DNA of 64,000 nt from Geothrix oryzae. GTDB lineage: Bacteria > Acidobacteriota > Holophagae > Holophagales > Holophagaceae. The stretch's first letter is position 1. Every line of letters starts with the position of its first letter. Positions 1-64,000 of the stretch are shown here, one piece after another. The notes beneath the pieces are model-generated. The model saw only the letters and a program-made list of their open reading frames with translations. It did not search any database and was not told the DNA's origin. The position numbers and the translations under genes are program-made. Location of the stretch: positions 992,001 through 1,056,000 of the forward strand of contig NZ_AP027079.1 in NCBI RefSeq assembly GCF_030295385.1, read 5' to 3'.

Positions 1-1
1 G

Positions 2-1225
2 CGGAAGCTCGCGGAGGCCGGCAACGCGGTCGTGGTGGTCGAGCACGAGAGCGCCCTCATCGCCGCGGCCGACCAGATCCTCGAATTGGGACCCGGGGCC
101 GGGCCGGAGGGAGGGCGCCTCCTCGCCGCGGGCACGCCGGAGGATCTGAAGCGGCTCCCGGGATCCCGCACCGGCGCCCAGCTCCGCCGCTCCCGCGCCG
201 CCGCCGGCGGGCAGGTCGGGGCACCTTGGAATCCGGCTGTCCGGGTGCGGGGGGCCAGCCGCCACAACCTCCAGGGCATCGATGTGGCCTTCCCGGCCGG
301 TGCGCTGGTGGGGGTGACGGGTGTATCCGGAAGCGGGAAATCGACCCTCGTGCAGGAAGTGCTCGCCCCCTCGCTGAGGCATCACCTGCAGGGGCGGGGC
401 CCCGTAGGCTGCGAGAGCATCGCGCTGACCACGGACATCGGGGAGGTGATCACCGCGAATCAGGAGGGCATGGGCCTGGCGGGCCGGAGTACGGTCCTCA
501 CCCTCTCGGGCCTGAGCGAGGTCCTCCGCAGGCGCTATGCGGCAACGCCCCAGGCCAAGGCCTTGAAGCTCTCGGCGAGGCATTTCTCCACCGCCGCTCC
601 GGGCGGCCGCTGCGAGGCCTGTGAAGGCCGGGGCGTGATCACCGTGGCCATGGATCTGCTGCCGGATATCACCGTGGGCTGCGAGGCCTGCCAGGGTCGG
701 CGCTTCCAGCCCGAGGTGCTGGCATGCCGGGTGGCGGGCCGTTCCATCGCCGAGACGATGGAGGCCAGCGTGGCGGAGCTGATGGAGCCGTTCGCCCAGG
801 ACGCTCCAGTGGGCAGGTCTCTCGCGGCGCTGCACGAGGTGGGCCTGGGCTATCTGCGGCTGGGCCAGGAGGGGGGCACTCTGTCGGAGGGTGAGCGCCA
901 GCGCCTCCGGCTGGCGGGCCTGCTGGCCGCGCCCAGGAAGGGAAGGGTCGCCCTCCTGCTGGACGAGCCGACGCGCGGGCTGGGCTTCGAGGATGTGGAC
1001 CGCCTGCTGGCCGCGCTGCGCCGGTTGGCGGGGGAAGGCCATCTCGTCGTGGCGGTCGAACACGACCTGGATTTCATCGCTGCCTGCGATTGGCTGATCG
1101 ATCTGGGCCCCGAGGGCGGCGCCGCCGGAGGGCGCGTGGTGGTCGAGGGATCGCCCGAACAGGTGGCCGCCTGTGTGAACTCCTTCACGGGGCAGGCCCT
1201 GGCGATCCTCCCCACAGGCGGGTGA
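2..1225 (+). CDS. UvrA-like excinuclease ABC ATPase, C-terminal part (5' end outside window)
   Basis: The frame is open to the left edge, so the start lies outside the window. The first residues (NAVVVVEHE) are the end of a UvrA first ATPase domain. A second ATPase domain follows, with Walker A GVTGVSGSGKST, an ABC signature written LSEGERQRLRLA (canonical UvrA has LSGGEAQR) and Walker B LLLDEPTRGL. Between Walker A and the signature lies the UvrA zinc module: CEAC, about 18 residues, then CEACQGRRF. UvrA recognises helix-distorting DNA damage with UvrB, but the shortened spacing and variant signature suggest a divergent UvrA2-type paralogue, perhaps used in resistance or export. The following gene is convergent. 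The family call is firm; the exact role is not. Confidence 0.85.
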   Translation, partial: RKLAEAGNAVVVVEHESALIAAADQILELGPGAGPEGGRLLAAGTPEDLKRLPGSRTGAQLRRSRAAAGGQVGAPWNPAVRVRGASRHNLQGIDVAFPAGALVGVTGVSGSGKSTLVQEVLAPSLRHHLQGRGPVGCESIALTTDIGEVITANQEGMGLAGRSTVLTLSGLSEVLRRRYAATPQAKALKLSARHFSTAAPGGRCEACEGRGVITVAMDLLPDITVGCEACQGRRFQPEVLACRVAGRSIAETMEASVAELMEPFAQDAPVGRSLAALHEVGLGYLRLGQEGGTLSEGERQRLRLAGLLAAPRKGRVALLLDEPTRGLGFEDVDRLLAALRRLAGEGHLVVAVEHDLDFIAACDWLIDLGPEGGAAGGRVVVEGSPEQVAACVNSFTGQALAILPTGG

Positions 1226-1275
1226 GCCTGCTCCCCTTGGCGGTCTCGACGGTCCGTTCCAAGGGTGGAGATGCG

Positions 1276-2238
1276 CTAATTTCCCGCGGAGGGTTTGTCC
1301 ACGCCGGCCTTTTGGAGAAGCAGCGCAATGTCCCGGGTGGGGGCATTCCCGAAGTAGCGGCCGTACTCCCGGGTGAACTGGGAAACACTCTGGTAGCCGA
1401 CTTGGCGGCCCGCGCTTCCGGCGTCGAGCTTCGTCAGCAGCATGAGGCGCCGGGCCTCCTGCAGGCGCAGCGCCTTCTGGTACTGCAGGGGGCTCATGTC
1501 GGTGACAGCCTTGAAGTGCTGGTGGAAGGAGGAAGGGCTCATGTGGACCAGCGTGGCGAGGCGCTCGACATCCAGCGGTTTGTCGAAGTTGGAACGGACC
1601 CACGACACCGCCTTGGAGATCCGATGGACCTTGCTCTCCTCCTGGCCGATCATCGCGAGCCGCCGGCCGAGGGAGCTTCGCAGCAGCCGGATCAGGATCT
1701 CGTCCATGACCAGGGGCGCGAGCAGGTCGGACTCCCCGGGCTGGGACGCGAGCTCCATGAGCCGCACGACCGCGTTGATCACATGCTCATCCACCTGATC
1801 CACGCAGATGGCATGGCCGTCGTCCCGCTTCGGCAGGCCAAGGGGGTAGACCCTGGCCGTCAGGTCGGCGATGCGGGCAGGGTCGAGGTCCAGCCGAAGG
1901 CCAAGGTAGGGCGCATCCAAGCTGGCCTGGGTGACCTGGGCGGTGATGGGGACATCCACGGAATAGACCAGCATGCGCGAGGCGTCGTACTCGTAGATCT
2001 CCTTCCCGAGGATGACCCGCTTGGCGCCCTGGGCCACCATGCACAGGGCCGGCTGCATCACGGCGTGGTGCATCTCCTTCTCGATGCGGGAGGCCTTGGA
2101 TGCATGGACGCCCGAAAGCCGGAGGTCGAAGGTTCCGTCGTAGGGGGCATGGGCCATCAACAGGCGCGCGAGCTTGGCCAGATCGGTCAGGCCTTCTTCC
2201 AGATCCGTGGTGCGGGGAGCGGCATGCATTCTGGTCAT
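1276..2238 (-). CDS. AraC-family transcriptional regulator with AraC_N (YqhC-type) domain
   Basis: A 320-residue regulator. The N-terminal two thirds look like the AraC_N domain (PF06719) of YqhC-type regulators, and the last ~100 residues form the double helix-turn-helix, including [17 protein letters not shown] and a second helix pair ending [11 protein letters not shown] chose the ATG at 2238 because the family N-terminus begins there; the frame is open further upstream but reads through the neighbouring cupin remnant. Regulators of this subfamily usually sit beside aldehyde and quinone reductases that they activate under electrophile stress. That fits the genes just upstream on the same strand (quinone reductase, aldo/keto reductase, flavoprotein, alcohol dehydrogenase). 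Confidence 0.88.
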
Positions 2239-2383
2239 GGAGAGTGTCCGTAGAACGACAACGGTTGTGGTGGGATTTTCGTTCCCGCAGGGTCCCTTGT
2301 GAATGAGCGCCCGGCGGTGGCGCCTGGATCGTGGGGCCAGCGGGAGGGCTGAGACCTTACCACGACCGCCTGGGGGCCCGGGC

Positions 2384-2502
2384 TTAGGTCGGTGGGTACT
2401 GCGCATGGCTGACCTTCTCCAACCAGTCGACCATTTTGCCCTGGCCCTGCTCCTGGATGGCGACATGGGTCATGGCCGTCGTGGGTGCGGCTCCGTGCCA
2501 GG

Positions 2503-2505
<3 letters not shown>
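2384..2505 (-). pseudogene. Cupin-domain protein remnant (C-terminal ~39 codons only)
   Basis: On the minus strand, one frame reads [18 protein letters not shown], continues about 20 residues and stops at TAA (2384-2386). This matches the ending of small cupin proteins of the carboxymuconolactone-decarboxylase-associated type, whose last strand carries the WHGA..TAMTHIAIQE pattern. Nothing upstream continues the cupin: the fragment begins exactly at the stop codon of the quinone reductase gene (2503-2505). The rest of the gene was apparently removed by a deletion that joined its tail to the reductase 3' end. Recognition rests on the family pattern, not a search. Confidence 0.7.
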
Positions 2506-4151
<1,646 letters not shown>

Positions 4152-4229
4152 TCAGGACGCCTGGCGGAGGCCTAGGCTGCGTGGAGGATCTGGGGCATGG
4201 AATGTCTCCTTGCGGGAAGGCGCGGACCC

Positions 4230-4769
4230 CTAGAGGGACAGGCCCATCTGGTAGGCCTCTTTCACGGCGGGGCTGCCCTTGATGTCCCCCACCTCCCAGG
4301 CGCCGGTGCCGTAGATGACGCCCTTCTCCTGGGCCCCGTCGAGACAGGAGGTGAAGCCCCGGAAACCTTCGAGGGTGCGGTGCATGGCCTTCTTGTTGCC
4401 GTCGGCGGCGGCCAGGATGAAGTAGAACTCCTTGTTCGAGATCTCCTGGTACCGGGCGCAGGTGCGGTCGATGAGGGTCTTCATCTGGGCGGCCATGCTG
4501 TAGAAGTAGACTGGCGTGGCCATGACGATGGCATCGGCATGCACCATCTGATCGAGCACCTTCGCCATGTCGTCCTTCTGGGAGCACTGCTTCGCCCCCT
4601 TGGTGCAGGCGCCGCAGCCGGTGCAGTAGCCGATGGTCTTGTCTCGGAGGAAGACCTTCTCGGCCGCATGGCCACCCTCCAGGGCGCCCGCGAGGAAGCG
4701 GTCGCAGAGCGTGTCCGAGTTGCCGCCCTTCCGAGGGCTGGAGGACAGGATGAGCACCTTCTTCTTCAT
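4230..4769 (-). CDS. Flavodoxin-family NAD(P)H-dependent oxidoreductase (iron-sulfur flavoprotein type)
   Basis: A 179-residue FMN-binding flavoprotein. The FMN phosphate loop SSSPRKGGNS is near the N-terminus. It is followed by the compact cysteine motif CTGCGACTKGAKQC, typical of iron-sulfur flavoproteins and of many multimeric FMN reductases, and then MATPVYFYSMAAQMKTLIDR. The cysteines could hold a 4Fe-4S cluster, but this is not certain from sequence alone. The gene follows the alcohol dehydrogenase gene by 8 bases, so the two are very likely cotranscribed; it lies 105 bases before the aldo/keto reductase gene. Confidence 0.85.
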   Translation of the reverse strand: MKKKVLILSSSPRKGGNSDTLCDRFLAGALEGGHAAEKVFLRDKTIGYCTGCGACTKGAKQCSQKDDMAKVLDQMVHADAIVMATPVYFYSMAAQMKTLIDRTCARYQEISNKEFYFILAAADGNKKAMHRTLEGFRGFTSCLDGAQEKGVIYGTGAWEVGDIKGSPAVKEAYQMGLSL

Positions 4770-4777
4770 GGGTCGCC

Positions 4778-5833
4778 TCAGCCCTTCAGAGAGGCCAGGT
4801 CGAGCACGAAGCGGTACTTCACATCGCTCTTCAGCAGGCGCCCGTAGGCGGCGTTGATCTCCTGCACGCCAATGACTTCCACATCGGACACGATGCCGTG
4901 CTCACCGCAGAAATCCAGCATCTCCTGGGTCTCTTTGGTGCCGCCGATGAGGGAGCCTGCCACGGACTTCCGGCCCAGCACCATGGGCGTGGTGTTCAGC
5001 AGAGGCTCCAGCCCGCCCAGGTAGCCCACCAGCACCAGGGTGCCGTCCGTGGTCAGGGAGGGGAGGTAGGGGTTCAGGTCGTGGATGTAGGGGACGGTGT
5101 CCACGATCAGGTCGAAGCGGTCCGAGACGGCGGCCATCTGGGCGGGGTCCGTGGACAGCACGATGTGGTCCGCGCCCAGCCGACGGGCATCGGCCTCCTT
5201 GCCCTTGGAGCGGGTGAACAGGGTCACCTCGGCGCCCAGGGCCTTGGCCAGCTTCAGGCCCATGTGGCCGAGGCCACCCAGACCGACCACGGCCACCTGG
5301 CTGCCCTTACCGACCTTCCAGTGCCGGAGGGGCGACCAGGTGGTGATGCCGGCGCAAAGCAACGGCGCGGCGCCCTTCAGATCCATCCCCTCGGGGACCT
5401 TCAGCACGAAGCGGTCGGACACCACGATCTGGTCCGAGTAGCCGCCCTGGGTGGGGGTGTGGTCGTGGCGATCCTGGCCGCCGTAGGTGAAGGTGGAGCC
5501 TTCCTTGCAGTACTGCTCCTCGCCCTTGTCGCAGGGCTTGCAGTGCCGGCAGGAATCCACCATGCAACCCACGCCGACCGCATCGCCGGTCTTGAAGCGG
5601 GTCACCTGGGCGCCCACCTCGCGGACGCGGCCGATGATCTCGTGGCCGGGAACGATGGGGTACGAGGTCCAGCCCCAGTCGTTCCGGGCGGTGTGCAGGT
5701 CCGAGTGGCAGACCCCGCAGTACAGGATGTCGATGACCACATCGTCCGGGCGCGGATCGCGCCGCTCGAAGCGGAAGGGGGCCAGGTCCGAAGTGGCGGA
5801 CTGCGCAGCGTAGCCGAGAGTGTTCAGGGGCAT
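4778..5833 (-). CDS. Zinc-dependent NAD(P)-dependent alcohol dehydrogenase (YahK/CAD type)
   Basis: A 351-residue medium-chain dehydrogenase. Catalytic zinc ligands are in CGVCHSDLHTARNDWG and PGHEIIG. The structural zinc loop is CRHCKPCDKGEEQYC. The Rossmann motif is VVGLGGLGHMGLKLAKALGAEV. These match the cinnamyl-alcohol-dehydrogenase-like broad aldehyde reductases (YahK, Adh4/AdhC). The ATG at 5833 is preceded by GGAGG at good spacing, so the upstream in-frame codons are excluded. It is the first gene of the minus-strand redox cluster and is divergent from the Rrf2 regulator gene, with a perfect palindrome in the shared intergenic region. Likely role: NADPH-dependent reduction of toxic aldehydes. 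Confidence 0.93.
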   Translation of the reverse strand: MPLNTLGYAAQSATSDLAPFRFERRDPRPDDVVIDILYCGVCHSDLHTARNDWGWTSYPIVPGHEIIGRVREVGAQVTRFKTGDAVGVGCMVDSCRHCKPCDKGEEQYCKEGSTFTYGGQDRHDHTPTQGGYSDQIVVSDRFVLKVPEGMDLKGAAPLLCAGITTWSPLRHWKVGKGSQVAVVGLGGLGHMGLKLAKALGAEVTLFTRSKGKEADARRLGADHIVLSTDPAQMAAVSDRFDLIVDTVPYIHDLNPYLPSLTTDGTLVLVGYLGGLEPLLNTTPMVLGRKSVAGSLIGGTKETQEMLDFCGEHGIVSDVEVIGVQEINAAYGRLLKSDVKYRFVLDLASLKG

Positions 5834-6018
5834 GGTTCCTCCGGTCCAGGGCCGACTCACCGACCACCGGTCACAGAAGGAAGTCTAGGAAGCGGGCCGG
5901 GGCCCGGCTTGCCCATTCCTCTGAAATCCTTTCCCAATCCTGCACATGAGCGGCCAGGGACCCCTTCGCCTCCTTCCCACTCTCCCGGAAGGGGCCTTGA
6001 CGCACGGAGGGCGTCCAA

Positions 6019-6049
6019 TCAAACTACACCCCATGAGGTGCTAGTTTGA
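6019..6049. promoter_or_regulatory. Inverted repeat TCAAACTA-N15-TAGTTTGA overlapping the Rrf2 gene start
   Basis: Perfect 8-bp arms at 6019-6026 and 6042-6049. The inner bases CACC (6027-6030) and GGTG (6037-6040) extend the symmetry, offset by one base. The right arm overlaps the proposed TTG start of the Rrf2 gene. Its place between an Rrf2 gene and a divergent reductase cluster suggests an operator, perhaps autoregulatory; Rrf2 proteins bind palindromes of similar size. An RNA hairpin that limits Rrf2 translation is the alternative. Confidence 0.5.
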
Positions 6050-6582
6050 ATTCGTCCATGTATGGTGCCGGTGCCGAGTACGCCCTGCACTCGCTGCTCA
6101 TCCTTGCGACTCAGCCGGAGTCGGTCAGCGTGCGGGACCTTGCCACCTATCAAAAGATTCCCGAACGGTTCCTTGCGAAGCTCTTTACACGCCTCAAAAA
6201 GGCGGGCCTCGTGGAAAGCCTCGAAGGCGTTTCCGGCGGCTTTGCGCTCGCCCGCCCGGCCGGGGAGATTCGGGTGATGGAGGTGCTGGCGGCGGTGGAT
6301 CCGGACCGGACCTTGTTCGCCTGTGCCGAGATCCGCAGTCAGTGCGCCCTCTTTGACGCCACGGCCCCCGAATGGGCCACCGCGGGAACCTGCCGGATCC
6401 ATGGCTTCATGCTCGACGCCGAGCGCGTGCTGCAGGACTTCCTCGCCTCGAAAACGCTGGCGGATCTGGCTTGCGAATTCAAGCGCAAGGCCCCGAAGGC
6501 ATTCACCCGGGACACGGGAACCTGGTTCCAGCAACGCAAGAACACTCGGATTCGACGGCATCCCATCAACCAGAACAGTTGA
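6046..6582 (+). CDS. Rrf2-family transcriptional regulator
   Basis: A 178-residue Rrf2 protein. An N-terminal winged helix (YALHSLLILATQPESVSVRDL, then IPERFLAKLFTRLKKAGLVES) is followed by the wing GVSGGFALARP. Three cysteines follow, at about residues 93, 100 and 116, in the region where IscR- and NsrR-type members bind an iron-sulfur cluster or sense redox and NO. The TTG at 6046 is chosen over the ATG at 6058 because GAGGTG sits 7 bases before TTG and nothing useful precedes the ATG. It is divergent from the alcohol dehydrogenase operon and 18 bases before the epimerase-like gene, so it may control either. Confidence 0.88.
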   Translation: MNSSMYGAGAEYALHSLLILATQPESVSVRDLATYQKIPERFLAKLFTRLKKAGLVESLEGVSGGFALARPAGEIRVMEVLAAVDPDRTLFACAEIRSQCALFDATAPEWATAGTCRIHGFMLDAERVLQDFLASKTLADLACEFKRKAPKAFTRDTGTWFQQRKNTRIRRHPINQNS

Positions 6583-6600
6583 TCCACAGGAGAAAACAAC

Positions 6601-7512
6601 ATGAATGTATTCGTCGCGGGAGCGAGTGGGGCCATCGGCCTGCCCCTGGTTGCCGCCCTGGTTCGCCAGGGCCATGCGGTGACGGGCATGACCCGTTCTG
6701 AGGTCGGAGCGAATAGCCTGCTGGCCCTGGGTGCCAAGGTCGCCCGGGTGCGCGCCTTTGATGCGCCCGCATTGGAACAGGCGCTGCGGGAGGCGGAGGC
6801 TGAAGTCGTCATCGATGAGCTGACGGCGCTACCTAAGGACCCGGCGGAATACGGCGCGGCCTTTCCCGGGGATCGCCGGCTGCGACTCGAGGGCGGCGGC
6901 AACCTGCACCGTGCCGCCCAGGCCTGCGGCGTCCGACGCTACATCCAGCAGGCCAGCGGCTTCTTCTTGCGCGTGGAGGCAGGACTGGCCGACGAATCCG
7001 CACCCCTTGCAGTCGATGCCAGCCCGGGAATCGCCGCAGGGGCCCAGATGTACGCCGAGATCGAATCGCGGCTGCAGCACCGCTCGGGAAAGATGGAAGG
7101 CGTCCTCCTGCGCTACGGGTTCTTCTATGGCCCGAACACCTGGTACCACCCGGAGGGCGCCACCGGAGCCAGCGTTCGCCGGGGGGAATTCCCTGTCATC
7201 GGCCAGGGGGAAGGTGTCTGGTCCTTCGTGCATGTCGACGACGCGGCCCTGGCCACGGTCGCGGCCTTGGCGGCCGATCCGGGCACCTACCATGTGGTCG
7301 ATGACCATCCCGCCCCGGTCCATGCCTGGCTGCCGGAGTTCGCCCGCTGGGTCGGCGCGCCGCCTCCGCCCCACTGCACTGAATCTGAGGCGTTGGAGAA
7401 CGCCGGCCCGGATGCGCTGTATTTCGGTACGAAGCTCTGTGGCGCCACCAATGCGAAGGCCAAGCAGGCCCTGAATTTCCGCCCCCGCCGCCCGGAATGG
7501 CTCCAGGCTTGA
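6601..7512 (+). CDS. NAD(P)-dependent epimerase/dehydratase-family protein
   Basis: A 303-residue extended-SDR protein starting with the Rossmann motif VFVAGASGAIGLPLVAALVRQGHAVTGMTRS. The middle contains YIQQASGFFL in place of the usual YxxxK-type active site, so catalysis may be atypical. The second half has LRYGFFYGPNTWYHPEG and FVHVDDAALATVAAL, the NAD-dependent epimerase pattern. A strong AGGAGAA precedes the ATG. The substrate cannot be inferred; such stand-alone proteins are often linked to stress-response regulators. It follows the Rrf2 gene closely and is probably cotranscribed with it. Confidence 0.85.
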   Translation: MNVFVAGASGAIGLPLVAALVRQGHAVTGMTRSEVGANSLLALGAKVARVRAFDAPALEQALREAEAEVVIDELTALPKDPAEYGAAFPGDRRLRLEGGGNLHRAAQACGVRRYIQQASGFFLRVEAGLADESAPLAVDASPGIAAGAQMYAEIESRLQHRSGKMEGVLLRYGFFYGPNTWYHPEGATGASVRRGEFPVIGQGEGVWSFVHVDDAALATVAALAADPGTYHVVDDHPAPVHAWLPEFARWVGAPPPPHCTESEALENAGPDALYFGTKLCGATNAKAKQALNFRPRRPEWLQA

Positions 7513-7585
7513 GCTCAGGCAGACGCACGAAAACTTTTCACTCCAAGAGATCAATCCGCTCTACCCCTCATGCCAGGAGGCAGTC

Positions 7586-7960
7586 ATGGTCATCCCCGAA
7601 AAACTACTGGAAGTCTTGAAGCAGGATGGGGTGGTCGCCATCGCCACCCTGGGCCAGGACGGGCCCCACATGGTCAACACCTGGAACAGCTATATCCGCC
7701 TGACGGAAGATGGGCGGCTGCTGATCCCGGCCGGCTACATGCAGCAGACCGAAGCCAATGTCGCCTTCAACCACCAGGTGCTGGTCACCCTGGGGAGTGC
7801 CAAGGTGGCAGGCCGGCATGGCCCCGGAACCGGCTTCCTGATCAAGGGCCAGGCGGCCTTCCTGGCCTCTGGACCCGATTTCGAAACGCTGAAGGCCAAG
7901 TTCGCCTGGGTCAGGGCCACGCTGGCCATCACCCCTGAATCCATCACCCAGACCCTTTGA
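7586..7960 (+). CDS. Pyridoxamine 5'-phosphate oxidase-family (split-barrel flavin-binding) protein
   Basis: A 124-residue single-domain split barrel. GVVAIATLGQDGPHMVNTWNSYI is the typical first two strands of FMN-binding PNPOx-like proteins, followed by a glycine-rich segment and a C-terminal helix. AGGAGG precedes the ATG. The protein is much shorter than true PdxH (~215 residues) and lacks its C-terminal dimerisation domain, so a vitamin B6 role is unlikely; FMN, F420 or heme binding is more typical of such proteins. It lies 73 bases after the epimerase-like gene. Confidence 0.82.
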   Translation: MVIPEKLLEVLKQDGVVAIATLGQDGPHMVNTWNSYIRLTEDGRLLIPAGYMQQTEANVAFNHQVLVTLGSAKVAGRHGPGTGFLIKGQAAFLASGPDFETLKAKFAWVRATLAITPESITQTL

Positions 7961-7999
7961 TCCATGGGGGCCTCCCCGGACTGCGCCTACCGATGAGGG

Positions 8000-8866
8000 T
8001 CAAGGCGCATCCCGGATCACGGCCTCGGCCTGGGTTTCCTCGCCCAATTGCTGGCGCCTCCAGACCGTGGGAGAGAACCCTGTCTCCTTGCGGAACCTGC
8101 GGGCGAAATAGGCCTGGGAGCTGAAGCCCAGGCGTTCAGCGATGGTGCCTACCGGGAGGCTCGTATCGCTGAGCAATTGGCAGGCCCGGTCGAGTTGCTG
8201 CAGAAGGCGATAGCGCTGGGGGGTCAGGCCCGTGTGGTTGCGGAAGCTTCTGCGGAACCAGGAGTAGCTGACTCCCAGGTCCCCGGAAAAAGTCTCCAGT
8301 CCCATCCGGCTCCGCTCCGGATCCCCAAGCAGCCGGTAGGCGTCCTGGATGAGGCCTTGCTTTCGGCCGAGTTCACTGCCGGTGCGGTTGGCGCATTCCA
8401 GGCGGGCGAGCAGGTTTCCGAGCACCCCGGCCATCAGGCGCCCTGAATCCGGCCCAGGAGCCTTGGCCAATTCCATCAGCTTCACCAGAAGGCCCAAGAG
8501 GCTTTCATCGAATCCCGCCCGGATCACCCGTGGAAGCACGCCGAAGAAGCCCGCCTCCTCCCACCGTTCCATCCAGGCGCCGCCGAAATCCACCTGGTGG
8601 ATGCGACAGGTCTGGTCGGGGTCGGGCACCAGGTTCCCCCCGCTGGAAGCCGAGGACAGGACCACATCCCCGGCTTCGACCCGCTGGCGCCGGCGGCCTG
8701 GCGCCACCAGGATGGCGGCGCCCCGCACGACCCATCTCAGGCGCCAGCGTCCCGGGGGCAGTCCCGGTTGATCCTCTCCCGAGGCCACGGCGCTCACATA
8801 GAGCCCCCAAGCCTCGTCCAGGTGGGTCGACGGGATTCTCCAGACGGTGGCATGGGATTCGGGCAC
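8000..8866 (-). CDS. AraC-family transcriptional regulator
   Basis: A 288-residue regulator with an N-terminal cupin-like sensor half (RLRWVVRGAAILVAPG and following) and a C-terminal HTH_18. The HTH contains LGVSYSWFRRSFRNHTGLTPQRYR and then GTIAERLGFSSQAYFARRFRKETGFSPTVWRR, the canonical AraC pair. It is divergent from the PTS/alpha-mannosidase operon, so the likely role is sugar-responsive control of that operon. In E. coli the related fry PTS genes also sit next to an AraC-type regulator (YpdC). Confidence 0.9.
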   Translation of the reverse strand: MPESHATVWRIPSTHLDEAWGLYVSAVASGEDQPGLPPGRWRLRWVVRGAAILVAPGRRRQRVEAGDVVLSSASSGGNLVPDPDQTCRIHQVDFGGAWMERWEEAGFFGVLPRVIRAGFDESLLGLLVKLMELAKAPGPDSGRLMAGVLGNLLARLECANRTGSELGRKQGLIQDAYRLLGDPERSRMGLETFSGDLGVSYSWFRRSFRNHTGLTPQRYRLLQQLDRACQLLSDTSLPVGTIAERLGFSSQAYFARRFRKETGFSPTVWRRQQLGEETQAEAVIRDAP

Positions 8867-8984
8867 GGGGCGACTCCGGACGCACTCATGATGGTGCCAA
8901 AAAGTGTAAATGAACGGACAGAACTCCCCCTTTTTGAGAGGCCATCCCGGCGACTACGCTGTCAGCGAGTCCTCAGGAGCCGAC

Positions 8985-10028
8985 ATGCACGCGAGCCTTC
9001 AGCGCCTGAAGACCTACCTGCTCTGCGGCGTCTCCCATGTGATCCCCTTCGTGGCCTGCGGCGGCATCCTCATCGCCGTGGCCATCGCCTTCGCCCCCAT
9101 GCGGCCCGGTACCGGCCCGGACTTCAGCCAGGCCCCGACCCTGAAGGTGATCATGGACATCGGCCTGGCCGCGTTCTCCCTGGTGGTCCCCGTGCTGGCG
9201 GGCTACATCGCCTTCGGCATGGCCGACCGTCCGGGCCTGGTGCCCGGCTTCGTGGGCGGCTTCATCTCCAATGCGGTGGGGGCCGGGTTCCTGGGGGGGC
9301 TCGCGGCGGGCCTCCTGGCGGGCGGCGTGGTCCTGCTGTTGAGGCGGCTGCCGATCCACCGGCTGCTGCGGCCCATCATGCCCATCCTGGTGATCCCCGT
9401 GCTGTCCTCCCTGGTGGTGGGTCTGATCATGTACGGCCTGCTGGGGGCGCCCATCAAGGGACTCATGGCCTGGCTGGCCCAGGCGCTCCAGAACCTGGGC
9501 AGCGGCAACCAGGTGCTCCTCGGCCTGGTGCTGGGCGCCATGATCGCCTTCGACATGGGCGGGCCCGTGAACAAGGCGGCCTTCTTCTTCGGGGTGGCCA
9601 TGATCAGGGAGGGCCATGTGGGCGTCATGGGCGCCTGCGCCGCCGCCATCTGCATCCCCCCCCTGGGCCTGGGCCTGGCGACGCTGCTCGCACCCCACCG
9701 CTGGTCGGACAGTGAGCGCGAGTCGGGCCTCGCGGCCCTGGCCATGGGCGCCATCGGCATCACGGAAGGGGCCATCCCCTTCGCCGCCGCCGACCCCGTC
9801 CGCGTGATCCCCACCATCATGGGCGGCTCCGCCCTGGGTGCCGTCATCGCCATGCTGGGCAGCGTGGGGGACCATGCGCCCCACGGCGGATTGATCGTCC
9901 TGCCCGTGGTGGAGCACCGGCTCTGGTACCTCGCCGCGATCGCCATCGGCACCCTGGCCGTCGCCGTAACCCTCAACCTCCTGCGGGCCCCCGCCCGCTC
10001 CGCCCAGCCTTCCGTGGAGGCCCCATGA
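8985..10028 (+). CDS. PTS fructose-family transporter subunit IIC
   Basis: A 347-residue inner-membrane permease of the fructose/mannitol PTS superfamily with about nine hydrophobic segments. Diagnostic stretches are SHVIPFVACGGILIAVAIAF, the loop AFDMGGPVNKAAF, GITEGAIPFAAADPVRVIP and GDHAPHGGLIV. The ATG at 8985 has AGGAG eight bases upstream and begins where family members begin; the frame is open from 8910. IIC stands alone here, with IIB next and IIA fused to EI. Subunit IIC forms the sugar channel; which sugar it takes is not certain. Confidence 0.93.
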   Translation: MHASLQRLKTYLLCGVSHVIPFVACGGILIAVAIAFAPMRPGTGPDFSQAPTLKVIMDIGLAAFSLVVPVLAGYIAFGMADRPGLVPGFVGGFISNAVGAGFLGGLAAGLLAGGVVLLLRRLPIHRLLRPIMPILVIPVLSSLVVGLIMYGLLGAPIKGLMAWLAQALQNLGSGNQVLLGLVLGAMIAFDMGGPVNKAAFFFGVAMIREGHVGVMGACAAAICIPPLGLGLATLLAPHRWSDSERESGLAALAMGAIGITEGAIPFAAADPVRVIPTIMGGSALGAVIAMLGSVGDHAPHGGLIVLPVVEHRLWYLAAIAIGTLAVAVTLNLLRAPARSAQPSVEAP

Positions 10029-10321
10029 AGATCCTCGCCATCACGGCTTGCCCCACCGGCATTGCCCATACCTACATGGCCGCCGAGCAGCTGGAACGCA
10101 CGGGCAAGCAGCTCGGCCATGCCATCAAGGTGGAGACGCAGGGCGCCATGGGCATCGAGAACCGGCTGACCGAAGCGGATGTGGCGGGCGCCGACGCCGT
10201 CATCCTGGCCTCGGACCTGCCCGTGCAGGGTCGGGAGCGCTTCGCCGGCATCGCCCGGATCCTCGAGGTTCCCGTGCAGCTGGCCATCAAGAACCCGGCC
10301 GAGATCTTCGCGCGTCTCTAG
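10025..10321 (+). CDS. PTS fructose-family subunit IIB
   Basis: A 98-residue cytosolic phosphocarrier. The phosphorylated cysteine is Cys9 in ITACPTGIAHTYMAAEQLE, the signature of fructose-type IIB, followed by KVETQGAMGIENRLT. The start overlaps the IIC stop (ATGA), indicating translational coupling. It should accept phosphate from the IIA domain of the next gene product and pass it to the sugar as IIC transports it. Confidence 0.95.
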   Translation: MKILAITACPTGIAHTYMAAEQLERTGKQLGHAIKVETQGAMGIENRLTEADVAGADAVILASDLPVQGRERFAGIARILEVPVQLAIKNPAEIFARL

Positions 10322-10332
10322 GGCGGTTCGGG

Positions 10333-12840
10333 ATGGAATACGCCTTCGACTTCCCCCTGGCAGGCGGCCTCCACGCGTGGCCGGCCGCCGCCCTCCGCGA
10401 GCGGAGCGCAGCCCATTCCGCCCGCCTCGAGTTCCTGAATGAGCGCACGGGCCGGACCGCGCCCCTGGACAGCGTGCTGGGGCTGCTGGCCACGGACACC
10501 CGGAAGGGCGACCCTTGCCGGATCCGGGTGGAAACCGGCGACGAGGCCGAGGCCCACCGCGACCTGGTGGCCTTCCTCCAGGGTCCCTTCCTGAGCTGCG
10601 ACCGCAGCGCGGTGCCCGGGGCGCGGACCTCCTCCGTCGTCCCGCGCCTGGTGGAGCGGTCCGGCGGCCGCTGGTGGGCGGGGGTGGGCGTCTCCGAAGG
10701 CGTGGGCACCGGGCAGCTCGTGCGCTTGGCCGTCGCGGCGCCGCGGCCATCCCAGGCGCCCCAGGTCCAAGCGCCGGTCGAAGCGCCGGTCGAGGTCGAA
10801 CGGAAGGCTCTCCGGTTGGCCCTCGAGACGGTGGGGGCTCGGCTGAAGGAGGAGATCCGGCAAGCCGCGCATCCCGCTCAGCGCAGTGTGCTGGATGTGC
10901 ACCTGGCCCTTCTGGGCGATCCGGCCTGGCGGGACGGCATCGAGGCCGCCCTGCTGGAGGGCCGCACGGCCGCCGACGCGGTGGAGGCTGCCACGCGGTG
11001 GGCGGAAGGCCCGCTGGTCCGCTCGGAACATGCCGCCATCCGCGAACGGGCCCTGGATCTCCAGGATGTGGCCGATCGGTTGATCCGCGAGCTCTGCGGC
11101 GAGGATCCCGAGGCCTCCCGCCTGCGCCTCACGGCCCCCTCCGTGCTGGTGGCCGACCGGCTGGCGCCCTCGAGGCTCCTCGCCCTGGACCTGGAGCTCC
11201 TGCGGGGCCTCGTCCTGGCCGAGGGCGGCGGGACCTCCCATACGGCCATCCTCGCCCGTTCCTTTGGGATCCCCTGCGTGACCGCGCAGGTGCCGGAGAC
11301 CCTGGAAGGTCGCCGCCTGCTGGTGGACGGCCTGCGGGGCCTCGTCATCGCGGAGCCCACGCCTGAAGTCGAGGCCTACTACCGCGTCGAGGCGGAGGGC
11401 CAGCGACAGCGGATGGGCTGTCCGGCCCCCTGGGCCGGGGCCGGAGTAGGGGCCGGGGCGCGGACGCGGGACGGGCATGAAGTGCGGGTGCTGGGAAACA
11501 TCTCCACCGCCGAGGAGACCAGCCGTGCCCTGGGGGCGGGGGCCGACGGCATCGGGTTGTTCCGCACGGAGATGCTGTTCCTCCACCGGTCGGCGCCCCC
11601 CGGCGAGGATGAACAGGTCCAGGCCTACGGTCGGGTCCTCCGCGAAGCTGCGGGGCGGCCCGTCACCCTGAGGCTGCTCGATGTGGGGGGGGACAAACCC
11701 CTGGCCTACCTGCCCCTGCTTCCGGAAGCGAATCCCTTCCTGGGGCGCCGGGGCGTCCGCTGGTATGCGGATCAGGTGGATCTGGTTCGCACCCAGCTCA
11801 GGGCGGCCCTGCGGGCGTCGGCCCACGGCCCCCTTCGCCTGATGATCCCCATGGTGGCCGAGGTGGAGGAGCTGCGCTGGGTCCGCGCCCTGATGGAGGA
11901 GGTGCGGGCTTCGCTGGCCGCGGAGGGGCTGAATCCTCCGGATGTGCCCCTCGGCATCATGGTGGAGGTCCCCGCGGCCGCCCTGAACCTCGAGGCGCTG
12001 GGCCGGGAGGCCGACTTCCTCTCCGTGGGGACCAATGACCTGGTGCAGTACCTGTTCGCCGCGGATCGAGGCGATGTCGGCGTGACGAAGGCCAGCCACG
12101 AGTGGCACCCGGCCACCCTGCGGCTTCTCGCCCACATCGCCCAGGGCGCGCGGGCCGTCGGGAAACCCGTGAGCATCTGCGGCGAGATGGCCAGCCGGCC
12201 GAAGCTCCTGCCCCTCCTGCTGGGTCTCGGCTTCGACGATCTCAGCGTGGCGCCCTCCGCGGTGGCCGCCGTCCGGACCGCCCTCGCCCCCCTGGACCTG
12301 GAAGCCTGCCTGGACCTGACCCGGAGGGCGCTCCGGGCGGCCACGGCCGCCGAGGTGGAAGGACTCCTGGACGAGGCCCTGAGGCCCGGCGTGGCTCCGC
12401 CCCTTCTGGATCCGGACCTGGTGGTGCTCGAGGCCGCCTGCGGTACGAAGGAGGAGGCGATCAAGCTCCTCGTGGAGCGGCTCGCCAGCGCCGGGCGCAC
12501 CCGGGATCCCCTCGATCTCGAAGAGGCCATCTGGGCCCGGGAGGCCGCCTACGCCACCGGCCTCGGCCACGGCTTCGCGGTGCCCCACTGCAAGAGCCCG
12601 GCGGTGGCCGCCAACGCCATCGCCATCCTGAGGCTGGCGGCTCCGGTCGCCTGGAGCGACGAGGCCGAGGCACGGCTGGTTTTTCTCCTCGTCTCGCGGC
12701 CCGACGGGGAGGAAGAGCACCTCCGCGTCTTCGCCCGCCTGGCCCGTCGCCTCATGGACGCGGGCTTCCGCGAGGGCCTCCTTGAGGCCCCCGATACCGA
12801 AGCCCTGCTCGACCTCCTCCGTCCGGACCTCTCGGCCTGA
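10333..12840 (+). CDS. Multiphosphoryl transfer protein HPr-EI-IIA(Fru) (FryA-like)
   Basis: An 835-residue fusion carrying the soluble PTS relay. HPr is at ~1-90, with His14 in GGLHAWPAA and the regulatory-serine context LDSVLGLL. Enzyme I is at ~150-680, with active His303 in GGGTSHTAILARSFGIPCV, the PEP site LFRTEMLFL and GTNDLVQYLFAADRGD. Fructose-type IIA is at ~690-835, with His752 in FAVPHCKSP. The ATG at 10333 lies just after the IIB stop and starts at the HPr fold. Domain order and length match E. coli FryA (HPr-EI-IIA, ~831 residues). With IIB and IIC this makes the locus self-sufficient for PEP-driven uptake without separate ptsH or ptsI products. Confidence 0.93.
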   Translation: MEYAFDFPLAGGLHAWPAAALRERSAAHSARLEFLNERTGRTAPLDSVLGLLATDTRKGDPCRIRVETGDEAEAHRDLVAFLQGPFLSCDRSAVPGARTSSVVPRLVERSGGRWWAGVGVSEGVGTGQLVRLAVAAPRPSQAPQVQAPVEAPVEVERKALRLALETVGARLKEEIRQAAHPAQRSVLDVHLALLGDPAWRDGIEAALLEGRTAADAVEAATRWAEGPLVRSEHAAIRERALDLQDVADRLIRELCGEDPEASRLRLTAPSVLVADRLAPSRLLALDLELLRGLVLAEGGGTSHTAILARSFGIPCVTAQVPETLEGRRLLVDGLRGLVIAEPTPEVEAYYRVEAEGQRQRMGCPAPWAGAGVGAGARTRDGHEVRVLGNISTAEETSRALGAGADGIGLFRTEMLFLHRSAPPGEDEQVQAYGRVLREAAGRPVTLRLLDVGGDKPLAYLPLLPEANPFLGRRGVRWYADQVDLVRTQLRAALRASAHGPLRLMIPMVAEVEELRWVRALMEEVRASLAAEGLNPPDVPLGIMVEVPAAALNLEALGREADFLSVGTNDLVQYLFAADRGDVGVTKASHEWHPATLRLLAHIAQGARAVGKPVSICGEMASRPKLLPLLLGLGFDDLSVAPSAVAAVRTALAPLDLEACLDLTRRALRAATAAEVEGLLDEALRPGVAPPLLDPDLVVLEAACGTKEEAIKLLVERLASAGRTRDPLDLEEAIWAREAAYATGLGHGFAVPHCKSPAVAANAIAILRLAAPVAWSDEAEARLVFLLVSRPDGEEEHLRVFARLARRLMDAGFREGLLEAPDTEALLDLLRPDLSA

Positions 12841-12872
12841 GACCACCCCGCCACGCCACTCCAGGAGCCCCC

Positions 12873-15800
12873 ATGCGCCTTCTCCGCACCGCCGCCCTCA
12901 CCGGCCTGGGCCTTGCGCTCGCGGCCGCACCTCCGGACCTGTCGAAGGAGCGGACCCTCTATGTGATGAACTACTCCCACCTGGACACCCAGTGGCGCTG
13001 GTCCTATCCGCTGGTGGTCCGGGAGATGCTGCGGAACACGCTGTACGACAACTTCGCGCTGATGGAGCAGCACCCGGAGTATGTCTTCAACTGGAGCGGC
13101 GCGGGCCGCTACCAGATGTTCCAGGAGTATTTCCCGGGCGAGTACGCAAGGCTGAAGGGATATGTGGCCAAAGGCCAGTGGTTCCCCGCGGGCTCCGCCT
13201 GGGAGGAATCGGATGTGAATGTGCCGTCCTCGGAATCCCTGATCCGCCAGCTGCTGCTGGGCCACACCTTCTTCAAGCGGGAGTTCGGCACCGAAAGCTC
13301 CGAGTACATGCTGCCCGACTGTTTCGGCTTTCCGGCCTCCCTGCCGTCGATCCTGGCCCACTGTGGTCTGAAGGGCTTCTCCACCCAGAAGCTCACCTGG
13401 GGATCGGCCAACGGCGTGCCCTTCAATGTGGGCCGATGGGAGGGCCCCGACGGCCGCTCGATCATCGCGGCCCTGAACCCGGGGAGCTACGATGCGCACC
13501 TCACCACGCCCCTCACGGGCGAGGCCTGGGTGAAAAGGCTGGATGCCAACGGCGTCGCCAGCGGCCTGAAGGTGGACTACCTCTACAACGGCAACGGGGA
13601 CGAGGGGAGCGCGCCCTTCGACGACTCGCTGCGGACCCTGTGGCAGGGCCTCGCGGCCAAGGGCCCGGTGAAGGTGATCGCCGGGCGGGCCGACCTGATG
13701 TTCGAGGCCATCACCGAGGCCCAGAAGGCCAAGCTGCCGGGCTACAAGGGGGACCTCCTGCTCACCCAGCACTCCGCGGGCTCTCTCACCTCGGCCGCCT
13801 TCATGAAGCGGATGAACCGGCAGGACGAGCTGCTGGCGGACGCGGCCGAAAAAGCCTCGGTGGCCGCCGACCTGCTCCAGGCCAGCCCCTATCCGGCCAC
13901 GACCCTCGAGAAGGCCTGGGGCCTCATGCTGAGGAACCAGTTCCACGACATCCTGCCGGGCACCAGCCTGCCCAAGGCCTACGAATACTCCTGGAACGAC
14001 GGACTCCTCGCCGCCAAGGCCTTCGAGGGCATGCTGGGGGACGCCGTGGGCGCCGTGGCCCGGGGTCTGGATACGCGCGTGGAGGGCGTGCCGATCGTGG
14101 TCTACAACGCCCTGGGCATCGCCCGGATGGATCTGGTGGAGGCCCTGCTTCCTCCTGAACTCGAAGCCGAACCCCAGGTCACGGCCGTGGATGCCGCGGG
14201 CGCGGTTCTTCCCACCCAGATGACGACGGGGCCTGATGGCCGCCGCCGGGTGCTGTTCCAGGCCCATGTGCCCAGCCTGGGCTTCGCGGTGTACGGCCTG
14301 CGGCCCGGCAAGGCCCCCGCGGGCGACGAGCTGAAGGTGCAGGGGCGCATGGCGGAGAATGCCCGCTACCGCGTGAAGCTCAATGAGGCCGGGGACATCG
14401 AGAGCGTGTTCGACAAGGAACTCAAACGTGAGCTCCTGTCCGCACCCGCCCGTCTGGCCTTCCAGCATGAGAAGCCCCAGCGCTGGCCGGCCTGGAACAT
14501 GGATTGGGCCGACCGCCAGAAGCCGCCCCGCGCCCATGTGTCCGGCCCTGCCGCCATCCGCGTCAGCGAGGACGGGCCTGTCCGCGTCGCCCTGGAGGTG
14601 ATCCGCGAAAGCGAGGGCTCACGCTTCGTCCAGACCATCCGGCTCGCCGCCGGGGCCGCGGGGGACCGCGTGGAGGTCGCGAACCTCGTGGACTGGAAGA
14701 CCTCCGAGGCCAGCCTGAAGGCCACCTTCCCCCTGGCCGCCGCCCAGGCGAAGGCCACCTACAACCTGGACCTGGGCACCCTCGAGCGGGGCAACAACGA
14801 CCCGAAGAAGTACGAAGTGCCCACCCACGGCTGGATGGACCTCACGGACGCCCAGGCTGGGTACGGCGTGACCCTGCTGACCGGCGCCAAGTACGGCACC
14901 GACAAGCCCGATGACCACACCCTGCGGCTGACGCTGCTCTACACGCCGGGCGTCGGCAAGGACTACCGCGAACAGCGCTGGCAGGACTGGGGTCGCCACA
15001 GCTTCACCTACGGCCTGGCGGGGCATTCCGGGGGCTGGCAGGGCGCGCCCTGGCTGGCCCTGCGTCAGGATCAGCCCCTGGCCGCCTTCGCCGTCCCCAA
15101 ACACGCGGGCCCGCTCGGCCGCAGCTTCAGCCTCCTGCGCACCTCCACGCCGGATGTGGCCATCCAGGCGCTCAAGCGGTCGGAGGATGGCACGGCCATC
15201 GTGGTCCGCCTCCAGGAGCTCCGGGGCTCCCAGGCTGAAATCGATCTCAGGGCCGCGGGTCCGATCCGCAGCGCGAAGGAACTGGATGGCCTCGAGCGAC
15301 CCCTGGCCGAGCTGCCGCTGGGAAAGGGAACCCTGAACCTGGCCTTCAGGCCTTACCAGCTGCGGACGATCGGCTTGCAGGTGGAGACGCCCGCTCGGCT
15401 GGCATCGCCCTCGGCGCAGCCCCTGCCGCTCCCGTTCGATGCGGCGGTCTTCAGCACCAACTCGAGCCGCATGGAGGGCGGGGCCATGGAGCCCTACGCG
15501 AGCTACCCCTCGGAAATGATGGGTGAGGCGGTGGAAGCCGGCGGCATCCGCTTTCAGATGGGCCAACGCGGCGATGGCCAGAAGAATGCGCTCACCTGCG
15601 CAGGCCAGACCCTGGCCCTTCCCGAGGGAACGATGCGGGCGCACCTGCTGGTGGCCGCGACCAGCGAGGATGTGAAGGCCGCTTTCATGGCCGGGGACCG
15701 GGTCGAGCAGGTGGAGGTCCCACGCTGGACCGGCTATCTGGGTTCCTGGGACAACCGCGTGTTCAAGGGCGAGGTCGATGAGAAGACCTACTCGATCAAC

Positions 15801-16094
15801 AACGACCTGGAGCGCATCGCGCCTGCCTTCCTGAAGGCCGGCCGGCCGGTCTGGTGGGCCTCCCATCGCCATGCCAAGGGCCAGGACGATGTCTATGCGT
15901 ACAGCTACCTGTTCGCCTTCGCCGTGGACCTCCCGGCCGGAGCCCGGACCCTGACGCTTCCCAAGGATTCGCGGGTGAAGGTCTTCGCGGTCACGACCAC
16001 GGCGCTGGACAACGCCGGCATTCGTCCGCTGCAGCCCCTGTTCCCGGATCTGGCCCGGGATGCCTCCTTCGGGAGCCGCTTCAACAAACCCTAG
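12873..16094 (+). CDS. Exported GH38 alpha-mannosidase-like glycosidase
   Basis: A 1073-residue protein with a short signal peptide (LRTAALTGLGLALAAA) and then a GH38 catalytic domain. The zinc/substrate motif is HLDTQWRW (His36, Asp38). The nucleophile is Asp149 in LPDCFGFP. Further GH38 landmarks are a conserved RNQFHDILPGTSLPKAYEY stretch near residue 350 and a long beta-rich C-terminal half. GH38 enzymes hydrolyse terminal alpha-mannosides with a zinc-bound active site. The gene starts 32 bases after the PTS fusion gene, so the sugar released outside the inner membrane is probably what the PTS imports. Unlike E. coli MngB (the mannosylglycerate pathway), this protein appears to be exported. 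Confidence 0.9.
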   Translation: MRLLRTAALTGLGLALAAAPPDLSKERTLYVMNYSHLDTQWRWSYPLVVREMLRNTLYDNFALMEQHPEYVFNWSGAGRYQMFQEYFPGEYARLKGYVAKGQWFPAGSAWEESDVNVPSSESLIRQLLLGHTFFKREFGTESSEYMLPDCFGFPASLPSILAHCGLKGFSTQKLTWGSANGVPFNVGRWEGPDGRSIIAALNPGSYDAHLTTPLTGEAWVKRLDANGVASGLKVDYLYNGNGDEGSAPFDDSLRTLWQGLAAKGPVKVIAGRADLMFEAITEAQKAKLPGYKGDLLLTQHSAGSLTSAAFMKRMNRQDELLADAAEKASVAADLLQASPYPATTLEKAWGLMLRNQFHDILPGTSLPKAYEYSWNDGLLAAKAFEGMLGDAVGAVARGLDTRVEGVPIVVYNALGIARMDLVEALLPPELEAEPQVTAVDAAGAVLPTQMTTGPDGRRRVLFQAHVPSLGFAVYGLRPGKAPAGDELKVQGRMAENARYRVKLNEAGDIESVFDKELKRELLSAPARLAFQHEKPQRWPAWNMDWADRQKPPRAHVSGPAAIRVSEDGPVRVALEVIRESEGSRFVQTIRLAAGAAGDRVEVANLVDWKTSEASLKATFPLAAAQAKATYNLDLGTLERGNNDPKKYEVPTHGWMDLTDAQAGYGVTLLTGAKYGTDKPDDHTLRLTLLYTPGVGKDYREQRWQDWGRHSFTYGLAGHSGGWQGAPWLALRQDQPLAAFAVPKHAGPLGRSFSLLRTSTPDVAIQALKRSEDGTAIVVRLQELRGSQAEIDLRAAGPIRSAKELDGLERPLAELPLGKGTLNLAFRPYQLRTIGLQVETPARLASPSAQPLPLPFDAAVFSTNSSRMEGGAMEPYASYPSEMMGEAVEAGGIRFQMGQRGDGQKNALTCAGQTLALPEGTMRAHLLVAATSEDVKAAFMAGDRVEQVEVPRWTGYLGSWDNRVFKGEVDEKTYSINNDLERIAPAFLKAGRPVWWASHRHAKGQDDVYAYSYLFAFAVDLPAGARTLTLPKDSRVKVFAVTTTALDNAGIRPLQPLFPDLARDASFGSRFNKP

Positions 16095-16262
16095 CCTTCA
16101 TGGCTTCGCCAGGGCTCTGATGAATGGCCTGTTGCAAAGGCATGCCCATTTCTGGCCTGATCCTGCGCAACCTGGCATCCGCTCGTTGGCCCGGCCTACG
16201 CTGACAAGGGGCTAGGATTCCGCGTGGCACTGGGTTCGCCAAGGACATCCTGAGGCCATGGA

Positions 16263-17387
16263 TTATGCGCTCAAGGTCAGCTTGAGGTCCTGGCCGAGGA
16301 TCTCCGAGATGCGGAGGGAGGACCGGCCATCCCCGTACGGGAAGCGCGGTTTGGCCATGTCCGCATACGCCTGCTCATCGGTCCACAGGCGCTCAACTTC
16401 TTCCTCGAACCTGGCCGGGTCGCTGCCAACGAGGCGCACCCCGCCAGCCTCCACGGCTTCGGGCCGTTCCGTCACATCCCGAAACACGAGCACGGGCTTT
16501 CCGATGGCGGGCGCTTCTTCCTGGATGCCGCCACTGTCGGTGAGCACGAGGTGCGCCTCCCGCATCACTGCTACCAACTCCGGGTAGTCCAGGGGCTCGA
16601 TCAGGTCCACATTCGGAAGTCCTCCGAGAATCTCCCAGGCCGGGCCCTGCACATTCGGGTTGGGGTGGACGGGGTACACGAGGCGAGCCGACGGGTGCCG
16701 CAGGGCGAAGCGCCGCAGCGAACCCAGGATGGCCCGAAGCGGCTCGCCGAAGTTCTCGCGCCGGTGCAGGGTGATCAACACCCGCCGATGGCCCGGTTCC
16801 AGAGGGCGAAGGGTGGGAGGCAAGGCCAGGTCTGCCCTGGCCGATGTGGCCAGCAGGGCATCAATGACGGTGTTGCCGACCACATGGATGTTCGAGTCAT
16901 GGGTGCCCTCTTTCAGCAGGGCGAGGCGGGAGGTCTCCGTCGGGGCAAAGTGCCAGTTGGCCAAGGGAGCGGTGAGGCGCCGCATACCTTCTTCGGGGAA
17001 AGGCGATTTCAGGTCCCCACTTCGCAAGCCAGCTTCCACATGACCAAACGGGATGCTTGAGTAATAAGCAGCCAGCGCCGAGCAGAACACCGTGGTCGTG
17101 TCCCCTTGGGCGAGCACCGCGTCGGCATTGGACGCCTGGAAGATCTTGGCGAGGGCGGGCACCAGGCGGCCCGTCAGATCGGGAAGGCTCTGGCCGGGAC
17201 GCATGGCGTCGAGATCCCAATCCGAGCTCAACTGGAAGGTGGCCATCATCTGATCGAGCATGCCGCGGTGCTGCGCGGTGGCCAGCACCTTCACATCCAG
17301 GCCCATGCCGCTGAGCGCCTTGACGACCGGGGCCATCTTGATCACTTCGGGCCGGGTGCCCATCACGCAAATCACTTTCTTGGACAT
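16263..17387 (-). CDS. wecB: UDP-N-acetylglucosamine 2-epimerase (non-hydrolysing)
   Basis: A 374-residue WecB/MnaA-family epimerase that interconverts UDP-GlcNAc and UDP-ManNAc. Family hallmarks are VICVMGTRPEVIKMAPVV at the N-terminus, VLAQGDTTTVF, FGHVEAGLRSGDLKSPFPEEGMRRL, ITLHRRENFGEPL and LTDSGGIQEEAPAIGKPVLVFRDVTERPEA. The start at 17387 is preceded by TTGGAG. It is the last gene of the exopolysaccharide operon, 18 bases after the GH113-like gene. This context says it supplies UDP-ManNAc to the NfrB-like synthase, as WecB does in the E. coli NfrAB pathway. Confidence 0.95.
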   Translation of the reverse strand: MSKKVICVMGTRPEVIKMAPVVKALSGMGLDVKVLATAQHRGMLDQMMATFQLSSDWDLDAMRPGQSLPDLTGRLVPALAKIFQASNADAVLAQGDTTTVFCSALAAYYSSIPFGHVEAGLRSGDLKSPFPEEGMRRLTAPLANWHFAPTETSRLALLKEGTHDSNIHVVGNTVIDALLATSARADLALPPTLRPLEPGHRRVLITLHRRENFGEPLRAILGSLRRFALRHPSARLVYPVHPNPNVQGPAWEILGGLPNVDLIEPLDYPELVAVMREAHLVLTDSGGIQEEAPAIGKPVLVFRDVTERPEAVEAGGVRLVGSDPARFEEEVERLWTDEQAYADMAKPRFPYGDGRSSLRISEILGQDLKLTLSA

Positions 17388-17405
17388 GGGGACTCCAATC
17401 TTCCT

Positions 17406-18701
17406 CTATCGGTTTTCAGGATTTGCCGCGCCGTTGGATGGAACACCCGGTGATGCCACCGCTCCGCGGCCCGCGGCAACGCGCGTTGGAACCACCGGCG
17501 GTGTCCGGTCTGGCTTGAAGGTCTGGATGTATTCCGCGGCCGAGGGGGCAAGGTCGTAGGGCGTCGCCACGGGGTGCCCGATGGGGAACAGGGAAAAGCC
17601 CAGGAACATGCGCGTATCCCGGGGGAATGTCTCGAGGTAGGCGGAGAGGTAGTTCTTCTGGATCTCCGCGTTGACGGTCTGGCTGGCCGAGGGATCCCAG
17701 GGGGTCTCCGCGCCGTATTCCACCGCCGGGCAACTCAGCTCGCCCAGGAAGATGGGCTTGCGCCACTTCTCATGCAGCGCCATGACCTCTGCCACCACAT
17801 TCTGTTTCCGGTTGAACACGGTCGTGGATTGCAGGGCCGCCTTGATCTCGTCGACGGTCGGGGCGCTGGCATCGCTCAGTTCGAAATAGGAGGCGACCCC
17901 GATGACATCCACCACCCCGAAGATGGGGTTGCCCAGCTTGGCCTGATAGGCGGCGAGCGTGTCCGGCTTCTGGGGCACGGTCGACCACCACTGGGTGCGG
18001 TAGATCAAGTTGCCCCGGAAGGTTTCCCGCTGTCTTTGGATGAGGGAGATCCAGTGTTCGGACTCGCCCTCCAGCTTCACCAGGTTAGACGCCACATACA
18101 TGCCCCAGACCTTGGGGAACTCCCGGCCGATTTGAGCCAGGGCCTTCGAGTAGGAGTCGAACCAGGCGGCCTTGTCCTCGGGGTCCAGGGCGGTTTCGGG
18201 CACCCTGCCATCTGCGATCCATGGGTAGGGCTCGATGATGAGGCGGTAGGCCCCTCCCAGCGCCACGACCTTCCTGGCGAAGGCGAGGCTGGGTTCATCC
18301 AGCCGGACTTCCGACGCGTTGGCGGTGGCCATGTCCACCCGCACAGGAATCGTGAGGGTGTTCAAGTTGAGCCGTTTGGCATCGGCCAGAGCCTTCTTGG
18401 CATCCGTGGTGTTCCACGCGGAGACATTGCCACCCTTGATGAATCCGGATGTGTTGGCTGCCTGGCTGGGGCCGGGCTTGGTTTCCGGTTTTCGCTTGGC
18501 CTGGGCTGAGTGAAGGGCCTGGATGGGCGCCAGCAGGGCCACTGCCGCGAGCAGCATGGCGCGGCCCCTTGTCCCGGTGTGGCGCCACAAGCCTGGAATC
18601 AGGCGGCCGGGCCGGGATGAGCTCGCAAGATAAACCGGGCTTGTCGGATCCATTCCGGGAAGCTCATGGCCGTCTTGCAAACGCGCTTGGTGATGCTTCA
18701 C
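17406..18701 (-). CDS. GH113-like exported TIM-barrel protein, possibly lacking the acid/base glutamate
   Basis: A 431-residue protein with a hydrophobic export segment at ~49-68 (MLLAAVALLAPIQALHSAQA), then a clan-A glycosidase-like barrel: FIKGGNVSAWNTTDA, NLNTLTIPVRV, YRLIIEPYP, DVIGVASYFEL and a C-terminal strand FLGELSCPAVEYG with candidate nucleophile Glu321. Where GH113 mannanases have an IGTEL/GNEL acid/base glutamate, this protein reads VASNLVKLE (Asn206). If that alignment holds, it may bind glycan without cleaving it, or use another residue. The GTG at 18701 has GGAG upstream; an ATG at 18557 would give a classical signal peptide. It sits between the NfrA-like and wecB genes in one operon, so a role in processing or tethering the exported polymer is likely. 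Confidence 0.65.
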   Translation of the reverse strand: MKHHQARLQDGHELPGMDPTSPVYLASSSRPGRLIPGLWRHTGTRGRAMLLAAVALLAPIQALHSAQAKRKPETKPGPSQAANTSGFIKGGNVSAWNTTDAKKALADAKRLNLNTLTIPVRVDMATANASEVRLDEPSLAFARKVVALGGAYRLIIEPYPWIADGRVPETALDPEDKAAWFDSYSKALAQIGREFPKVWGMYVASNLVKLEGESEHWISLIQRQRETFRGNLIYRTQWWSTVPQKPDTLAAYQAKLGNPIFGVVDVIGVASYFELSDASAPTVDEIKAALQSTTVFNRKQNVVAEVMALHEKWRKPIFLGELSCPAVEYGAETPWDPSASQTVNAEIQKNYLSAYLETFPRDTRMFLGFSLFPIGHPVATPYDLAPSAAEYIQTFKPDRTPPVVPTRVAAGRGAVASPGVPSNGAANPENR

Positions 18702-18727
18702 AACTGTCTCCGATCAGAGGAAGGCCT

Positions 18728-20410
18728 CTAAAACCATCCGGTCAGGGTCAGGAACAAACCCTTGCCCCGGTCCGCGCTGCCCAGCTGCGCTCGGGCCTGA
18801 AGGGTCAGCTCCAGCCAGCTGGCCGGCGCATGGTGCCGGTCCTCCCGGAACCAATGGCGCAGGGAGGCACCGATGCCGAATCCGCCGGCGTACCGAGGGT
18901 TCACCCGGTTGTCGAAATCCCCCGCCAGGACCAGGTGCGGGGCCAGCATGTCCCGCCCGTCGCTGGTCTTCATGCGCCAGGCGTGGCCGGCTCGGACTTC
19001 GAGCTGATGCACATATTGGCCGGTCTTGGCAAAGGCGGCCCCTTCCGTGAACAGGCGCCAATAGTTCCAGTCGCGTTCCCAGGGCCGAAGGTCCAGCCCA
19101 GCATCCGCGGAGTAGGCAGCCCGGAACATCCAGTCGTTCAGAGAGAGGCGCCCGAGCGCCACCAGCTTTTCGGCCGTGAACACCACATTTTCGGAGCTGA
19201 AGGGCTTGGCCCGGACCCCGACGACCCCCTGCAGCGTGGGACCGCCCGTGGTGGCCGAGTTTCCGCTGTAGAGGTTTTCGAAGACCTGGGCGAAGACCTG
19301 CACCATGCGGCCATTCTGCGCCAGGAACTCCGGCTGCCAGTAGGCCTCCAGGCCCTGTTGAAGGAGCTTGTCCCGGGAGGCCACGCCAGGGAGGAGGATG
19401 CTTTGCCGGTAGAAGCTGCCAGACGCTAGACCCCAGGACCGGCTCAGGGTTTCCACTTCCCGCCGCAGGCCGTAGTCGAACTCCGGTGAAGTCTGGCCCG
19501 AGGCCCTGCGCGCATCCATGCCCCGGGTGAAGTACCGCACCGCCTCGGAATTCTTTCCGAGGCGCTTGGCGGCATAGGCGGCGTCGAGCCAGGTCCCCGG
19601 AAGGCTCTGATCATCCAGCCCAGCGGAGAAATGATCGAGGGCTTCGGCATCGCGGTGCCGGCCCACATACGCATAGGCCAGCTCCAGCGCCGCGTGGCGG
19701 TCCTGCGGGTTGAGCCTGCGAAGGTCTTCCAGGGCCCTCAGCTCAAGGTCGGCCTGGTTGGTTTTTCGCGCCGCGTCGCAAAGCCCCTGCAGCAGCGTAC
19801 GCCGCTGGTCTGCATCCGGGGAGAGCTGCAACGCATCCTGGAAGGCCTGGCAGGCTGAAGCGTGATGGCCATCGGCGAGCAGCAGGAAGGCCCGGCGGGC
19901 TTGAACGCCAAGCTCAGCCTCTCCGGAATGGGGCATCAGAACCTTCAAGGCTTCGGTGTGTCTGCCCTGGGCCTGGAACAGGTCGGCCAGGACCAGCCGG
20001 GTCTGGCGGCGGTCCCCGGGAGAAATTCCAGAATCCCCCTCGAGCTGTGTCGCATCCTCAAGGGCTTCGGCCAACCGGCCTTGACGCTGCCTGAGGTAGA
20101 TCCGGAACAGCCGGAGTTTGGCATCCCCCGGGGCTTTCGCCAGGAGGTCTTCGTTCAACGCATCCGCCTCGGGCAGAGAGCCTATCGCGTAGAGCAGGTC
20201 CCGCTTGAGGGCGAGCAGCTGCGGGTGTTCTTTGGACTTGGCCAGGGCCGCGTCCACCAGGCTCAGAGCCCCCGCCAGGTCATGGGCCGCCTGAAGGCGG
20301 TAGGACTCTTCGGCCAGCCGGTAGGCCTCCCCGCGCAAGGGTGGCGTCTGTGATCGAGCCATGGGACCAAGGAGCAGGAAGACACAGAAACCGGTGAAAC
20401 ATCGGTGCAT
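18728..20410 (-). CDS. NfrA-like TPR and outer-membrane beta-barrel protein (polysaccharide export)
   Basis: A 560-residue protein with an N-terminal signal sequence (FTGFCVFLLLGPMARS). About 320 residues of TPR-like helical pairs follow (for example AHDLAGALSLVDAALAKSKE, AEALEDATQLEGD). The C-terminal ~200 residues are beta-rich and match the NfrA C-terminal domain pattern: RPWERDWNYWRLFTEG, GIGASLRHWFREDRHHAP, and a terminal strand ending in Phe. E. coli NfrA is longer (~990 residues). TPR-plus-barrel proteins (BcsC, PgaA, PelB, NfrA) thread polysaccharides across the outer membrane. It lies 40 bases after the NfrB-like gene. The ATG at 20410 is chosen because the signal peptide starts there. 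Confidence 0.82.
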   Translation of the reverse strand: MHRCFTGFCVFLLLGPMARSQTPPLRGEAYRLAEESYRLQAAHDLAGALSLVDAALAKSKEHPQLLALKRDLLYAIGSLPEADALNEDLLAKAPGDAKLRLFRIYLRQRQGRLAEALEDATQLEGDSGISPGDRRQTRLVLADLFQAQGRHTEALKVLMPHSGEAELGVQARRAFLLLADGHHASACQAFQDALQLSPDADQRRTLLQGLCDAARKTNQADLELRALEDLRRLNPQDRHAALELAYAYVGRHRDAEALDHFSAGLDDQSLPGTWLDAAYAAKRLGKNSEAVRYFTRGMDARRASGQTSPEFDYGLRREVETLSRSWGLASGSFYRQSILLPGVASRDKLLQQGLEAYWQPEFLAQNGRMVQVFAQVFENLYSGNSATTGGPTLQGVVGVRAKPFSSENVVFTAEKLVALGRLSLNDWMFRAAYSADAGLDLRPWERDWNYWRLFTEGAAFAKTGQYVHQLEVRAGHAWRMKTSDGRDMLAPHLVLAGDFDNRVNPRYAGGFGIGASLRHWFREDRHHAPASWLELTLQARAQLGSADRGKGLFLTLTGWF

Positions 20411-20450
20411 GGGCGGCTCGGAGACGATCAGGGCGCGGTGGGAATGGACG

Positions 20451-22553
20451 CTAAGTGGCGGGGGTGGGCTGCAATCCCAAGTGGAGGTGGGCTCCAGAAG
20501 GATGAAGCCCGATCGGCTGGGGGTTGGTGATGTGGCGATCGGCCAAAAACAGTTGCAGTTTCCCGTGGCTCGAATAGGAGTAGTCCGCCAAGGCTGATCC
20601 AAGCAGGACAGGGGAGATTTCAATCTTCAGATCCAGGATGTGCTCCAGGCGGTCCGCCAGGGCCTGATCGAACATCTCGGCGGAAGATCCTCCGAGGATC
20701 ATGTAGGCCAAGGCGCACAGGGCCTCGCTCTCCGTGATGATGAAGAACCTCGGAGCGGTCTGAAGGTGCACCAGGGCTTCTGCCATGGCCGCTTCCAAAG
20801 GAGGCGCCGACACGCCCAGGAGCAGTTCCTCATGCTCCCCGACCCCCAGGGGGACCCATCTGTGATGGATGGCGAGGCTGTGGGGCAGCAGGTTCCGGGT
20901 CTGTTCGAGGACAGCCATGTTGAGGCTGCTGCGCGGGAGGTCGGCCTGGAAGGCGATGGCGTCCGCCAGGTTGGCTTCGGATACCCCATACCGTTCCATG
21001 AGGATGCTGCCCAGCTGGCGCCCGGTGATCTCCTGCTCGGTGAGGGCGGCATCCAGGTGGCCCTCCTCCAGTTCATTCCACTGGAAGAGGATCTCGCCCA
21101 GTTTGGCGCGGAAAGGCCGCAATTCGGGGCCGGTGGGATAGGCGTGGGCCGTCTTGTCCCATGCCAGGGCCACGCCCGTGATCCTGTGCCGCAGGTACTG
21201 CTTCCAGGCCCGGGTGGCGGCCATGAAGTTGATCACGTTGCTGACGAGGACGCGGGGGATGGCGAGCAGGCCATGGGTGACGCCGTACAATCGGTTCACG
21301 AAGATGAAGCGCTGCAGCACGCGGTTCACCATGAACACGGCATTGACCTGCATGAGGCGGGTCAGCCAGCTGCCCTGGGCGAATCCTGGTGGCAGGGGGG
21401 GAACATGCAGGCCCATGCGGCCAAGGAACGTGAGTGTGCCGATGCACGCCAGAAGGGCGTAGGCCAGGATCGTCACCAGGCTGGTGAATACCCCTTTGCG
21501 ATCCCGGAACATGAAGTATTTGGTCTTCAGATCGCCTTTCCACCCCATGGCCTCCCAGCCCTGGAGCGCGATTCCGAGAATCCAGCGGGTCCGTTGACGA
21601 TAGGCGGTACGAAAGGTGGACGGGAAGAATTCGCGAACCCCCAGGAGGTCGTAGCGTTCGACTTTCCGTTCGCCCCACCATCCCTTCTCGTAGGCCGTGT
21701 AGTGAAAGGGGATCTTCACGAAGGACTGTTTCAAACCGAACTTCTTCAAACGGAAGCTGAAGTCGTAATCCTCGGTCAGGGTCGCCGTGTTGAAGGGAGA
21801 ATCCCCGGTTTCCGCCATGAGCGCCGCAAGGGCCCTGCGCGAGTAGCACATCCCGGTTCCGGCGCAGGGCACCAGTCCCGTGAGGCTCTCGCGGACGACC
21901 ATGTCCTTCGAGTGACACTCGGCGAAGTCATCCTGGTAGGTCCCCGCCACCAATTGGTACCACTCGCGCTCCAGGCTGAGCACCGGGAGCTGGATGAGGT
22001 CCATGCGGTCAATGAAGTGGTTGAAGACCTTGAGTTCCAGGGGGTGGATCACATCTTCTGAATCGTGGATCACCACCCCGGAAAAGGGACGACCGGTCTG
22101 CTCCTCGTGCCGGAATACCGCCTGGATCAGGAAATTCAGACAGTCGGCCTTGCAGGTGGGGCCAGGATGGGGCACATCCACCCGGCGCACATTGCGGTAC
22201 CGGCGGGCCATGCGGTCCACCTCGGTTTGGGTCTCACTGTCGTTGACATAAGTGCCGACGAAAATCAGGTAATTGCAGTACTTCATGTTGGCATTGGTGT
22301 TCTCGATCATGCTTGCGATGACATCGAACTCTTTCCAGGCCGGGACCATGATCGCGAAGTGCGCCTCCTCCCGATCCTGAAGCTGCTCGAGCCCGAAGGG
22401 GGCGTGCCTGCGCGCGACCGTGGACTTTCGGTACAGGACCCGGATCCAGAAATAGGCGTCAATGAACACATCATCGAGGCTGCTCACAAGGATGAGCAGG
22501 TTCACGAAGACCACCAGACCGAATAGCACCTGCATGAATGGTTCCATTGGCAT
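20451..22553 (-). CDS. NfrB-like inner-membrane GT2 glycosyltransferase with C-terminal MshEN domain
   Basis: A 700-residue predicted exopolysaccharide synthase. It has an N-terminal TM segment (8-25), then a GT2 domain with FAIMVPAWKE, the DxD-like HDSED (Asp164-Asp167), the acceptor motif TED (260-262) and QRTRW (320-324), the set used by processive GT2 synthases. TM helices follow to about residue 450. From ~484 comes an MshEN (GspE_N) domain with two tandem motifs: KLGEILF...LDAALTEQ, then four residues, then RQLGSILM...LADAIAFQ. This is the known c-di-GMP-binding arrangement. E. coli NfrB (~745 residues) has the same layout. Two nearby in-frame ATGs (22553, 22547) are equally possible starts. 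Confidence 0.88.
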   Translation of the reverse strand: MPMEPFMQVLFGLVVFVNLLILVSSLDDVFIDAYFWIRVLYRKSTVARRHAPFGLEQLQDREEAHFAIMVPAWKEFDVIASMIENTNANMKYCNYLIFVGTYVNDSETQTEVDRMARRYRNVRRVDVPHPGPTCKADCLNFLIQAVFRHEEQTGRPFSGVVIHDSEDVIHPLELKVFNHFIDRMDLIQLPVLSLEREWYQLVAGTYQDDFAECHSKDMVVRESLTGLVPCAGTGMCYSRRALAALMAETGDSPFNTATLTEDYDFSFRLKKFGLKQSFVKIPFHYTAYEKGWWGERKVERYDLLGVREFFPSTFRTAYRQRTRWILGIALQGWEAMGWKGDLKTKYFMFRDRKGVFTSLVTILAYALLACIGTLTFLGRMGLHVPPLPPGFAQGSWLTRLMQVNAVFMVNRVLQRFIFVNRLYGVTHGLLAIPRVLVSNVINFMAATRAWKQYLRHRITGVALAWDKTAHAYPTGPELRPFRAKLGEILFQWNELEEGHLDAALTEQEITGRQLGSILMERYGVSEANLADAIAFQADLPRSSLNMAVLEQTRNLLPHSLAIHHRWVPLGVGEHEELLLGVSAPPLEAAMAEALVHLQTAPRFFIITESEALCALAYMILGGSSAEMFDQALADRLEHILDLKIEISPVLLGSALADYSYSSHGKLQLFLADRHITNPQPIGLHPSGAHLHLGLQPTPAT

Positions 22554-22648
22554 TTGACACGCGCCCGGCGCGGCCCCTCGAAGTTTTGAGATACACGATT
22601 AGAGCTTTCGGAATGAAAGTCCCCGTTCCACGGGATTCCCTGTTGGAT

Positions 22649-24772
22649 TCAGTTCGTGATGGAACCTGCGGCGACGAATGTCCAGCCCTGAACCTTCAGG
22701 CCATCCACGATCTCGGTCAGCATGGGCGTTCCCAGATACGGATGGTAGAAGAAGCTTGCAAAGCCATCCCTGATCACCAGGTTCTTCTGGGCCGTGGTGA
22801 GGATGTCGGCCGGCAGGCGCGGAGGATGGTTGTTGAAGGCCACCGGCTCGACATTGCCCAGGTTCTCCGGGATGACGAAGGAACCGTAGATGTCCTTCAC
22901 CGGATAGGGGAAGAACTGGCCGTTCAGCCGGCTGTAGCTGATCGCTCCGCCGCTGAGAATGCCCCCGAAATAGAGACCACGGTCGTACCGCTTGGGGAAG
23001 AGGGCGAGGATGGCCTTGTAGTCGGGAACCGAGGCCGCGTAGTGCGGCGGCTCGAAAATGGTGGGGACCGTCAACCCCGCCCGGGTGAATGCGTTCATCC
23101 CGGACTTGATGCGACTGGTGGCCCATACCTGGGAGTCGCCCGGCACCGGGCCGTCATACACCACATTGTTGGCAGAATCGATGTGCGCGATGAAGAACTC
23201 GAAGTCATCGGCACTGGCCCCCGAGTAGGGGTTCAGGAGTTTGGAGAACTGATGGGTGTAGCCATGCATGAGAAGGGTTCCGCCCCTGGACTGCATGTAC
23301 TTCAGGGCCGAAACAACGGTGGGGCGGTTCACTAGATCGTAGGAGGTCGCGACGCCTCCGTTGTAGGTGCCGTTGGGATCGCGGTATCCGGGGTAGACCG
23401 CCACGGAGAACGGCACTGCGCGTGCGAAGAGCGCATCGGCGACGGCCCTCAGTTCCGCGGGATCGGCATCAGGTCCCACATCTTCGATCCGGACCAGGGC
23501 ACGGTGCCGGGTGGCCGCGGCGGGGTTGTAGACGGCGTAGAGCAGGTCCGCGAAGGCCAGGTAGCGATCGTTGGGGCTGACATAGGAGAAGGGGATTTCG
23601 GTGAAGTAGTAGAACTGGCCGCTCTGGACGACCCAGGGGATCGTGGTGCCATCCGTGCGCTGGGCCGTGGCCAGCGCCTGGGCCTTGGACGGGTCGGCAA
23701 GGGTGGTTCCCATGATGCCGCCCCCGTTCAGAAGGTCGCGGTCCAGCTGGGTGCCCTTGTACTGGACGCTGGGGATCTGGCTGAAATCGAAGCCAGTCCA
23801 TGTCCATCCGGTCGTGCCCGGGAAATCGGCGAACTCCGCCGTGAGTTGCCAGATGTTGTCGTACATCCACAGCACCGGGATCGTGGTGGCCCGGACATCT
23901 GCCAAAAAAGCCAGGGGCAGGGGCTCATCGTAGGTGGAGCCGATGTAGACCACCGCGGTGAAGCCAGCCATCTGCCCGGCCACATAGGTCCCCACGGGGA
24001 TCGCCTTCCAGGTGCCGAAGTGGGAGACCAGGTTGGCGGTCTGCTGGGCGTAGAGTTCGCCCAGGAATCCCCAGGGGCCGGTGGAATCGTAGAGGATCAG
24101 CGTGTTGGGGGAGGCCGCCAGGGCGGCGCCGGACACGGTCAAGCTCCTGAGACGATCCTGGAGTTCATGTTTGGATGGGCCAGCCCAGGGCGCCAGGCGA
24201 GGGCGGCCGATCGCGGGAACCTGTTGCGGGGGCCGCGGCGGAGCGGGCAGCTGGGTACCCGCGGTGGTGCTGACTTTCCCGGCCGCATCGGCGATCGGGC
24301 CGTTGGGTTTTGAGGGAGGAGTTGCGTCCTGGTTGAAGGTCACGCTAATGCTTTGAACTGGGGTCTGAACGGGGGCTTGAACAGGCCGGGCCGCGGTGGC
24401 GCGGATGACGCCAGAGCCAGCCATGAGGGGCTCCAGGCCCGGATCCGGCGAGGAACTGGGTTGGGTGCCTTTAGCCGGTTCCATGGGCAGGGAATCGTCC
24501 GCATTTTCGGATGGTGTGGTTGGCGCGGGAACCACTTCCGGAGACTGCTTGGCCGGTTCAGATGGCGCGGGAGCCTTCTCCGATGACTGCTTGGCCGGTT
24601 CGGGTGTGGCCGGTTGACGGGGAGCTGTCTTGGTCGCCGGCTTTGCTGGGAGGGGCTGGGGCTGCTCCTCTCGGCCATAGGCAGGGCTTAGGGCGACCAA
24701 ACTGGAAAAAAGAATTGAAAATAAGTCTGTTAGGCGAAAAATAACCACCTCCGGGCATAGGTTACGGGCCAT
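22649..24772 (-). CDS. DUF2334-domain polysaccharide deacetylase-like exported protein
   Basis: About 707 residues. An N-terminal signal sequence (LFSILFSSLVALSPAYG) leads into a Pro/Ala/Glu/Lys-rich linker to about residue 130. An uncharacterised alpha/beta domain follows, then a C-terminal DUF2334-type barrel: VRIEDVG (Glu430, Asp431), MHGYTHQ (His503, His507), EPPHYAAS and FFYHPYLG. These resemble the carboxylate/HxxxH metal site of carbohydrate esterase 4 deacetylases. It is first in the operon, 95 bases before the NfrB-like gene, so N-deacetylation of the HexNAc polymer (as PgaB does for PNAG) is a reasonable guess. The ATG at 24772 lacks a clear ribosome-binding site, so the start is uncertain. 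Confidence 0.78.
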   Translation of the reverse strand: MARNLCPEVVIFRLTDLFSILFSSLVALSPAYGREEQPQPLPAKPATKTAPRQPATPEPAKQSSEKAPAPSEPAKQSPEVVPAPTTPSENADDSLPMEPAKGTQPSSSPDPGLEPLMAGSGVIRATAARPVQAPVQTPVQSISVTFNQDATPPSKPNGPIADAAGKVSTTAGTQLPAPPRPPQQVPAIGRPRLAPWAGPSKHELQDRLRSLTVSGAALAASPNTLILYDSTGPWGFLGELYAQQTANLVSHFGTWKAIPVGTYVAGQMAGFTAVVYIGSTYDEPLPLAFLADVRATTIPVLWMYDNIWQLTAEFADFPGTTGWTWTGFDFSQIPSVQYKGTQLDRDLLNGGGIMGTTLADPSKAQALATAQRTDGTTIPWVVQSGQFYYFTEIPFSYVSPNDRYLAFADLLYAVYNPAAATRHRALVRIEDVGPDADPAELRAVADALFARAVPFSVAVYPGYRDPNGTYNGGVATSYDLVNRPTVVSALKYMQSRGGTLLMHGYTHQFSKLLNPYSGASADDFEFFIAHIDSANNVVYDGPVPGDSQVWATSRIKSGMNAFTRAGLTVPTIFEPPHYAASVPDYKAILALFPKRYDRGLYFGGILSGGAISYSRLNGQFFPYPVKDIYGSFVIPENLGNVEPVAFNNHPPRLPADILTTAQKNLVIRDGFASFFYHPYLGTPMLTEIVDGLKVQGWTFVAAGSITN

Positions 24773-24792
24773 GGACACTGGGCGCAGGTGTT

Positions 24793-24808
24793 TTGACACA
24801 AGGGTCAA
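24793..24808. promoter_or_regulatory. Inverted repeat TTGAC-N6-GTCAA upstream of the exopolysaccharide operon
   Basis: A perfect 5-bp palindrome lies 21 bases before the proposed start of the DUF2334 gene, in the AT-rich divergent intergenic region. It could be a regulator site; each arm also reads TTGAC, like a -35 box, on its own strand. No convincing -10 is paired with it. Confidence 0.3.
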
Positions 24809-24871
24809 GTCGCAAAAAGTAGGTCATGTAAAGTATCGCGTCAAGGGGTTAAAAAATGTTTTTTTTACAAG

Positions 24872-24889
24872 TGTAGATTAATATCTACA
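24872..24889. promoter_or_regulatory. Palindrome TGTAGAT-TAAT-ATCTACA in divergent intergenic region
   Basis: An 18-base near-palindrome with perfect 7-bp arms, centred about 100 bases from the DUF2334 start and 70 bases from the small ORF at 24952. The surrounding 120 bases are markedly AT-rich compared with the rest of the window. This is the most operator-like site in the exopolysaccharide locus and could serve both directions. The binding protein is unknown. Confidence 0.45.
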
Positions 24890-24951
24890 TGGATTTTCTT
24901 GATGTATATGATAATCTTGTTTAAGGATAAAACACCTTGAAGGAGTGAGAA

Positions 24952-25098
24952 ATGTCGTTTTCTACTAGATCTTTAGGCGGACCTCCGCTTGGTCCCTGGA
25001 GCCTAGAAACCACTCCGGCCAAGCCCGACAGCCGACTGGCACCCGGGCCTGAAGGGTGGACCCTGCTCGGCGATGAAACTGAGCCTGGGATCATCTGA
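24952..25098 (+). CDS. Small ORF of unknown function (48 residues)
   Basis: An ATG with a strong AAGGAGTG ribosome-binding site 6-7 bases upstream opens a 48-codon frame ending TGA at 25096. The product begins MSFSTRSLGGPPLGPW and is Pro/Gly-rich, with no recognised domain, signal peptide or TM segment. The first eight codons are AT-rich, unlike the rest. It precedes the glycosidase lipoprotein gene on the same strand and may be a leader peptide or a genuine small protein. Only the ribosome-binding site supports it. Confidence 0.4.
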   Translation: MSFSTRSLGGPPLGPWSLETTPAKPDSRLAPGPEGWTLLGDETEPGII

Positions 25099-25165
25099 AC
25101 AGGAAGGACGCAGCCCCCCCTCCATGAGGGGCGCCTGCTTTACCTCATCTCCCAGGGAGCCTGCC

Positions 25166-26638
25166 ATGGCGGACCTGCATTCGAGCAAGGAAGGGTCAGT
25201 GACTCGGGTTCAGTGGAGGCGTTGGTCTGCGGGCCTGGTTGCCCTTTTCGCCGCGGCCCTCTTTTTTGCCTGCAGGGGAGGTGGAAACCATCAGGCCAGC
25301 CCCAGCCCCGCGGCCACCCACGCCATCGCGGGGTCGGTGGGCGGGGCTGTGCAGCAAGGGGTCGCCATCAACCTAACAGGCGCGGCGACCAGGACCGCGA
25401 CCACGGACGCGACTGGGACCTTCAGCTTCCCTGGCCTTCTGGACGGCGGCTATACCCTGACCCCAGCCCTTGCCGGCTACACCTTCACCCCGGCCTCCTC
25501 GGCCGTGACTGTGCTTGGCACAAATTCAACAGGGAACCGCTTCGTAGCCAGTGTTCCAACCGTCACCTACAGCATCAGCGGTTCAGTCAGTGGCGCGGTG
25601 CAGCAGGGCGTACTGATGAGGCTCGCGGGAGCGGCTTCCGCCACGACGACCACCGGCTCAAGCGGCAGCTACTCCTTCACGGGGCTCGCGAATGGCAGCT
25701 ATTCGGTCACCCCAAGCCTGTCGGGCTACGCCTTCACGCCCGCCAATTCAGCGGTGACCCTGAATGAGGCGAATGTTAGCGGCCAGAACTTCACCTCCTT
25801 GGCCAACCCACCACCTCTTCCAACCAGCTGGCTCTGGGGGGTGACTACCGATGACCCCGCCTCCAGCACGGCCCAGCAGGTGGATGCCCTGAAGTCCCTG
25901 CCGGTTCGCACCATGGTCCGGACAGTCTTTGACCTGGCTTCAGGCGGGCATCCCGCCGCGGTGGATTATGTGTCCTCCGTCACGGCACTCGCGACGGTGG
26001 CCGATGTGATGGGCCAGCCCGTGGATTCGTCCTACATGCCAGCCCTGACCCTGGCCGCGGTCCAGGCTCGCATCACCGAGTACCTGGGCACCCTCGGCCC
26101 GTTCGTGTCTGTTTGGGAAATCGGCAACGAGGTGAACGGGAACTGGCTGGGATCGGGCGTCATGCCCAAGCTCGAAGCGATGTTTGATGCTGTGAAGGCT
26201 GCCGGGAAGCCCACGGCCCTCACCTTCTACTACGAAAATCCGGCCACGCCAGGCTACGACCTCATCCCTTGGGCGGATGCCAACATTCCGCCCGGGCACC
26301 GCATGCGCACGGGACTCAATTATGTCTTGGTCAGCTACTACGAAGACCAGAACAATGGCCATCAGCTGACCCAGGCAGAATTGGATGCGCTATTTAGCGC
26401 TTTGGCCGCCCGCTTCCCCAACGCGAAACTCGGATTCGGCGAATTCGGCTGGGGCAACAGCATTCCCGCCTCCGCCACCACCCGGGCCGACATGCTCCGG
26501 CGGTTCTACGGCTACCGTATCCCCAGCGTGCCCGCCTATGTGGGCGGCGGGTTCTATTGGCATTTCCTCCAGACCATGGTGCCCAAGACCGCGCCGGATT
26601 GGTCCGTCCTCAACGACCTGGAGACTCAGGCCCCCTGA
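25166..26638 (+). CDS. Lipoprotein with two carboxypeptidase-regulatory-like repeats and a clan-A glycosidase-like domain
   Basis: A 490-residue protein. The N-terminal signal ends FFAC (Cys36), giving a probable lipoprotein followed by a Gly/Ser/Pro linker. Two tandem ~80-residue beta-sandwich repeats follow, each with a (S)GSVxGAVQQGV start, TGTFSF/SGSYSF and GYTFTPASSAVTV/GYAFTPANSAVTL. The C-terminal ~270 residues form a TIM-barrel glycosidase-like domain with VWEIGNE (acid/base Glu322) and LGFGEFGWG (nucleophile Glu426), the clan GH-A arrangement. The ATG at 25166 has GGGAG upstream. It is divergent from the exopolysaccharide operon and probably trims or remodels its polymer at the cell surface. 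The GH family is not certain. Confidence 0.78.
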   Translation: MADLHSSKEGSVTRVQWRRWSAGLVALFAAALFFACRGGGNHQASPSPAATHAIAGSVGGAVQQGVAINLTGAATRTATTDATGTFSFPGLLDGGYTLTPALAGYTFTPASSAVTVLGTNSTGNRFVASVPTVTYSISGSVSGAVQQGVLMRLAGAASATTTTGSSGSYSFTGLANGSYSVTPSLSGYAFTPANSAVTLNEANVSGQNFTSLANPPPLPTSWLWGVTTDDPASSTAQQVDALKSLPVRTMVRTVFDLASGGHPAAVDYVSSVTALATVADVMGQPVDSSYMPALTLAAVQARITEYLGTLGPFVSVWEIGNEVNGNWLGSGVMPKLEAMFDAVKAAGKPTALTFYYENPATPGYDLIPWADANIPPGHRMRTGLNYVLVSYYEDQNNGHQLTQAELDALFSALAARFPNAKLGFGEFGWGNSIPASATTRADMLRRFYGYRIPSVPAYVGGGFYWHFLQTMVPKTAPDWSVLNDLETQAP

Positions 26639-26920
26639 TCCCGGTCGCTGGCGGCGGTCTACACCGGCAGCAAGACGGCCATCGAGGGGTTCACGGGATC
26701 CCCCCTGGCCTTCGAGCTGGAGGCCTTCAGCCTGCGCGTGAAGCTGGTCGAACTGGGCTCCGCGCCGACGACGCGCTTCACCCTCAACGGCGGCAAGCGC
26801 ATGGAAGGGCTGATTCCCGAGGCCTATATGCCCTTCGCCGAGCGGGTCTTCGCCGCCTTTGCCCATCCGGCTGCGGTAACCCTTGAATCCGATGTGGCCG
26901 AGGCGGCGTGGCGCCCGGTG
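26639..26920 (+). pseudogene. Short-chain dehydrogenase remnant (5'-truncated)
   Basis: Immediately after the glycosidase stop, in the same frame, the sequence reads LAAVYTGSKTAIEGF, which holds the SDR catalytic YxxxK. It continues FELEAFSLRVKLVELG, MEGLIPEAYMPFAERVFAAF and VAEAAWRPV, the normal second half of an SDR. The Rossmann half with its TGxxxGxG motif is missing and the recognisable similarity fades by about 26920. There is no start codon or ribosome-binding site at the fragment start. It is therefore a decayed gene left by a rearrangement, not a working enzyme. Confidence 0.72.
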
Positions 26921-27303
26921 GCGCAGCCGGGAGTGAGGCCTGATTGGATGCCCGATTGGGTGGAGCCCTTCGCCTGGACGATCCACGCAGCCAAGAAGCC
27001 CATCGTGTCGGGCACCCTGGACCGGGTTGATTGGAGCGCTGAGCAGGTTTGCGGGGCTCTCTCAGCCTGTGGATTTGAAGCTCGGGAGCTGGCTGGAGTG
27101 CGGCTCGGGGGCCGTGGCCATGCGGTATGTGCCGAGACGATAGCTGTTCCCCTTGGTCCTTCGGCCTTGATCCACTGCGGAGGCCGCCGGGGGGCTGCCT
27201 CCGCAGTGGCGCTCGCCCGGCGACCGCCGTTCTCCGCCCTTCGTGCCGGCCCATGCTGTGACGATTTGAACGGGGTCCCGCTGCGCGGTCCCCGGTCTGC
27301 TCC
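26921..27303. other. Non-coding stretch with a 13-bp hairpin, no gene recognised
   Basis: No supported gene is seen here. It contains a perfect inverted repeat, CCACTGCGGAGGC (27172-27184) paired with GCCTCCGCAGTGG (27197-27209) around a 12-base loop. There is no T-run, so it is not a classical terminator. A weaker GGGG...CCCC hairpin lies near 27272-27294. Decay of the upstream SDR gene accounts for part of this stretch. Confidence 0.5.
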
Positions 27304-27357
27304 GGACGCGACATCAAGTCGCGTCCTCCACATCCCACTCGCAGGTCCAAATCCTGC
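27304..27357. other. Hairpin plus tRNA T-arm-like stem-loop
   Basis: A perfect 9-bp stem (GGACGCGAC, loop ATCAA, GTCGCGTCC; 27304-27326) is followed by GCAGG-TCCAAAT-CCTGC (27341-27357). The second element is identical to the T-arm of the nearby tRNA-fMet gene except for one loop base, but lies on the opposite strand. No acceptor stem or D-arm can be built around it, so it looks like a tRNA fragment or chance mimic and not a gene. Confidence 0.4.
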
Positions 27358-27376
27358 CGCCCGTCTCCGGCGTACG

Positions 27377-27402
27377 CGAAAACCGGAGCACTCGGCTCCG
27401 GT
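27377..27402 (-). terminator. Rho-independent terminator of tRNA-fMet
   Basis: On the minus strand a perfect 7-bp stem, ACCGGAG/CTCCGGT with a 7-base loop, is followed by TTT (TTTT counting the last stem base). It begins 12 bases downstream of the tRNA 3' end. Confidence 0.7.
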
Positions 27403-27414
27403 CATCGGTTCGAT

Positions 27415-27491
<77 letters not shown>

Positions 27492-27502
27492 GTAGGAGTT
27501 CG

Positions 27503-27530
27503 AGTGTAGCAGGGATTGCGGGAACGGCAA
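27503..27530 (-). promoter_or_regulatory. Likely sigma-70-type promoter of tRNA-fMet
   Basis: On the minus strand TTGCCG (27525-27530) and TACACT (27503-27508) are separated by 16 bases. The -10 is preceded by TGC, an extended -10 form. Position fits a start a few bases before the tRNA 5' end at 27491. Confidence 0.5.
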
Positions 27531-27582
27531 GGACGCACCTTGGGCGGGTGTTGGTATGCTCGACGGACGCTCGGGAGGTTCG

Positions 27583-29529
27583 ATGAGACGCCACATGGTG
27601 GCTGCGCTGGTGCTGCTCGTGGCCACGGGGCTGGGGGCGGGGCCGCGGACCTGGACGCCGGAGAAGTGGTTCGACAAGGCGAAGTCGCCGAGGATCGCCA
27701 ACTACCGCATTGAGGCGGTGCTGGACTTCGAGCACAAGACGCTGGAGGGGACGGAGACCCTTTCCTGGCGCAATACGGGCACGGCCCCCACCCAGGAACT
27801 GCCGCTGCATCTCTACCTGAACGCCTTCAAGGGCCCCCAGAGCCTGTTCGTGAAGGAGAGCGGCGGGCGCCTGCGTTCCGATCATCAGGACCGGCCGGCC
27901 GAGGCCTCCTCCTGGGGCTACTGCCGGCTCCTCAGCGTGCGGATGGAGGGCCGGGAGTTGCAGGGCCATGTGGGCGAGGACGAGACGGTCCATTGGCTGA
28001 GGCTGCCGCGGGCCGTGGCCCCCGGGGAGACCATCCACCTGGAGATCACCTGGGAGAACCGCTATCCGAAGGTCTTCGCCCGCAGCGGCTGGGCCGGCGA
28101 CTTCCTCATGTCTGGCCAGTGGTTCCCGAAGGTGGGCGTCTATCAGGGCGACCGCTGGAACTGCCATGCCTACCATGCCAATACGGAGTTCTTTGCCGAT
28201 TTCGGCGTCTACGATGTGGCCCTGTCCCTGCCGAACGCGCTGGGGCTGGCCCATACGGGCACCCAGACCAACTTCATTACCGAGATCGAGAAGGATCCCA
28301 AGCGGCCGCTGAATGTGATCTGGCGCCTCCATGCGGAGGATGTGCATGATTTCGCCTGGGCCGTGATGCCCCGGGAGAGCTGGCGGAAGCCCGCCATGCA
28401 CGAGTACCGCGGCGTGCAGGTGTTCTACTACATCGACGACCGCCACCGGGGAAGTTTCCAGCGGCAGCGGCGCGCCGTGGAGAACGCCCTGCGCTGGAGC
28501 GAGGAGTGGTATTTCAAATACCCCTATCCGACGCTGACGGTGATCGACACACCCGAGCAGGCCGAAGGCGCGGACGGGATGGAATACCCCACCCTCATCA
28601 CCGCCGGTTCGGTGGGGTTCGACCCCCTGCAGCGCCGCCTGGAACCCGAGCAGGTGACCGTCCACGAGTTCGGCCACCAGTTCTTCTACGGCATGCTGGC
28701 CAGCAACGAGTTCGAGGAGCCCTGGCTGGATGAGGGCATCAACACCTGGTTCACGCACAAGGCCTTGGAGCGCACTTATCACAGCCTGCTCAGCAGCCGG
28801 AGATTCCGGGTGTCCACGGACTTCCTGGAGTGGGGGGGCTATTGGAGCCTGCCCTCCGCCGATCCGCTGACGCGATTCGGGTTCAAGACCCTCAATGCCC
28901 ATAGCTACTCCGTCACCGCCTACGGCAAGGCCACCCAGGTGCTCAACCAGCTCGAGGCGATGCTGGGCCGGCCGGTGATGGAGCAGGTCATGCGCACCTA
29001 TGCCCAGGAGATGGCCTTCCGGCATCCGACCCGGCAGGACTTCAAGCGCATCGCCGAGCGGGTGTCGGGTCGCGACCTCTCCGCGTTCTGGCGGGATTTC
29101 GTGGAGGGCACCGAGGTGCTCGACTACGCCATCCGCGGCGCGAGGACCCAGGAGGTCACCCAGGGCGGCTGGCTGTTCTCCGAGAAGGGGCCCGTCTTCG
29201 CGGCGCCGCAGCCCGCAGCGCCCGGCCGGGTGGGTTCCATCACCCTCGAGCGGAAAGGCGGCCTCAAAGTGCCGATCACGCTGTGGGTGCGGCTGGAGAA
29301 CCGGGAGGAGCAGCGGCTCGTCTGGGACGGCCAGGATCGATGGATCACCTACGAGTTCAACTCGCCCGTGGTGGCGGCAGTCCTGGATCCCGACGGCAAC
29401 TATCCGATGCTCAAGGACCGGCTCCACGCCAGCTATACCTCGAAGCCCGTGCGGCGGGGATTCCACTACTGGTCGCACCTGGTCTGGGGCACGGTGGCCG
29501 GATGGCTCCAGGGCTGCGGGATCGGGTGA
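27583..29529 (+). CDS. Exported M1-family metallopeptidase
   Basis: A 648-residue protein with a signal peptide (VAALVLLVATGLGAG). After an N-terminal beta domain comes the gluzincin catalytic site: HEFGH at 361-365, then an 18-residue gap to Glu384 in LDEGINTW, the complete HExxH-x18-E zinc site. The exopeptidase loop equivalent to GAMEN is DGMEYP. The C-terminal ~120 residues form a beta-sandwich-like tail. The ATG at 27583 follows GGGAGG. M1 enzymes remove N-terminal residues from peptides; export suggests processing of external or periplasmic peptides. The gene is convergent with the next one. Confidence 0.92.
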   Translation: MRRHMVAALVLLVATGLGAGPRTWTPEKWFDKAKSPRIANYRIEAVLDFEHKTLEGTETLSWRNTGTAPTQELPLHLYLNAFKGPQSLFVKESGGRLRSDHQDRPAEASSWGYCRLLSVRMEGRELQGHVGEDETVHWLRLPRAVAPGETIHLEITWENRYPKVFARSGWAGDFLMSGQWFPKVGVYQGDRWNCHAYHANTEFFADFGVYDVALSLPNALGLAHTGTQTNFITEIEKDPKRPLNVIWRLHAEDVHDFAWAVMPRESWRKPAMHEYRGVQVFYYIDDRHRGSFQRQRRAVENALRWSEEWYFKYPYPTLTVIDTPEQAEGADGMEYPTLITAGSVGFDPLQRRLEPEQVTVHEFGHQFFYGMLASNEFEEPWLDEGINTWFTHKALERTYHSLLSSRRFRVSTDFLEWGGYWSLPSADPLTRFGFKTLNAHSYSVTAYGKATQVLNQLEAMLGRPVMEQVMRTYAQEMAFRHPTRQDFKRIAERVSGRDLSAFWRDFVEGTEVLDYAIRGARTQEVTQGGWLFSEKGPVFAAPQPAAPGRVGSITLERKGGLKVPITLWVRLENREEQRLVWDGQDRWITYEFNSPVVAAVLDPDGNYPMLKDRLHASYTSKPVRRGFHYWSHLVWGTVAGWLQGCGIG

Positions 29530-29550
29530 AGTCCCCTTCGCAGGATGGAC

Positions 29551-30513
29551 TCAGGGACGCGGCGGGGCCGCATCCCCCATGCGGATGGTCCTGACGGTTC
29601 CCTGGGCGTCGAGGTCGATGAGGATGGGGAACCAGACCAGGCCCAGCGCCTCGAAGGCCGGCCGGCTGGGGGCGAAGCGGGCGGTCCTTCCGGCCGCCTG
29701 GAGGCGCGCGGCGAGCGCCCGGCCCTCATCGAGGAGGTTTTCGGGAAGGCTGGCGCCCCGGGCATCCAGGCCGGCCTCGGTGCTGGGAATGACCCAGGCC
29801 ACGCGGGGCGGAAGGTCCGGCAGCGGTCCCTCGCCGGCCGGGCAGATCCACACCTGGGGAGCCCCCAGCTGATCCAGTCGCAGATCCTGGTAGTCCAGGC
29901 CCGGCAGGCTCCACAGGCGCAGATCCGGCGTGGGACCGCCCAGCAGGCCGAAGAGGCGCTGGAAGCCCGCCACGATGGACTCTGTCTCCGGCGTGGCGAG
30001 GGCCTTGAGTGCGGCGAACCTGGTCTCGTCCTTGTCCGCCAGGGCCCAGCAGAGGGCGTGGCGCAGGGCATAGCCGCGCGTGAGCGCCGGACCCGCGGCC
30101 AGGAGGCGGTCCTCCCACGCCTGCCGCACCTCGGGGGGGAAGCGCCCCAGGCGGACCTGGGCCTGGCCCCAGCGCCAGAGGGCCAGGGCCGTGCCGGATT
30201 GGCGGAGGGGGAGGGCCGCGAGGCGCCTCCCGCGTTGGCCGGGGGGGGCCTTCAGCAGGGCCCGCAGCGCTTCCGCCTCCCGGTGGGCCGCCCCAGGGGG
30301 GAAAGGGTTGGTCGGCAGGGCGGTCCCGGAGTCGAAAGTGGCGGCGGCCCGCAGCCACCGGTCGGCCGCCGCGCCCGGACCGGGCGGCGCCGGGGGTAGG
30401 GGGCGGCCCCAGTCGTAGGCCTCGAGGAGGCGCTCCTCCCGCTCGGCGGGCGTTGGCGGCGCGGGCCGGATCTCGGCCGGGGGCGAGGAAGGGGATGGAA
30501 CGGTCAGCAACAC
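29551..30513 (-). CDS. Protein of unknown function
   Basis: A 320-residue protein, Pro/Ala-rich at the N-terminus, then helical (EALRALLKAPPGQRGRRLAAL and further Leu/Ala-rich helices to ~190). The C-terminal half contains APQVWICPAGEGPLPDLPPRVAWVIPS and ALGLVWFPILIDLDAQGTVRTIRMG, which faintly recalls a thioredoxin-like or TlpA-type ending, but no CxxC is present. The start is GTG at 30513, with AAGGGAG upstream. No signal peptide is seen. It is divergent from pyrF, and I do not recognise the family. Confidence 0.7.
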   Translation of the reverse strand: MLLTVPSPSSPPAEIRPAPPTPAEREERLLEAYDWGRPLPPAPPGPGAAADRWLRAAATFDSGTALPTNPFPPGAAHREAEALRALLKAPPGQRGRRLAALPLRQSGTALALWRWGQAQVRLGRFPPEVRQAWEDRLLAAGPALTRGYALRHALCWALADKDETRFAALKALATPETESIVAGFQRLFGLLGGPTPDLRLWSLPGLDYQDLRLDQLGAPQVWICPAGEGPLPDLPPRVAWVIPSTEAGLDARGASLPENLLDEGRALAARLQAAGRTARFAPSRPAFEALGLVWFPILIDLDAQGTVRTIRMGDAAPPRP

Positions 30514-30562
30514 GGAGCTCCCTTGATGGCAGAATGATCCTCCGCATCATACGGGAGTCGTC

Positions 30563-31291
30563 TTGAGCCCTGCCCCTGCCAACCTCACGCCTCGGGAGCG
30601 CCTCGTGGTGGCCCTCGACCTGCCCACGGCCAAGGAGGCCCTGGCCATGGCGGATCGCCTGGCGGGCCGGGTGGGCATGCTGAAGGTGGGGCTGGAACTG
30701 TTCTGCGCCGAAGGGCCCGCCTTCGTGAAGGAGCTGCAGGCCCGGGTGCCGGTGTTCCTGGACCTGAAGCTCCACGACATCCCCACGACCGTGCGCCGGG
30801 CCCTGGAGGTGCTGCTCCAGCTGGATCCCCGCCTCATCAATGTCCACGCCCAGGGCGGTCCCGCCATGCTGGAGGCCGCGGTCGAAGCCGTGCGCGCCCA
30901 TCGGGCCGCCGGGGGCCGCACGGAACTGCTGGCGGTGACGGTGCTGACCAGCCTGGACCGGGAGGCCCTGGCGGCCCTGGGCCATGCGGGCCGGCCCGAA
31001 GATCTGGCCCTGGCCTACGCGAAGCTGGCCCAGCAGGCCGGCTGCGGCGGCGTCGTCTGCTCGGCCTGGGAGGCGGGCAGCATCCGCGAGGCCTGCGGCG
31101 AGGCCTTTCATCGCTTGACCCCGGGCATCCGGCCCGCGGGTGTCGCCACCCAGGATCAGGCCCGCGTCATGACGCCCGCCCAGGCCCTGAAGCAGGGCTC
31201 CACCTGGTTGGTGGTGGGCCGGCCCATCACCCATGCGGCGGATCCCGCGGCGGCCGCGGAGGGCATCGTGGCGGAGATGGAAGGCCGATGA
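30563..31291 (+). CDS. pyrF: Orotidine 5'-phosphate decarboxylase
   Basis: A 242-residue PyrF, catalysing decarboxylation of OMP to UMP, the last step of de novo pyrimidine synthesis. Seen: VVALDLPTAKEAL, the catalytic DxKxxD as FLDLKLHDIPTT, LINVHAQGG, VTVLTSLD, TPGIRPAG and LVVGRPITHA. Length is normal for the bacterial short form. The start appears to be TTG at 30563, preceded by GGGAG. The following membrane-protein gene overlaps its stop, so translation is coupled. Confidence 0.97.
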   Translation: MSPAPANLTPRERLVVALDLPTAKEALAMADRLAGRVGMLKVGLELFCAEGPAFVKELQARVPVFLDLKLHDIPTTVRRALEVLLQLDPRLINVHAQGGPAMLEAAVEAVRAHRAAGGRTELLAVTVLTSLDREALAALGHAGRPEDLALAYAKLAQQAGCGGVVCSAWEAGSIREACGEAFHRLTPGIRPAGVATQDQARVMTPAQALKQGSTWLVVGRPITHAADPAAAAEGIVAEMEGR

Positions 31292-31830
31292 CCGTCGGTT
31301 CCCCCCTCGTCTTCCGGCCCTCCTTCGCCCAGCGCGCCATGGCCGTCCTGCTCTTCGCGGGCTCCTGGCTGGTGGGCGTGCGCGCTCTGGCCCAGATTCT
31401 CGAACGGCTCCCCGTCCTGCGGGCCTCCCTGAAGGTGGCCGAGGCCGCGAGCGAACCCACCTGGTCCTTCTGGGTTGCCGTCGTGGCGGCCATCGGCGCC
31501 GTGGTGGCCGGCAGCCTGCTCCTCATCGGCACCCTGCTGGGGGTGCTGCTGGTGGAGGGCTCCCAGGTGCTGGTGGACGAGCTGGGTCTCACCGTCGAGC
31601 ACAACGCGCTGCCGGCGCCCCTGGCGAGGAAGCTGGGCGCAGGGCGCCTGCTCTGGAAGCGGATCTCCCGCCTGGAGCGGTCCGGACCCTTCTTCGTGGT
31701 GCGCGGGGGCGGCGAACCCGGCCGCACCGGCCCCGCCGATCCGGTTCTCCGCTTCCTCCTGGTGGATGAGCTGGAGCGGCTGGTGCTCATGGTGCTGGAG
31801 CGCAGCCCCAACCTGAAGCACGAGGACTGA
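31288..31830 (+). CDS. Membrane protein of unknown function
   Basis: A 180-residue protein with two hydrophobic segments, about 18-38 (AVLLFAGSWLVGVRALAQIL) and 60-90 (WVAVVAAIGAVVAGSLLLIG), and a polar C-terminal half with LLVEGSQVLVDELGLTVEHN and FRFLLVDELE-like strands. It overlaps the pyrF stop by 4 bases and the pnuC start by one, so it belongs to a pyrF-pnuC operon. No domain is recognised; a bacterial PH-like accessory protein is one possibility. Confidence 0.75.
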   Translation: MTVGSPLVFRPSFAQRAMAVLLFAGSWLVGVRALAQILERLPVLRASLKVAEAASEPTWSFWVAVVAAIGAVVAGSLLLIGTLLGVLLVEGSQVLVDELGLTVEHNALPAPLARKLGAGRLLWKRISRLERSGPFFVVRGGGEPGRTGPADPVLRFLLVDELERLVLMVLERSPNLKHED

Positions 31831-32411
31831 TGCCGGGTTGGATGGAGGTCTTCGGGGTCCTCACCGGCGCCGCCTGCGTGGCCCTGCTGGTGCGCCAGAA
31901 CATCTGGAACTGGCCGCTCGGCATCGCCAACAACCTGGTTTTCATCGCCCTGTTCTACCGCAGCGGCCTCTACGCGGATGTCGGGCTGCAGGGCTTCTAC
32001 ATCGCCATCTCGATCTACGGGTGGTGGAGCTGGCTCCATGGGGGGCGGGACCATGGCGCCCTGACCGTCACCCGGGTCAAGCCGGCGATGGGCGTCCTGC
32101 TCGCGGGGGTGGTCGCGGGCATCACGATCACCTTGACCTGGCTGCTCCGCCGGTACACGAACAGCACCGTGCCCGTGTTGGATTCCCTGATCACGGCCCT
32201 CAGCCTCGTCGCCCAGTTCATGATGACCCGCAAATGGATCGAAAACTGGCTGGTGTGGCTCACGGCCAACTGCATCTCCGTGGGGCTGCTGATCTACAAG
32301 GGGCTCTATGTGACCAGCGCGCTGTACCTCGTCTACCAGGTGCTGTGCGTCATGGGTCTGCTGGAATGGCGGCGGGCGCTGAAGGCGGAGGCTACATCTT
32401 CGGCCGGCTGA
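31830..32411 (+). CDS. pnuC: Nicotinamide riboside/mononucleotide transporter PnuC
   Basis: A 193-residue inner-membrane protein with about seven TM segments. The PnuC signature is clear: RQNIWNWPLGIANNLVFIALFYRSGLYADVGLQ, then ISIYGWWSWLHGG and MMTRKWIENWLVWLTANCISVGLLIYKGLY. PnuC imports nicotinamide riboside for NAD salvage. Its ATG overlaps the previous stop by one base. The gene ends tail-to-tail with the radical SAM gene, overlapping by 20 bases. Confidence 0.94.
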   Translation: MPGWMEVFGVLTGAACVALLVRQNIWNWPLGIANNLVFIALFYRSGLYADVGLQGFYIAISIYGWWSWLHGGRDHGALTVTRVKPAMGVLLAGVVAGITITLTWLLRRYTNSTVPVLDSLITALSLVAQFMMTRKWIENWLVWLTANCISVGLLIYKGLYVTSALYLVYQVLCVMGLLEWRRALKAEATSSAG

Positions 32412-34047
32412 GGTAGGCTTCGGCGCCCTTCATCTCGGCGGTGGGGCCGTGGGCTGGTTTCTTGGCCCGGGCCTTGGTCTGCTTGAGGCCCCACAGGCCC
32501 GCCAGCTCGGTGGCTTCGGGATTGCCGGGCGCCAAGGCCAGCACTTCGGCCAGGTCGGCGCGGGCCCGGTCCAGCTGTCCGAGTTTCTCCCGCAGCAGGG
32601 CGCGCTTCATGAAGCCCCAGGGGTTGGCGGGTTCCCGGGCGATGATCTCGGCGTACTCGGCTTCGGCTTCGGAGAAGCGCCCTTCTTCTTCGGCGGCCTC
32701 GCCGCAGAGCAGGTTGGTGACGGCGCAGAAGCCCAGCCAGCGCTTCTGCTCGGCGAATTCGGCGGGCGTGAAGCGGGACTTCGCCTTGGCCTGCTGGGCC
32801 ACCTGGTCGATGTGCCGCAGGGCCTTCTCGGTGTGGGCGTCGACCCGCGCAAAGACCTCGGCGTCGCCGCTGGCCCGGTAGAAATCCTTCTGGATGCGGC
32901 CCTCGGCGCGGTACTGGTCGAACATCCGCGTTCCCGGGTAGAGGGCCAGGGGGCTGATCTGGCAGTCCTGGGGCCGGGTGTCCCGGACGAAGGTCGCGGT
33001 CTCCTCCACATCCGCCCAGGTCTCGCCGGGGATGCCGGTGATGAGGTAGATGCCCAGGTTCATGCCCACCTTGCGCACCAGGCCCAGGGCCTTCCTCGCA
33101 TGGCGCAGGTTGGTGCCCTTGTCCAACAGCTGGAGCACCCGCTCGCTGCCGTGCTCCACGCCGAACTGCATGAACTCGCAGCCGGCGCGCTTCATGGCCA
33201 CCAGGCGGTCCTCGTCCACCAGGTTCACGCGGCTCTGGCAGTTCCACAGGGGGTGGAGGCCGCTGTCCTGGATGCCCCTCATGAGGGTGAGCACGCGGTC
33301 GCGGTTGGCGGTGAAGGTGTCGTCCCGGAAGCTGAAGTAGGTGAGGCCGTGCTGCTCCCGGAGCATTCGCATCTCGCGCAGCACCGACGGGGCGCTGCGG
33401 AAGCGGATGGAAGTCCCCCAGAACTCCGGGGTATTGCAGAAGTTGCAGGTGGCCGGGCAGCCGCGGCTGGTGCTCAGGTAGGCCAGTTGGCCCACATCGT
33501 TCAGAAAATCCGCCTCCAGGTGCTCGGCGGGAATGCCCACCCCATCGAGATCTTCCAGGGGCGGCTGAGGCAGGGTGGGGCCCTCGCGGAGGATGAGGCC
33601 CGGCGTTCGCCGCCAGAGATCCGAACCGGGGGCCGCCTTCAGCCGCTCGGCGATTCCCAGGAGCACGGCTTCACCTTCGCCCTGCACGATGGCATCCAGC
33701 GCGGGACAGTCCTCGAAGACCTCTTCGGCCAGGTGGGTGGGGTGGGGGCCGCCGGCCAGGAGGATGGCCTCCGGGCAGGCCTCCCGGGCCCAGGCCAGCA
33801 GCTCGTAGGACCGCTTCCGGTTGAAGGTGAACATGGAGACGCCCATCACTGCCGGGTTCTGGGCCTTCAGGTAGGCCAGGATCTCCTTCCGGCCCCGGCC
33901 GCTCAGGTTGGCCACCCGGCAGGGAAAGGCACGGGACTTCAGCATCGCCTGCAGGTAGCCGAGACCAATGGGAAGGAAAGTCATCCATTCATCCCCGAAG
34001 CCGCTTCGGGGGGCGCTGTAGGCGAGTAGGGTGCGGGGCGGGGGCAT
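32392..34047 (-). CDS. B12-binding-domain radical SAM protein with C-terminal TPR-like region
   Basis: A 551-residue class B-type radical SAM protein. The N-terminal ~150 residues form a cobalamin-binding-like Rossmann domain (IGLGYLQAMLKSR, MGVSMFTFNRKRSYELL, LLAGGPHPTHLAEEVF, IVQGEGE). The radical SAM core has the cluster motif GCPATCNFC (CxxxCxxC) followed by NTPEFWG and FGVEHGSERVL, GIYLITGIPGET. A helical C-terminal ~130 residues contains TPR-like pairs (EAEAEYAEIIAREPANPWGF, DRARADLAEVLALAPGNPEA). The substrate is unknown; related proteins methylate or rearrange diverse metabolites. No cobalamin-binding DxHxxG is seen, so B12 use is unproven. Confidence 0.88.
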   Translation of the reverse strand: MPPPRTLLAYSAPRSGFGDEWMTFLPIGLGYLQAMLKSRAFPCRVANLSGRGRKEILAYLKAQNPAVMGVSMFTFNRKRSYELLAWAREACPEAILLAGGPHPTHLAEEVFEDCPALDAIVQGEGEAVLLGIAERLKAAPGSDLWRRTPGLILREGPTLPQPPLEDLDGVGIPAEHLEADFLNDVGQLAYLSTSRGCPATCNFCNTPEFWGTSIRFRSAPSVLREMRMLREQHGLTYFSFRDDTFTANRDRVLTLMRGIQDSGLHPLWNCQSRVNLVDEDRLVAMKRAGCEFMQFGVEHGSERVLQLLDKGTNLRHARKALGLVRKVGMNLGIYLITGIPGETWADVEETATFVRDTRPQDCQISPLALYPGTRMFDQYRAEGRIQKDFYRASGDAEVFARVDAHTEKALRHIDQVAQQAKAKSRFTPAEFAEQKRWLGFCAVTNLLCGEAAEEEGRFSEAEAEYAEIIAREPANPWGFMKRALLREKLGQLDRARADLAEVLALAPGNPEATELAGLWGLKQTKARAKKPAHGPTAEMKGAEAYLSRPKM

Positions 34048-34124
34048 GGGGTCCGAAAGCAGAGCTTTTCAGTGTACGGAACGGAATCCATGATGCATAC
34101 AGACATTCCGAAGGCGAGGGGGAC

Positions 34125-35264
34125 TTGGCGGGCAACCTGATCCGAAATCCGGAAGCGGTCGAGGAGATCCTCAGACGCGCCTGCGACCGGCGGGAGCTGA
34201 TGATCCTGGTCACGCCCTACCTCCGTTTCGAATCGTCGTTCCTGCGCCTGGAGGGCCATGACCTCCAGGCCGCCGCCACCATGGGGCGGGAGGATGCCCT
34301 GTACGGCCTGCGTAATGCCGACCTGCGCCTGCGGTTCCCCCACGGTGTGAGCTTCCTGGAAGCCTCCACCCAGCTCCTCGGCTTCGGCATGGCCGAGGGG
34401 CGCCGGACCCTGCGCCTGGCGGTCCCCGAGACCCTCTACGAGGAAGACCACCGGTCGGCCTACCGGGTGGAGCGGGTGGGCCGGGTGCCCGTGACCTTCA
34501 GCACCCCCAAGTACGACCTCGTCACGGGGACGCTGGTGGACATCAGCACCACCGGGGCTCGGATCTACAGCACCCGGGACATCCTGGAAGGGGAGCTCCA
34601 GGCCGGGGACGAGATGGCCGTGACCATCTCCCTGGTGGAAGGCATCCGGATCAACACGAAGGTCAAGGTCCGCCATGTGCATGGCCGGACCTTCGGGATC
34701 GAGTTCCGGCCCCAGTTGGACGAGCGGGTGCTGCACCCCCTCTCCCGGTGGGTCTTCGAGCACCGGGAGGAGGACCTGGAACGGATCTCCCGGCGGGGTG
34801 TCGAAACCGCCGCGGCCGCGGATGAGACCCGCACGGCCGCCACCCCGCCCAGGGGGCTCGCGCTGGTGTCCGGAGACGCGGCGCTCGAGGGGACGCTTCA
34901 GAATCTCCTGGGGGGGCTCCAGCCCCTGCACCGCGTGGCGCCGACGGTCTCCGCGATCAAGGAGGCCCTGGCCCAGCATCCGGCGCTGCTGCTCTTCCAT
35001 GTGCCCAGCCTGGGGCTGGACGAGCGGCGGCGGATGAAGGCCCTCCTGGAACCCGTCCAGGGCCGCGTGCCCTTCCTGCTGCTGGGCACGGGCATCGAGG
35101 GCGGTCCCCTGCTCGAACTGGGCACCGAACTGAAGGCCACCGTCTCCATCGTGTTCAACCCGGAACGGGGCACCTTCTTCCAGCGCCTCGTCCAGGGGGT
35201 GCTGCGCCGCACCTACGAAGGCGGGGAGTCCCCCATGGCGCCGGTGGAGCCCGAACCGTCCTGA
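34125..35264 (+). CDS. PilZ-domain protein with C-terminal receiver-like domain
   Basis: A 379-residue protein in three parts. An N-terminal YcgR-N-like segment covers 1-100. The PilZ domain (~105-215) holds both c-di-GMP motifs: RSAYR (Arg110-Arg114, RxxxR) and DISTTG (139-144, DxSxxG). A C-terminal ~130-residue region ([37 protein letters not shown]) looks like a response-regulator receiver fold without a clear phospho-acceptor. The TTG at 34125 follows GAGGGGG. The PilZ motifs predict c-di-GMP binding; the output is unknown. It is divergent from the radical SAM gene. Confidence 0.88.
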
Positions 35265-35325
35265 AGGATGTCAAGCCTCGTTCGGCCCTGGCGAAACCGC
35301 TAGAATCAAGGCTTCCGGAGCCTCC

Positions 35326-37638
35326 ATGTCCGCTGCCCACGAACCGGCTGTCACCGAATCCCTGGCCCTGGAGCTGGGGCTGTCCAAGGACGAGTGGCAG
35401 GTGCTCCTGCGCCTCCTGGATGGCCGCCTGCCCACCTACCCGGAGCTGGGCGTGTTCAGCGCCATGTGGAGCGAGCACTGCTCTTACAAATCCAGCCGCG
35501 TGCACCTGAAGAACCTGCCCACGGAGGGCCCCCGCGTCCTCCAGGGCCCCGGCGAGAACGCAGGCGTGGTGGACATCGGCGATGGCTGGGCCGTGGCCTT
35601 CAAGATGGAGAGCCACAACCATCCCAGCTTCATCGAGCCCTACCAGGGCGCCGCCACCGGGGTGGGCGGCATCCTCCGCGATGTGTTCACCATGGGCGCC
35701 CGCCCCCTGGCCAACCTGAACAGCCTGCGCTTCGGGGAGATCGACGCGCCGCGCATGAAGGGCCTGGTGAAGGGCGTGGCCGCGGGCATCTCGGGCTACG
35801 GCAACTGCATGGGCATCCCCATGCTGGGCGGCGATGCGGCCTTCGACGCCAGCTACAACGGCAACATCCTCGTGAACGCCTTCACCCTGGGCGTGCTGCG
35901 CAGTGACAAGATCTTCAAGGGCTTCGCCTCGGGCATCGGCAACAAGATGATGTACATCGGCTCGAAGACCGGCCGCGACGGCATCCATGGCGCCAGCATG
36001 GCCTCCGCCGAGTTCGGCGAGGGCAGCGAGGAGAAGCGCCCCACGGTGCAGGTGGGCGATCCCTTCACGGAAAAGCTGCTGCTCGAGGCCTGCCTGGAGA
36101 TCTTCCAGACCGACTGGGTCATCGGCATCCAGGACATGGGCGCCGCGGGCCTCACCTCCAGCAGCTTCGAGATGGCCAGCCGGGCGGGCACGGGCCTGGA
36201 GATCCGGCTGGACCAGGTGCCCATGCGCGAGGAGGGCATGACCCCCTTCGAGCTGATGCTCAGCGAAAGCCAGGAGCGCATGCTGCTGGTGGCGCGCCCC
36301 GGCTGCGAAGAGAAGATCGTCGCCGTGCTGCACAAGTGGGGCCTGGACGCCTGCGTGGTGGGCGAAGTCACCGACAGCGGCCGCTTCATCGGCAGCTGGC
36401 ACGGCGAGCCCGTCATCAACCTGCCCATTCAGCCCCTGGTGGACGCGGCACCCAAATACGACCGGCCGCGCCAGCGGCCCGGCTACCTCGACGCGGTGAA
36501 CGCCGCGCCGCTGCCGACAGACCTCAAGCCCGCGGAAGTGGAGCGCACCCTGCGCCAGCTCCTCCAGGCGCCCACCGTGGCCAGCAAGCGGTGGATCTTC
36601 GAGCAGTACGACGGCACCGTGCGCAGCAACACGCTGCTGGGCATGGGGCGCGGCGACGCGGGCATCATCCGCGTGAAGGATGAGACGGGCCAGGACACGG
36701 GCAAGGCCGTGGCCATGTCGAGCGACTGCAACAGCCGCTTCTGCTACCTGGATCCCTTCTGGGGCGCGGCCCACGCCGTGGCCGAAGCCTGCCGCAACCT
36801 GGCCTGCGTGGGCGCCGAGCCCATCGGCCTCACGGACTGCCTGAACTACGGCAACCCTGAGAAACCCGAGAACATGTGGACCTTCGAGCAGGGCTGCCTG
36901 GGCATCCGCCAGGCCTGCCTGGCCCTCGATGTGCCCATCGTCAGCGGCAATGTGAGCCTCTACAACGACACCGAAGGCCAGAGCATCTTCCCCACGCCCA
37001 TGATCGCGGCGGTGGGTCTGGTGGAGGACTGCGCGGGCCCGGTGGCCGTGGACGCGCCGGACGCCACCGCGCTGTCCAAGGTCGGCAACCGCATCTGCGG
37101 CTCCGCCTTCCGCGCGGCCCACGATGGCATCTTCCTGCTGGGTGAGACGCGCGAGGAGCTGGGCGGCAGTGAGTACCTGAAGCTCCGCACGGGCAAGGTG
37201 CAGGGCGCCTGCCCCGAGCTGCGCCTAGACGAGGAGCTGCGGCTCCAGGCCTGCGTGCGCGAGGGTGTCCGCCTGGGCCTCATCCGCAGCGCCCACGACA
37301 CCAGCGAGGGTGGCCTGCTGGTCACCGCGCTGGAGAGCGCCTTCGGTGCGGATGAGGGTGAAGGCATGGGCTGCCAGCTGATGTTGACGAAGGGGGCCCT
37401 GCGCCTGGACAGCCTGCTGTTCGGCGAGACGGCCGGCCGCATCGTGGTGAGCGTGGCCGCCGAAGGCGAAGGCAGCCTGGCGACGCTCTGCGCCACGCAC
37501 CGGGTGCCCTTCGCGAAGATCGGCACCACGGGCGGCGCGCGCATCACCCTGGCCGTGGATGGCCAGCCTCTGCTGGATGCCGATGCGGCGGATCTGAAGG
37601 CCGTACACGGGGAGGCCCTCGAGAAGTCCCTGGCCTGA
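35326..37638 (+). CDS. purL: Phosphoribosylformylglycinamidine synthase subunit PurL
   Basis: A 770-residue small-type PurL, the FGAM synthetase catalytic subunit that works with PurS and PurQ (the glutaminase). Recognised by [61 protein letters not shown], and later [30 protein letters not shown] and [16 protein letters not shown]. The size excludes the ~1300-residue fused PurL. A TAGAAT -10-like hexamer lies at 35301-35306 and a GGAG precedes the ATG. purS and purQ lie about 7 kb away on the other strand, an uncommon split. Confidence 0.97.
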
Positions 37639-37686
37639 CCCGATGGCGGAGTGGGTATCCTCTCCCCCCGGGAAAGGGAGGCAGGC

Positions 37687-38145
37687 ATGCCCGAACACCA
37701 GAGGTCTCCCCAGCCACCACTCCTCTTCCTGGCCTGCCTCCTGGCGGGCTGGGGCCTGGGGTTCCTGCGGCCCCTCGGCACGCACCTTCCGGATGCCCTG
37801 AGGCATGGGGTGGGCGTGGCGCTGCTGGCCGGCTCCCTGGCCCTCGCCGGGTGGGCGTTGGCCGCGTTCAAGGGCGCGGGAACCACGCCGAACCCCAACG
37901 GAGAGGCCACGGCGCTCCTGACCTCGGGCCCCTTCGGATATTCCCGGAACCCCCTCTACCTGGGCCTCTCGGCCTGCCTCGCCGGGCTCGGGATGCTGCT
38001 GGACTCGGCCTGGGTGCTGCTGATGGTCTCCGGGCTGGTGCTTCTCCTGGACCGCCTCGTCATCGCCCGGGAGGAGGTCCGGCTGCGGGCCCAGTTCGGG
38101 GGGGCCTACGAAGCCTATGTCCGCCGCGTGCGGCGGTGGGCCTAG
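37687..38145 (+). CDS. Isoprenylcysteine carboxyl methyltransferase-like membrane methyltransferase
   Basis: A 152-residue membrane protein with about four TM segments. The C-terminal half has the ICMT/PEMT-like motif GPFGYSRNPLYLGLSACLAGLG and then REEVRLRAQFGGAYEAYVRRVRRW, the typical end of the family. An AAGGGAG precedes the ATG at 37687; an in-frame upstream ATG is unsupported. The methyl acceptor is unknown; bacterial members are often annotated only by fold. Confidence 0.85.
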   Translation: MPEHQRSPQPPLLFLACLLAGWGLGFLRPLGTHLPDALRHGVGVALLAGSLALAGWALAAFKGAGTTPNPNGEATALLTSGPFGYSRNPLYLGLSACLAGLGMLLDSAWVLLMVSGLVLLLDRLVIAREEVRLRAQFGGAYEAYVRRVRRWA

Positions 38146-38151
38146 GAGCCC

Positions 38152-38340
38152 CTAGATCCCCATGGCGGCGGGGGTCTTCAGCTTGGCCAGAACCTCCTGC
38201 GCCAGGGCCTCTTCGGCCTTGAGCTCCGCCTTGAAGGACCGGCTGTCCGTGTGGTGGATTTCCCGGTGGAGCCCTTCGAGTCGATGTTCGAGCAGCCCCG
38301 TCAGGAGTTCCGTTTCCTTGGGGTCCAGGTAGACATCCAT
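38152..38340 (-). CDS. Small conserved-type protein of unknown function
   Basis: A 62-residue charged helical protein (MDVYLDPKETELLTGLLEHR, then Lys/Glu/Leu-rich helices). It has no signal peptide or TM segment and looks like the small antiparallel-helix proteins often annotated as hypothetical. It lies between the convergent methyltransferase gene and the glutamine synthetase gene (84 bases downstream of the latter), on the same strand as glnA, so cotranscription with glnA is possible. Confidence 0.65.
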   Translation of the reverse strand: MDVYLDPKETELLTGLLEHRLEGLHREIHHTDSRSFKAELKAEEALAQEVLAKLKTPAAMGI

Positions 38341-38424
38341 GGTGGCCTCCCGCGTGGCCCGGCGATCCGTCTGGGGAGCCGCGCCGGAGCCAATATCGGG
38401 CTTCAGGCCGTTTCCCGCCAGTTC

Positions 38425-39843
38425 TCAGGCCTCGAAGTAGAGGGCCATCTCGTAGGGATGGGGCCGGTTCCGAACGGCGGCCTCCTGGGCGCGGAGGTGC
38501 CTGAGGTAGTCCTCCAGCTGGAGGCGGTCGAAGGCGCCCCCCGCCAGCAGGAAGTCCATGTCGCCCTCCAGCGCCTCGCAGGCCTCCATGAGGCTGGTGG
38601 GCAGGCTCTTGATCCTCCGGCGCTGCTCCTCGGTCCAGCCGAAGATGTTCTGGTCGATGGGGCCGAAGCCCAGGGCCGTGGGATCCAGCTTCTTCTGGAT
38701 GCCGTCGATGCCGGCGAGCAGCTGCGCGGCCAAGGCGAGGTAGACATTGCAGGTGGCGTCGGGCGGGCGGAACTCGAAGCGGGCGGTTTCGGGCTGATCC
38801 GCATACTTGGGCACGCGGATGGCGGCGGAGCGGTTGCCCAGGGAGAAGAAGGCGCTGATGGGGGCCTCGAAACCGGGCACCAGACGGCGGTAGCTGTTGG
38901 TGCTGGGGTTCGTGAGGGCCAGCAGGGCCGGACCGTGGGCCAGGATGCCGCCGATGTACCAGAGGGCCTCCTGGCTCATCTTTCCGTAGCCGTTCTCGTC
39001 GTAGAAGAGATTCTTCCCGCCCTTCATCAGCATCTGGTGGAAGTGCATGCCGCTGCCGGCCTCGCCGTAGAGGGGCTTGGGCATGAAGGTGGCCGTCTGG
39101 TTCCGGCGGTGGGCCACCATCTTCACGACATATTTCACGATCTGGGTGGCATCGCCCGCCTTCAGCAGGGGGAAGAGCGGGGTTTCGATCTCGCACTGGC
39201 CCGGGCCGCCCACCTCGTGGTGGTGGTATTTCACCTCGACGCCCATCTGCTCGAGCTCCATGCACATCTCGGCGCGCAGGTTGTAGAGCTGGTCCTTCGG
39301 CGCCATGGCATGGTAGCCGCCGTGCAGGGGGATGAAGTGCCCATGGCCGCCCTCGCCGCTGTGCCAGTCCGCCTCGCGGCTGTCCACGCGGTACGAGGCG
39401 GTGTTGACGCCGTTCTCGTAGCTTACTTTGTCGAAGACATAGAACTCGTACTCGGGGCCCCAGATGCTCTGATCGGCAATACCCGTCTCCTTCAGGTAGG
39501 CCTCCGCGCGGATGGCGATGTTGCGGGGATCCACGGGGAAGGGCGCCTTGGTGTCGGCCTCGTAGGCCGAGCAGATGAAGCTGAGGGTGGGGGCCTCCCA
39601 GAAGGGGTCCATGTGGCCCGTGGCCAGGTCCGGGATCAGCACCATGTCGCCGGACTTCACGGACTTCAGACCCACGCTGGAACCGTCGAAGCCCACGCCG
39701 TCCCGCATGAGCTGCTCGTTGAACTGGGAGGCGGGAATGCTGACATGGTGCCAGCGGCCCCAGAGATCGCTGAAGGTGAGGTCGATCATGCGGACCGAAT
39801 GGGCCTGGATGAACTGACGGGCCTGCTCGAAACCGTTGAACAC
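38425..39843 (-). CDS. glnA: Glutamine synthetase type I, without the adenylylation tyrosine
   Basis: A 472-residue GlnA, forming glutamine from glutamate, ammonia and ATP. Seen: MIDLTFSDLWGRWHHVSIPA, DGSSVGL, GPEYEFYVFD, GHFIPLHGGYH, EVGGPGQCEIE, GSGMHFHQ, LTNPSTNSYRRLVPGFEAP, NRSAAIRVP and RFEFRPPDATCNVYLALAA. Where adenylylated enzymes carry NLYDLPPEE, this one reads NIFGWTEEQ, with Phe at about residue 401 replacing Tyr, so GlnE-type adenylylation seems impossible here. The GTG at 39843 follows GGAGG at good spacing and gives normal length; ATG codons further upstream are less likely. Confidence 0.94.
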   Translation of the reverse strand: MFNGFEQARQFIQAHSVRMIDLTFSDLWGRWHHVSIPASQFNEQLMRDGVGFDGSSVGLKSVKSGDMVLIPDLATGHMDPFWEAPTLSFICSAYEADTKAPFPVDPRNIAIRAEAYLKETGIADQSIWGPEYEFYVFDKVSYENGVNTASYRVDSREADWHSGEGGHGHFIPLHGGYHAMAPKDQLYNLRAEMCMELEQMGVEVKYHHHEVGGPGQCEIETPLFPLLKAGDATQIVKYVVKMVAHRRNQTATFMPKPLYGEAGSGMHFHQMLMKGGKNLFYDENGYGKMSQEALWYIGGILAHGPALLALTNPSTNSYRRLVPGFEAPISAFFSLGNRSAAIRVPKYADQPETARFEFRPPDATCNVYLALAAQLLAGIDGIQKKLDPTALGFGPIDQNIFGWTEEQRRRIKSLPTSLMEACEALEGDMDFLLAGGAFDRLQLEDYLRHLRAQEAAVRNRPHPYEMALYFEA

Positions 39844-39925
39844 GGGGCCTCCACGGGACCCGGCCATTCTAGATCGATAGATCAACAAAGAATGTGATCT
39901 GGCTCAACCCTCGCTCCGCCCCCGT

Positions 39926-40114
39926 TCATCGCCCGAGGAGGCGCGCCGGCAGCAGGAACAGCCCCTTCGCCAGCCCGAAGATGCCCTCCACGGCGAAGCC
40001 CAGGAGGCGGAAGGGCAGGAGCAGCAGCCAGACCAGCGGGTAGAGGATCAGCGCCAGGAGGGCCAGGGGCCAGCAGACCACCAGCAGGATGAGCCAGAGC
40101 AGGAACGCGGCCAT
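39926..40114 (-). CDS. Small hydrophobic membrane protein
   Basis: A 62-residue protein that is almost wholly hydrophobic: AAFLLWLILLVVCWPLALLA, then ILYPLVWLLLLPFRLLGF, then a short amphipathic end (IFGLAKGLFLLPARLLG). One or two TM segments are predicted. GGGAGG lies 6 bases before the ATG at 40114, which supports translation. No family is recognised. It lies between glnA and the divergent amidase gene. Confidence 0.65.
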   Translation of the reverse strand: MAAFLLWLILLVVCWPLALLALILYPLVWLLLLPFRLLGFAVEGIFGLAKGLFLLPARLLGR

Positions 40115-40240
40115 GGAAACCTCCCGGATCACAGGATCCGCCGCCTCCCACCCCGGTGCAGGTGCGGATCGGCGAACGCGCTCCGGGGACCGGCGGGTCA
40201 TCCGGAGGTATGATCCTTTCATCCCCTCGAAGGACCGCCC

Positions 40241-41848
40241 ATGCCGCGTGAAGACGATTCCCTGGCTCTCGATCGCCGCGCCTTCCTGGGGGTGAGCCTG
40301 GCTGCGGGGGCGGCGGCGCTCACCGGGGGCGACCTGAAGGCCGCTCCCGCGAAGGGACTGGTCCTTGAGGAGGCCACCGTGGCCGGCCTTCAGGCGGGCC
40401 TGGCCGCGGGTCACTGGACGGCGGCGGACCTGGTGCGGAAATACCAGGCCCGCATCCGGGCGCTGGATCAGGCGGGTCCGAAGCTGAATGCGGTGATCGA
40501 GCTGAACCCGGAGGCCCTGGCGCTCGCCAGGGCCCTGGATGGGGAACGGAAGGCCGGCAGGCTCCGCGGCCCGTTGCATGGCATTCCCGTGCTCCTCAAG
40601 GACAACATCGACACGGCGGACGGCATGAAGACCACGGCCGGATCGCTGGCGCTGGCCGAGGCCCCCGCGCCCAGGGAGGACGCCTTTCTCGTGCGGAAGC
40701 TGCGCGAGGCCGGGGCCGTGGTCCTGGGGAAGACGAACCTCAGCGAGTGGGCGAATTTCCGGTCCACCCGCAGCAGCAGCGGCTGGAGCGGACGCGGGGG
40801 ACAGACGCGCAACCCCTATGCTCTGGACCGCAGCCCCAGCGGCTCCAGCTCCGGGTCCGGCGCCGCCGCGGCGGCCAGCCTCTGCGTCGTGGCCGTGGGC
40901 ACGGAAACGGACGGTTCCGTGGTGAGCCCCGCCAACGCCAGCGGCGTGGTGGGCCTGAAACCCACGGTGGGCCTGGTGAGCCGGAGCGGCATCATCCCCA
41001 TCTCACACACCCAGGATACGGCCGGCCCCATGACGCGCACGGTGCGTGACGCGGCGGTCCTGCTGAATGTCCTGGCCGGCAGCGACCCCCGGGACGCCGC
41101 CACCCGCGAAGCGGACGCGCGGCGGGAGGCCGACTACACCCCCTTCCTCGTGGCGGAGGGCCTGAAGGGTGCGCGCCTCGGCGTGGTGAAGAACCTCCTG
41201 GGCGTCCATGCCCATGTGGACGCCGTGATCCGGCCCGCCCTGGAGGTGCTCACGGCGCAGGGCGCCACCCTGGTGGAAGTCGAGTTGAAGTCCTCGGCCT
41301 ATGACGATGCGGAATTCGAGGTGCTGCTCTACGAGTTCAAGGCGGGCCTGGAGGCCTACCTGGCCGGGAGGGGCGGTGCCGTGAGGAGCCTCGAGGCGCT
41401 CATGGCCTTCGATGAGCGGGAGAAGGGGCGGGAGATGCCCTTCTTCGGCCAGGAGATCCTGAAGCTGGCTCAGGCCAAGGGGCCCCCGACGGACCCCGCC
41501 TACATCAAAGCCCTGGAGACATGCGCCCAGGCAAGGCGGGACATCACCAGCCTGCTGGAGAAACACCGACTGCAGGCCCTGGTGGGGCCCACCGGAGGCC
41601 CGGCCTGGCTCATCGACCACCTGAACGGCGACAGCTCCAGCCTCAGCTTCTCCAGTCCGGCGGCCGTGGCAGGCTGCCCCCATATCACGGTTCCCGCCGG
41701 GTACGCCTTCGGGATGCCGCTGGGCCTCTCGTTCGTGGGCGGGCCCTGGCAGGAGGGCCCGCTACTGAAGCTGGCCTTCGGCTTCGAGCAGGCCACGCGC
41801 GCCCGGCGCCCGCCCCGTTTCCCGGCCTCCTGCGCCGTCCCTCGTTGA
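40241..41848 (+). CDS. Amidase (amidase-signature family), Tat-exported
   Basis: A 535-residue amidase. The N-terminus [20 protein letters not shown] is a twin-arginine-type signal. The Ser-cis-Ser-Lys machinery is visible: Lys120 in PVLLKDNID, the Gly/Ser-rich [11 protein letters not shown] (~199-209), and Ser226 in [15 protein letters not shown]. The C-terminal part has [20 protein letters not shown] and [25 protein letters not shown]. Signature amidases hydrolyse amide bonds, including carboxamides, peptides and acyl amides; exported Tat types usually act on amides outside the cytosol. The substrate is unknown. Confidence 0.93.
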
Positions 41849-41899
41849 CAGTCCCCGGGGTGCGGCGCACCCTGACTCACCCCTCACCAAGGAGAATCG

Positions 41900-42358
41900 A
41901 TGAAACACATGCTGCTAGCCCTCTTCCTGGCTGCCTCCGTGGTGGCCACCGCCCAGGACGCCAAGCCCGCCGCGCCCAAGACCACCGCCGAAAAGAAGGC
42001 CGAAAAGAAAGCTGAGAAGCAGGCCAAGAAGGCCGAGGCTGCGAAGGCTGCCGCCGCGACCCCCACCGCCCCCGCCAAGCCTGCTCCAGCTGCAGCTGCG
42101 GCGAAACCCGCTCCGGCCCCCGCCGCGGTCCCGGCCCCCGCGCCTGCCAAACCCGCGCCCGCCGCGGCGGCCAAGGCTGCTCCAGCCAAGGCCGTGGCCG
42201 CCTCGACAGCCATCATCGCCAACAAGGACTCCAAGACCTACCACCGGGCCGACTGCAAGGTCGCCGCGAAGATGAAGGATGCCAACCGGACCTCCTTCGC
42301 CTCGGCGGCCGAGGCCGACAAGGCCGGCTACAAGGCCTGCAAGGTGTGCAAGCCCTGA
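41900..42358 (+). CDS. Exported Ala/Pro/Lys-rich protein with C-terminal cysteine motif
   Basis: A 152-residue protein. A signal peptide (MLLALFLAASVVATAQ) leads into a Lys/Glu/Ala-rich segment (EKKAEKKAEKQAKKAEAAKA) and a long Ala/Pro linker. The last ~45 residues are a compact domain, TYHRADCKVAAKM...GYKACKVCKP, with one cysteine plus a CxxC. This resembles the Ada-type metal-binding fold found at the end of many secreted proteins. It follows the amidase gene by 51 bases with an AAGGAG ribosome-binding site. Function unknown. Confidence 0.72.
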   Translation: MKHMLLALFLAASVVATAQDAKPAAPKTTAEKKAEKKAEKQAKKAEAAKAAAATPTAPAKPAPAAAAAKPAPAPAAVPAPAPAKPAPAAAAKAAPAKAVAASTAIIANKDSKTYHRADCKVAAKMKDANRTSFASAAEADKAGYKACKVCKP

Positions 42359-42404
42359 GGAGCGATCTTCCGTCTTCAGTCTCTAGTCTTCAGTGGAGGT
42401 TCCG

Positions 42405-42761
42405 ATGAAGCTTCTTCTTCCCGTGATGCTGGGTGCCACGCTGGCGCTCTCTGCGCAGATTCCCACCAAGGACGACCTCAAAAAACAGGCGGATGCGACC
42501 GTCGACAAGGGGAAGGCCAAGGCGGATGAAAAAGCCGATCAGTCCAAGGCCAAGGCCGACAAGAAGGCCTCGGATGCCAAAGCCAAGGTCGACGCCAAGG
42601 CCGGGGCCGTCCCGGTGGCCGGCGACCAGGTGAAGGCGGCCACCGCCAAGGGCGAAGGCGCCGCCAAGGCCGGCACGGACAAAGCCAAGGGCAAGACCCG
42701 GAAGGGCGCCGAAAAGGGCGCGACCAAGGCCAAGGCCGTGACGGAGAAGGCCGCCAAGTAA
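42405..42761 (+). CDS. Exported Lys/Ala-rich low-complexity protein
   Basis: A 118-residue protein. A short signal peptide (LLLPVMLGATLALSA) is followed by IPTKDDLKKQADATVDKGK and then almost only Lys/Ala/Asp/Gly in heptad-like order, predicting a long charged helix. Such sequences resemble LEA-like or histone-H1-like proteins, but with export. GGAGG precedes the ATG at 42405. A strong terminator follows at 42769. It may be a paralogous neighbour of the preceding Lys/Ala-rich exported protein. Confidence 0.7.
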   Translation: MKLLLPVMLGATLALSAQIPTKDDLKKQADATVDKGKAKADEKADQSKAKADKKASDAKAKVDAKAGAVPVAGDQVKAATAKGEGAAKAGTDKAKGKTRKGAEKGATKAKAVTEKAAK

Positions 42762-42768
42762 GGCCTTA

Positions 42769-42816
42769 CCCAGCACCGGAAAAGGGCGCTCGAAGGCGCC
42801 CTTTTCCGGTGCTGGG
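42769..42816. terminator. Long bidirectional rho-independent terminator
   Basis: Perfect 21-bp arms (42769-42789 and 42796-42816) flank a 6-base loop, TCGAAG. The inner GGGCGC/GCGCCC core is flanked by AAAA and TTTT, giving a U-run for both directions. It sits between the convergent Lys/Ala-rich protein gene and the AraC gene. Confidence 0.85.
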
Positions 42817-42824
42817 ACCTCTCC

Positions 42825-43682
42825 CTACTTCTTCGGGAACTGCCGGTCGTAGGCTTCCTGCGCGTACTCGCTGGGGGGCACGCCGAAGCGGCGCTTGAAG
42901 GCGCGGGTGAAGGCGCTGGCGTCGTAGAAGCCGAGGATCTTCGCCACATCGCTGGGGCGCTCGCCGTTGGCCAGCAGGGTGACGGCGCGCTGCAGGCGGC
43001 GCTCGATGAGGTACTGGTGGGGCGTGGTGCTGGTGGCCTCGCGGAAGAGGCGGATGAAGTGGTCCGGCGTGCAGCGGGCCATGGTGGCCAGCTCGGGCAC
43101 GCTGTTCTTCGCGCCGATGTGGACCTCCATGTGGTCCAGCACCAGCTGCAGGGTCGAACGGTTCAGGCGGTAGGGGAAGCGGCCCCGGTCCTCCTTTTCC
43201 GTCAGGCGCGAAAGCTCGGCACCCAGCAGGATGAGGAACAGCTCGCGGGTCATGAGCTGCACGCCGTCGGGATTGGCCAGTTCCTGCGTGAAGATGCTGA
43301 ACAGCTGCTTGAGGCTGAGGCTCCGCAGCACGGCGAAGCTGGACTCCTGCCATTTCCGCGGCGGGTTCTGCAGCGAGGAGAGCAGGGGCTCCGGGAATGG
43401 ACCTTCCAGGAACAGGGCCGTGAAGCCGAAAGGCGCGTTGGCGTGGTGGCGCTTCAGCGTGTGACCGAACCCGGGCAGCAGGAGGGCCAGGTCGCCGGAG
43501 CGGATCACGCCCTCTTCGCGGTCCTCGCTGGTGCAGACGCGCACCGCGTGGGTGGGCTGCAGCAGCGTCCAGGCTTCCCGCGCCGGGAGCAGCTTGGCGG
43601 GCACCGGGTCGCGCTTGAGGACGGCCAGTCTAAGGGGGCCGCTGGTGTAGGTCTGAAGGTTTTTGGTTTCAGTTTCGCTCAT
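42825..43682 (-). CDS. AraC-family transcriptional regulator
   Basis: A 285-residue regulator with a cupin-like N-terminal half (GDLALLLPGFGHTLKRHHANAP) and a C-terminal double HTH: SVPELATMARCTPDHFIRLFREATSTTPHQYL and SDVAKILGFYDASAFTRAFKRRFGVPPSEY. No target operon is obvious. The genes to its right on the same strand are purQ and purS, 148 bases upstream, so a link to purine genes is possible but unsupported; self-regulation or an unlinked target is equally likely. Confidence 0.88.
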   Translation of the reverse strand: MSETETKNLQTYTSGPLRLAVLKRDPVPAKLLPAREAWTLLQPTHAVRVCTSEDREEGVIRSGDLALLLPGFGHTLKRHHANAPFGFTALFLEGPFPEPLLSSLQNPPRKWQESSFAVLRSLSLKQLFSIFTQELANPDGVQLMTRELFLILLGAELSRLTEKEDRGRFPYRLNRSTLQLVLDHMEVHIGAKNSVPELATMARCTPDHFIRLFREATSTTPHQYLIERRLQRAVTLLANGERPSDVAKILGFYDASAFTRAFKRRFGVPPSEYAQEAYDRQFPKK

Positions 43683-43829
43683 GGCTCAGGAATAAAAAGA
43701 CATGCCCACCGGGGCGTCCCAGGAAGGATGACAGGAAAAGATTTTGTTGGGCATGGAATTTTCACAAGGCTCTGCCAAGGGCCTTTTCCAGGCCCCGAGG
43801 GTCGATCCCCATCTGGCTCAGGCCTTGAT

Positions 43830-44528
43830 TCAGGCCTTGGCGAAGGCCGCTTCCAGGCTCCGGAACACGCCCAGGCCACCGGTGGGGCCCAGCTTGGGAT
43901 CCACGGCCCGCTCGGGGTGGGGCATCATGCCCAGCACATTCCCGCGGACATTCACGATGCCGGCGATGCCGTTCATGGCGCCGTTGGGCACATGGGTCTC
44001 GCCGATCTCGCCCTGGGCCGAGCAGTATCGGAAGGCGACGCCGCCCCGGGCCTCCAGGTCCGCCAGATCCGCGGGATCCAGGGTGAAGTTGCCCTCGGCA
44101 TGGGCGATGGGCACGCGGAAGACCTCGCCGGCCCTCATGGCGCGGGTGAAGGGCAGGTCGGCCCGTTCCACCCGCAGGTGCACATCCGCATGGATGAACC
44201 GCAGGGATTCGTTGCGCAGCAGGGCGCCGGGCAGCAGCTGGGCCTCGCAGAGGATCTGGAAGCCGTTGCACACGCCCAGCACCAGGCCGCCGTTGTCCGC
44301 GTGGCGCTTCACATCCGCCATGATGGGCGCCAGGGCGGCGATGGCGCCGCAGCGCAGGTAGTCGCCGTAGCTGAAGCCCCCAGGCACGAAGACCAGCTCG
44401 GTGTTCTCCGGCAGCCGGGTCTCCTGGTGCCAGACGGGAAGGGTGTCCCAGCCCATGACCGTGCCGCAGGCGTGAAGCGCGTCGTGGTCGCAGTTGGACC
44501 CGGGGAAGATCGGGACTGCCACCCGCAT
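43830..44528 (-). CDS. purQ: Phosphoribosylformylglycinamidine synthase subunit PurQ
   Basis: A 232-residue class I glutaminase supplying ammonia to PurL. Seen: VAVPIFPGSNCDHD, VFVPGGFSYGDYLRCGAIAA, the nucleophile Cys in LVLGVCNGFQILCEAQLLPGA, and the His/Glu pair in MMPHPERAVDP. The start overlaps the purS stop (ATGA), so translation is coupled. With PurS and PurL it makes FGAM in step 4 of purine synthesis. Confidence 0.97.
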   Translation of the reverse strand: MRVAVPIFPGSNCDHDALHACGTVMGWDTLPVWHQETRLPENTELVFVPGGFSYGDYLRCGAIAALAPIMADVKRHADNGGLVLGVCNGFQILCEAQLLPGALLRNESLRFIHADVHLRVERADLPFTRAMRAGEVFRVPIAHAEGNFTLDPADLADLEARGGVAFRYCSAQGEIGETHVPNGAMNGIAGIVNVRGNVLGMMPHPERAVDPKLGPTGGLGVFRSLEAAFAKA

Positions 44529-44764
44529 CAGACCACCTCGATGGAGGCTTTCTCCATCACCGGGTTGACCAGCAGCTTGTCGCACATGGCCAGGGCCTTG
44601 GCCTTCACCTCGGCGGGATCCGTGCCCGGAATCTCCATCTCGATGAGGCGGCCGATGCGCACATGCTCCACCGCGAAGCCGAAGCCATGCAGGCCCTGCT
44701 CCACCGCCTTGCCCTGGGGATCCAGGATTCCGGGCTTCAACTGCACCGACACGCGAACCTTCAT
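44528..44764 (-). CDS. purS: Phosphoribosylformylglycinamidine synthase subunit PurS
   Basis: A 78-residue PurS, the small structural subunit that bridges PurL and PurQ. Seen: VRVSVQLKPGILDPQGKAVEQGL and the C-terminal MCDKLLVNPVMEKASIEV, both characteristic. GGAGG precedes the ATG at 44764. It overlaps purQ by the shared ATGA. Confidence 0.95.
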   Translation of the reverse strand: MKVRVSVQLKPGILDPQGKAVEQGLHGFGFAVEHVRIGRLIEMEIPGTDPAEVKAKALAMCDKLLVNPVMEKASIEVV

Positions 44765-44855
44765 GGCCCCTCCGCAGACACCAGTGTACCTGAGCGATCG
44801 CGGCCCCGGCAGGGTGGGTGGAAAGGAACCTCCGCGACGGGCAGGGAGGCGGGCT

Positions 44856-45305
44856 TCAGCCCTTTTTCCGGGCCTTTGGGGTGGGCGGGGCGGCTCTTCC
44901 GACGGCTGGTGAAGCCGTGGTGCCCCGCCTGGAGCGTCGGGGCGTCGAAGGCTCACCGCTCCACCGATGGGCCTCGAGGTCGAGGTTGCCTTGGTCATCG
45001 ACCTCAATGCCTTCGTCGCGCAGGCGCCCGATCTGCTCGAAGGCCCCCCACCAGCGGCCCCGGCTGGGGACATAGCCCCGGGTGTTCACCACGCGGTGCC
45101 AGGGCAGGTCCGTGTTTTCCGGCAGGCCCGACAGCACCATGCCCACCTGGCGCGGGCGCTGGGGGAAACCCGCCAGCAGCGCCACCTGGCCGTAGGAGGC
45201 GAGGTGGCCTTCTGGGATCTGCGCCACCACGGCCAGGACCGCGGCGCGGAAATCCCGCGTCGGCGCGGGCGGCTCGAGACGCTTTGCGGGCTTCGGCCTC
45301 GGCAT
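44856..45305 (-). CDS. Alkyltransferase-like protein (ATL), MGMT family without catalytic cysteine
   Basis: A 149-residue protein with the MGMT DNA-binding fold: FRAAVLAVVAQIPEGHLASYGQVALLAG, RQVGMVLSG, then PWHRVVNTRG. Active alkyltransferases have PCHRV; here Trp69 takes the cysteine place, which defines ATL proteins. These bind O6-alkylguanine without repairing it and hand the lesion to nucleotide excision repair. A basic tail (RRSRRGT...KARKKG) may aid DNA binding. The ATG at 45305 lies 4 bases after the DUF2203-type gene stop, so the two form an operon. Confidence 0.88.
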   Translation of the reverse strand: MPRPKPAKRLEPPAPTRDFRAAVLAVVAQIPEGHLASYGQVALLAGFPQRPRQVGMVLSGLPENTDLPWHRVVNTRGYVPSRGRWWGAFEQIGRLRDEGIEVDDQGNLDLEAHRWSGEPSTPRRSRRGTTASPAVGRAAPPTPKARKKG

Positions 45306-45309
45306 CCGG

Positions 45310-45672
45310 CTAGGCCTGCACGCCCGGCCGCTGATCCACGGGCACGCGGGAGCGGAAGCCGCCTTCATAGCTGTGCCAGTGGTCGAGGGCTTCCTCGGGG
45401 TAGGCCCAGCACCAGTAGCCATCGCCGGAATCGAAATCCACCAGCCAGAGGCCCTTCACTTCGGCCTCGAGGTCCTGCATGCTCTGCTGCCAGCTTTGCA
45501 CGAGGACCTGGAGCCGCTCGCGCAGGGCCTCGGATCGCGCCTCGTCCTTGGCGTCCTCCGCCTGGCTCAACTCCTCGGCCAGACTCGCAGCCAGTGTGTA
45601 GACAGGTTCTGTGGTGGCCTTCACCTGGGGCATCAGGGCCCGCGCTTCGTCCAAGGTGAAAATGCGGCCCAT
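45310..45672 (-). CDS. DUF2203-type protein
   Basis: A 120-residue protein beginning FTLDEARALMPQVKATTEPV, with a helical middle (LAEELSQAEDAKDEARSEAL) and the conserved end DLEAEVKGLWLVDFDSGDGYWCWAYPEEALDHWHSYEGGF. This matches the DUF2203 pattern, a short cytosolic protein of unknown function. GGAGG precedes the ATG at 45672. It is divergent from the hypothetical/lpxB pair and cotranscribed with the ATL gene. Confidence 0.82.
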   Translation of the reverse strand: MGRIFTLDEARALMPQVKATTEPVYTLAASLAEELSQAEDAKDEARSEALRERLQVLVQSWQQSMQDLEAEVKGLWLVDFDSGDGYWCWAYPEEALDHWHSYEGGFRSRVPVDQRPGVQA

Positions 45673-45700
45673 GGCGCCTCCGTTGCTCCATGATAAACCC

Positions 45701-46411
45701 ATGCGGTTCGTGCCCCTGATTTCGTCCAGCCTTGATCCCGCGCGCTGGGTTCCCATGGGGCCGCTGGCCCTGGATTGGGACGGCGCCCTCCATGCGGGGT
45801 GGGGCCCGGCCGTGCGCCGGGGCGCCGCCGTGCATGTCGTGCACCTGCCGGGCCGGTCCCCGGTGGAGGAGGCCCTCGAGGTGCTGCGCCACGGCCTGGG
45901 CCCGGATTTCCTCGCCATTCCCGTGAGCCGGCCGGAGACCCGCGAGGCGGGCTTCCGGATCCTCGGCCACCTGGAATCCCTTCTGGAGGCCACCTCGGGG
46001 CGGGGACCGAAGCTGGCCCTGAAGATCGAGGCGGGCGCCGAGGCCGCGCTGGTGGACCTGCTGCGGCAGGCCCGGGCCGAGGCGGTGGGTTTCTGCTGGC
46101 ACCCGGGCACCGCGGATGCCGAGCTGTTGGCGGACCGCCTCTGGTGCGGCGTCTGCGGGCCCGGTTCGGACCTGCGCCCGCTGCAGCGGCTGGGCTACCG
46201 CTGGGACATGGCCCTGCCTGCCACGGATCCCGAGGTCTTCCAGGCCCAGGCGGCGGTGCTGGAGGCGGTCCATCCGCCCGTGCTGTTCCCCGCGGAGATG
46301 CCCGCCACGGCCCTGGGCCGGCCCGTGGTGCCGGATGACAGCGTGGTGTTCGGCAGACACCTCATGCCGGGGCTGGATGGCGATGGTGATGACGTGGGGG
46401 GTCATTCATGA
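45701..46411 (+). CDS. Protein of unknown function upstream of lpxB
   Basis: A 236-residue protein with alternating strands and helices (FVPLISSSLDPARWVPMGPLALDWDG, EEALEVLRHGLGPDFLAIPV, LALKIEAGAEAALVDLLRQARAEAVGFCWHPG), consistent with an alpha/beta fold of unidentified type. No signal peptide is seen. The ribosome-binding site is weak. It overlaps the lpxB start by 4 bases, so it is translationally coupled to lipid A synthesis genes. I do not recognise the family. Confidence 0.65.
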   Translation: MRFVPLISSSLDPARWVPMGPLALDWDGALHAGWGPAVRRGAAVHVVHLPGRSPVEEALEVLRHGLGPDFLAIPVSRPETREAGFRILGHLESLLEATSGRGPKLALKIEAGAEAALVDLLRQARAEAVGFCWHPGTADAELLADRLWCGVCGPGSDLRPLQRLGYRWDMALPATDPEVFQAQAAVLEAVHPPVLFPAEMPATALGRPVVPDDSVVFGRHLMPGLDGDGDDVGGHS

Positions 46412-47535
46412 CGCAGACCCTGCTGGTCATCGCCGGGGAGGACTCCGGCGATCTGCACGGTGCGGAGCTGCTCCGCGAATTGAAGGCCCGGCGCCCGGAT
46501 CTGCGGATCATCGGCGTGGGCGGCCCGCGCATGACCCCCTTACTGGACCGCAAGCTGGCGGATGTGAAGGACCTGGCTGTGGTGGGTTTCGTGGAGGTGA
46601 TCAAGCACCTGCCGCGCCTGAACCGGCTCTTCAAGCAGATCCTGGCTGCCGCGGCGGAAGAGGCCATCGCCGGGGCGCTGCTCATCGACTACCCCGGCTT
46701 CAACCTGCGGCTGGCCAAGGCCCTGCGCAAGCAGCTGCCCAGCGTGAAGCTGCATCAGTATGTGTGCCCCCAGGTGTGGGCCTGGAAGAAGGGCCGCATC
46801 CCGGAACTGGGCCACACCCTGGATACGCTCTACTGCCTCTTCGATTTCGAGCCGGAGCTGTTCCGGGGCTACTCGGTGGAGGCCCGCTTCGTGGGGCATC
46901 CCCTGGTGGAGGTGGTGAAGCCCGAGTGCGACCGCGCCACCTTCTTTTCGGAAGCGGGCCTGGACCCGGCCCGACCCCTCGTGGCGTTGTTGCCGGGCAG
47001 CCGCACGGGCGAGATCCAGCATCTGCTGCCGCCCATGGCTGAGCTGGCGGAGCAGTGGCGGACCACCCGGCCCGAAGTGCAGTGGGTGCTCCCCGTGGCC
47101 CCCACCCTGGATCCGGCCTTCGTGCGCGCCCACCTGAAGGGCGCCCCCGTGACGCTGGTGGAAGGCCGTACTTATGCGGCCCGGGCCCATGCCCAGGCGG
47201 CCCTGGTGGCCTCGGGCACCGCCACCCTGGAGACCGCCCTCCTGGGCACCCCCTTCGCCATCGTCTACAAGCTGAACGCGCTTACCTACCAGATGGCCAA
47301 GCGCATCGTGAGGGTCCCCCACTTCGGCTTGGCCAATGTGGTGGCGCGGCGCGAGGTGGCGCCGGAACTGCTGCAGGACGAGGTCAACCCCGAGCGGCTG
47401 GGTCGGGAGCTGGCCCGGCTGCTGGAGCCCGAGACGGCCCGGCGCCTTCGCGCCGAGCTGGGGGAAGTGCGGGGGCATCTCGGCGAGCCCGGCGCCGCGG
47501 GCCGCGTGGCCGAGGACCTGTTGGGGAAGCTCTGA
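46408..47535 (+). CDS. lpxB: Lipid-A-disaccharide synthase
   Basis: A 375-residue LpxB, a GT19 enzyme joining UDP-diacylglucosamine and lipid X in lipid A synthesis at the inner membrane. Seen: LVIAGEDSGDLHGAELLREL, GVGGPRM, GFVEVIKHLPRL, LLIDYPGFNLRLAK, YVCPQVWAWKKGRIP, FVGHPLVE, ALLPGSRTGEIQHLLPPM and the C-terminal SGTATLETALLGTPFAIVYK. Its presence shows the host is a Gram-negative (diderm) bacterium with LPS. The start overlaps the previous gene (ATGA). Confidence 0.96.
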   Translation: MTQTLLVIAGEDSGDLHGAELLRELKARRPDLRIIGVGGPRMTPLLDRKLADVKDLAVVGFVEVIKHLPRLNRLFKQILAAAAEEAIAGALLIDYPGFNLRLAKALRKQLPSVKLHQYVCPQVWAWKKGRIPELGHTLDTLYCLFDFEPELFRGYSVEARFVGHPLVEVVKPECDRATFFSEAGLDPARPLVALLPGSRTGEIQHLLPPMAELAEQWRTTRPEVQWVLPVAPTLDPAFVRAHLKGAPVTLVEGRTYAARAHAQAALVASGTATLETALLGTPFAIVYKLNALTYQMAKRIVRVPHFGLANVVARREVAPELLQDEVNPERLGRELARLLEPETARRLRAELGEVRGHLGEPGAAGRVAEDLLGKL

Positions 47536-47614
47536 GGCGAATCGGTTCCAAGGCCGAGTTCCGCCCGGCCGAACCTCGCTCCCCCTTGGCGGCATCTGAT
47601 GAGCGGAGGTGCCC

Positions 47615-48130
47615 ATGATTCCTTCCCTGCTGCTGATGCCTGCCTTGCTGCTTCAGGTCCCGGCCCCCCTCCCCGTGGTGGAGGCCAAGGACCTTCCCAC
47701 GGCCCCGCGGGGGCCCATGACGCCCCAGGTGCCGGATGCCGGGGCCGACTCCGGCCTCATGGGCGAGGCCCGCCGGTCCGCGCGCCGGGGGCCTTCCCTC
47801 TCCGCCCTCCAGCTTCCGGCGGGCAGCGTCCGTGTGAAGGACAAGATTCCGGATGTCAGCGGATGGCGGGCCTACGCCATCGAGGTGCCCGCGGGCGGGA
47901 AGGTGAAGGTCCATGTGGTGGAGGGCCGGAAGGCCTGGTTCCGGGTCCTGGCCGTCAATGCGTGGGGCCGCGACGAACAGGGCCTGCTCCAGAACCGGAT
48001 CCATTCCGGCGAGCCCCAGGCCACCTACCAGAACCCCAGCCGGGAGACCCGCACCCTCTACTTCATCGTGGACACCCTGGACGCGAACATGAGCGGCGAG
48101 GCCTTCGAGATCGAAGTCACCCGGGGCTGA
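47615..48130 (+). CDS. Exported protein of unknown function
   Basis: A 171-residue protein with a signal peptide (IPSLLLMPALLLQVPAPLPV) and a Pro-rich spacer. A C-terminal ~90-residue beta-rich domain (WRAYAIEVPAGGKVKVHVVE, RTLYFIVDTLDANMSGEAFEIEV) resembles pre-peptidase-type sandwich domains. GGAGG lies ahead of the ATG at 47615. It follows lpxB by 79 bases. No function can be assigned. Confidence 0.7.
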   Translation: MIPSLLLMPALLLQVPAPLPVVEAKDLPTAPRGPMTPQVPDAGADSGLMGEARRSARRGPSLSALQLPAGSVRVKDKIPDVSGWRAYAIEVPAGGKVKVHVVEGRKAWFRVLAVNAWGRDEQGLLQNRIHSGEPQATYQNPSRETRTLYFIVDTLDANMSGEAFEIEVTRG

Positions 48131-48148
48131 CCGCGGGCCGGCCCGCGG
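48131..48148 (+). terminator. GC-rich palindrome after the exported protein gene
   Basis: An 18-base perfect palindrome (CCGCGGGCC/GGCCCGCGG) begins right after the stop codon. It can form a hairpin with a 7-bp stem and a 4-base loop, but no T-run follows, so intrinsic termination would be weak. Rho or pausing is possible. Confidence 0.3.
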
Positions 48149-48338
48149 ACGCAGGGTTGACCGGTCCTGGACGACCGGACAGAGTCTAGGGAGCTTTTCC
48201 TTCGGCCGCCCGGCAGGACTTCCCGTGGAGCCATCTGGTGCGGTCGGTTTGTCCGCCGCAGGCGCCGTTCTGGCGCAGACGGCTCTTCGGATGCCCGGGC
48301 GCCCCTGCGCCCAGGTCCGCTTCGATCAGGGTGGAACC

Positions 48339-49073
48339 ATGGAAATCAAGGTGCGGCGGATGCTGAGGGTGCTCATGCCGCTGGTCTGCACGGGCATCAG
48401 CCTCCAGGCCGGGGAATGGGAACTGGGCGGTTCATTCGCCATCGGGCAGGAATCGAAGGGGACCATCAGCAGCAACGGCAACTTCCCCGTGATGCCCTAC
48501 ACGGTGGTCACCAGCCGGTTCACGGGCCTGTGGTACCAGGGCGGCGTGCATGTGGGCTACCAGGTGGCCCGCCGGGGCCTTTGGGGACTGTGGCTCCAGG
48601 GCCAGTATTCGGAAGGGTTGTCCCATCCGTCGCTCTACCATTCCGGCGAGAACTACGCGGTCGGTTCCACCCTTCGGGAGACCTACAACGGCTCGGCGGA
48701 CTACAAGTCCACGCTGCTGGGCGTGACCGTGACCCGGCAGCTGCCCGTCGGTGAGGTCGGCCTGAGCCTGGGATCACGCTCCCACGACATGAGCATTTCG
48801 GGGCGGCGCCAGACCCAGGTCAACGGCACCTTCACCTACGACCAGTACTCCGTTAGCCACAACTACCGGGACATGCTCGTCGCCGTCAGCTACACGCTCA
48901 CCCAGGACCAGGGAGGCTTCCGGTCCTTCCAGAAGATCTCCCTGGGCACGGGCTTCGGCTCGTCGATCCCCGCCGTGAATCCGGGGCCGAACGACTGGCG
49001 GATGAGCGAGGCCTACCTGGCGCAGATCCGGCCGAGCCGGGATGTGCGGATCACGCTGGGCGTGCGGCTCTAA
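48339..49073 (+). CDS. Outer-membrane-type beta-barrel protein
   Basis: A 244-residue protein with a signal peptide (MLRVLMPLVCTGISLQA) and alternating aromatic/polar strands throughout (WELGGSFAIGQESKG, GVHVGYQVARRGLWGLWLQGQYS, GVTVTRQLPVGEVGLSLGSRSH, RDVRITLGVRL). The final residues (VRL) resemble an OMP terminal strand, though Leu is less usual than Phe. The ATG at 48339 is at the signal peptide; upstream frame is non-coding. It overlaps tail-to-tail with the next gene by 4 bases. Its function is unknown; a small barrel or porin-like protein is the best guess. Confidence 0.7.
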   Translation: MEIKVRRMLRVLMPLVCTGISLQAGEWELGGSFAIGQESKGTISSNGNFPVMPYTVVTSRFTGLWYQGGVHVGYQVARRGLWGLWLQGQYSEGLSHPSLYHSGENYAVGSTLRETYNGSADYKSTLLGVTVTRQLPVGEVGLSLGSRSHDMSISGRRQTQVNGTFTYDQYSVSHNYRDMLVAVSYTLTQDQGGFRSFQKISLGTGFGSSIPAVNPGPNDWRMSEAYLAQIRPSRDVRITLGVRL

Positions 49074-50275
49074 GGCGCCCCAGATCCCGTCGTGGTGTCG
49101 GGGACTCCCGGAAGCTTCTGGAGGCGCAGCGGCAAGGCATCCCGGAAGGCCCTCTTCAGGGCCGCCGGGGCGCCGTGCCAGGCCTTCTGGGCGGCGGTAC
49201 GGGTGGGGAAGACGCCGTAGCAGGCCTGCCACCAGCGGAAGCCGTCCGGGCGGACATAGGGCAGCACGATGACCTCCGGCGCCTTGGGGCCGGCGGCCCG
49301 GGCCACCTGCTTGAGGCCCGGTGCATGGCCGGAGACCACGAGCCGGAGGGTCCAGGAACCTGCAGGCGCGGCGCTGCGCAGCGCGGCTCCCCGGTGCAGG
49401 GCCTCGGGCAGGTCCATGCGGTCCAGCGGCTTGATGGCCTCCTCCGGATCCGCCAGGTCCTTCTCCGTGAGCACCCGGCGGGGCGCCTCCACGCGGACTT
49501 CGACGCTGCGGGAGGACCCTCCCATGAGGTTGCTCACGCTCAGGGTGTAGACGGTGGTCTTGTCCGGGACCACGGCGATGCTGGACTGGCCGTCCAGCTC
49601 CAGGCCCCCGGGCTCCAGGCGCACCTTGGCGTCCCCCTGGCAGATCCAGCGCAGGTCCACCTGCTCGCCGGGCTTCACCACGGTACGGCTGGCATCGAAG
49701 CTGCAAACCGTGGCGGTGGGGGTTTTGGCGATGGCAAGGGCCTGGTGCCCCAGCACCGCCACCTCCACCGTCCGGCTCTGGCCTCCGGCGGCGTTGTTGG
49801 CGGTGATGGTGTAGCGCGTGCTCTCCAGGGGCGTAACGGTCACTTCGCTCTTGCCGTCCAGTTCCATACCGCCGGGTTCGAGGCGCACCTTGGCGCTGCC
49901 CGCGCATTCCCAGCGCAGCACCACGGGCTCGCCCGGCAGCACGGCCTTGGCGCTGGCGTCGAAGGCGCAGATGCGGGCGGCCTCGCCCAGGGGGAGACCG
50001 GGGGTGACGCGCACCTCCGCGTGGCCCAGTTCCGCGCCTCCCGGGGATCCGTCAAAAAGGCGGTAGGTGGTGGTGTACGACGGGCGGAGGGTCACCTGCG
50101 AACCGCCCGGCAGGATCATGCCGCCCGGTTCCAGGCGCACCCGGGGCACCTGGCAGGTCCAGCGGAGGAGCACCGACTCGCCCGGGCGGACCTCCCTGGG
50201 CTCCACGACGACCGTGCAGGCGGGCGGTGCCTGGACCTGGGCGTAGGCGGCCACGAAGGGCAGGAGGGGGAGCAT
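49070..50275 (-). CDS. Exported protein with three Ig-like repeats and a SPOR-like C-terminus
   Basis: A 401-residue protein. A signal peptide (LPLLPFVAAYAQVQA) precedes three ~90-residue repeats, each containing PGE(P/S/Q)V-L-RW-C (LLRWTCQVP, VLRWECAGS, DLRWICQGD) and VRLEPGGM/L, the pattern of bacterial Ig-like domains. The last ~90 residues (LRLVVSGHAPGLKQVARAAG, WWQACYGVFPTRTAAQKAW) resemble a SPOR-type peptidoglycan-binding domain. The start is taken as ATG at 50275; a TTG at 50296 overlapping the TonB-like stop is the alternative. The operon with TonB-like and ExbD-like genes suggests an envelope role. Confidence 0.72.
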   Translation of the reverse strand: MLPLLPFVAAYAQVQAPPACTVVVEPREVRPGESVLLRWTCQVPRVRLEPGGMILPGGSQVTLRPSYTTTYRLFDGSPGGAELGHAEVRVTPGLPLGEAARICAFDASAKAVLPGEPVVLRWECAGSAKVRLEPGGMELDGKSEVTVTPLESTRYTITANNAAGGQSRTVEVAVLGHQALAIAKTPTATVCSFDASRTVVKPGEQVDLRWICQGDAKVRLEPGGLELDGQSSIAVVPDKTTVYTLSVSNLMGGSSRSVEVRVEAPRRVLTEKDLADPEEAIKPLDRMDLPEALHRGAALRSAAPAGSWTLRLVVSGHAPGLKQVARAAGPKAPEVIVLPYVRPDGFRWWQACYGVFPTRTAAQKAWHGAPAALKRAFRDALPLRLQKLPGVPDTTTGSGAP

Positions 50276-50292
50276 CGTGTGAGTGTAGCCGC

Positions 50293-51108
50293 TCAATTTC
50301 CCAGGTAGGTGAACCAGAAGCGCACGCCAAGGTACTGGCCGTCATAGCCTTCGGGCAACCGCTGGAGCGGTGCGGCGCGGAGGACGGCCATGCGGGCGCT
50401 TTCATCCATGGCGGCGTTGCCGCTGGGCACCTCGATGCGCACCCGGTCGAGGCTGCCGTCCCGGGCGATGCGGAAGTAGATCTGCACGCGGCCCTGGGTG
50501 CTCGACACCCGGTTCCAGTTGGAAGTGATGCGGGCCTGGACCTGCTGGAGGTACCAGACGAAGGGGAAGTTGCCATCCACCCCGCCCACGAGGCCCACGC
50601 CCCCCTGCACGCCGGCGCTGGGGTTGAGGCCGGGGATGCCGCTGCCGGCGCCGAAGGCCGCGCCGTTCCCCGAACCCACGGCGCCGGCCACGGGATTGGG
50701 TGTGGCTGTCTTGCCCTTGGCGGCGGTGGTGCCGGTGCCCTGGCTGGCGGCATCCTTGCTGTCGCCCCGGGCGGCGGACTTGGTGGTCTTCGTGGCGAAG
50801 GGGTCGGGGGCCGTGGCGGAAGGCGAGGTGTCGCGGACGGGTGCCACCTCCTCCACGCGCCGCAGGCGCTCGCCGGTCTTGCCGACCTCCATGGCGTCCG
50901 ACCCGCCGGAAGTGCCGCCCATGGCCGCAGGCAGGTTCACCCAGGTGACCTTGGCCTCCTCGGGCTGGTCCGAAGAGCCGCCCCGAGGCCAGAAGAAGGC
51001 CACCCCCACGGCGAGGTGCAGGGCCAGGCTCAGGGCCAGGCCCGATGACCATCCCAGCTCGCCCAGATGGGAGCGGCTGCGGAGGTAGGCCTGGAGGTCC
51101 TGGCTCAT
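50293..51108 (-). CDS. TonB-family C-terminal-domain protein
   Basis: A 271-residue protein: one N-terminal TM anchor ([18 protein letters not shown]), a flexible Ser/Thr/Gly/Ala-rich periplasmic linker (~50-170), then a TonB/TolA-like C-terminal domain ([63 protein letters not shown]). It transmits proton-motive energy to outer-membrane partners, or acts like TolA. Its start overlaps the ExbD-like stop by 4 bases. The TolA-type pattern favours a Tol-Pal-like role, but no TolQ/ExbB gene is in the window. Confidence 0.87.
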
Positions 51109-51545
51109 TTCGCGTCGGCGCCGAGGGAGGCGGGCGGAGCGGCGGGCGCGGCGGCGGTGACGAAGCCCACCTGGGTGAAGCCCGCCTCCCGGATGGCGTC
51201 CACCACCTGGATGACGCGGCCGTAGGGCACATTGTGGTCCGCGCGCACCAGCACGGGGCGCTTGCCGCCGCTCTGGGCCCGGGCCTTCAGCTGGTTGGCC
51301 AGCACGGGCAGGGCCATGAAGGCCTTGTCGAACTGCAGGCGGCCGTCGAAGGTGACGGACACCGTGAGGGCCTCGCTCTCCAGGTTCCGGCCCGTGCGGC
51401 TTTCGGGCAGCTTCACATCCACGCCCGTGGTCATCATGGGCGCCGCGATCATGAAGATGATCAGCAGCACCAGCATCACATCGATGAGGGGCGTCATGTT
51501 GATGTCGGCCATGGCGCCGCGCCTGGATCCTGGGGTGAAGGACAT
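51105..51545 (-). CDS. ExbD/TolR-family biopolymer transporter
   Basis: A 146-residue protein with one TM segment, [24 protein letters not shown], which holds the conserved Asp of the proton channel ([12 protein letters not shown]). A periplasmic domain follows ([33 protein letters not shown]). It pairs with an ExbB/TolQ partner to harvest proton-motive force. No ExbB/TolQ gene lies upstream; the 65 bases before its start hold nothing. Confidence 0.92.
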
Positions 51546-51609
51546 GGAACTCCCGGACTGAGGGTTCCAGTCTAGCGCGGCGCGGGTGGGCGAGTCCGGC
51601 GGCCGATCT

Positions 51610-52464
51610 CTAAATGGCCACCGGCGTCACGGCGTACTTCCCCTTCGCATCGCGGCTGACGGTGCCGGCCGGGAAGTCGGGATCATGCTCGAAGATGCAG
51701 ACGGTGCCCGTGCCTGCGACTTCCTGAAGCAGCTTCTGGCGCTCGTTCACGCAGGTGACGACATCCAGGTCGTAGCCCATGACCCAGGCAGGCTGGATGT
51801 GGCGGGCGGTGGGGATGAGGTCGGCCAGGTAGACCAGGCGCTGGCCGCCGCCCTCGATCACCACATTCTGCAGGCCCTCGATGTGGCCGGGGGCGGGGCG
51901 CACGGAGATGCCGGGGAGGAGCTCGGTCGTGCCGTCCACGGTGTCGAGGAGGCCCGCGGCCTCCAGGGGCTCCCAGTTCTGTGGCAGGTAGCTGGCCTTC
52001 ACCCGCAGGTGGGGGTGCTTCGCGTCGGCGAGATCCTTCGCCTGCACCACATGGCGGGCGTTGGGAAAGCTGGGGACGAGCCCGCCGGCCGCGTCGAAGC
52101 GCGTGCTGCCGCCCGCGTGGTCGAAGTGCAGGTGGGTCAGGATGCAGAGGGTGATGTCCGCGGGCTTCACGCCGTGTTTCGCAAGGTTCGCATCCAGCAC
52201 GCCCCGGCCCTCGAACTTGAAGCGGGCCATGAAGTCGTCGGTCTCCTTGTCGCCGTTGCCGTTGTCCACGAGGATGATGTGCTTCTTCCCATCCACCTCG
52301 CCGCGGATCAGCAGGCAGTTGGTGGCCATGAGGATCTGGTTCTCCTCGTCGGCGGGATAGAGCTTGTTCCAGACGACCTTCGGCACCGTGCCGAACATGG
52401 CACCGCCGTCCAGCCGGAAGGTGCCGCCGCTGACGATCTGGACATCCCAGGGACCGAACTGCAT
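51610..52464 (-). CDS. Metallo-beta-lactamase-fold hydrolase
   Basis: A 284-residue MBL-fold protein. The metal motif is THLHFDHAG (HxHxDH), with further ligands in PGHIEGL and [11 protein letters not shown] and a C-terminal FEHDPDF. The N-terminus ([18 protein letters not shown]) resembles quorum-quenching lactonase or AttM-like members, but the substrate cannot be told. The ATG at 52464 lies 8 bases after the stop of the keto-acid dehydrogenase E1 gene, suggesting cotranscription. Confidence 0.87.
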
Positions 52465-52472
52465 GGAGACTC

Positions 52473-54536
52473 CTAGAACGAGAGAACCTTGCGGGCCGCG
52501 GCCAGCACCTTGTCGGCGTTGGGGAGGACGGCGCGCTCGAGGATGCGGTTGAAGCCCACGGGAGTGAACTCCGACCCCACCCGCTCGACCGGGGCATCCA
52601 GCCAGGGGAAGCACTCGGAGGCGCAGATGGCTGCTAGCTCGCCGCCGAAACCGCCGAAGACCTTGTCTTCGTGGGCGATGAGCACGCGGTGGGTCTTCTT
52701 GACGGATCTGATGATGGCCGGTGTGTCCAGGGGGCTGAGGCTGCGGAGGTCGATCACTTCCGCGGACTTGCCCTCCTTCTCCAGCTTGGTGGCGGCCTCC
52801 AGGGCGAAGTGGACGGGCGTGCCGTAGGCGAGGATGGTGAGGTCGGTACCTTCGCGGCGGACGCGGGCCTTGCCGAAGGGCACGGCGAAGTCCGGCGGTA
52901 CCACGGCATGGGCCATCTTGGCGTTGTAGAGGAACTTCGGCTCGAGGTAGAGCGTCGTCCCGCGGCTGCGCATGGCGGTGCGGAGCAGGCCCGCGGCGTC
53001 GTCGGCGAAGGCGGGCACCACCACGCGGATGCCGGGCAGGGTGGTGAGCCAGCCCTCGACATTCTGCGAGTGGTAGAGGCCGCCGCCGATGTAGCCGCCG
53101 GAGGCCAGGCGGATGGTGATGTTGGGTGAGAACTGGCCGTTGCTGCGCCAGTAGTCGTGGCTGCATTCCACGATCTGCTCCGCCCCGGGCCAGATGTAGT
53201 CGGCGAACTCGGCGCCCTCGACCACCACGCGGATCTTGTCGTCGAGGCGCGAGAAGCCGTTGGCCGTGCCGATGATGAAGTCCTCGGCGATGGGGGCGTT
53301 GAACACGCGCCTCTCGCCGAACTCCGGCTGCATGCCCTTCGACACATTGAAGATGCCGCCCTTGTCCTTGTTGGCCATGTCCTGGCCCCAGATGAAGGTG
53401 TCCGGGTTGTGGCGGAACTCCTCTTTCAGGGTCTGGTTCAGGGCCGCGATCACGCTCAGGGTGTCGCCCGTGGCCTGGTGGGTGCCGTCGGGGTACTGCG
53501 CCGAAACCCAGCCTTCGGGAATCACGAAATCGTAGATGCTGGCGGGATCCGGGCTGGGCGCGGCCATGGCCTTGTCGTGGGCGGCCAGGTAGCGGGCCTG
53601 GTTCTCGGTCTCGATGGCGACGAGCTCATCTTCGCTGAGGCCCTTGTCCAGGCAGTAGGCGCGGAAGCGGGGCAGGGGATCTTTCGCCTTGGCCTCCGCC
53701 AGTTCGGCCTCGTCACGGTAGAGCTCGTGGCGATCCGAGTTGGAGTGGCTGCCGATGCGGACGCACATGGCGTAGACCATCGCGGGGCCGTGGCCGGCGC
53801 GGACATGGGCCAGGGCCTCGCCCATGGCGCGCGTGGAGTCGAGGAAATCGAGACCATCGCACTTGATGATCTTCAGGTTCGGGAAGCCGCTGAAGTTGTC
53901 GCAGATGTATTCGTTGGCGCTCTGGTCGCGCTTGGGCACGGAGATGCCGTAGCCGTTGTCCTGGATCACGAAGATCACGGGCAGCTTCTCGCGGTCCGCC
54001 CCGTTGATGCTCTCGGAGCAATAGCCCTCGGACAGGGAGGACTCGCCCTGGCTGCAGAACACCACGCTGTCGCGGTCGTAGGTCTTCACGGCGCGGGCCA
54101 GGCCCACGGCGTGCTGGGTGTGGTTGCCGGTGAGGCTGGACACATTCTGGATGCCGATGGAGGGCTTCGCGAAGTGGTTGCTCATGTGGCGGCCGCCGCT
54201 GGCCGGATCGGTGGCCTTGGAGATGCCGTTGAGGATGATTTCCTCGGGCGTGAGGCCCGCGGCGAGGCAGGTCATCAAGTCGCGGTAGTAGGGGAAGAGG
54301 AAGTCGCGGCCCGGCCGGAACGCCAGGCCCGCGGCCAGCTGGATGCCGTCGTGACCCGCGCAGGGCGCGTGGTACGACCAGCCGATGGCCTGCTTCAGAT
54401 AGTTGGGCGCCTTGCCGTCCAGCAGGCGTCCGAGGTGCATCAGTTCGTACCAGTGGCAGAGATCCTCGCGGCTGGGGGCCGTCTGCCCGTCCATCGCGTT
54501 CAGGGCCGCTTTCACCAGGGTCGGGGTTTCCAACAT
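52473..54536 (-). CDS. Fused alpha/beta E1 component of a branched-chain-type 2-oxoacid dehydrogenase
   Basis: A 687-residue thiamine-diphosphate enzyme with both E1 halves on one chain. Alpha (~1-340) has GHDGIQLAAGLAF, FLFPYYRDLMTCLAAGLTPEE, GRHMSNHF and the ThDP/Mg loop QGESSLSEGYCSESINGA...DNGYGISVP. Beta (~355-687) has VFNAPIAEDFIIGTANGFS, FADYIWPGAEQIV, YLEPKFLYN and VIDLRSLSPLDTPAIIRSVKKTHRVLIAHED. It decarboxylates 2-oxoacids and passes the acyl group to an E2 lipoyl protein. E2 and E3 genes are not nearby. The N-terminal alpha sequence suits the branched-chain rather than pyruvate family. Confidence 0.93.
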   Translation of the reverse strand: MLETPTLVKAALNAMDGQTAPSREDLCHWYELMHLGRLLDGKAPNYLKQAIGWSYHAPCAGHDGIQLAAGLAFRPGRDFLFPYYRDLMTCLAAGLTPEEIILNGISKATDPASGGRHMSNHFAKPSIGIQNVSSLTGNHTQHAVGLARAVKTYDRDSVVFCSQGESSLSEGYCSESINGADREKLPVIFVIQDNGYGISVPKRDQSANEYICDNFSGFPNLKIIKCDGLDFLDSTRAMGEALAHVRAGHGPAMVYAMCVRIGSHSNSDRHELYRDEAELAEAKAKDPLPRFRAYCLDKGLSEDELVAIETENQARYLAAHDKAMAAPSPDPASIYDFVIPEGWVSAQYPDGTHQATGDTLSVIAALNQTLKEEFRHNPDTFIWGQDMANKDKGGIFNVSKGMQPEFGERRVFNAPIAEDFIIGTANGFSRLDDKIRVVVEGAEFADYIWPGAEQIVECSHDYWRSNGQFSPNITIRLASGGYIGGGLYHSQNVEGWLTTLPGIRVVVPAFADDAAGLLRTAMRSRGTTLYLEPKFLYNAKMAHAVVPPDFAVPFGKARVRREGTDLTILAYGTPVHFALEAATKLEKEGKSAEVIDLRSLSPLDTPAIIRSVKKTHRVLIAHEDKVFGGFGGELAAICASECFPWLDAPVERVGSEFTPVGFNRILERAVLPNADKVLAAARKVLSF

Positions 54537-54626
54537 CCACCTCCATGGGGCCGGGTTTCACCGGCCGTACCAGAGCCTTTCATCTTCCCATGGACCCGCG
54601 GAACGGGCCAGCGCGCAGGTTGCGGG

Positions 54627-55634
54627 TCATCCCTTGGGACGAATCCAGACCAGCGCGGATCCCTCGCGACAGGCGTCCGTAAAGGCTTTGCCCACGCGCG
54701 TCAAAGCAGACTTCAAGGTCATGTCCTTCCCGTCGGGAAGCCAGAGCGTGGCGCCGGTGGGGTGGTGACCGAGCGTCTCGTGAAGCCGCTTCAGCAGCAC
54801 CTCTGCGCCGGCTTCGTTGGTGTGCGGCATGAGCAGGAGGTACTGGTCGGCGGACAGCTCGATGATGAGATCCTCGCCCCGCAGATGGGCTACGGCCGCG
54901 CCCAGGCGCCCCTTGGTGCCCGCGACCATGGGCTGGGACCAGAGGGCGAGGGCCATGGGTTCCTGGCGACGCCGGGCCATGAAGAGCGAGGCCCGCCGCC
55001 AGATGTCGAGGTAGTGGCGATTCGGAAGGCCGGACCGGGGGCTCTGGAGCGCGCTGTCCTCCACGATGGCGCTGCTCAGTTCCAGGGCTTCGAGGGCGGA
55101 CCGGAGCTCCTGCTTCAGGTTTTCGGATTCCAGGGTGCGGGCCATGAGATCGCCCATGGCGCGGATCAGGGCGACCTCGCCGTGGTCGAAGGTGCGGGTC
55201 GCGTGATGCTGCACGCACAAGGTTCCCACGGCCTGGTCGCCGATCTTCAGGGCCACGCCGGCATAGGCCCGGATGCCGAGGGCAGTCCAGGCGGGGCTCT
55301 TGTGCCATCGGGCTTCGGAGGCCGCATCGCGGATGGTGAGGGGCCGATCCGGATGCGCCATGACCCAGGGGCAGAACCCCTGCTCGGGAGCCTCGAACAC
55401 GCCGGCCATGGTGGCCCCGTTTCCAACGGCCCACCAGAACACCTCGTAGCCCAGGCCGGTGACCCGCGTGAGCATGGCCCGGTCCACGCCGAGGCGATCC
55501 ACCAGCAGGGCCAGGCCGTGCTCGAAGAGGTGGACCGGATTGGCCCGGCTGGCATTCAGGAGATCCGCCAGCGCGGCGAGGTGATCTGCTTTGGCGCTGC
55601 GTCGCTTGGCCACCTTCGCTGGGCTCACGCTCAT
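54627..55634 (-). CDS. GAF-domain protein with degenerate GGDEF domain retaining an RxxD I-site
   Basis: A 335-residue protein. A GAF domain at ~30-175 (FEHGLALLVDRLGVDRAMLT, YAGVALKIGDQAVGTLCVQH) is followed by a linker helix and a GGDEF-like fold at ~195-330 (SGLPNRHYLDIWRRA, YLLLMPHTNEAGAEVLLKRL). The GGDEF signature is replaced by SADQY (261-265), so cyclase activity is not expected. Five residues before it stands RGED (Arg252-Asp255), exactly where the RxxD inhibitory site lies in active cyclases. It may therefore bind c-di-GMP as an effector. No membrane segment is seen. Confidence 0.78.
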   Translation of the reverse strand: MSVSPAKVAKRRSAKADHLAALADLLNASRANPVHLFEHGLALLVDRLGVDRAMLTRVTGLGYEVFWWAVGNGATMAGVFEAPEQGFCPWVMAHPDRPLTIRDAASEARWHKSPAWTALGIRAYAGVALKIGDQAVGTLCVQHHATRTFDHGEVALIRAMGDLMARTLESENLKQELRSALEALELSSAIVEDSALQSPRSGLPNRHYLDIWRRASLFMARRRQEPMALALWSQPMVAGTKGRLGAAVAHLRGEDLIIELSADQYLLLMPHTNEAGAEVLLKRLHETLGHHPTGATLWLPDGKDMTLKSALTRVGKAFTDACREGSALVWIRPKG

Positions 55635-55694
55635 CTCCAGTTGTCCCCCCCTAGGGTGCCGGGCTTTTCACGGGGTGCAAGGGCAGGGGGGAAC

Positions 55695-56237
55695 TTACCA
55701 GCTGACGACGCGGAGGCTGGGACTGATTTCCTCCTGGAGCAATCCCTCGATGTAGCGCAGGGTGCCGCTGGTGGAAGACGGGCAGGAGCCGCAGGCCCCG
55801 TGGTAGCTGATCTGGAGGGTCTGGCCGTCGAAGGAGATCACCTCCAGGCCACCACCATCCCCCGCGAGCCCGGGGCGGATGCGGCTGTCCAGCAGCTGGT
55901 TGATGCGCTCCAGGGTCGCGTCGGCATCGCCTCCGGGCTGGGCGGCCACATCGCCGGTGGCGTCCTCCGGCAGCTTGAGATCCTCGATGGCCTCGCAGAT
56001 GGGATCGATGAGGTCGCTCCACTCCGCCGAGGCCTCTTTGTTCACGGTGACGAAGCGGTCCATGTAGAAGACGGAGGTCACCTTGCCCAGCCCGAAAAGA
56101 CTGGAACCCAGCGGATCACCCACGGCGGCGCCGAAATCCTTGAAGGACCGGGACCCCGCCTTGAGGATGGCCGGGTGCACCAGGAACTTCAGGGCGTCGG
56201 GATTGGGGGTGGGTTCGATGTTGATGACTTTGGGCAT
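55695..56237 (-). CDS. NfuA-type iron-sulfur cluster carrier (NifU C-terminal domain)
   Basis: A 180-residue Nfu protein. The N-terminal Nfu_N domain is KVINIEPTPNPDALKFLVHPAILKAGS...YMDRFVTVNKEASAEW, a linker follows, and the C-terminal NifU-like domain has INQLLDSRIRPGLAGDGGGLEVISFDG and the cluster-binding CxxC as GACGSC. It receives and delivers 4Fe-4S clusters to targets. An AGGGAG precedes the ATG at 56237. Confidence 0.93.
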   Translation of the reverse strand: MPKVINIEPTPNPDALKFLVHPAILKAGSRSFKDFGAAVGDPLGSSLFGLGKVTSVFYMDRFVTVNKEASAEWSDLIDPICEAIEDLKLPEDATGDVAAQPGGDADATLERINQLLDSRIRPGLAGDGGGLEVISFDGQTLQISYHGACGSCPSSTSGTLRYIEGLLQEEISPSLRVVSW

Positions 56238-56306
56238 GGAGGGCTCCCTATAAAGTTTACCAAATCCGTCAGGAATTTCGAGAGACATACTGGAATCGGA
56301 GATCCC

Positions 56307-56984
56307 ATGACACGGACGACGCGGACCAAGGCCCTCCTGAGCTGGTCCAGCGGCAAGGATGCCGCCTGGGCCCTGCATGTCCTCCGGCAGTCGAGCGAGG
56401 TGGAGGTGGTGGGGCTGCTCACCACCACCAACGAGGCCTTCGACCGCGTGGCCATGCACGGGGTCCGGGAGGCCCTGCTGGAGGCCCAGGCGGAGGCCGC
56501 GGGTCTGCCCTTGTGGAAGGTGCCGCTCCCCTGGCCCTGCTCCAACGAGGCCTATGAGGCCCGCATGGCCCGGGTCTGTGCCCGGGCGGTGGAGGCCGGG
56601 GTCGAGGCCATGGCCTTCGGGGACCTGTTCCTGGAGGATGTCCGCGACTACCGCATCCAGAAGCTGGCGGGGACCGGGCTCAGGCCTCTTTTCCCCATCT
56701 GGAATCCCGATACGGCCACCGTCGCCGCCGACATGGTGGCCGCCGGGCTGAAGGCCACCCTGGTCTGCGTGGATCCCCGCGCGCTGGGGGCGTCCTTCGC
56801 GGGTCGCGACTTTGACACTTCGTTGCTGGCGGATCTCCCCCCGGCGGTGGATCCCTGCGGCGAGCGGGGGGAGTTCCACACCTTCGCCTGGGATGGGCCG
56901 ATGTTCCGCCACCCGGTGGCCGTCCGGGGAGGTGAAGTGGTGGCGCGCGACGGCTTTGTCTTCGCCGACCTGGTGCCCGCATGA
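56307..56984 (+). CDS. Diphthine-ammonia-ligase-like PP-loop ATP-binding protein (MJ0570 family)
   Basis: A 225-residue PP-loop protein. The ATP-binding motif reads LLSWSSGKDAAWALHVL (family: SGGKDS), followed by DRVAMHGVREALLEAQAEAAGLPLWKVPLPWP, YEARMARVCARAVEAGVEAMAFGDLFLEDVRDYR and DPCGERGEFHTFAWDGPMF. These match the MJ0570/Dph6-like family. In archaea and eukaryotes Dph6 makes diphthamide; bacteria lack diphthamide, so the bacterial role is unknown. GGAG precedes the ATG at 56307. It overlaps the next gene by 4 bases. Confidence 0.86.
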   Translation: MTRTTRTKALLSWSSGKDAAWALHVLRQSSEVEVVGLLTTTNEAFDRVAMHGVREALLEAQAEAAGLPLWKVPLPWPCSNEAYEARMARVCARAVEAGVEAMAFGDLFLEDVRDYRIQKLAGTGLRPLFPIWNPDTATVAADMVAAGLKATLVCVDPRALGASFAGRDFDTSLLADLPPAVDPCGERGEFHTFAWDGPMFRHPVAVRGGEVVARDGFVFADLVPA

Positions 56985-58477
56985 CTTCGCCGCGGCCCGA
57001 GGGCGCCAACCGGATGGACCCGGGGAAGCCGCTCATCCTGGTGACCGGCGCCACGGGCTACATCGGGGGCCGCCTGGTGCCTCGGCTCCTGGCGGCAGGC
57101 CGCCGGATCCGGTGCCTCGCCCGCAATCCCGAGCGGCTGGCGGGTCGTCCCTGGCCGGGTGTGGAGCTGGTCAAGGGCGATGTGTCCGACCCGACATCCC
57201 TCGAGGCTGCGCTGCAGGGAGTGTCCCAGGTCTACTACCTGGTCCACGCCATGGCCGAAGACAGCCCCGATTTCCGGGGGCGGGATCTGCGGCAGGCCCT
57301 CACCTTCGCGGCCGCCTGCGCGAAGGCCGGGGTGCGCCGGATCATCTATCTCGGAGGTCTGGGGGATCCCGCCCGCCACCGCAGCGATCACTTGGCCAGC
57401 CGCCAGGAAGTGGGGGCCGCCCTGGGTTCCTCGGGCGTGCCGGTGCTGGAATTCCGGGCCGCGGTGATCGTGGGCAGCGGCAGCGTCAGCTTCGAGATGA
57501 TCCGCCACCTGACGGAGCGGCTGCCCATCATGATCACCCCGCGCTGGGTGAACACCCGCTGCCAGCCCATCGGTGTGCGCGATGTGCTGGGCTACCTCAC
57601 GGAAGCGCTCGAGCACCCTGAGGTGGAGGGCGTCTTCGAGATCGGCGGCCAGGATGTCCTCGACTACCGGCGGATGATGCTGGGCTATGCCGGGATCCGC
57701 GGCCTCCGCCGGCTCATCCTCCCCATGCGCGTGCCGCTGCCGATCCTGTCCGCCCTGTGGGTGGACATGGTCACGCCCATCCCCCTGGAGCTGGTCAAAC
57801 CCCTGATCGAAGGAATGACCACCGAGGTGGTGGTCCGCGATCCCCGGGCCCTGGAGGTTTTCCGGGTGCGACCCATGGCCTACCGCGACGCCCTGGTCCT
57901 GGCCCTGCAGCGCCTGGATGAGGATGCGGTGGAGACCACCTGGGCCACGAGCCTCTCCCGCGAGCAGGAGGAGCAGGTCCTCGGCTCCCACGAGGGCATG
58001 TTCCTCGAGCGCCATCATCGCCATGTCAAGGCCCCTCCCCGGGCCGTGTTCCAGGCTTTCTGCGCGCTGGGGGGCGAGAACGGCTGGCCTGCGGGCAACT
58101 GGCTCTGGCAGGCGCGGGGGTTCCTGGATCGCGCGGTGGGCGGCCTGGGGATGCGCCGGGGACGGCGCCACCCGCGGGACCTCCGCGTGGGCGATCCCGT
58201 GGACTTCTGGCGCGTGGAGGCCCTGGAGCCGGAGCGCCTGCTGCGCCTCCGGTCCGAGATGAGGCTGGATGGGCGGGCCTGGCTGCAGTTCACCGTGCGG
58301 GTCGAAGGGGACGGCTCCCGGCTGGAGCAGACCGCGTTCTTCGAGCCCCATGGCCTCCTGGGCCTCCTCTACTGGTATTCCGTCCTGCCCTTCCACCTGT
58401 TCGTGTTCCCGGGGATGATCCGCGCCCTGAAGCGCCGCGCCGAAGCCGCCATGACACAATCAGGCCCGGGGGCCTGA
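56981..58477 (+). CDS. SDR-type NAD(P)-binding protein with C-terminal DUF2867 domain
   Basis: A 498-residue protein. The first ~320 residues are an atypical SDR: LVTGATGYIGGRLVPRLLAAGRRIRCLARNPERL, VYYLVHAM, FAAACAKAGVRRIIYLGGLG, EFRAAVIVGSGSVSFEMIRHLTERLPIMITPRWV. The remaining ~170 residues match DUF2867 (FLERHHRHVKAPPRAVFQAF, GDPVDFWRVEALEPERLLRL, FFEPHGLLGLLYWYSVLPFHLFVF). This two-domain form is widespread and uncharacterised. The ATG overlaps the preceding stop and the IMPase gene follows by 2 bases, so the three form an operon. Confidence 0.9.
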   Translation: MTSPRPEGANRMDPGKPLILVTGATGYIGGRLVPRLLAAGRRIRCLARNPERLAGRPWPGVELVKGDVSDPTSLEAALQGVSQVYYLVHAMAEDSPDFRGRDLRQALTFAAACAKAGVRRIIYLGGLGDPARHRSDHLASRQEVGAALGSSGVPVLEFRAAVIVGSGSVSFEMIRHLTERLPIMITPRWVNTRCQPIGVRDVLGYLTEALEHPEVEGVFEIGGQDVLDYRRMMLGYAGIRGLRRLILPMRVPLPILSALWVDMVTPIPLELVKPLIEGMTTEVVVRDPRALEVFRVRPMAYRDALVLALQRLDEDAVETTWATSLSREQEEQVLGSHEGMFLERHHRHVKAPPRAVFQAFCALGGENGWPAGNWLWQARGFLDRAVGGLGMRRGRRHPRDLRVGDPVDFWRVEALEPERLLRLRSEMRLDGRAWLQFTVRVEGDGSRLEQTAFFEPHGLLGLLYWYSVLPFHLFVFPGMIRALKRRAEAAMTQSGPGA

Positions 58478-58479
58478 TC

Positions 58480-59292
58480 ATGCATGAAGCGCAACGGGAT
58501 GCCTGCGTAGCCGCGGCCCGGGCCGGGGGCAAGATCCTGCTCGGCTACTTCCGCCGGCTCGACCCCGCCACCATCACCGAGAAGACCAAGAACGATGTGG
58601 TGAGCGCCGCGGATCGCGACGCCGAGGCCGCCATCCGCGCCGAACTGCACGCTCGCTTCCCGGGGTACGGGTTTCTTGGCGAGGAGGGCGGGTTCACCCC
58701 GCCCGAGGCGCGGGGAGGCGAAGGGCCGGGCGGTCCCCCCGTGGCGCATCGCTGGATTGTCGATCCCCTGGACGGCACTTTGAATTTCGTGCAGGGCTTC
58801 CCCCACTGGTGCGTCTCCGTGGCCCTGTGGGACGCCGACGGCCCCGTGGTGGGCTGCGTGCTGGATCCTCTGCGCGAGGACTGTTTCCTGGCCGCGCGGG
58901 GCCAGGGCGCCACCTGGAACGGGAAGCCCATGCGCGTCTCGCAGCAGGCGGGCCTGGACGGAGCCTTCCTGGCCACCGGCTTCGCCTTCCAGCTGGGCGA
59001 CCGCTGGCCGAGGTTCAACGCGGCGCTGGACCGCGTCTTCCCGAGAGCCAAGGGCATCCGCCGGGCCGGCAGCGCCGCCCTGGACTTGGCCCATGTGGCC
59101 TGCGGCATCTTCGACGGCTACTTCGAGTTGGGCCTCAAGCCCTGGGACCTGGCCGCCGGCGCGCTGCTGGTGCAGGAGGCCGGCGGCGTCCTCACCGACT
59201 GGGACGGCGGGCAGGGGTGGTTCGAGAGCGGGAACCTGGTGGTGGGGACGCAGGGCGTGCAGCTGGAACTGATCGAGAGCCTCCGAGCCTAG
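58480..59292 (+). CDS. Inositol-1-monophosphatase-family phosphatase
   Basis: A 270-residue Mg-dependent sugar-phosphatase-fold enzyme. Metal sites are GFLGEEGG, WIVDPLDGTLNFVQGFPHWCVSVAL and the C-terminal PWDLAAGALLVQEAGGVLTDWDGG. The family dephosphorylates inositol phosphates, 3',5'-bisphosphonucleotides or fructose-1,6-bisphosphate; substrate choice cannot be settled from sequence. It is last of the three-gene operon beginning at 56307. Confidence 0.92.
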   Translation: MHEAQRDACVAAARAGGKILLGYFRRLDPATITEKTKNDVVSAADRDAEAAIRAELHARFPGYGFLGEEGGFTPPEARGGEGPGGPPVAHRWIVDPLDGTLNFVQGFPHWCVSVALWDADGPVVGCVLDPLREDCFLAARGQGATWNGKPMRVSQQAGLDGAFLATGFAFQLGDRWPRFNAALDRVFPRAKGIRRAGSAALDLAHVACGIFDGYFELGLKPWDLAAGALLVQEAGGVLTDWDGGQGWFESGNLVVGTQGVQLELIESLRA

Positions 59293-59299
59293 AGAAAAG

Positions 59300-59375
59300 A
59301 TTCACCACGAACACACAAAGACAGGAAGAAAGCCTGGGCCGCTTTACTCCGTGCTTTTGTATCTTCGTGGTGGAT
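59300..59375. repeat. Intergenic imperfect inverted repeat (ATTCACCACGAA type)
   Basis: The left half GATTCACCACGAACACACAA pairs with the reverse complement of TTGTATCTTCGTGGTGGATC at the right end; similarity extends inwards to about 35 bases a side. It lies between convergent genes (IMPase-like and OPT). Sequences starting TTCACCACGAA are common dispersed intergenic repeats in bacteria. It may act as a transcript-end structure. Confidence 0.6.
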
Positions 59376-59389
59376 CAGTCAACCAAGGG

Positions 59390-61432
59390 TTACGCCTCGC
59401 CCTTGGCCTGCCGGCTGTAGACGACGACATAGAGGCAGAGGGCCACCAGGGCGGCGAGGCCGAGCCATTCGCCGAGGGCCCCTTCGGCCTGGTGGGCGGT
59501 GAGGAGGGGGAAGCCCTCGGTCCACTTGAGCTTGATGAAGCTGGCCACCACACCCATGATGGCGCCGCCGGCCATGAGGCCGCTGGCGATGAGCACGCCG
59601 CGGTTCTCGCGGGCTTTGGCGTCGGCCTCGCTGGTGCCCGCCTTGGGCCGGTTCACCCAGTGGGCCAGAAGGCCGCCCAGGAAGAGGGGCGTGTTGAGTT
59701 CGATGGGCAGGTACATGCCCAACGCGAAGCCCAGGGCCGGCAGCTCCACCATGCGCAGCACGATGGAGAGCATCACCCCGAGGCCGAAGGCGTACCAGCG
59801 CAGGGGCATGGATACGGTGCCGAAGATGCCTTCGAGGATGGCCTTCATGGCGCTGGCCTGGGGCGCGGGGATGGAGGAGCCCAGCGCCATGGTGCCGTCC
59901 AGGTTCACCTGCTTGGCCATGAGCCACATGGCGATACCCGTGAAGAGGGCCGCGACGAAGGTGCCCACGAACTTCCAGGCGATCTGGCGGGCGGGCGTGG
60001 CGCCGATCCAGTGGCCGATCTTCAGGTCGGTGCTGAAGGCGCCCGATGCGGCCAGGGCCGTGCAGACGATGCCGCCCACCATCATGGTGAGGAACATCCC
60101 GTAGCCGCCGGTGAAGTTCAGCTTCAGCATCAGCACGCCGGTGATGACGAGGGTGAGCATGGTCATGCCGCTGATGGGGTTGGTGCCGATGGTGGCGATG
60201 GCGCGGGCGGCCACCGGAGCGAAGAAGAAGGCGATGATCATGACGACCAGGGTGGCCACCAGGGCGGGCACCAGGGCGTTCCGGATGCCCAGGCCGAAGC
60301 TCAGGAAGGCCATCGTCCCCACGGTGCAGGTGACGAGGCCCACGGCGATCATGGAGCCCGCCAGGCTGCGCTCCGTGCGGATGGCCTTGGGCGATTCGGC
60401 CGCGGCGTCCCGGTTCATCAGCGCCTTCATGTTGCTGATGATGCTGCGGATCATGTTGGGCATGGAGGCGGCCACGCCCATGATGCCGGCGCCGGCGATG
60501 GCGCCCACGCCCACGATGCGGATGTAGGCGAAGAAGACCTGCTCGGGCGTCATGTCGGCGATGAGCTTGGTGCCGGGCGCCACGACCAGGGGCACATACT
60601 GGCCGATGGCGTGGAAGAGGGGCACCAGCACGAACATGCTGAAGAACGAGCCGGCGGCGATCACGGCGGAGTATTTCAGGCCGATGATGTAGCCGATGCC
60701 GAGCGTCGCCGCGCTGTTCAGGAAGTTGAAGGACATGAACCGGTCGCGGAGGGCCCGGCCCACCCAGACATGCTCCAGGCGGAGGTACTCGCCCATGCCC
60801 CGGAAGATGGAGACGACGCCGTCGTAGGCGGCGCCGATGAGCGCGGCCACGGCCAGTTCCTTGGCCTGATTGCCGGCCTTCTCCCCCGTCACCAGGATCT
60901 CGGCCGTGGCGGTGGCTTCGGGCCAGGGGAAGATGCCGTGATTCTCGACCATGAAATGGTGGCGCAGGGGCACGAGGAACAGGATGCCGATGCAGCCGCC
61001 CAGGAAGCTCACCAGCACCACCTGCCACAGCGTGGGCGTGGGTACGCCGCTGCCGGGCGTCTGGGCGAGGATGTAGAGGGCGGGGATGGTGAAGGCGGCA
61101 CCGCTCACCACATGGCTGCTGTTGGCGCCGATGCTCTGGACGATGACATTCTCGAGGATCGTGTTCTTGCGGGGGAAGAAGCGGCTGAGGCCCACGGCCA
61201 GGATGGCGATGGGGATGGCGGCTTCGATGCCCTGGCCCAGCTTCAGGGCCAGGTAGGCGGCGGCCATGCTGAAGATCGCGCAGAAGATGAGGCCCATGGT
61301 GATGGCCCGGGGGGTGGTTTCGGGCACGCCGTCCTGGGGCACCAGGGGGATGTAGCTCTCACCGGGTTCCAGCGCCCGCCGCGCGTTCGCGGGCAGACCC
61401 TTGATCTCCTGGGGTTCGGATCCGTGGGACAT
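59390..61432 (-). CDS. OPT-family oligopeptide transporter
   Basis: A 680-residue inner-membrane protein with about 14-16 TM segments. OPT landmarks: IPLVPQDGVPETTPRAITMGLIFCAIFSMAAAYLALKLGQGIEAAIP at the N-terminus (read in parts), ILENVIVQSIGANSSHVVSGAAFTIPALYIL, VLVSFLGGCIGILFLVPLRHHFMVE and FPWPEATATAEILVTGEKAG. Prokaryotic OPT members carry peptides or peptide-metal chelates by proton symport. Its start lies 15 bases after the M1 aminopeptidase gene stop, suggesting a peptide uptake and digestion operon. Confidence 0.93.
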   Translation of the reverse strand: MSHGSEPQEIKGLPANARRALEPGESYIPLVPQDGVPETTPRAITMGLIFCAIFSMAAAYLALKLGQGIEAAIPIAILAVGLSRFFPRKNTILENVIVQSIGANSSHVVSGAAFTIPALYILAQTPGSGVPTPTLWQVVLVSFLGGCIGILFLVPLRHHFMVENHGIFPWPEATATAEILVTGEKAGNQAKELAVAALIGAAYDGVVSIFRGMGEYLRLEHVWVGRALRDRFMSFNFLNSAATLGIGYIIGLKYSAVIAAGSFFSMFVLVPLFHAIGQYVPLVVAPGTKLIADMTPEQVFFAYIRIVGVGAIAGAGIMGVAASMPNMIRSIISNMKALMNRDAAAESPKAIRTERSLAGSMIAVGLVTCTVGTMAFLSFGLGIRNALVPALVATLVVMIIAFFFAPVAARAIATIGTNPISGMTMLTLVITGVLMLKLNFTGGYGMFLTMMVGGIVCTALAASGAFSTDLKIGHWIGATPARQIAWKFVGTFVAALFTGIAMWLMAKQVNLDGTMALGSSIPAPQASAMKAILEGIFGTVSMPLRWYAFGLGVMLSIVLRMVELPALGFALGMYLPIELNTPLFLGGLLAHWVNRPKAGTSEADAKARENRGVLIASGLMAGGAIMGVVASFIKLKWTEGFPLLTAHQAEGALGEWLGLAALVALCLYVVVYSRQAKGEA

Positions 61433-61447
61433 GGAGGCTCCTGGGCG

Positions 61448-63226
61448 CTAGGCGGGGTAGGCTTCGAGGACGGATGCCACCACGCGGCGCGACAGGCCGT
61501 GGTAGCCGGGACTGGCGGCGGCGAAGATCTCCCGGGCCAGGGCGCGGGTGCGCGGATGCTGGCCCAGGGCGCCATACAGCGGCCGGAGGTACTTCATGCG
61601 GCCCACGCGCACCAGCACCTCGCGGATGCGCGCAAAGGCCGGCTCGTAGTCGGCGGCGGCGGCCAGCGTCAGCCACTCCACGAGGATCTCGTGGTTGCCC
61701 CGGCCCATGAGCTTGAAGTGCTCGTCCAGCCAGGCGCAATCGGCCTGAGTGAGCTGGCGCGGCAGCTTCTGGAGGTAGACCTGCAGCTCGGCGGGCTTCC
61801 AGCTGGCGATCTGGTGGGCGCTGGGGCGGCCTCCAGCGGTCCAGCTCTCGGCCAGCACGGTGAGGGTATCCAGCTGCACGCTGCGGAACTCGGGGGCGGT
61901 GGCGGGCAGGCCCGGCTGGTCCAGGTAGGCGCGGGCGTCCACGGCGGCGAGGGCTCCCGGGAGTTTCGCCTCCACGAAGGCGCAGAACTGCTCCGTGGTG
62001 ATGGAGGTGAAGCGGAACGAGTCCATGTAGTCGCGGATGAAGTGCAGGAAGCGTTCCTCGCCCACCTCCCGCTCCAGGGCAGCCACCAGCCGCGCCCCCT
62101 TCTCGTAGGGGATGCTGGAGAAGGCGTCATCGGGATCGATGCCTTCCAGGTGCATGCGCAGCACGGTGAGCTGGGGTTCGTTCTTGAAGCGGTCGAGGCT
62201 GTCCTCGAGGGCCTTCTGTCCCATGGCCCAGCCGAGGGCGGCGGCGTCGTCGCCGTGGAGGATGCGGAGGATGCGGCGCTCCGCCCACACGGTGAAGCCC
62301 TCGTTCAGCCAGAAGTGCTCCATGCTGGCGTTCGTGACGAGGTTGCCGGTCCAGCTGTGGGCCAGCTCGTGGGCGACCACATCCACCAGGCTGCGGTCGC
62401 CCGCCAGCAGGGTGGGCGTGAGGAAGGTCATGCGCGGGTTCTCCATGCCGCCGTAGGGGAAGGAGGGGGGCAGCACGAGCATGTCGTAGCGGTCCCACGG
62501 GTAGGGGCCGAAGAGGCCTTCCGCCTTCACGATCATGTCCTCCACGCCCGCGAATTCCCAGGCGGCGGCGGTCACGGTCTCCGGCTCGGCCCAGACCCGG
62601 GCGCGGGGGCTGAGATCCCGCGATTCCAGCCGTCCCACGGCCAGGGCCAGCAGGTACGAGGGGATGGGCTGGGGCATGGTGAAGCGGTAGACATGACGGC
62701 CATCGCCGAGGGCCTCATCCCCGGCGGGGCCCGCCGACATCACGGCGGTGAGTCCCTCGGGCACGGTCACTTCCGCGAGATAGGCCACGCGGGCGATGGG
62801 CGTGTCCTGGCAGGGCACCATGGTGCGGGCGTGGATCTGCTGGCACTGGCTGAAGAGGTAGGGGGCGACCTTGCCTTCGGTCTGCTCGGGATCCAGCCAC
62901 TGGAGGGCCATGGCCTCGGCGCCCGTCCGGTAGCTGATGGCGACCTCCAGCGCGGCTGCCGGCACCTCCAGGCGCAGCCGCTGGCCGAGGATGGCGTCCG
63001 CCTCGCCCAGTTCCCAGGGGATGGGGCCGTGGCCCGGCACCTGCACGGAGCGGATCTCCAGGCCCTTGGTGTCGAGGTCGAGGGTGCCCGAGACCGCGCT
63101 GCCGAACTCCAGCACCACTTCGCCGTCGATGCGCTTGGCGGCGAAGTCCACCCCCAGCTTCAGGCGCAGGCGCCGGGCCCTTGGCTGGGCGGAATCGTAG
63201 TACGAATGCGGATCCGGGTGACGCAT
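61448..63226 (-). CDS. M1-family aminopeptidase
   Basis: A 592-residue cytosolic-type M1 peptidase resembling leukotriene-A4-hydrolase-like aminopeptidases. The exopeptidase loop is YGGMENPRMTF (Gly-Met-Glu-Asn ~260-263). The zinc site is HELAH at 286-290, with the third ligand 19 residues on in WLNEGFTVWAERR. A C-terminal ~150-residue helical domain follows. No signal peptide is seen, unlike the other M1 protein in the window. The ATG at 63226 follows GAGGT. It is upstream of the OPT transporter gene, which would deliver its substrates. Confidence 0.93.
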   Translation of the reverse strand: MRHPDPHSYYDSAQPRARRLRLKLGVDFAAKRIDGEVVLEFGSAVSGTLDLDTKGLEIRSVQVPGHGPIPWELGEADAILGQRLRLEVPAAALEVAISYRTGAEAMALQWLDPEQTEGKVAPYLFSQCQQIHARTMVPCQDTPIARVAYLAEVTVPEGLTAVMSAGPAGDEALGDGRHVYRFTMPQPIPSYLLALAVGRLESRDLSPRARVWAEPETVTAAAWEFAGVEDMIVKAEGLFGPYPWDRYDMLVLPPSFPYGGMENPRMTFLTPTLLAGDRSLVDVVAHELAHSWTGNLVTNASMEHFWLNEGFTVWAERRILRILHGDDAAALGWAMGQKALEDSLDRFKNEPQLTVLRMHLEGIDPDDAFSSIPYEKGARLVAALEREVGEERFLHFIRDYMDSFRFTSITTEQFCAFVEAKLPGALAAVDARAYLDQPGLPATAPEFRSVQLDTLTVLAESWTAGGRPSAHQIASWKPAELQVYLQKLPRQLTQADCAWLDEHFKLMGRGNHEILVEWLTLAAAADYEPAFARIREVLVRVGRMKYLRPLYGALGQHPRTRALAREIFAAASPGYHGLSRRVVASVLEAYPA

Positions 63227-63283
63227 GGGGACCTCGGGGAACCGCACATCATCCCACGGGGCCAGGAACGGCGGGCGTCACAA

Positions 63284-63316
63284 GTAGGAAGGCCCCGCAT
63301 CGCGGGGCCTTCCTAC
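63284..63316. terminator. Bidirectional hairpin terminator
   Basis: Perfect 15-bp arms (63284-63298, 63302-63316) around loop ATC. The stem is GC-rich at its tip (GGCCCCGC/GCGGGGCC). No long T-run follows, but the strength and position, downstream of the C69 gene and upstream of the M1 gene, fit a transcript end. Confidence 0.65.
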
Positions 63317-63343
63317 TGAAAACCGCAGGCTTTCAGCCTGGGG

Positions 63344-64000
63344 CTATTCCTCGTCGAGGGCCAGCCCCTCGACCTTCTTCACCTTGATGACCTCGCCGTG
63401 GTCCTTGACGATGCAGCGCAGCCAATCCTCGGGGGCCTTGGGATGGGTGACCTCGCCCTTCTCGTTGCGGACATTCCCATCCATGTACTTCCAGATGAGG
63501 AATTCGCCCAGCTTCTTCCAGCGGGCCATGAGCTGTTCGGTCTCCTTGGCGGCGTACTGGGTGAGGTACTCCCGGGCGGCCCCGGGGTTCTGCTTGTAGA
63601 GCTCCAGGGCGGTGCGGTCCACTTCGGCCTGGTCGGCCAGGTAGCGGCCCTCGAACTCGCGCTGCACCTTCTGGACATCGACGATCATGTCGCTCCAGCG
63701 GGTGTAGGTGTAGTTGGAGACGAAATTGAAGGTCCAGTAGGCGCTGTCCCAGTTGAAGGCATCGAAGTTGCCGGTGCCGATGGCGAAGGCCTTGGGCGTC
63801 TCCTTGATGCCGCAGGAGATGGGCACATAGACCGTAGTGTAGGTGTCGTCCACGCCGAACCAGAGCACGCCGCCCACGGGATCAGGCATCCAGGAGCGGG
63901 CCTGGCTCACGAAGGAGAAGCCGGTCTGCTGGGTGCTGATGGCCCGCTCGTGGACATAGTCCTGGCCATCGATCTTGAAGCCCATGGGCCGCCAGCGGTA
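63344..64000 (-). CDS. C69-family dipeptidase, C-terminal part (5' end outside window)
   Basis: The frame is open to the right edge, so the start lies beyond the window; 218 residues are visible. The fragment reads RPMGFKIDG, FSFVSQARSWMPDPVGGVLWFGVDD, TYTTVYVPISCGIKETPKAFAIGTGNFDAFNWDSAYWTFNFVSNY and a C-terminal helical region with VQREFEGRYLADQAE and ALELYKQNPGAAREYLTQYA. This is the second half of PepD-type dipeptidases, whose catalytic N-terminal Cys is not in view. Its end is followed by the hairpin terminator at 63284. Confidence 0.88.
   Translation of the reverse strand, partial: YRWRPMGFKIDGQDYVHERAISTQQTGFSFVSQARSWMPDPVGGVLWFGVDDTYTTVYVPISCGIKETPKAFAIGTGNFDAFNWDSAYWTFNFVSNYTYTRWSDMIVDVQKVQREFEGRYLADQAEVDRTALELYKQNPGAAREYLTQYAAKETEQLMARWKKLGEFLIWKYMDGNVRNEKGEVTHPKAPEDWLRCIVKDHGEVIKVKKVEGLALDEE

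Follow-up and report, generated by a model that had tools for sequence, protein, structure and literature searches.

The window, a stretch of 64,000 nucleotides from the Geothrix oryzae contig NZ_AP027079.1, harbors an NfrAB-type operon, which is a low-GC transferable cassette beside tRNA-Met, probably acquired horizontally. Very probably, this cassette makes and exports a c-di-GMP-controlled sugar polymer like the E. coli glycan that is the receptor of phage N4. An earlier note made from the DNA alone had proposed an NfrAB-type system that is gated by c-di-GMP and has a dedicated WecB, and this reading is well supported by the protein families and by the catalytic and MshEN motifs described below.

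Genomic organization and distribution of the cassette

The minus-strand genes at 16263-24772 are five real ORFs with intergenic gaps of 95, 40, 26, and 18 bp. Their coordinates and strand agreed with the earlier note, and the family that it had named for each was borne out by profile searches. The unit had been taken to end at 24772; it reaches further, to a divergent gene at 25073-26638 that had been missed. The features of the locus are as follows:

16095..27334, no strand: variable cassette, from a GH38 gene to tRNA-Met (alignment to genomes G040 and G297)
16263..17387, minus: WecB, non-hydrolysing UDP-GlcNAc 2-epimerase, predicted UDP-ManNAc supply (TIGR00236)
17406..18701, minus: GH113-like protein of the phage-tail-type subfamily (PF22612)
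18728..20410, minus: NfrA-type outer-membrane export protein, 560 aa (PF13283)
20451..22553, minus: NfrB-type GT2 synthase, 700 aa (NF012033, NF053729)
22649..24772, minus: DUF2334 protein, 707 aa (PF10096)
25073..26638, plus: divergent predicted lipoprotein, GH-A-like (presence at sibling loci)
27415..27491, minus: tRNA-Met (cat), right cassette edge, 3' end toward the cassette (ARAGORN)

The GC content of the cassette is 63%, as against 69-70% in the flanks, and its GC3 is likewise lower. The cassette is absent from the closest genomes, and the nearest relative carries about 550 bp of other sequence at this site. No att-type direct repeats of 12 bases were found between the cassette edges, and PHROGs returned no family for three of the proteins.

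A scan of the genome contig found one locus only, and six nfr loci were found in the genus, in 5 of 47 genomes, at different chromosomal sites and with different gene orders. DUF2334 and WecB accompany NfrBA at all six, and the genomes with DUF2334 are the same five that have NfrB, whereas the GH113-like gene is present in 1/47 congeners and absent from the other five loci. Hence, the five genes as a conserved unit, as the earlier note had them, hold together for DUF2334 and WecB and come apart for GH113. Beyond the genus, Comamonadaceae and Streptomyces also have DUF2334 genes within clusters of the nfr or wecB-GT2 kind.

Synthase, export protein, and epimerase

The synthase scored 862 bits against NF012033, the model for NfrB-type GT2 proteins (cut-off 537), and 572 bits against NF008411, the NCBI NfrB equivalog (cut-off 1170); it is therefore of NfrB type without being an orthologous NfrB by NF008411. 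It nests among proteobacterial NfrB sequences, and the PgaC model gave 16.5 bits (cut-off 422), so that it is not PgaC. Besides its GT2 part, the protein has two hydrophobic membrane segments and, at its C terminus, an MshEN domain in which two motifs of 24 residues occur. NF053729 recognized this domain at 42.4 bits (cut-off 38), whereas the PF05157 match was weak, at 19.4 bits and thus below the cut-off of 23.1; solved MshE/PilF structures matched it as well (MshE 5htl, E=5e-6). All of the motifs claimed earlier were present, namely, HDSED (163-167), TED (260-262), and QRTRW (320-324) of the GT2 part and the tandem MshEN motifs at 484 and 513. In E. coli NfrB, the residues D169, D267, W330, L490, and G491 have been mutated (PMC8669469), and in the alignment they correspond to D164, D262, W324, L485, and G486 of the synthase. 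Judging from this alignment, the synthase retains the residues on which catalysis by E. coli NfrB depends, along with both of the MshEN motifs. Eleven GGDEF matches were found in the genome, and the c-di-GMP signal is thus likely to be available.

The protein at 18728-20410 combines TPRs and a signal-like N terminus with an NfrA_C domain (PF13283, 1.4e-39, profile positions 3-171 of 173), in agreement with its earlier assignment as NfrA-like; it scored 17.4 bits with the PgaA model (cut-off 367) and hence is not PgaA. The WecB protein scored 429 bits against TIGR00236 (cut-off 210), and its gene lies within the same operon as the NfrAB pair, as had been claimed.

DUF2334 protein and divergent lipoprotein

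The DUF2334 protein (PF10096, 5e-54) consists of an N-terminal hydrophobic segment, a Pro/Ala-rich linker, a domain at about 195-420, and a C-terminal deacetylase-like domain. The last of these contains the conserved motifs RxED (428-431), HGYTH (503-507), PPHY (575-578), RD (668-669), and HP (677-678), and the acidic and His residues of RxED, HGxTH, PHY, RD, and HP were invariant in eight relatives from three phyla. Profile searches of the PDB gave nothing significant, with no solved relative below E=0.08, and structure prediction from a two-sequence alignment was of low confidence (pLDDT 34.7). Two diverged forms of the protein exist in the genus, 69-84% and about 27-30% identical, and as they sit at opposite operon ends, DUF2334 was recruited or retained twice. 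Since it always accompanies the nfr system in the genus, the polymer may be chemically altered. Of the deacetylase addition suggested earlier, the gene with deacetylase-like residues stands, while deacetylation of the polymer is something that we infer.

The divergent lipoprotein comprises two CarboxypepD_reg-like domains followed by a C-terminal GH-A-like domain, with the motifs WEIGNEVNG (348-356) and GFGEFGWG (454-461); the motif is kept in a Fusobacterium relative of 35% identity. The gene was present, in divergent orientation, at 4/4 of the loci that extend that far, among the six. No Pfam family matched the GH-A-like domain, and a PDB profile search with the gene gave nothing significant. 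Structure prediction of the domain from a two-sequence alignment reached a pLDDT of 43.5, and its Foldseek matches, all at E>0.001, were not used. PF14488 (DUF4434) had no match in the cassette genes, and DUF4434 as a common ancestor of the GH113-like and divergent genes found no support in profile comparisons.

GH113-like protein

The GH113-like protein matched PF22612 at 9e-17 (61.9 bits, cut-off 27). Its ORF starts with GTG and a signal-peptide-like stretch opens at Met49, so that the true start may lie downstream. The nucleophile is kept (GEL, Glu321). The acid/base Glu, located where strand 4 ends and changed to Ala in PDB 7dvz, is aligned with Asn206. This position is Asn in most phage tail relatives and Glu in canonical GH113s, and the protein groups with phage tail domains. 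A viral-contig search gave no matches with the single protein as query and 17 with an alignment-based GH113 query. Owing to the replacement of the acid/base Glu and the phage tail grouping, GH113 activity cannot be assumed, and the working glycosidase of the earlier note is not sustained. Canonical GH113s on plasmids were located in catabolic or surface-protein loci in two annotated cases; occurring in such unrelated loci, GH113 is no marker of an nfr-type system.

Proposed pathway and alternative explanations

The reading that we favor, at a probability of about 0.72, is that of an acquired NfrAB-type operon with a WecB/NfrB/NfrA route, DUF2334 deacetylation, and lipoprotein trimming. UDP-ManNAc would be made by WecB, and the NfrB-type synthase would polymerise ManNAc through the inner membrane, with c-di-GMP in the C-terminal MshEN domain as the trigger. 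The chain would then be exported by the TPR/beta-barrel NfrA-type protein. In the periplasm, some N-acetyl groups would most probably be removed by the DUF2334 protein, giving a partly cationic, cell-retained polymer; PelA, PgaB, and Listeria PssB are deacetylases of their own polymers. The divergent GH-A-like lipoprotein is a likely trimming or clearing enzyme, and the GH113-like protein, added to the operon in this genome alone, is more likely a binder or an altered enzyme. Gene content, motifs, co-conservation, and the cassette nature are what the sequence data show directly, and the sugar, c-di-GMP binding, deacetylation, and trimming are predicted from them. Against this pathway, BcsB models had no match in the cassette genes and no periplasmic partner resembling BcsB or YbcH was recognized there, the synthase falls short of the NF008411 cut-off, and DUF2334 lacks a close solved relative and a confident structure prediction. 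There may also be further sugars in the polymer besides the one supplied as UDP-ManNAc.

Were DUF2334 a binding or scaffold protein in the role of BcsB or YbcH (the latter is partly required in E. coli), the locus would be an ordinary NfrAB/NGR-like system making plain poly-ManNAc. DUF2334 directly precedes the synthase, a position that BcsB occupies in several nfr loci of proteobacteria, and a literature search found no characterized DUF2334 protein or enzyme. However, the acidic and His residues that a metal-dependent deacetylase would be expected to have, invariant across three phyla, would be needless in a scaffold, and BcsB and DUF2334 are different families. We consider this reading unlikely.

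Similarly improbable is an active endo-glycosidase role for the GH113-like protein, with the operon's own beta-ManNAc polymer as the substrate to be cut. GH113 enzymes act as beta-mannanases, and mannose is the parent sugar of ManNAc; the Pfam GH113 score is above the cut-off, the nucleophile is kept, and a canonical GH113 lies beside DUF2334 and wecB-GT2 on a Streptomyces plasmid, but the acid/base substitution, the restriction to a single congener, and the unrelated loci of canonical GH113s argue against it. That the genes are unrelated passengers, adjacent on an island by chance, would fit a low-GC cassette at a variable site; with the same genes together at six loci of differing site and order, and also in other phyla, we give this hardly any weight.

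Going further than the favored NfrAB-type pathway, we tentatively raise the possibility of a non-enterobacterial NfrAB class that uses DUF2334 to turn poly-ManNAc into a cationic mannosamine polymer and moves between phyla as a cassette. In Geothrix oryzae, an altered phage-tail-type GH113 would have joined an operon for a likely phage-receptor-type glycan, perhaps binding or shielding the polymer. To our knowledge, a mannosamine polymer is known as a matrix sugar in no Gram-negative. The compact cassette, with WecB, a deacetylase-like, and a glycosidase-like gene, makes the identity of the polymer testable by deletions and chemistry. It points to N-deacetylation and trimming as possibly general features of NfrAB-type systems, and it extends the NfrAB range, mostly proteobacteria as of 2021, to Acidobacteriota, probably by transfer.

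Comparison with known systems

c-di-GMP is a ligand of NfrB in E. coli, where infection by phage N4 depends on WecB (PMC8669469, PMC8669472). The E. coli NfrBA-YbcH/WecB system (NGR, the phage N4 glycan receptor) resembles the present one in its TPR/barrel NfrA and in its GT2-MshEN synthase, whose motifs for catalysis and for c-di-GMP are the same, and a dependence on WecB is predicted here as well. It differs in that the present operon contains wecB, already known within the operon for other nfr loci (PMC8669469), and DUF2334. The earlier note had the E. coli operon lacking a glycosidase; its third gene, ybcH, is annotated by NCBI as DUF4434 family, which is glycosidase-like, and DUF4434 genes adjoin nfrBA in other proteobacteria (three clear cases, three weaker). 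YbcH is worth considering as an enzyme of glycosidase-like type rather than as a scaffold. No DUF4434/YbcH was recognized in the present cassette, which has the divergent GH-A-like lipoprotein instead.

The Comamonadaceae locus of CP099603 (wecB-NfrB-DUF2334-NfrA-DUF4434) likewise combines DUF2334 with a glycosidase-like gene, but its synthase is without MshEN and its glycosidase-like protein is a DUF4434. A Burkholderia pyrrocinia plasmid has the same NfrB-NfrA-WecB order. On a plasmid of Streptomyces sp. NBC_01237, wecB, GT2, DUF2334 (45% identical to the present one), and GH113 are adjacent; unlike here, the GT2 is not NfrB-like (23%), MshEN and NfrA are absent, and the GH113 is canonical with the acid/base Glu. 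The comparison with Pga and Pel drawn earlier holds for the logic, i.e., a synthase, a periplasmic deacetylase, a glycosidase, a TPR outer-membrane pore, and c-di-GMP control, and fails for the protein families, which differ, as the PgaC and PgaA scores above indicate.

In the Listeria Pss system, the c-di-GMP receptor is a separate protein. The Pss exopolysaccharide of Listeria monocytogenes is a beta-1,4-ManNAc polymer under c-di-GMP regulation, with PssB listed as its deacetylase and PssZ as the enzyme that cuts it (PMC6307706, citing Koseoglu 2015); a deacetylase and a cutting enzyme are likewise proposed here. PssZ is given as GH126 (PMC7479077). Listeria is Gram-positive and without NfrA, unlike the present system, and PssB is comparable to DUF2334 in the function proposed for the latter. 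The literature search found no paper describing the gene combination, in line with the earlier note, and Listeria Pss is its nearest precedent.

Organization and Conservation of the Gene Cluster

The window (992001-1056000) belongs to a 3.27 Mb genome assembled as a single contig. The five ORFs predicted by the earlier note were found in place, tightly spaced (gaps of 95, 40, 26, and 18 bp), and HMM searches matched the predicted families, with NfrA_C and TPRs in the NfrA-like protein. A divergent gene was absent from that note.

12873-16094 (+), GH38 alpha-mannosidase
16263-24772 (-), five ORFs: WecB, GH113-like, NfrA-like, NfrB-like GT2 synthase, DUF2334
25073-26638 (+), divergent gene
26640-27000 (+), SDR-like oxidoreductase fragment

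Of the 47 genomes of the genus, five carried NfrB, one of them in two copies, and DUF2334 occurred in exactly these five; the coincidence has a chance of 1 in 1.5 million if the genes were independent, which linked genes are not. NfrB and NfrA were adjacent at 6/6 loci, and WecB and a DUF2334 gene always adjoined the pair (WecB on the opposite strand in one copy of the locus). The proposed five-gene unit thus held for DUF2334, WecB, and NfrBA but not for GH113, which was found in no other genome among the 47 and between NfrA and WecB at none of the other genus loci. DUF2334 lies upstream in four loci (69-84% identical), and in two genomes (G244 and G311) a form with about 27-30% identity lies downstream of WecB. 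These two diverged forms at two places provide the best evidence that DUF2334 belongs to the pathway.

Insertion Site and Origin

GC content drops from 69-70% in the sequence on either side to 63% within the block (16251-26638), whose six genes have a GC3 of 0.77-0.81 vs. a mean of 0.88 (p = 0.001). A tRNA-Met marks the right edge. The close relative G040 (flanks 93-94% identical) passes from 16090 through about 550 bp of other sequence to 27335, the same-species genome G297 (64% complete) passes from 8069 to 27335, and in G311 about 370 kb separate the nfr cassette from the peptidase gene that is its neighbour in the window. The nfr block thus has the marks of a mobile cassette. Since 8069-27335, left of the tRNA-Met, varies among close relatives (GH38 and PTS genes are also missing in G297), it looks like an insertion hotspot. 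The adjoining GH38 alpha-mannosidase probably does not belong to the system, as it is present in the cassette-free G040. The SDR-like fragment (YTGSK...), 5'-truncated and immediately following the divergent gene's stop, partly matches DNA of genome G276 (82%) and probably represents a leftover at the edge of the cassette.

In a small, midpoint-rooted NfrB tree, which does not settle transfer direction, the six proteins of the genus fell inside the proteobacterial ones, beside Burkholderia pyrrocinia (97/94), and apart from most other Acidobacteriota homologues. B. pyrrocinia shares the gene order NfrB-NfrA-WecB. Four other Acidobacteriota loci (L027-L030) carry an NfrB-like GT2 gene beside which nothing is recognisably related to NfrA, WecB, or DUF2334 of the window; they represent a separate synthase lineage.

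The NfrB-Type Synthase

The synthase scored 862 bits against the glycosyltransferase model NF012033 (cut-off 537) and 572 bits against the NfrB equivalog model (cut-off 1170), and is therefore NfrB-type rather than an ortholog by NCBI's model. Its D164, D262, and W324 align with E. coli NfrB D169, D267, and W330, the loss of which abolishes complementation, and L485 and G486 align with L490 and G491, MshEN residues that the same study mutated (PMC8669469). The second MshEN motif lies at 513. MshEN was weak by Pfam (19.4 bits, below cut-off) and exceeded the cut-off of NF053729; the domain is related to MshE and PilF domains of solved structure. GGDEF matches in the genome number 11. The NfrB proteins of G311 (L036:9039-11624) and G244 (L021:8260-10866), of 861-868 aa, contain a tandem duplication of the MshEN module, which may give two c-di-GMP sites per synthase.

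Glycosidase-Like and Deacetylase-Like Proteins

The closest relatives of the GH113-like protein in the collections searched were phage tail or phage proteins.

Relatives of the GH113-like protein
gp673 of Bacillus phage G, 37%
tail protein of a Lactobacillus phage, 32%
tail spike of Paenibacillus larvae, 35%
17 viral contigs

Among bacterial chromosomes this search covered those of the window's phylum, so the subfamily may be more common among bacteria than these relatives suggest. The protein and these relatives together formed one group, separate from the canonical GH113s found in this phylum and in Streptomyces (100/100). The GH113 acid/base Glu (Ala in PDB 7dvz) is Asn in the window's protein and most of the phage-type group; the nucleophile is retained.

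The divergent gene was present and divergently oriented at 4/4 loci with sequence reaching that far. It has a lipoprotein-like start, CarboxypepD_reg-like domains, and a C-terminal domain carrying the motifs WEIGNEVNG and GFGEFGWG, a pattern that would fit the acid/base and nucleophile pair of GH clan A. Pfam and PDB searches with this domain gave no relative; WEIGNEVNG and a GEC motif are retained in a Fusobacterium relative (35% identical).

RxED, HGxTH, PHY, RD, and HP are kept in eight DUF2334 sequences from three phyla; such residues are typical of metal-dependent polysaccharide deacetylases. A Streptomyces relative (45% identical) adjoins a GH113 gene and lies opposite a wecB-GT2 pair. 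This plasmid stretch (L049:2643-9656: wecB, GT2, DUF2334, and a GH113 gene lacking annotation) is a possible Gram-positive polysaccharide cluster. A Comamonadaceae plasmid carries wecB, NfrB without MshEN, DUF2334, NfrA_C, and DUF4434. On a Burkholderia vietnamiensis plasmid (L048:8965-10608), a DUF2334 gene is flanked by two diguanylate cyclase genes, with no annotated nfr genes nearby.

Comparison With Known Systems

The earlier note gave the E. coli operon neither deacetylase nor glycosidase. In the NCBI annotation, ybcH belongs to the DUF4434 family, and DUF4434 genes adjoin nfrBA in several proteobacteria (three clear, three more weak), so nfr operons normally include a glycosidase-like gene; what is really added is the deacetylase-like gene. 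Two Glu (YbcH E144 and E245) are kept in 7/7 aligned DUF4434 members, as would be expected of a glycosidase-like barrel, and a PDB search gave a weak match to a putative alpha-L-fucosidase (E = 0.018). YbcH has been regarded as a putative scaffold (PMC8669469).

Links of wecB, alginate-type acetylation genes, and diguanylate cyclases to nfr operons (PMC8669469) and the proposal that the NGR glycan is a ManNAc polymer (PMC8669472) are already known. Our literature search found DUF2334 named solely in a survey of unknown-function domains in metagenomes, and no paper combining a DUF2334 deacetylase with NfrAB. For Listeria, PMC6307706 lists PssB as deacetylating a beta-1,4-ManNAc polymer and PssZ as cutting it.
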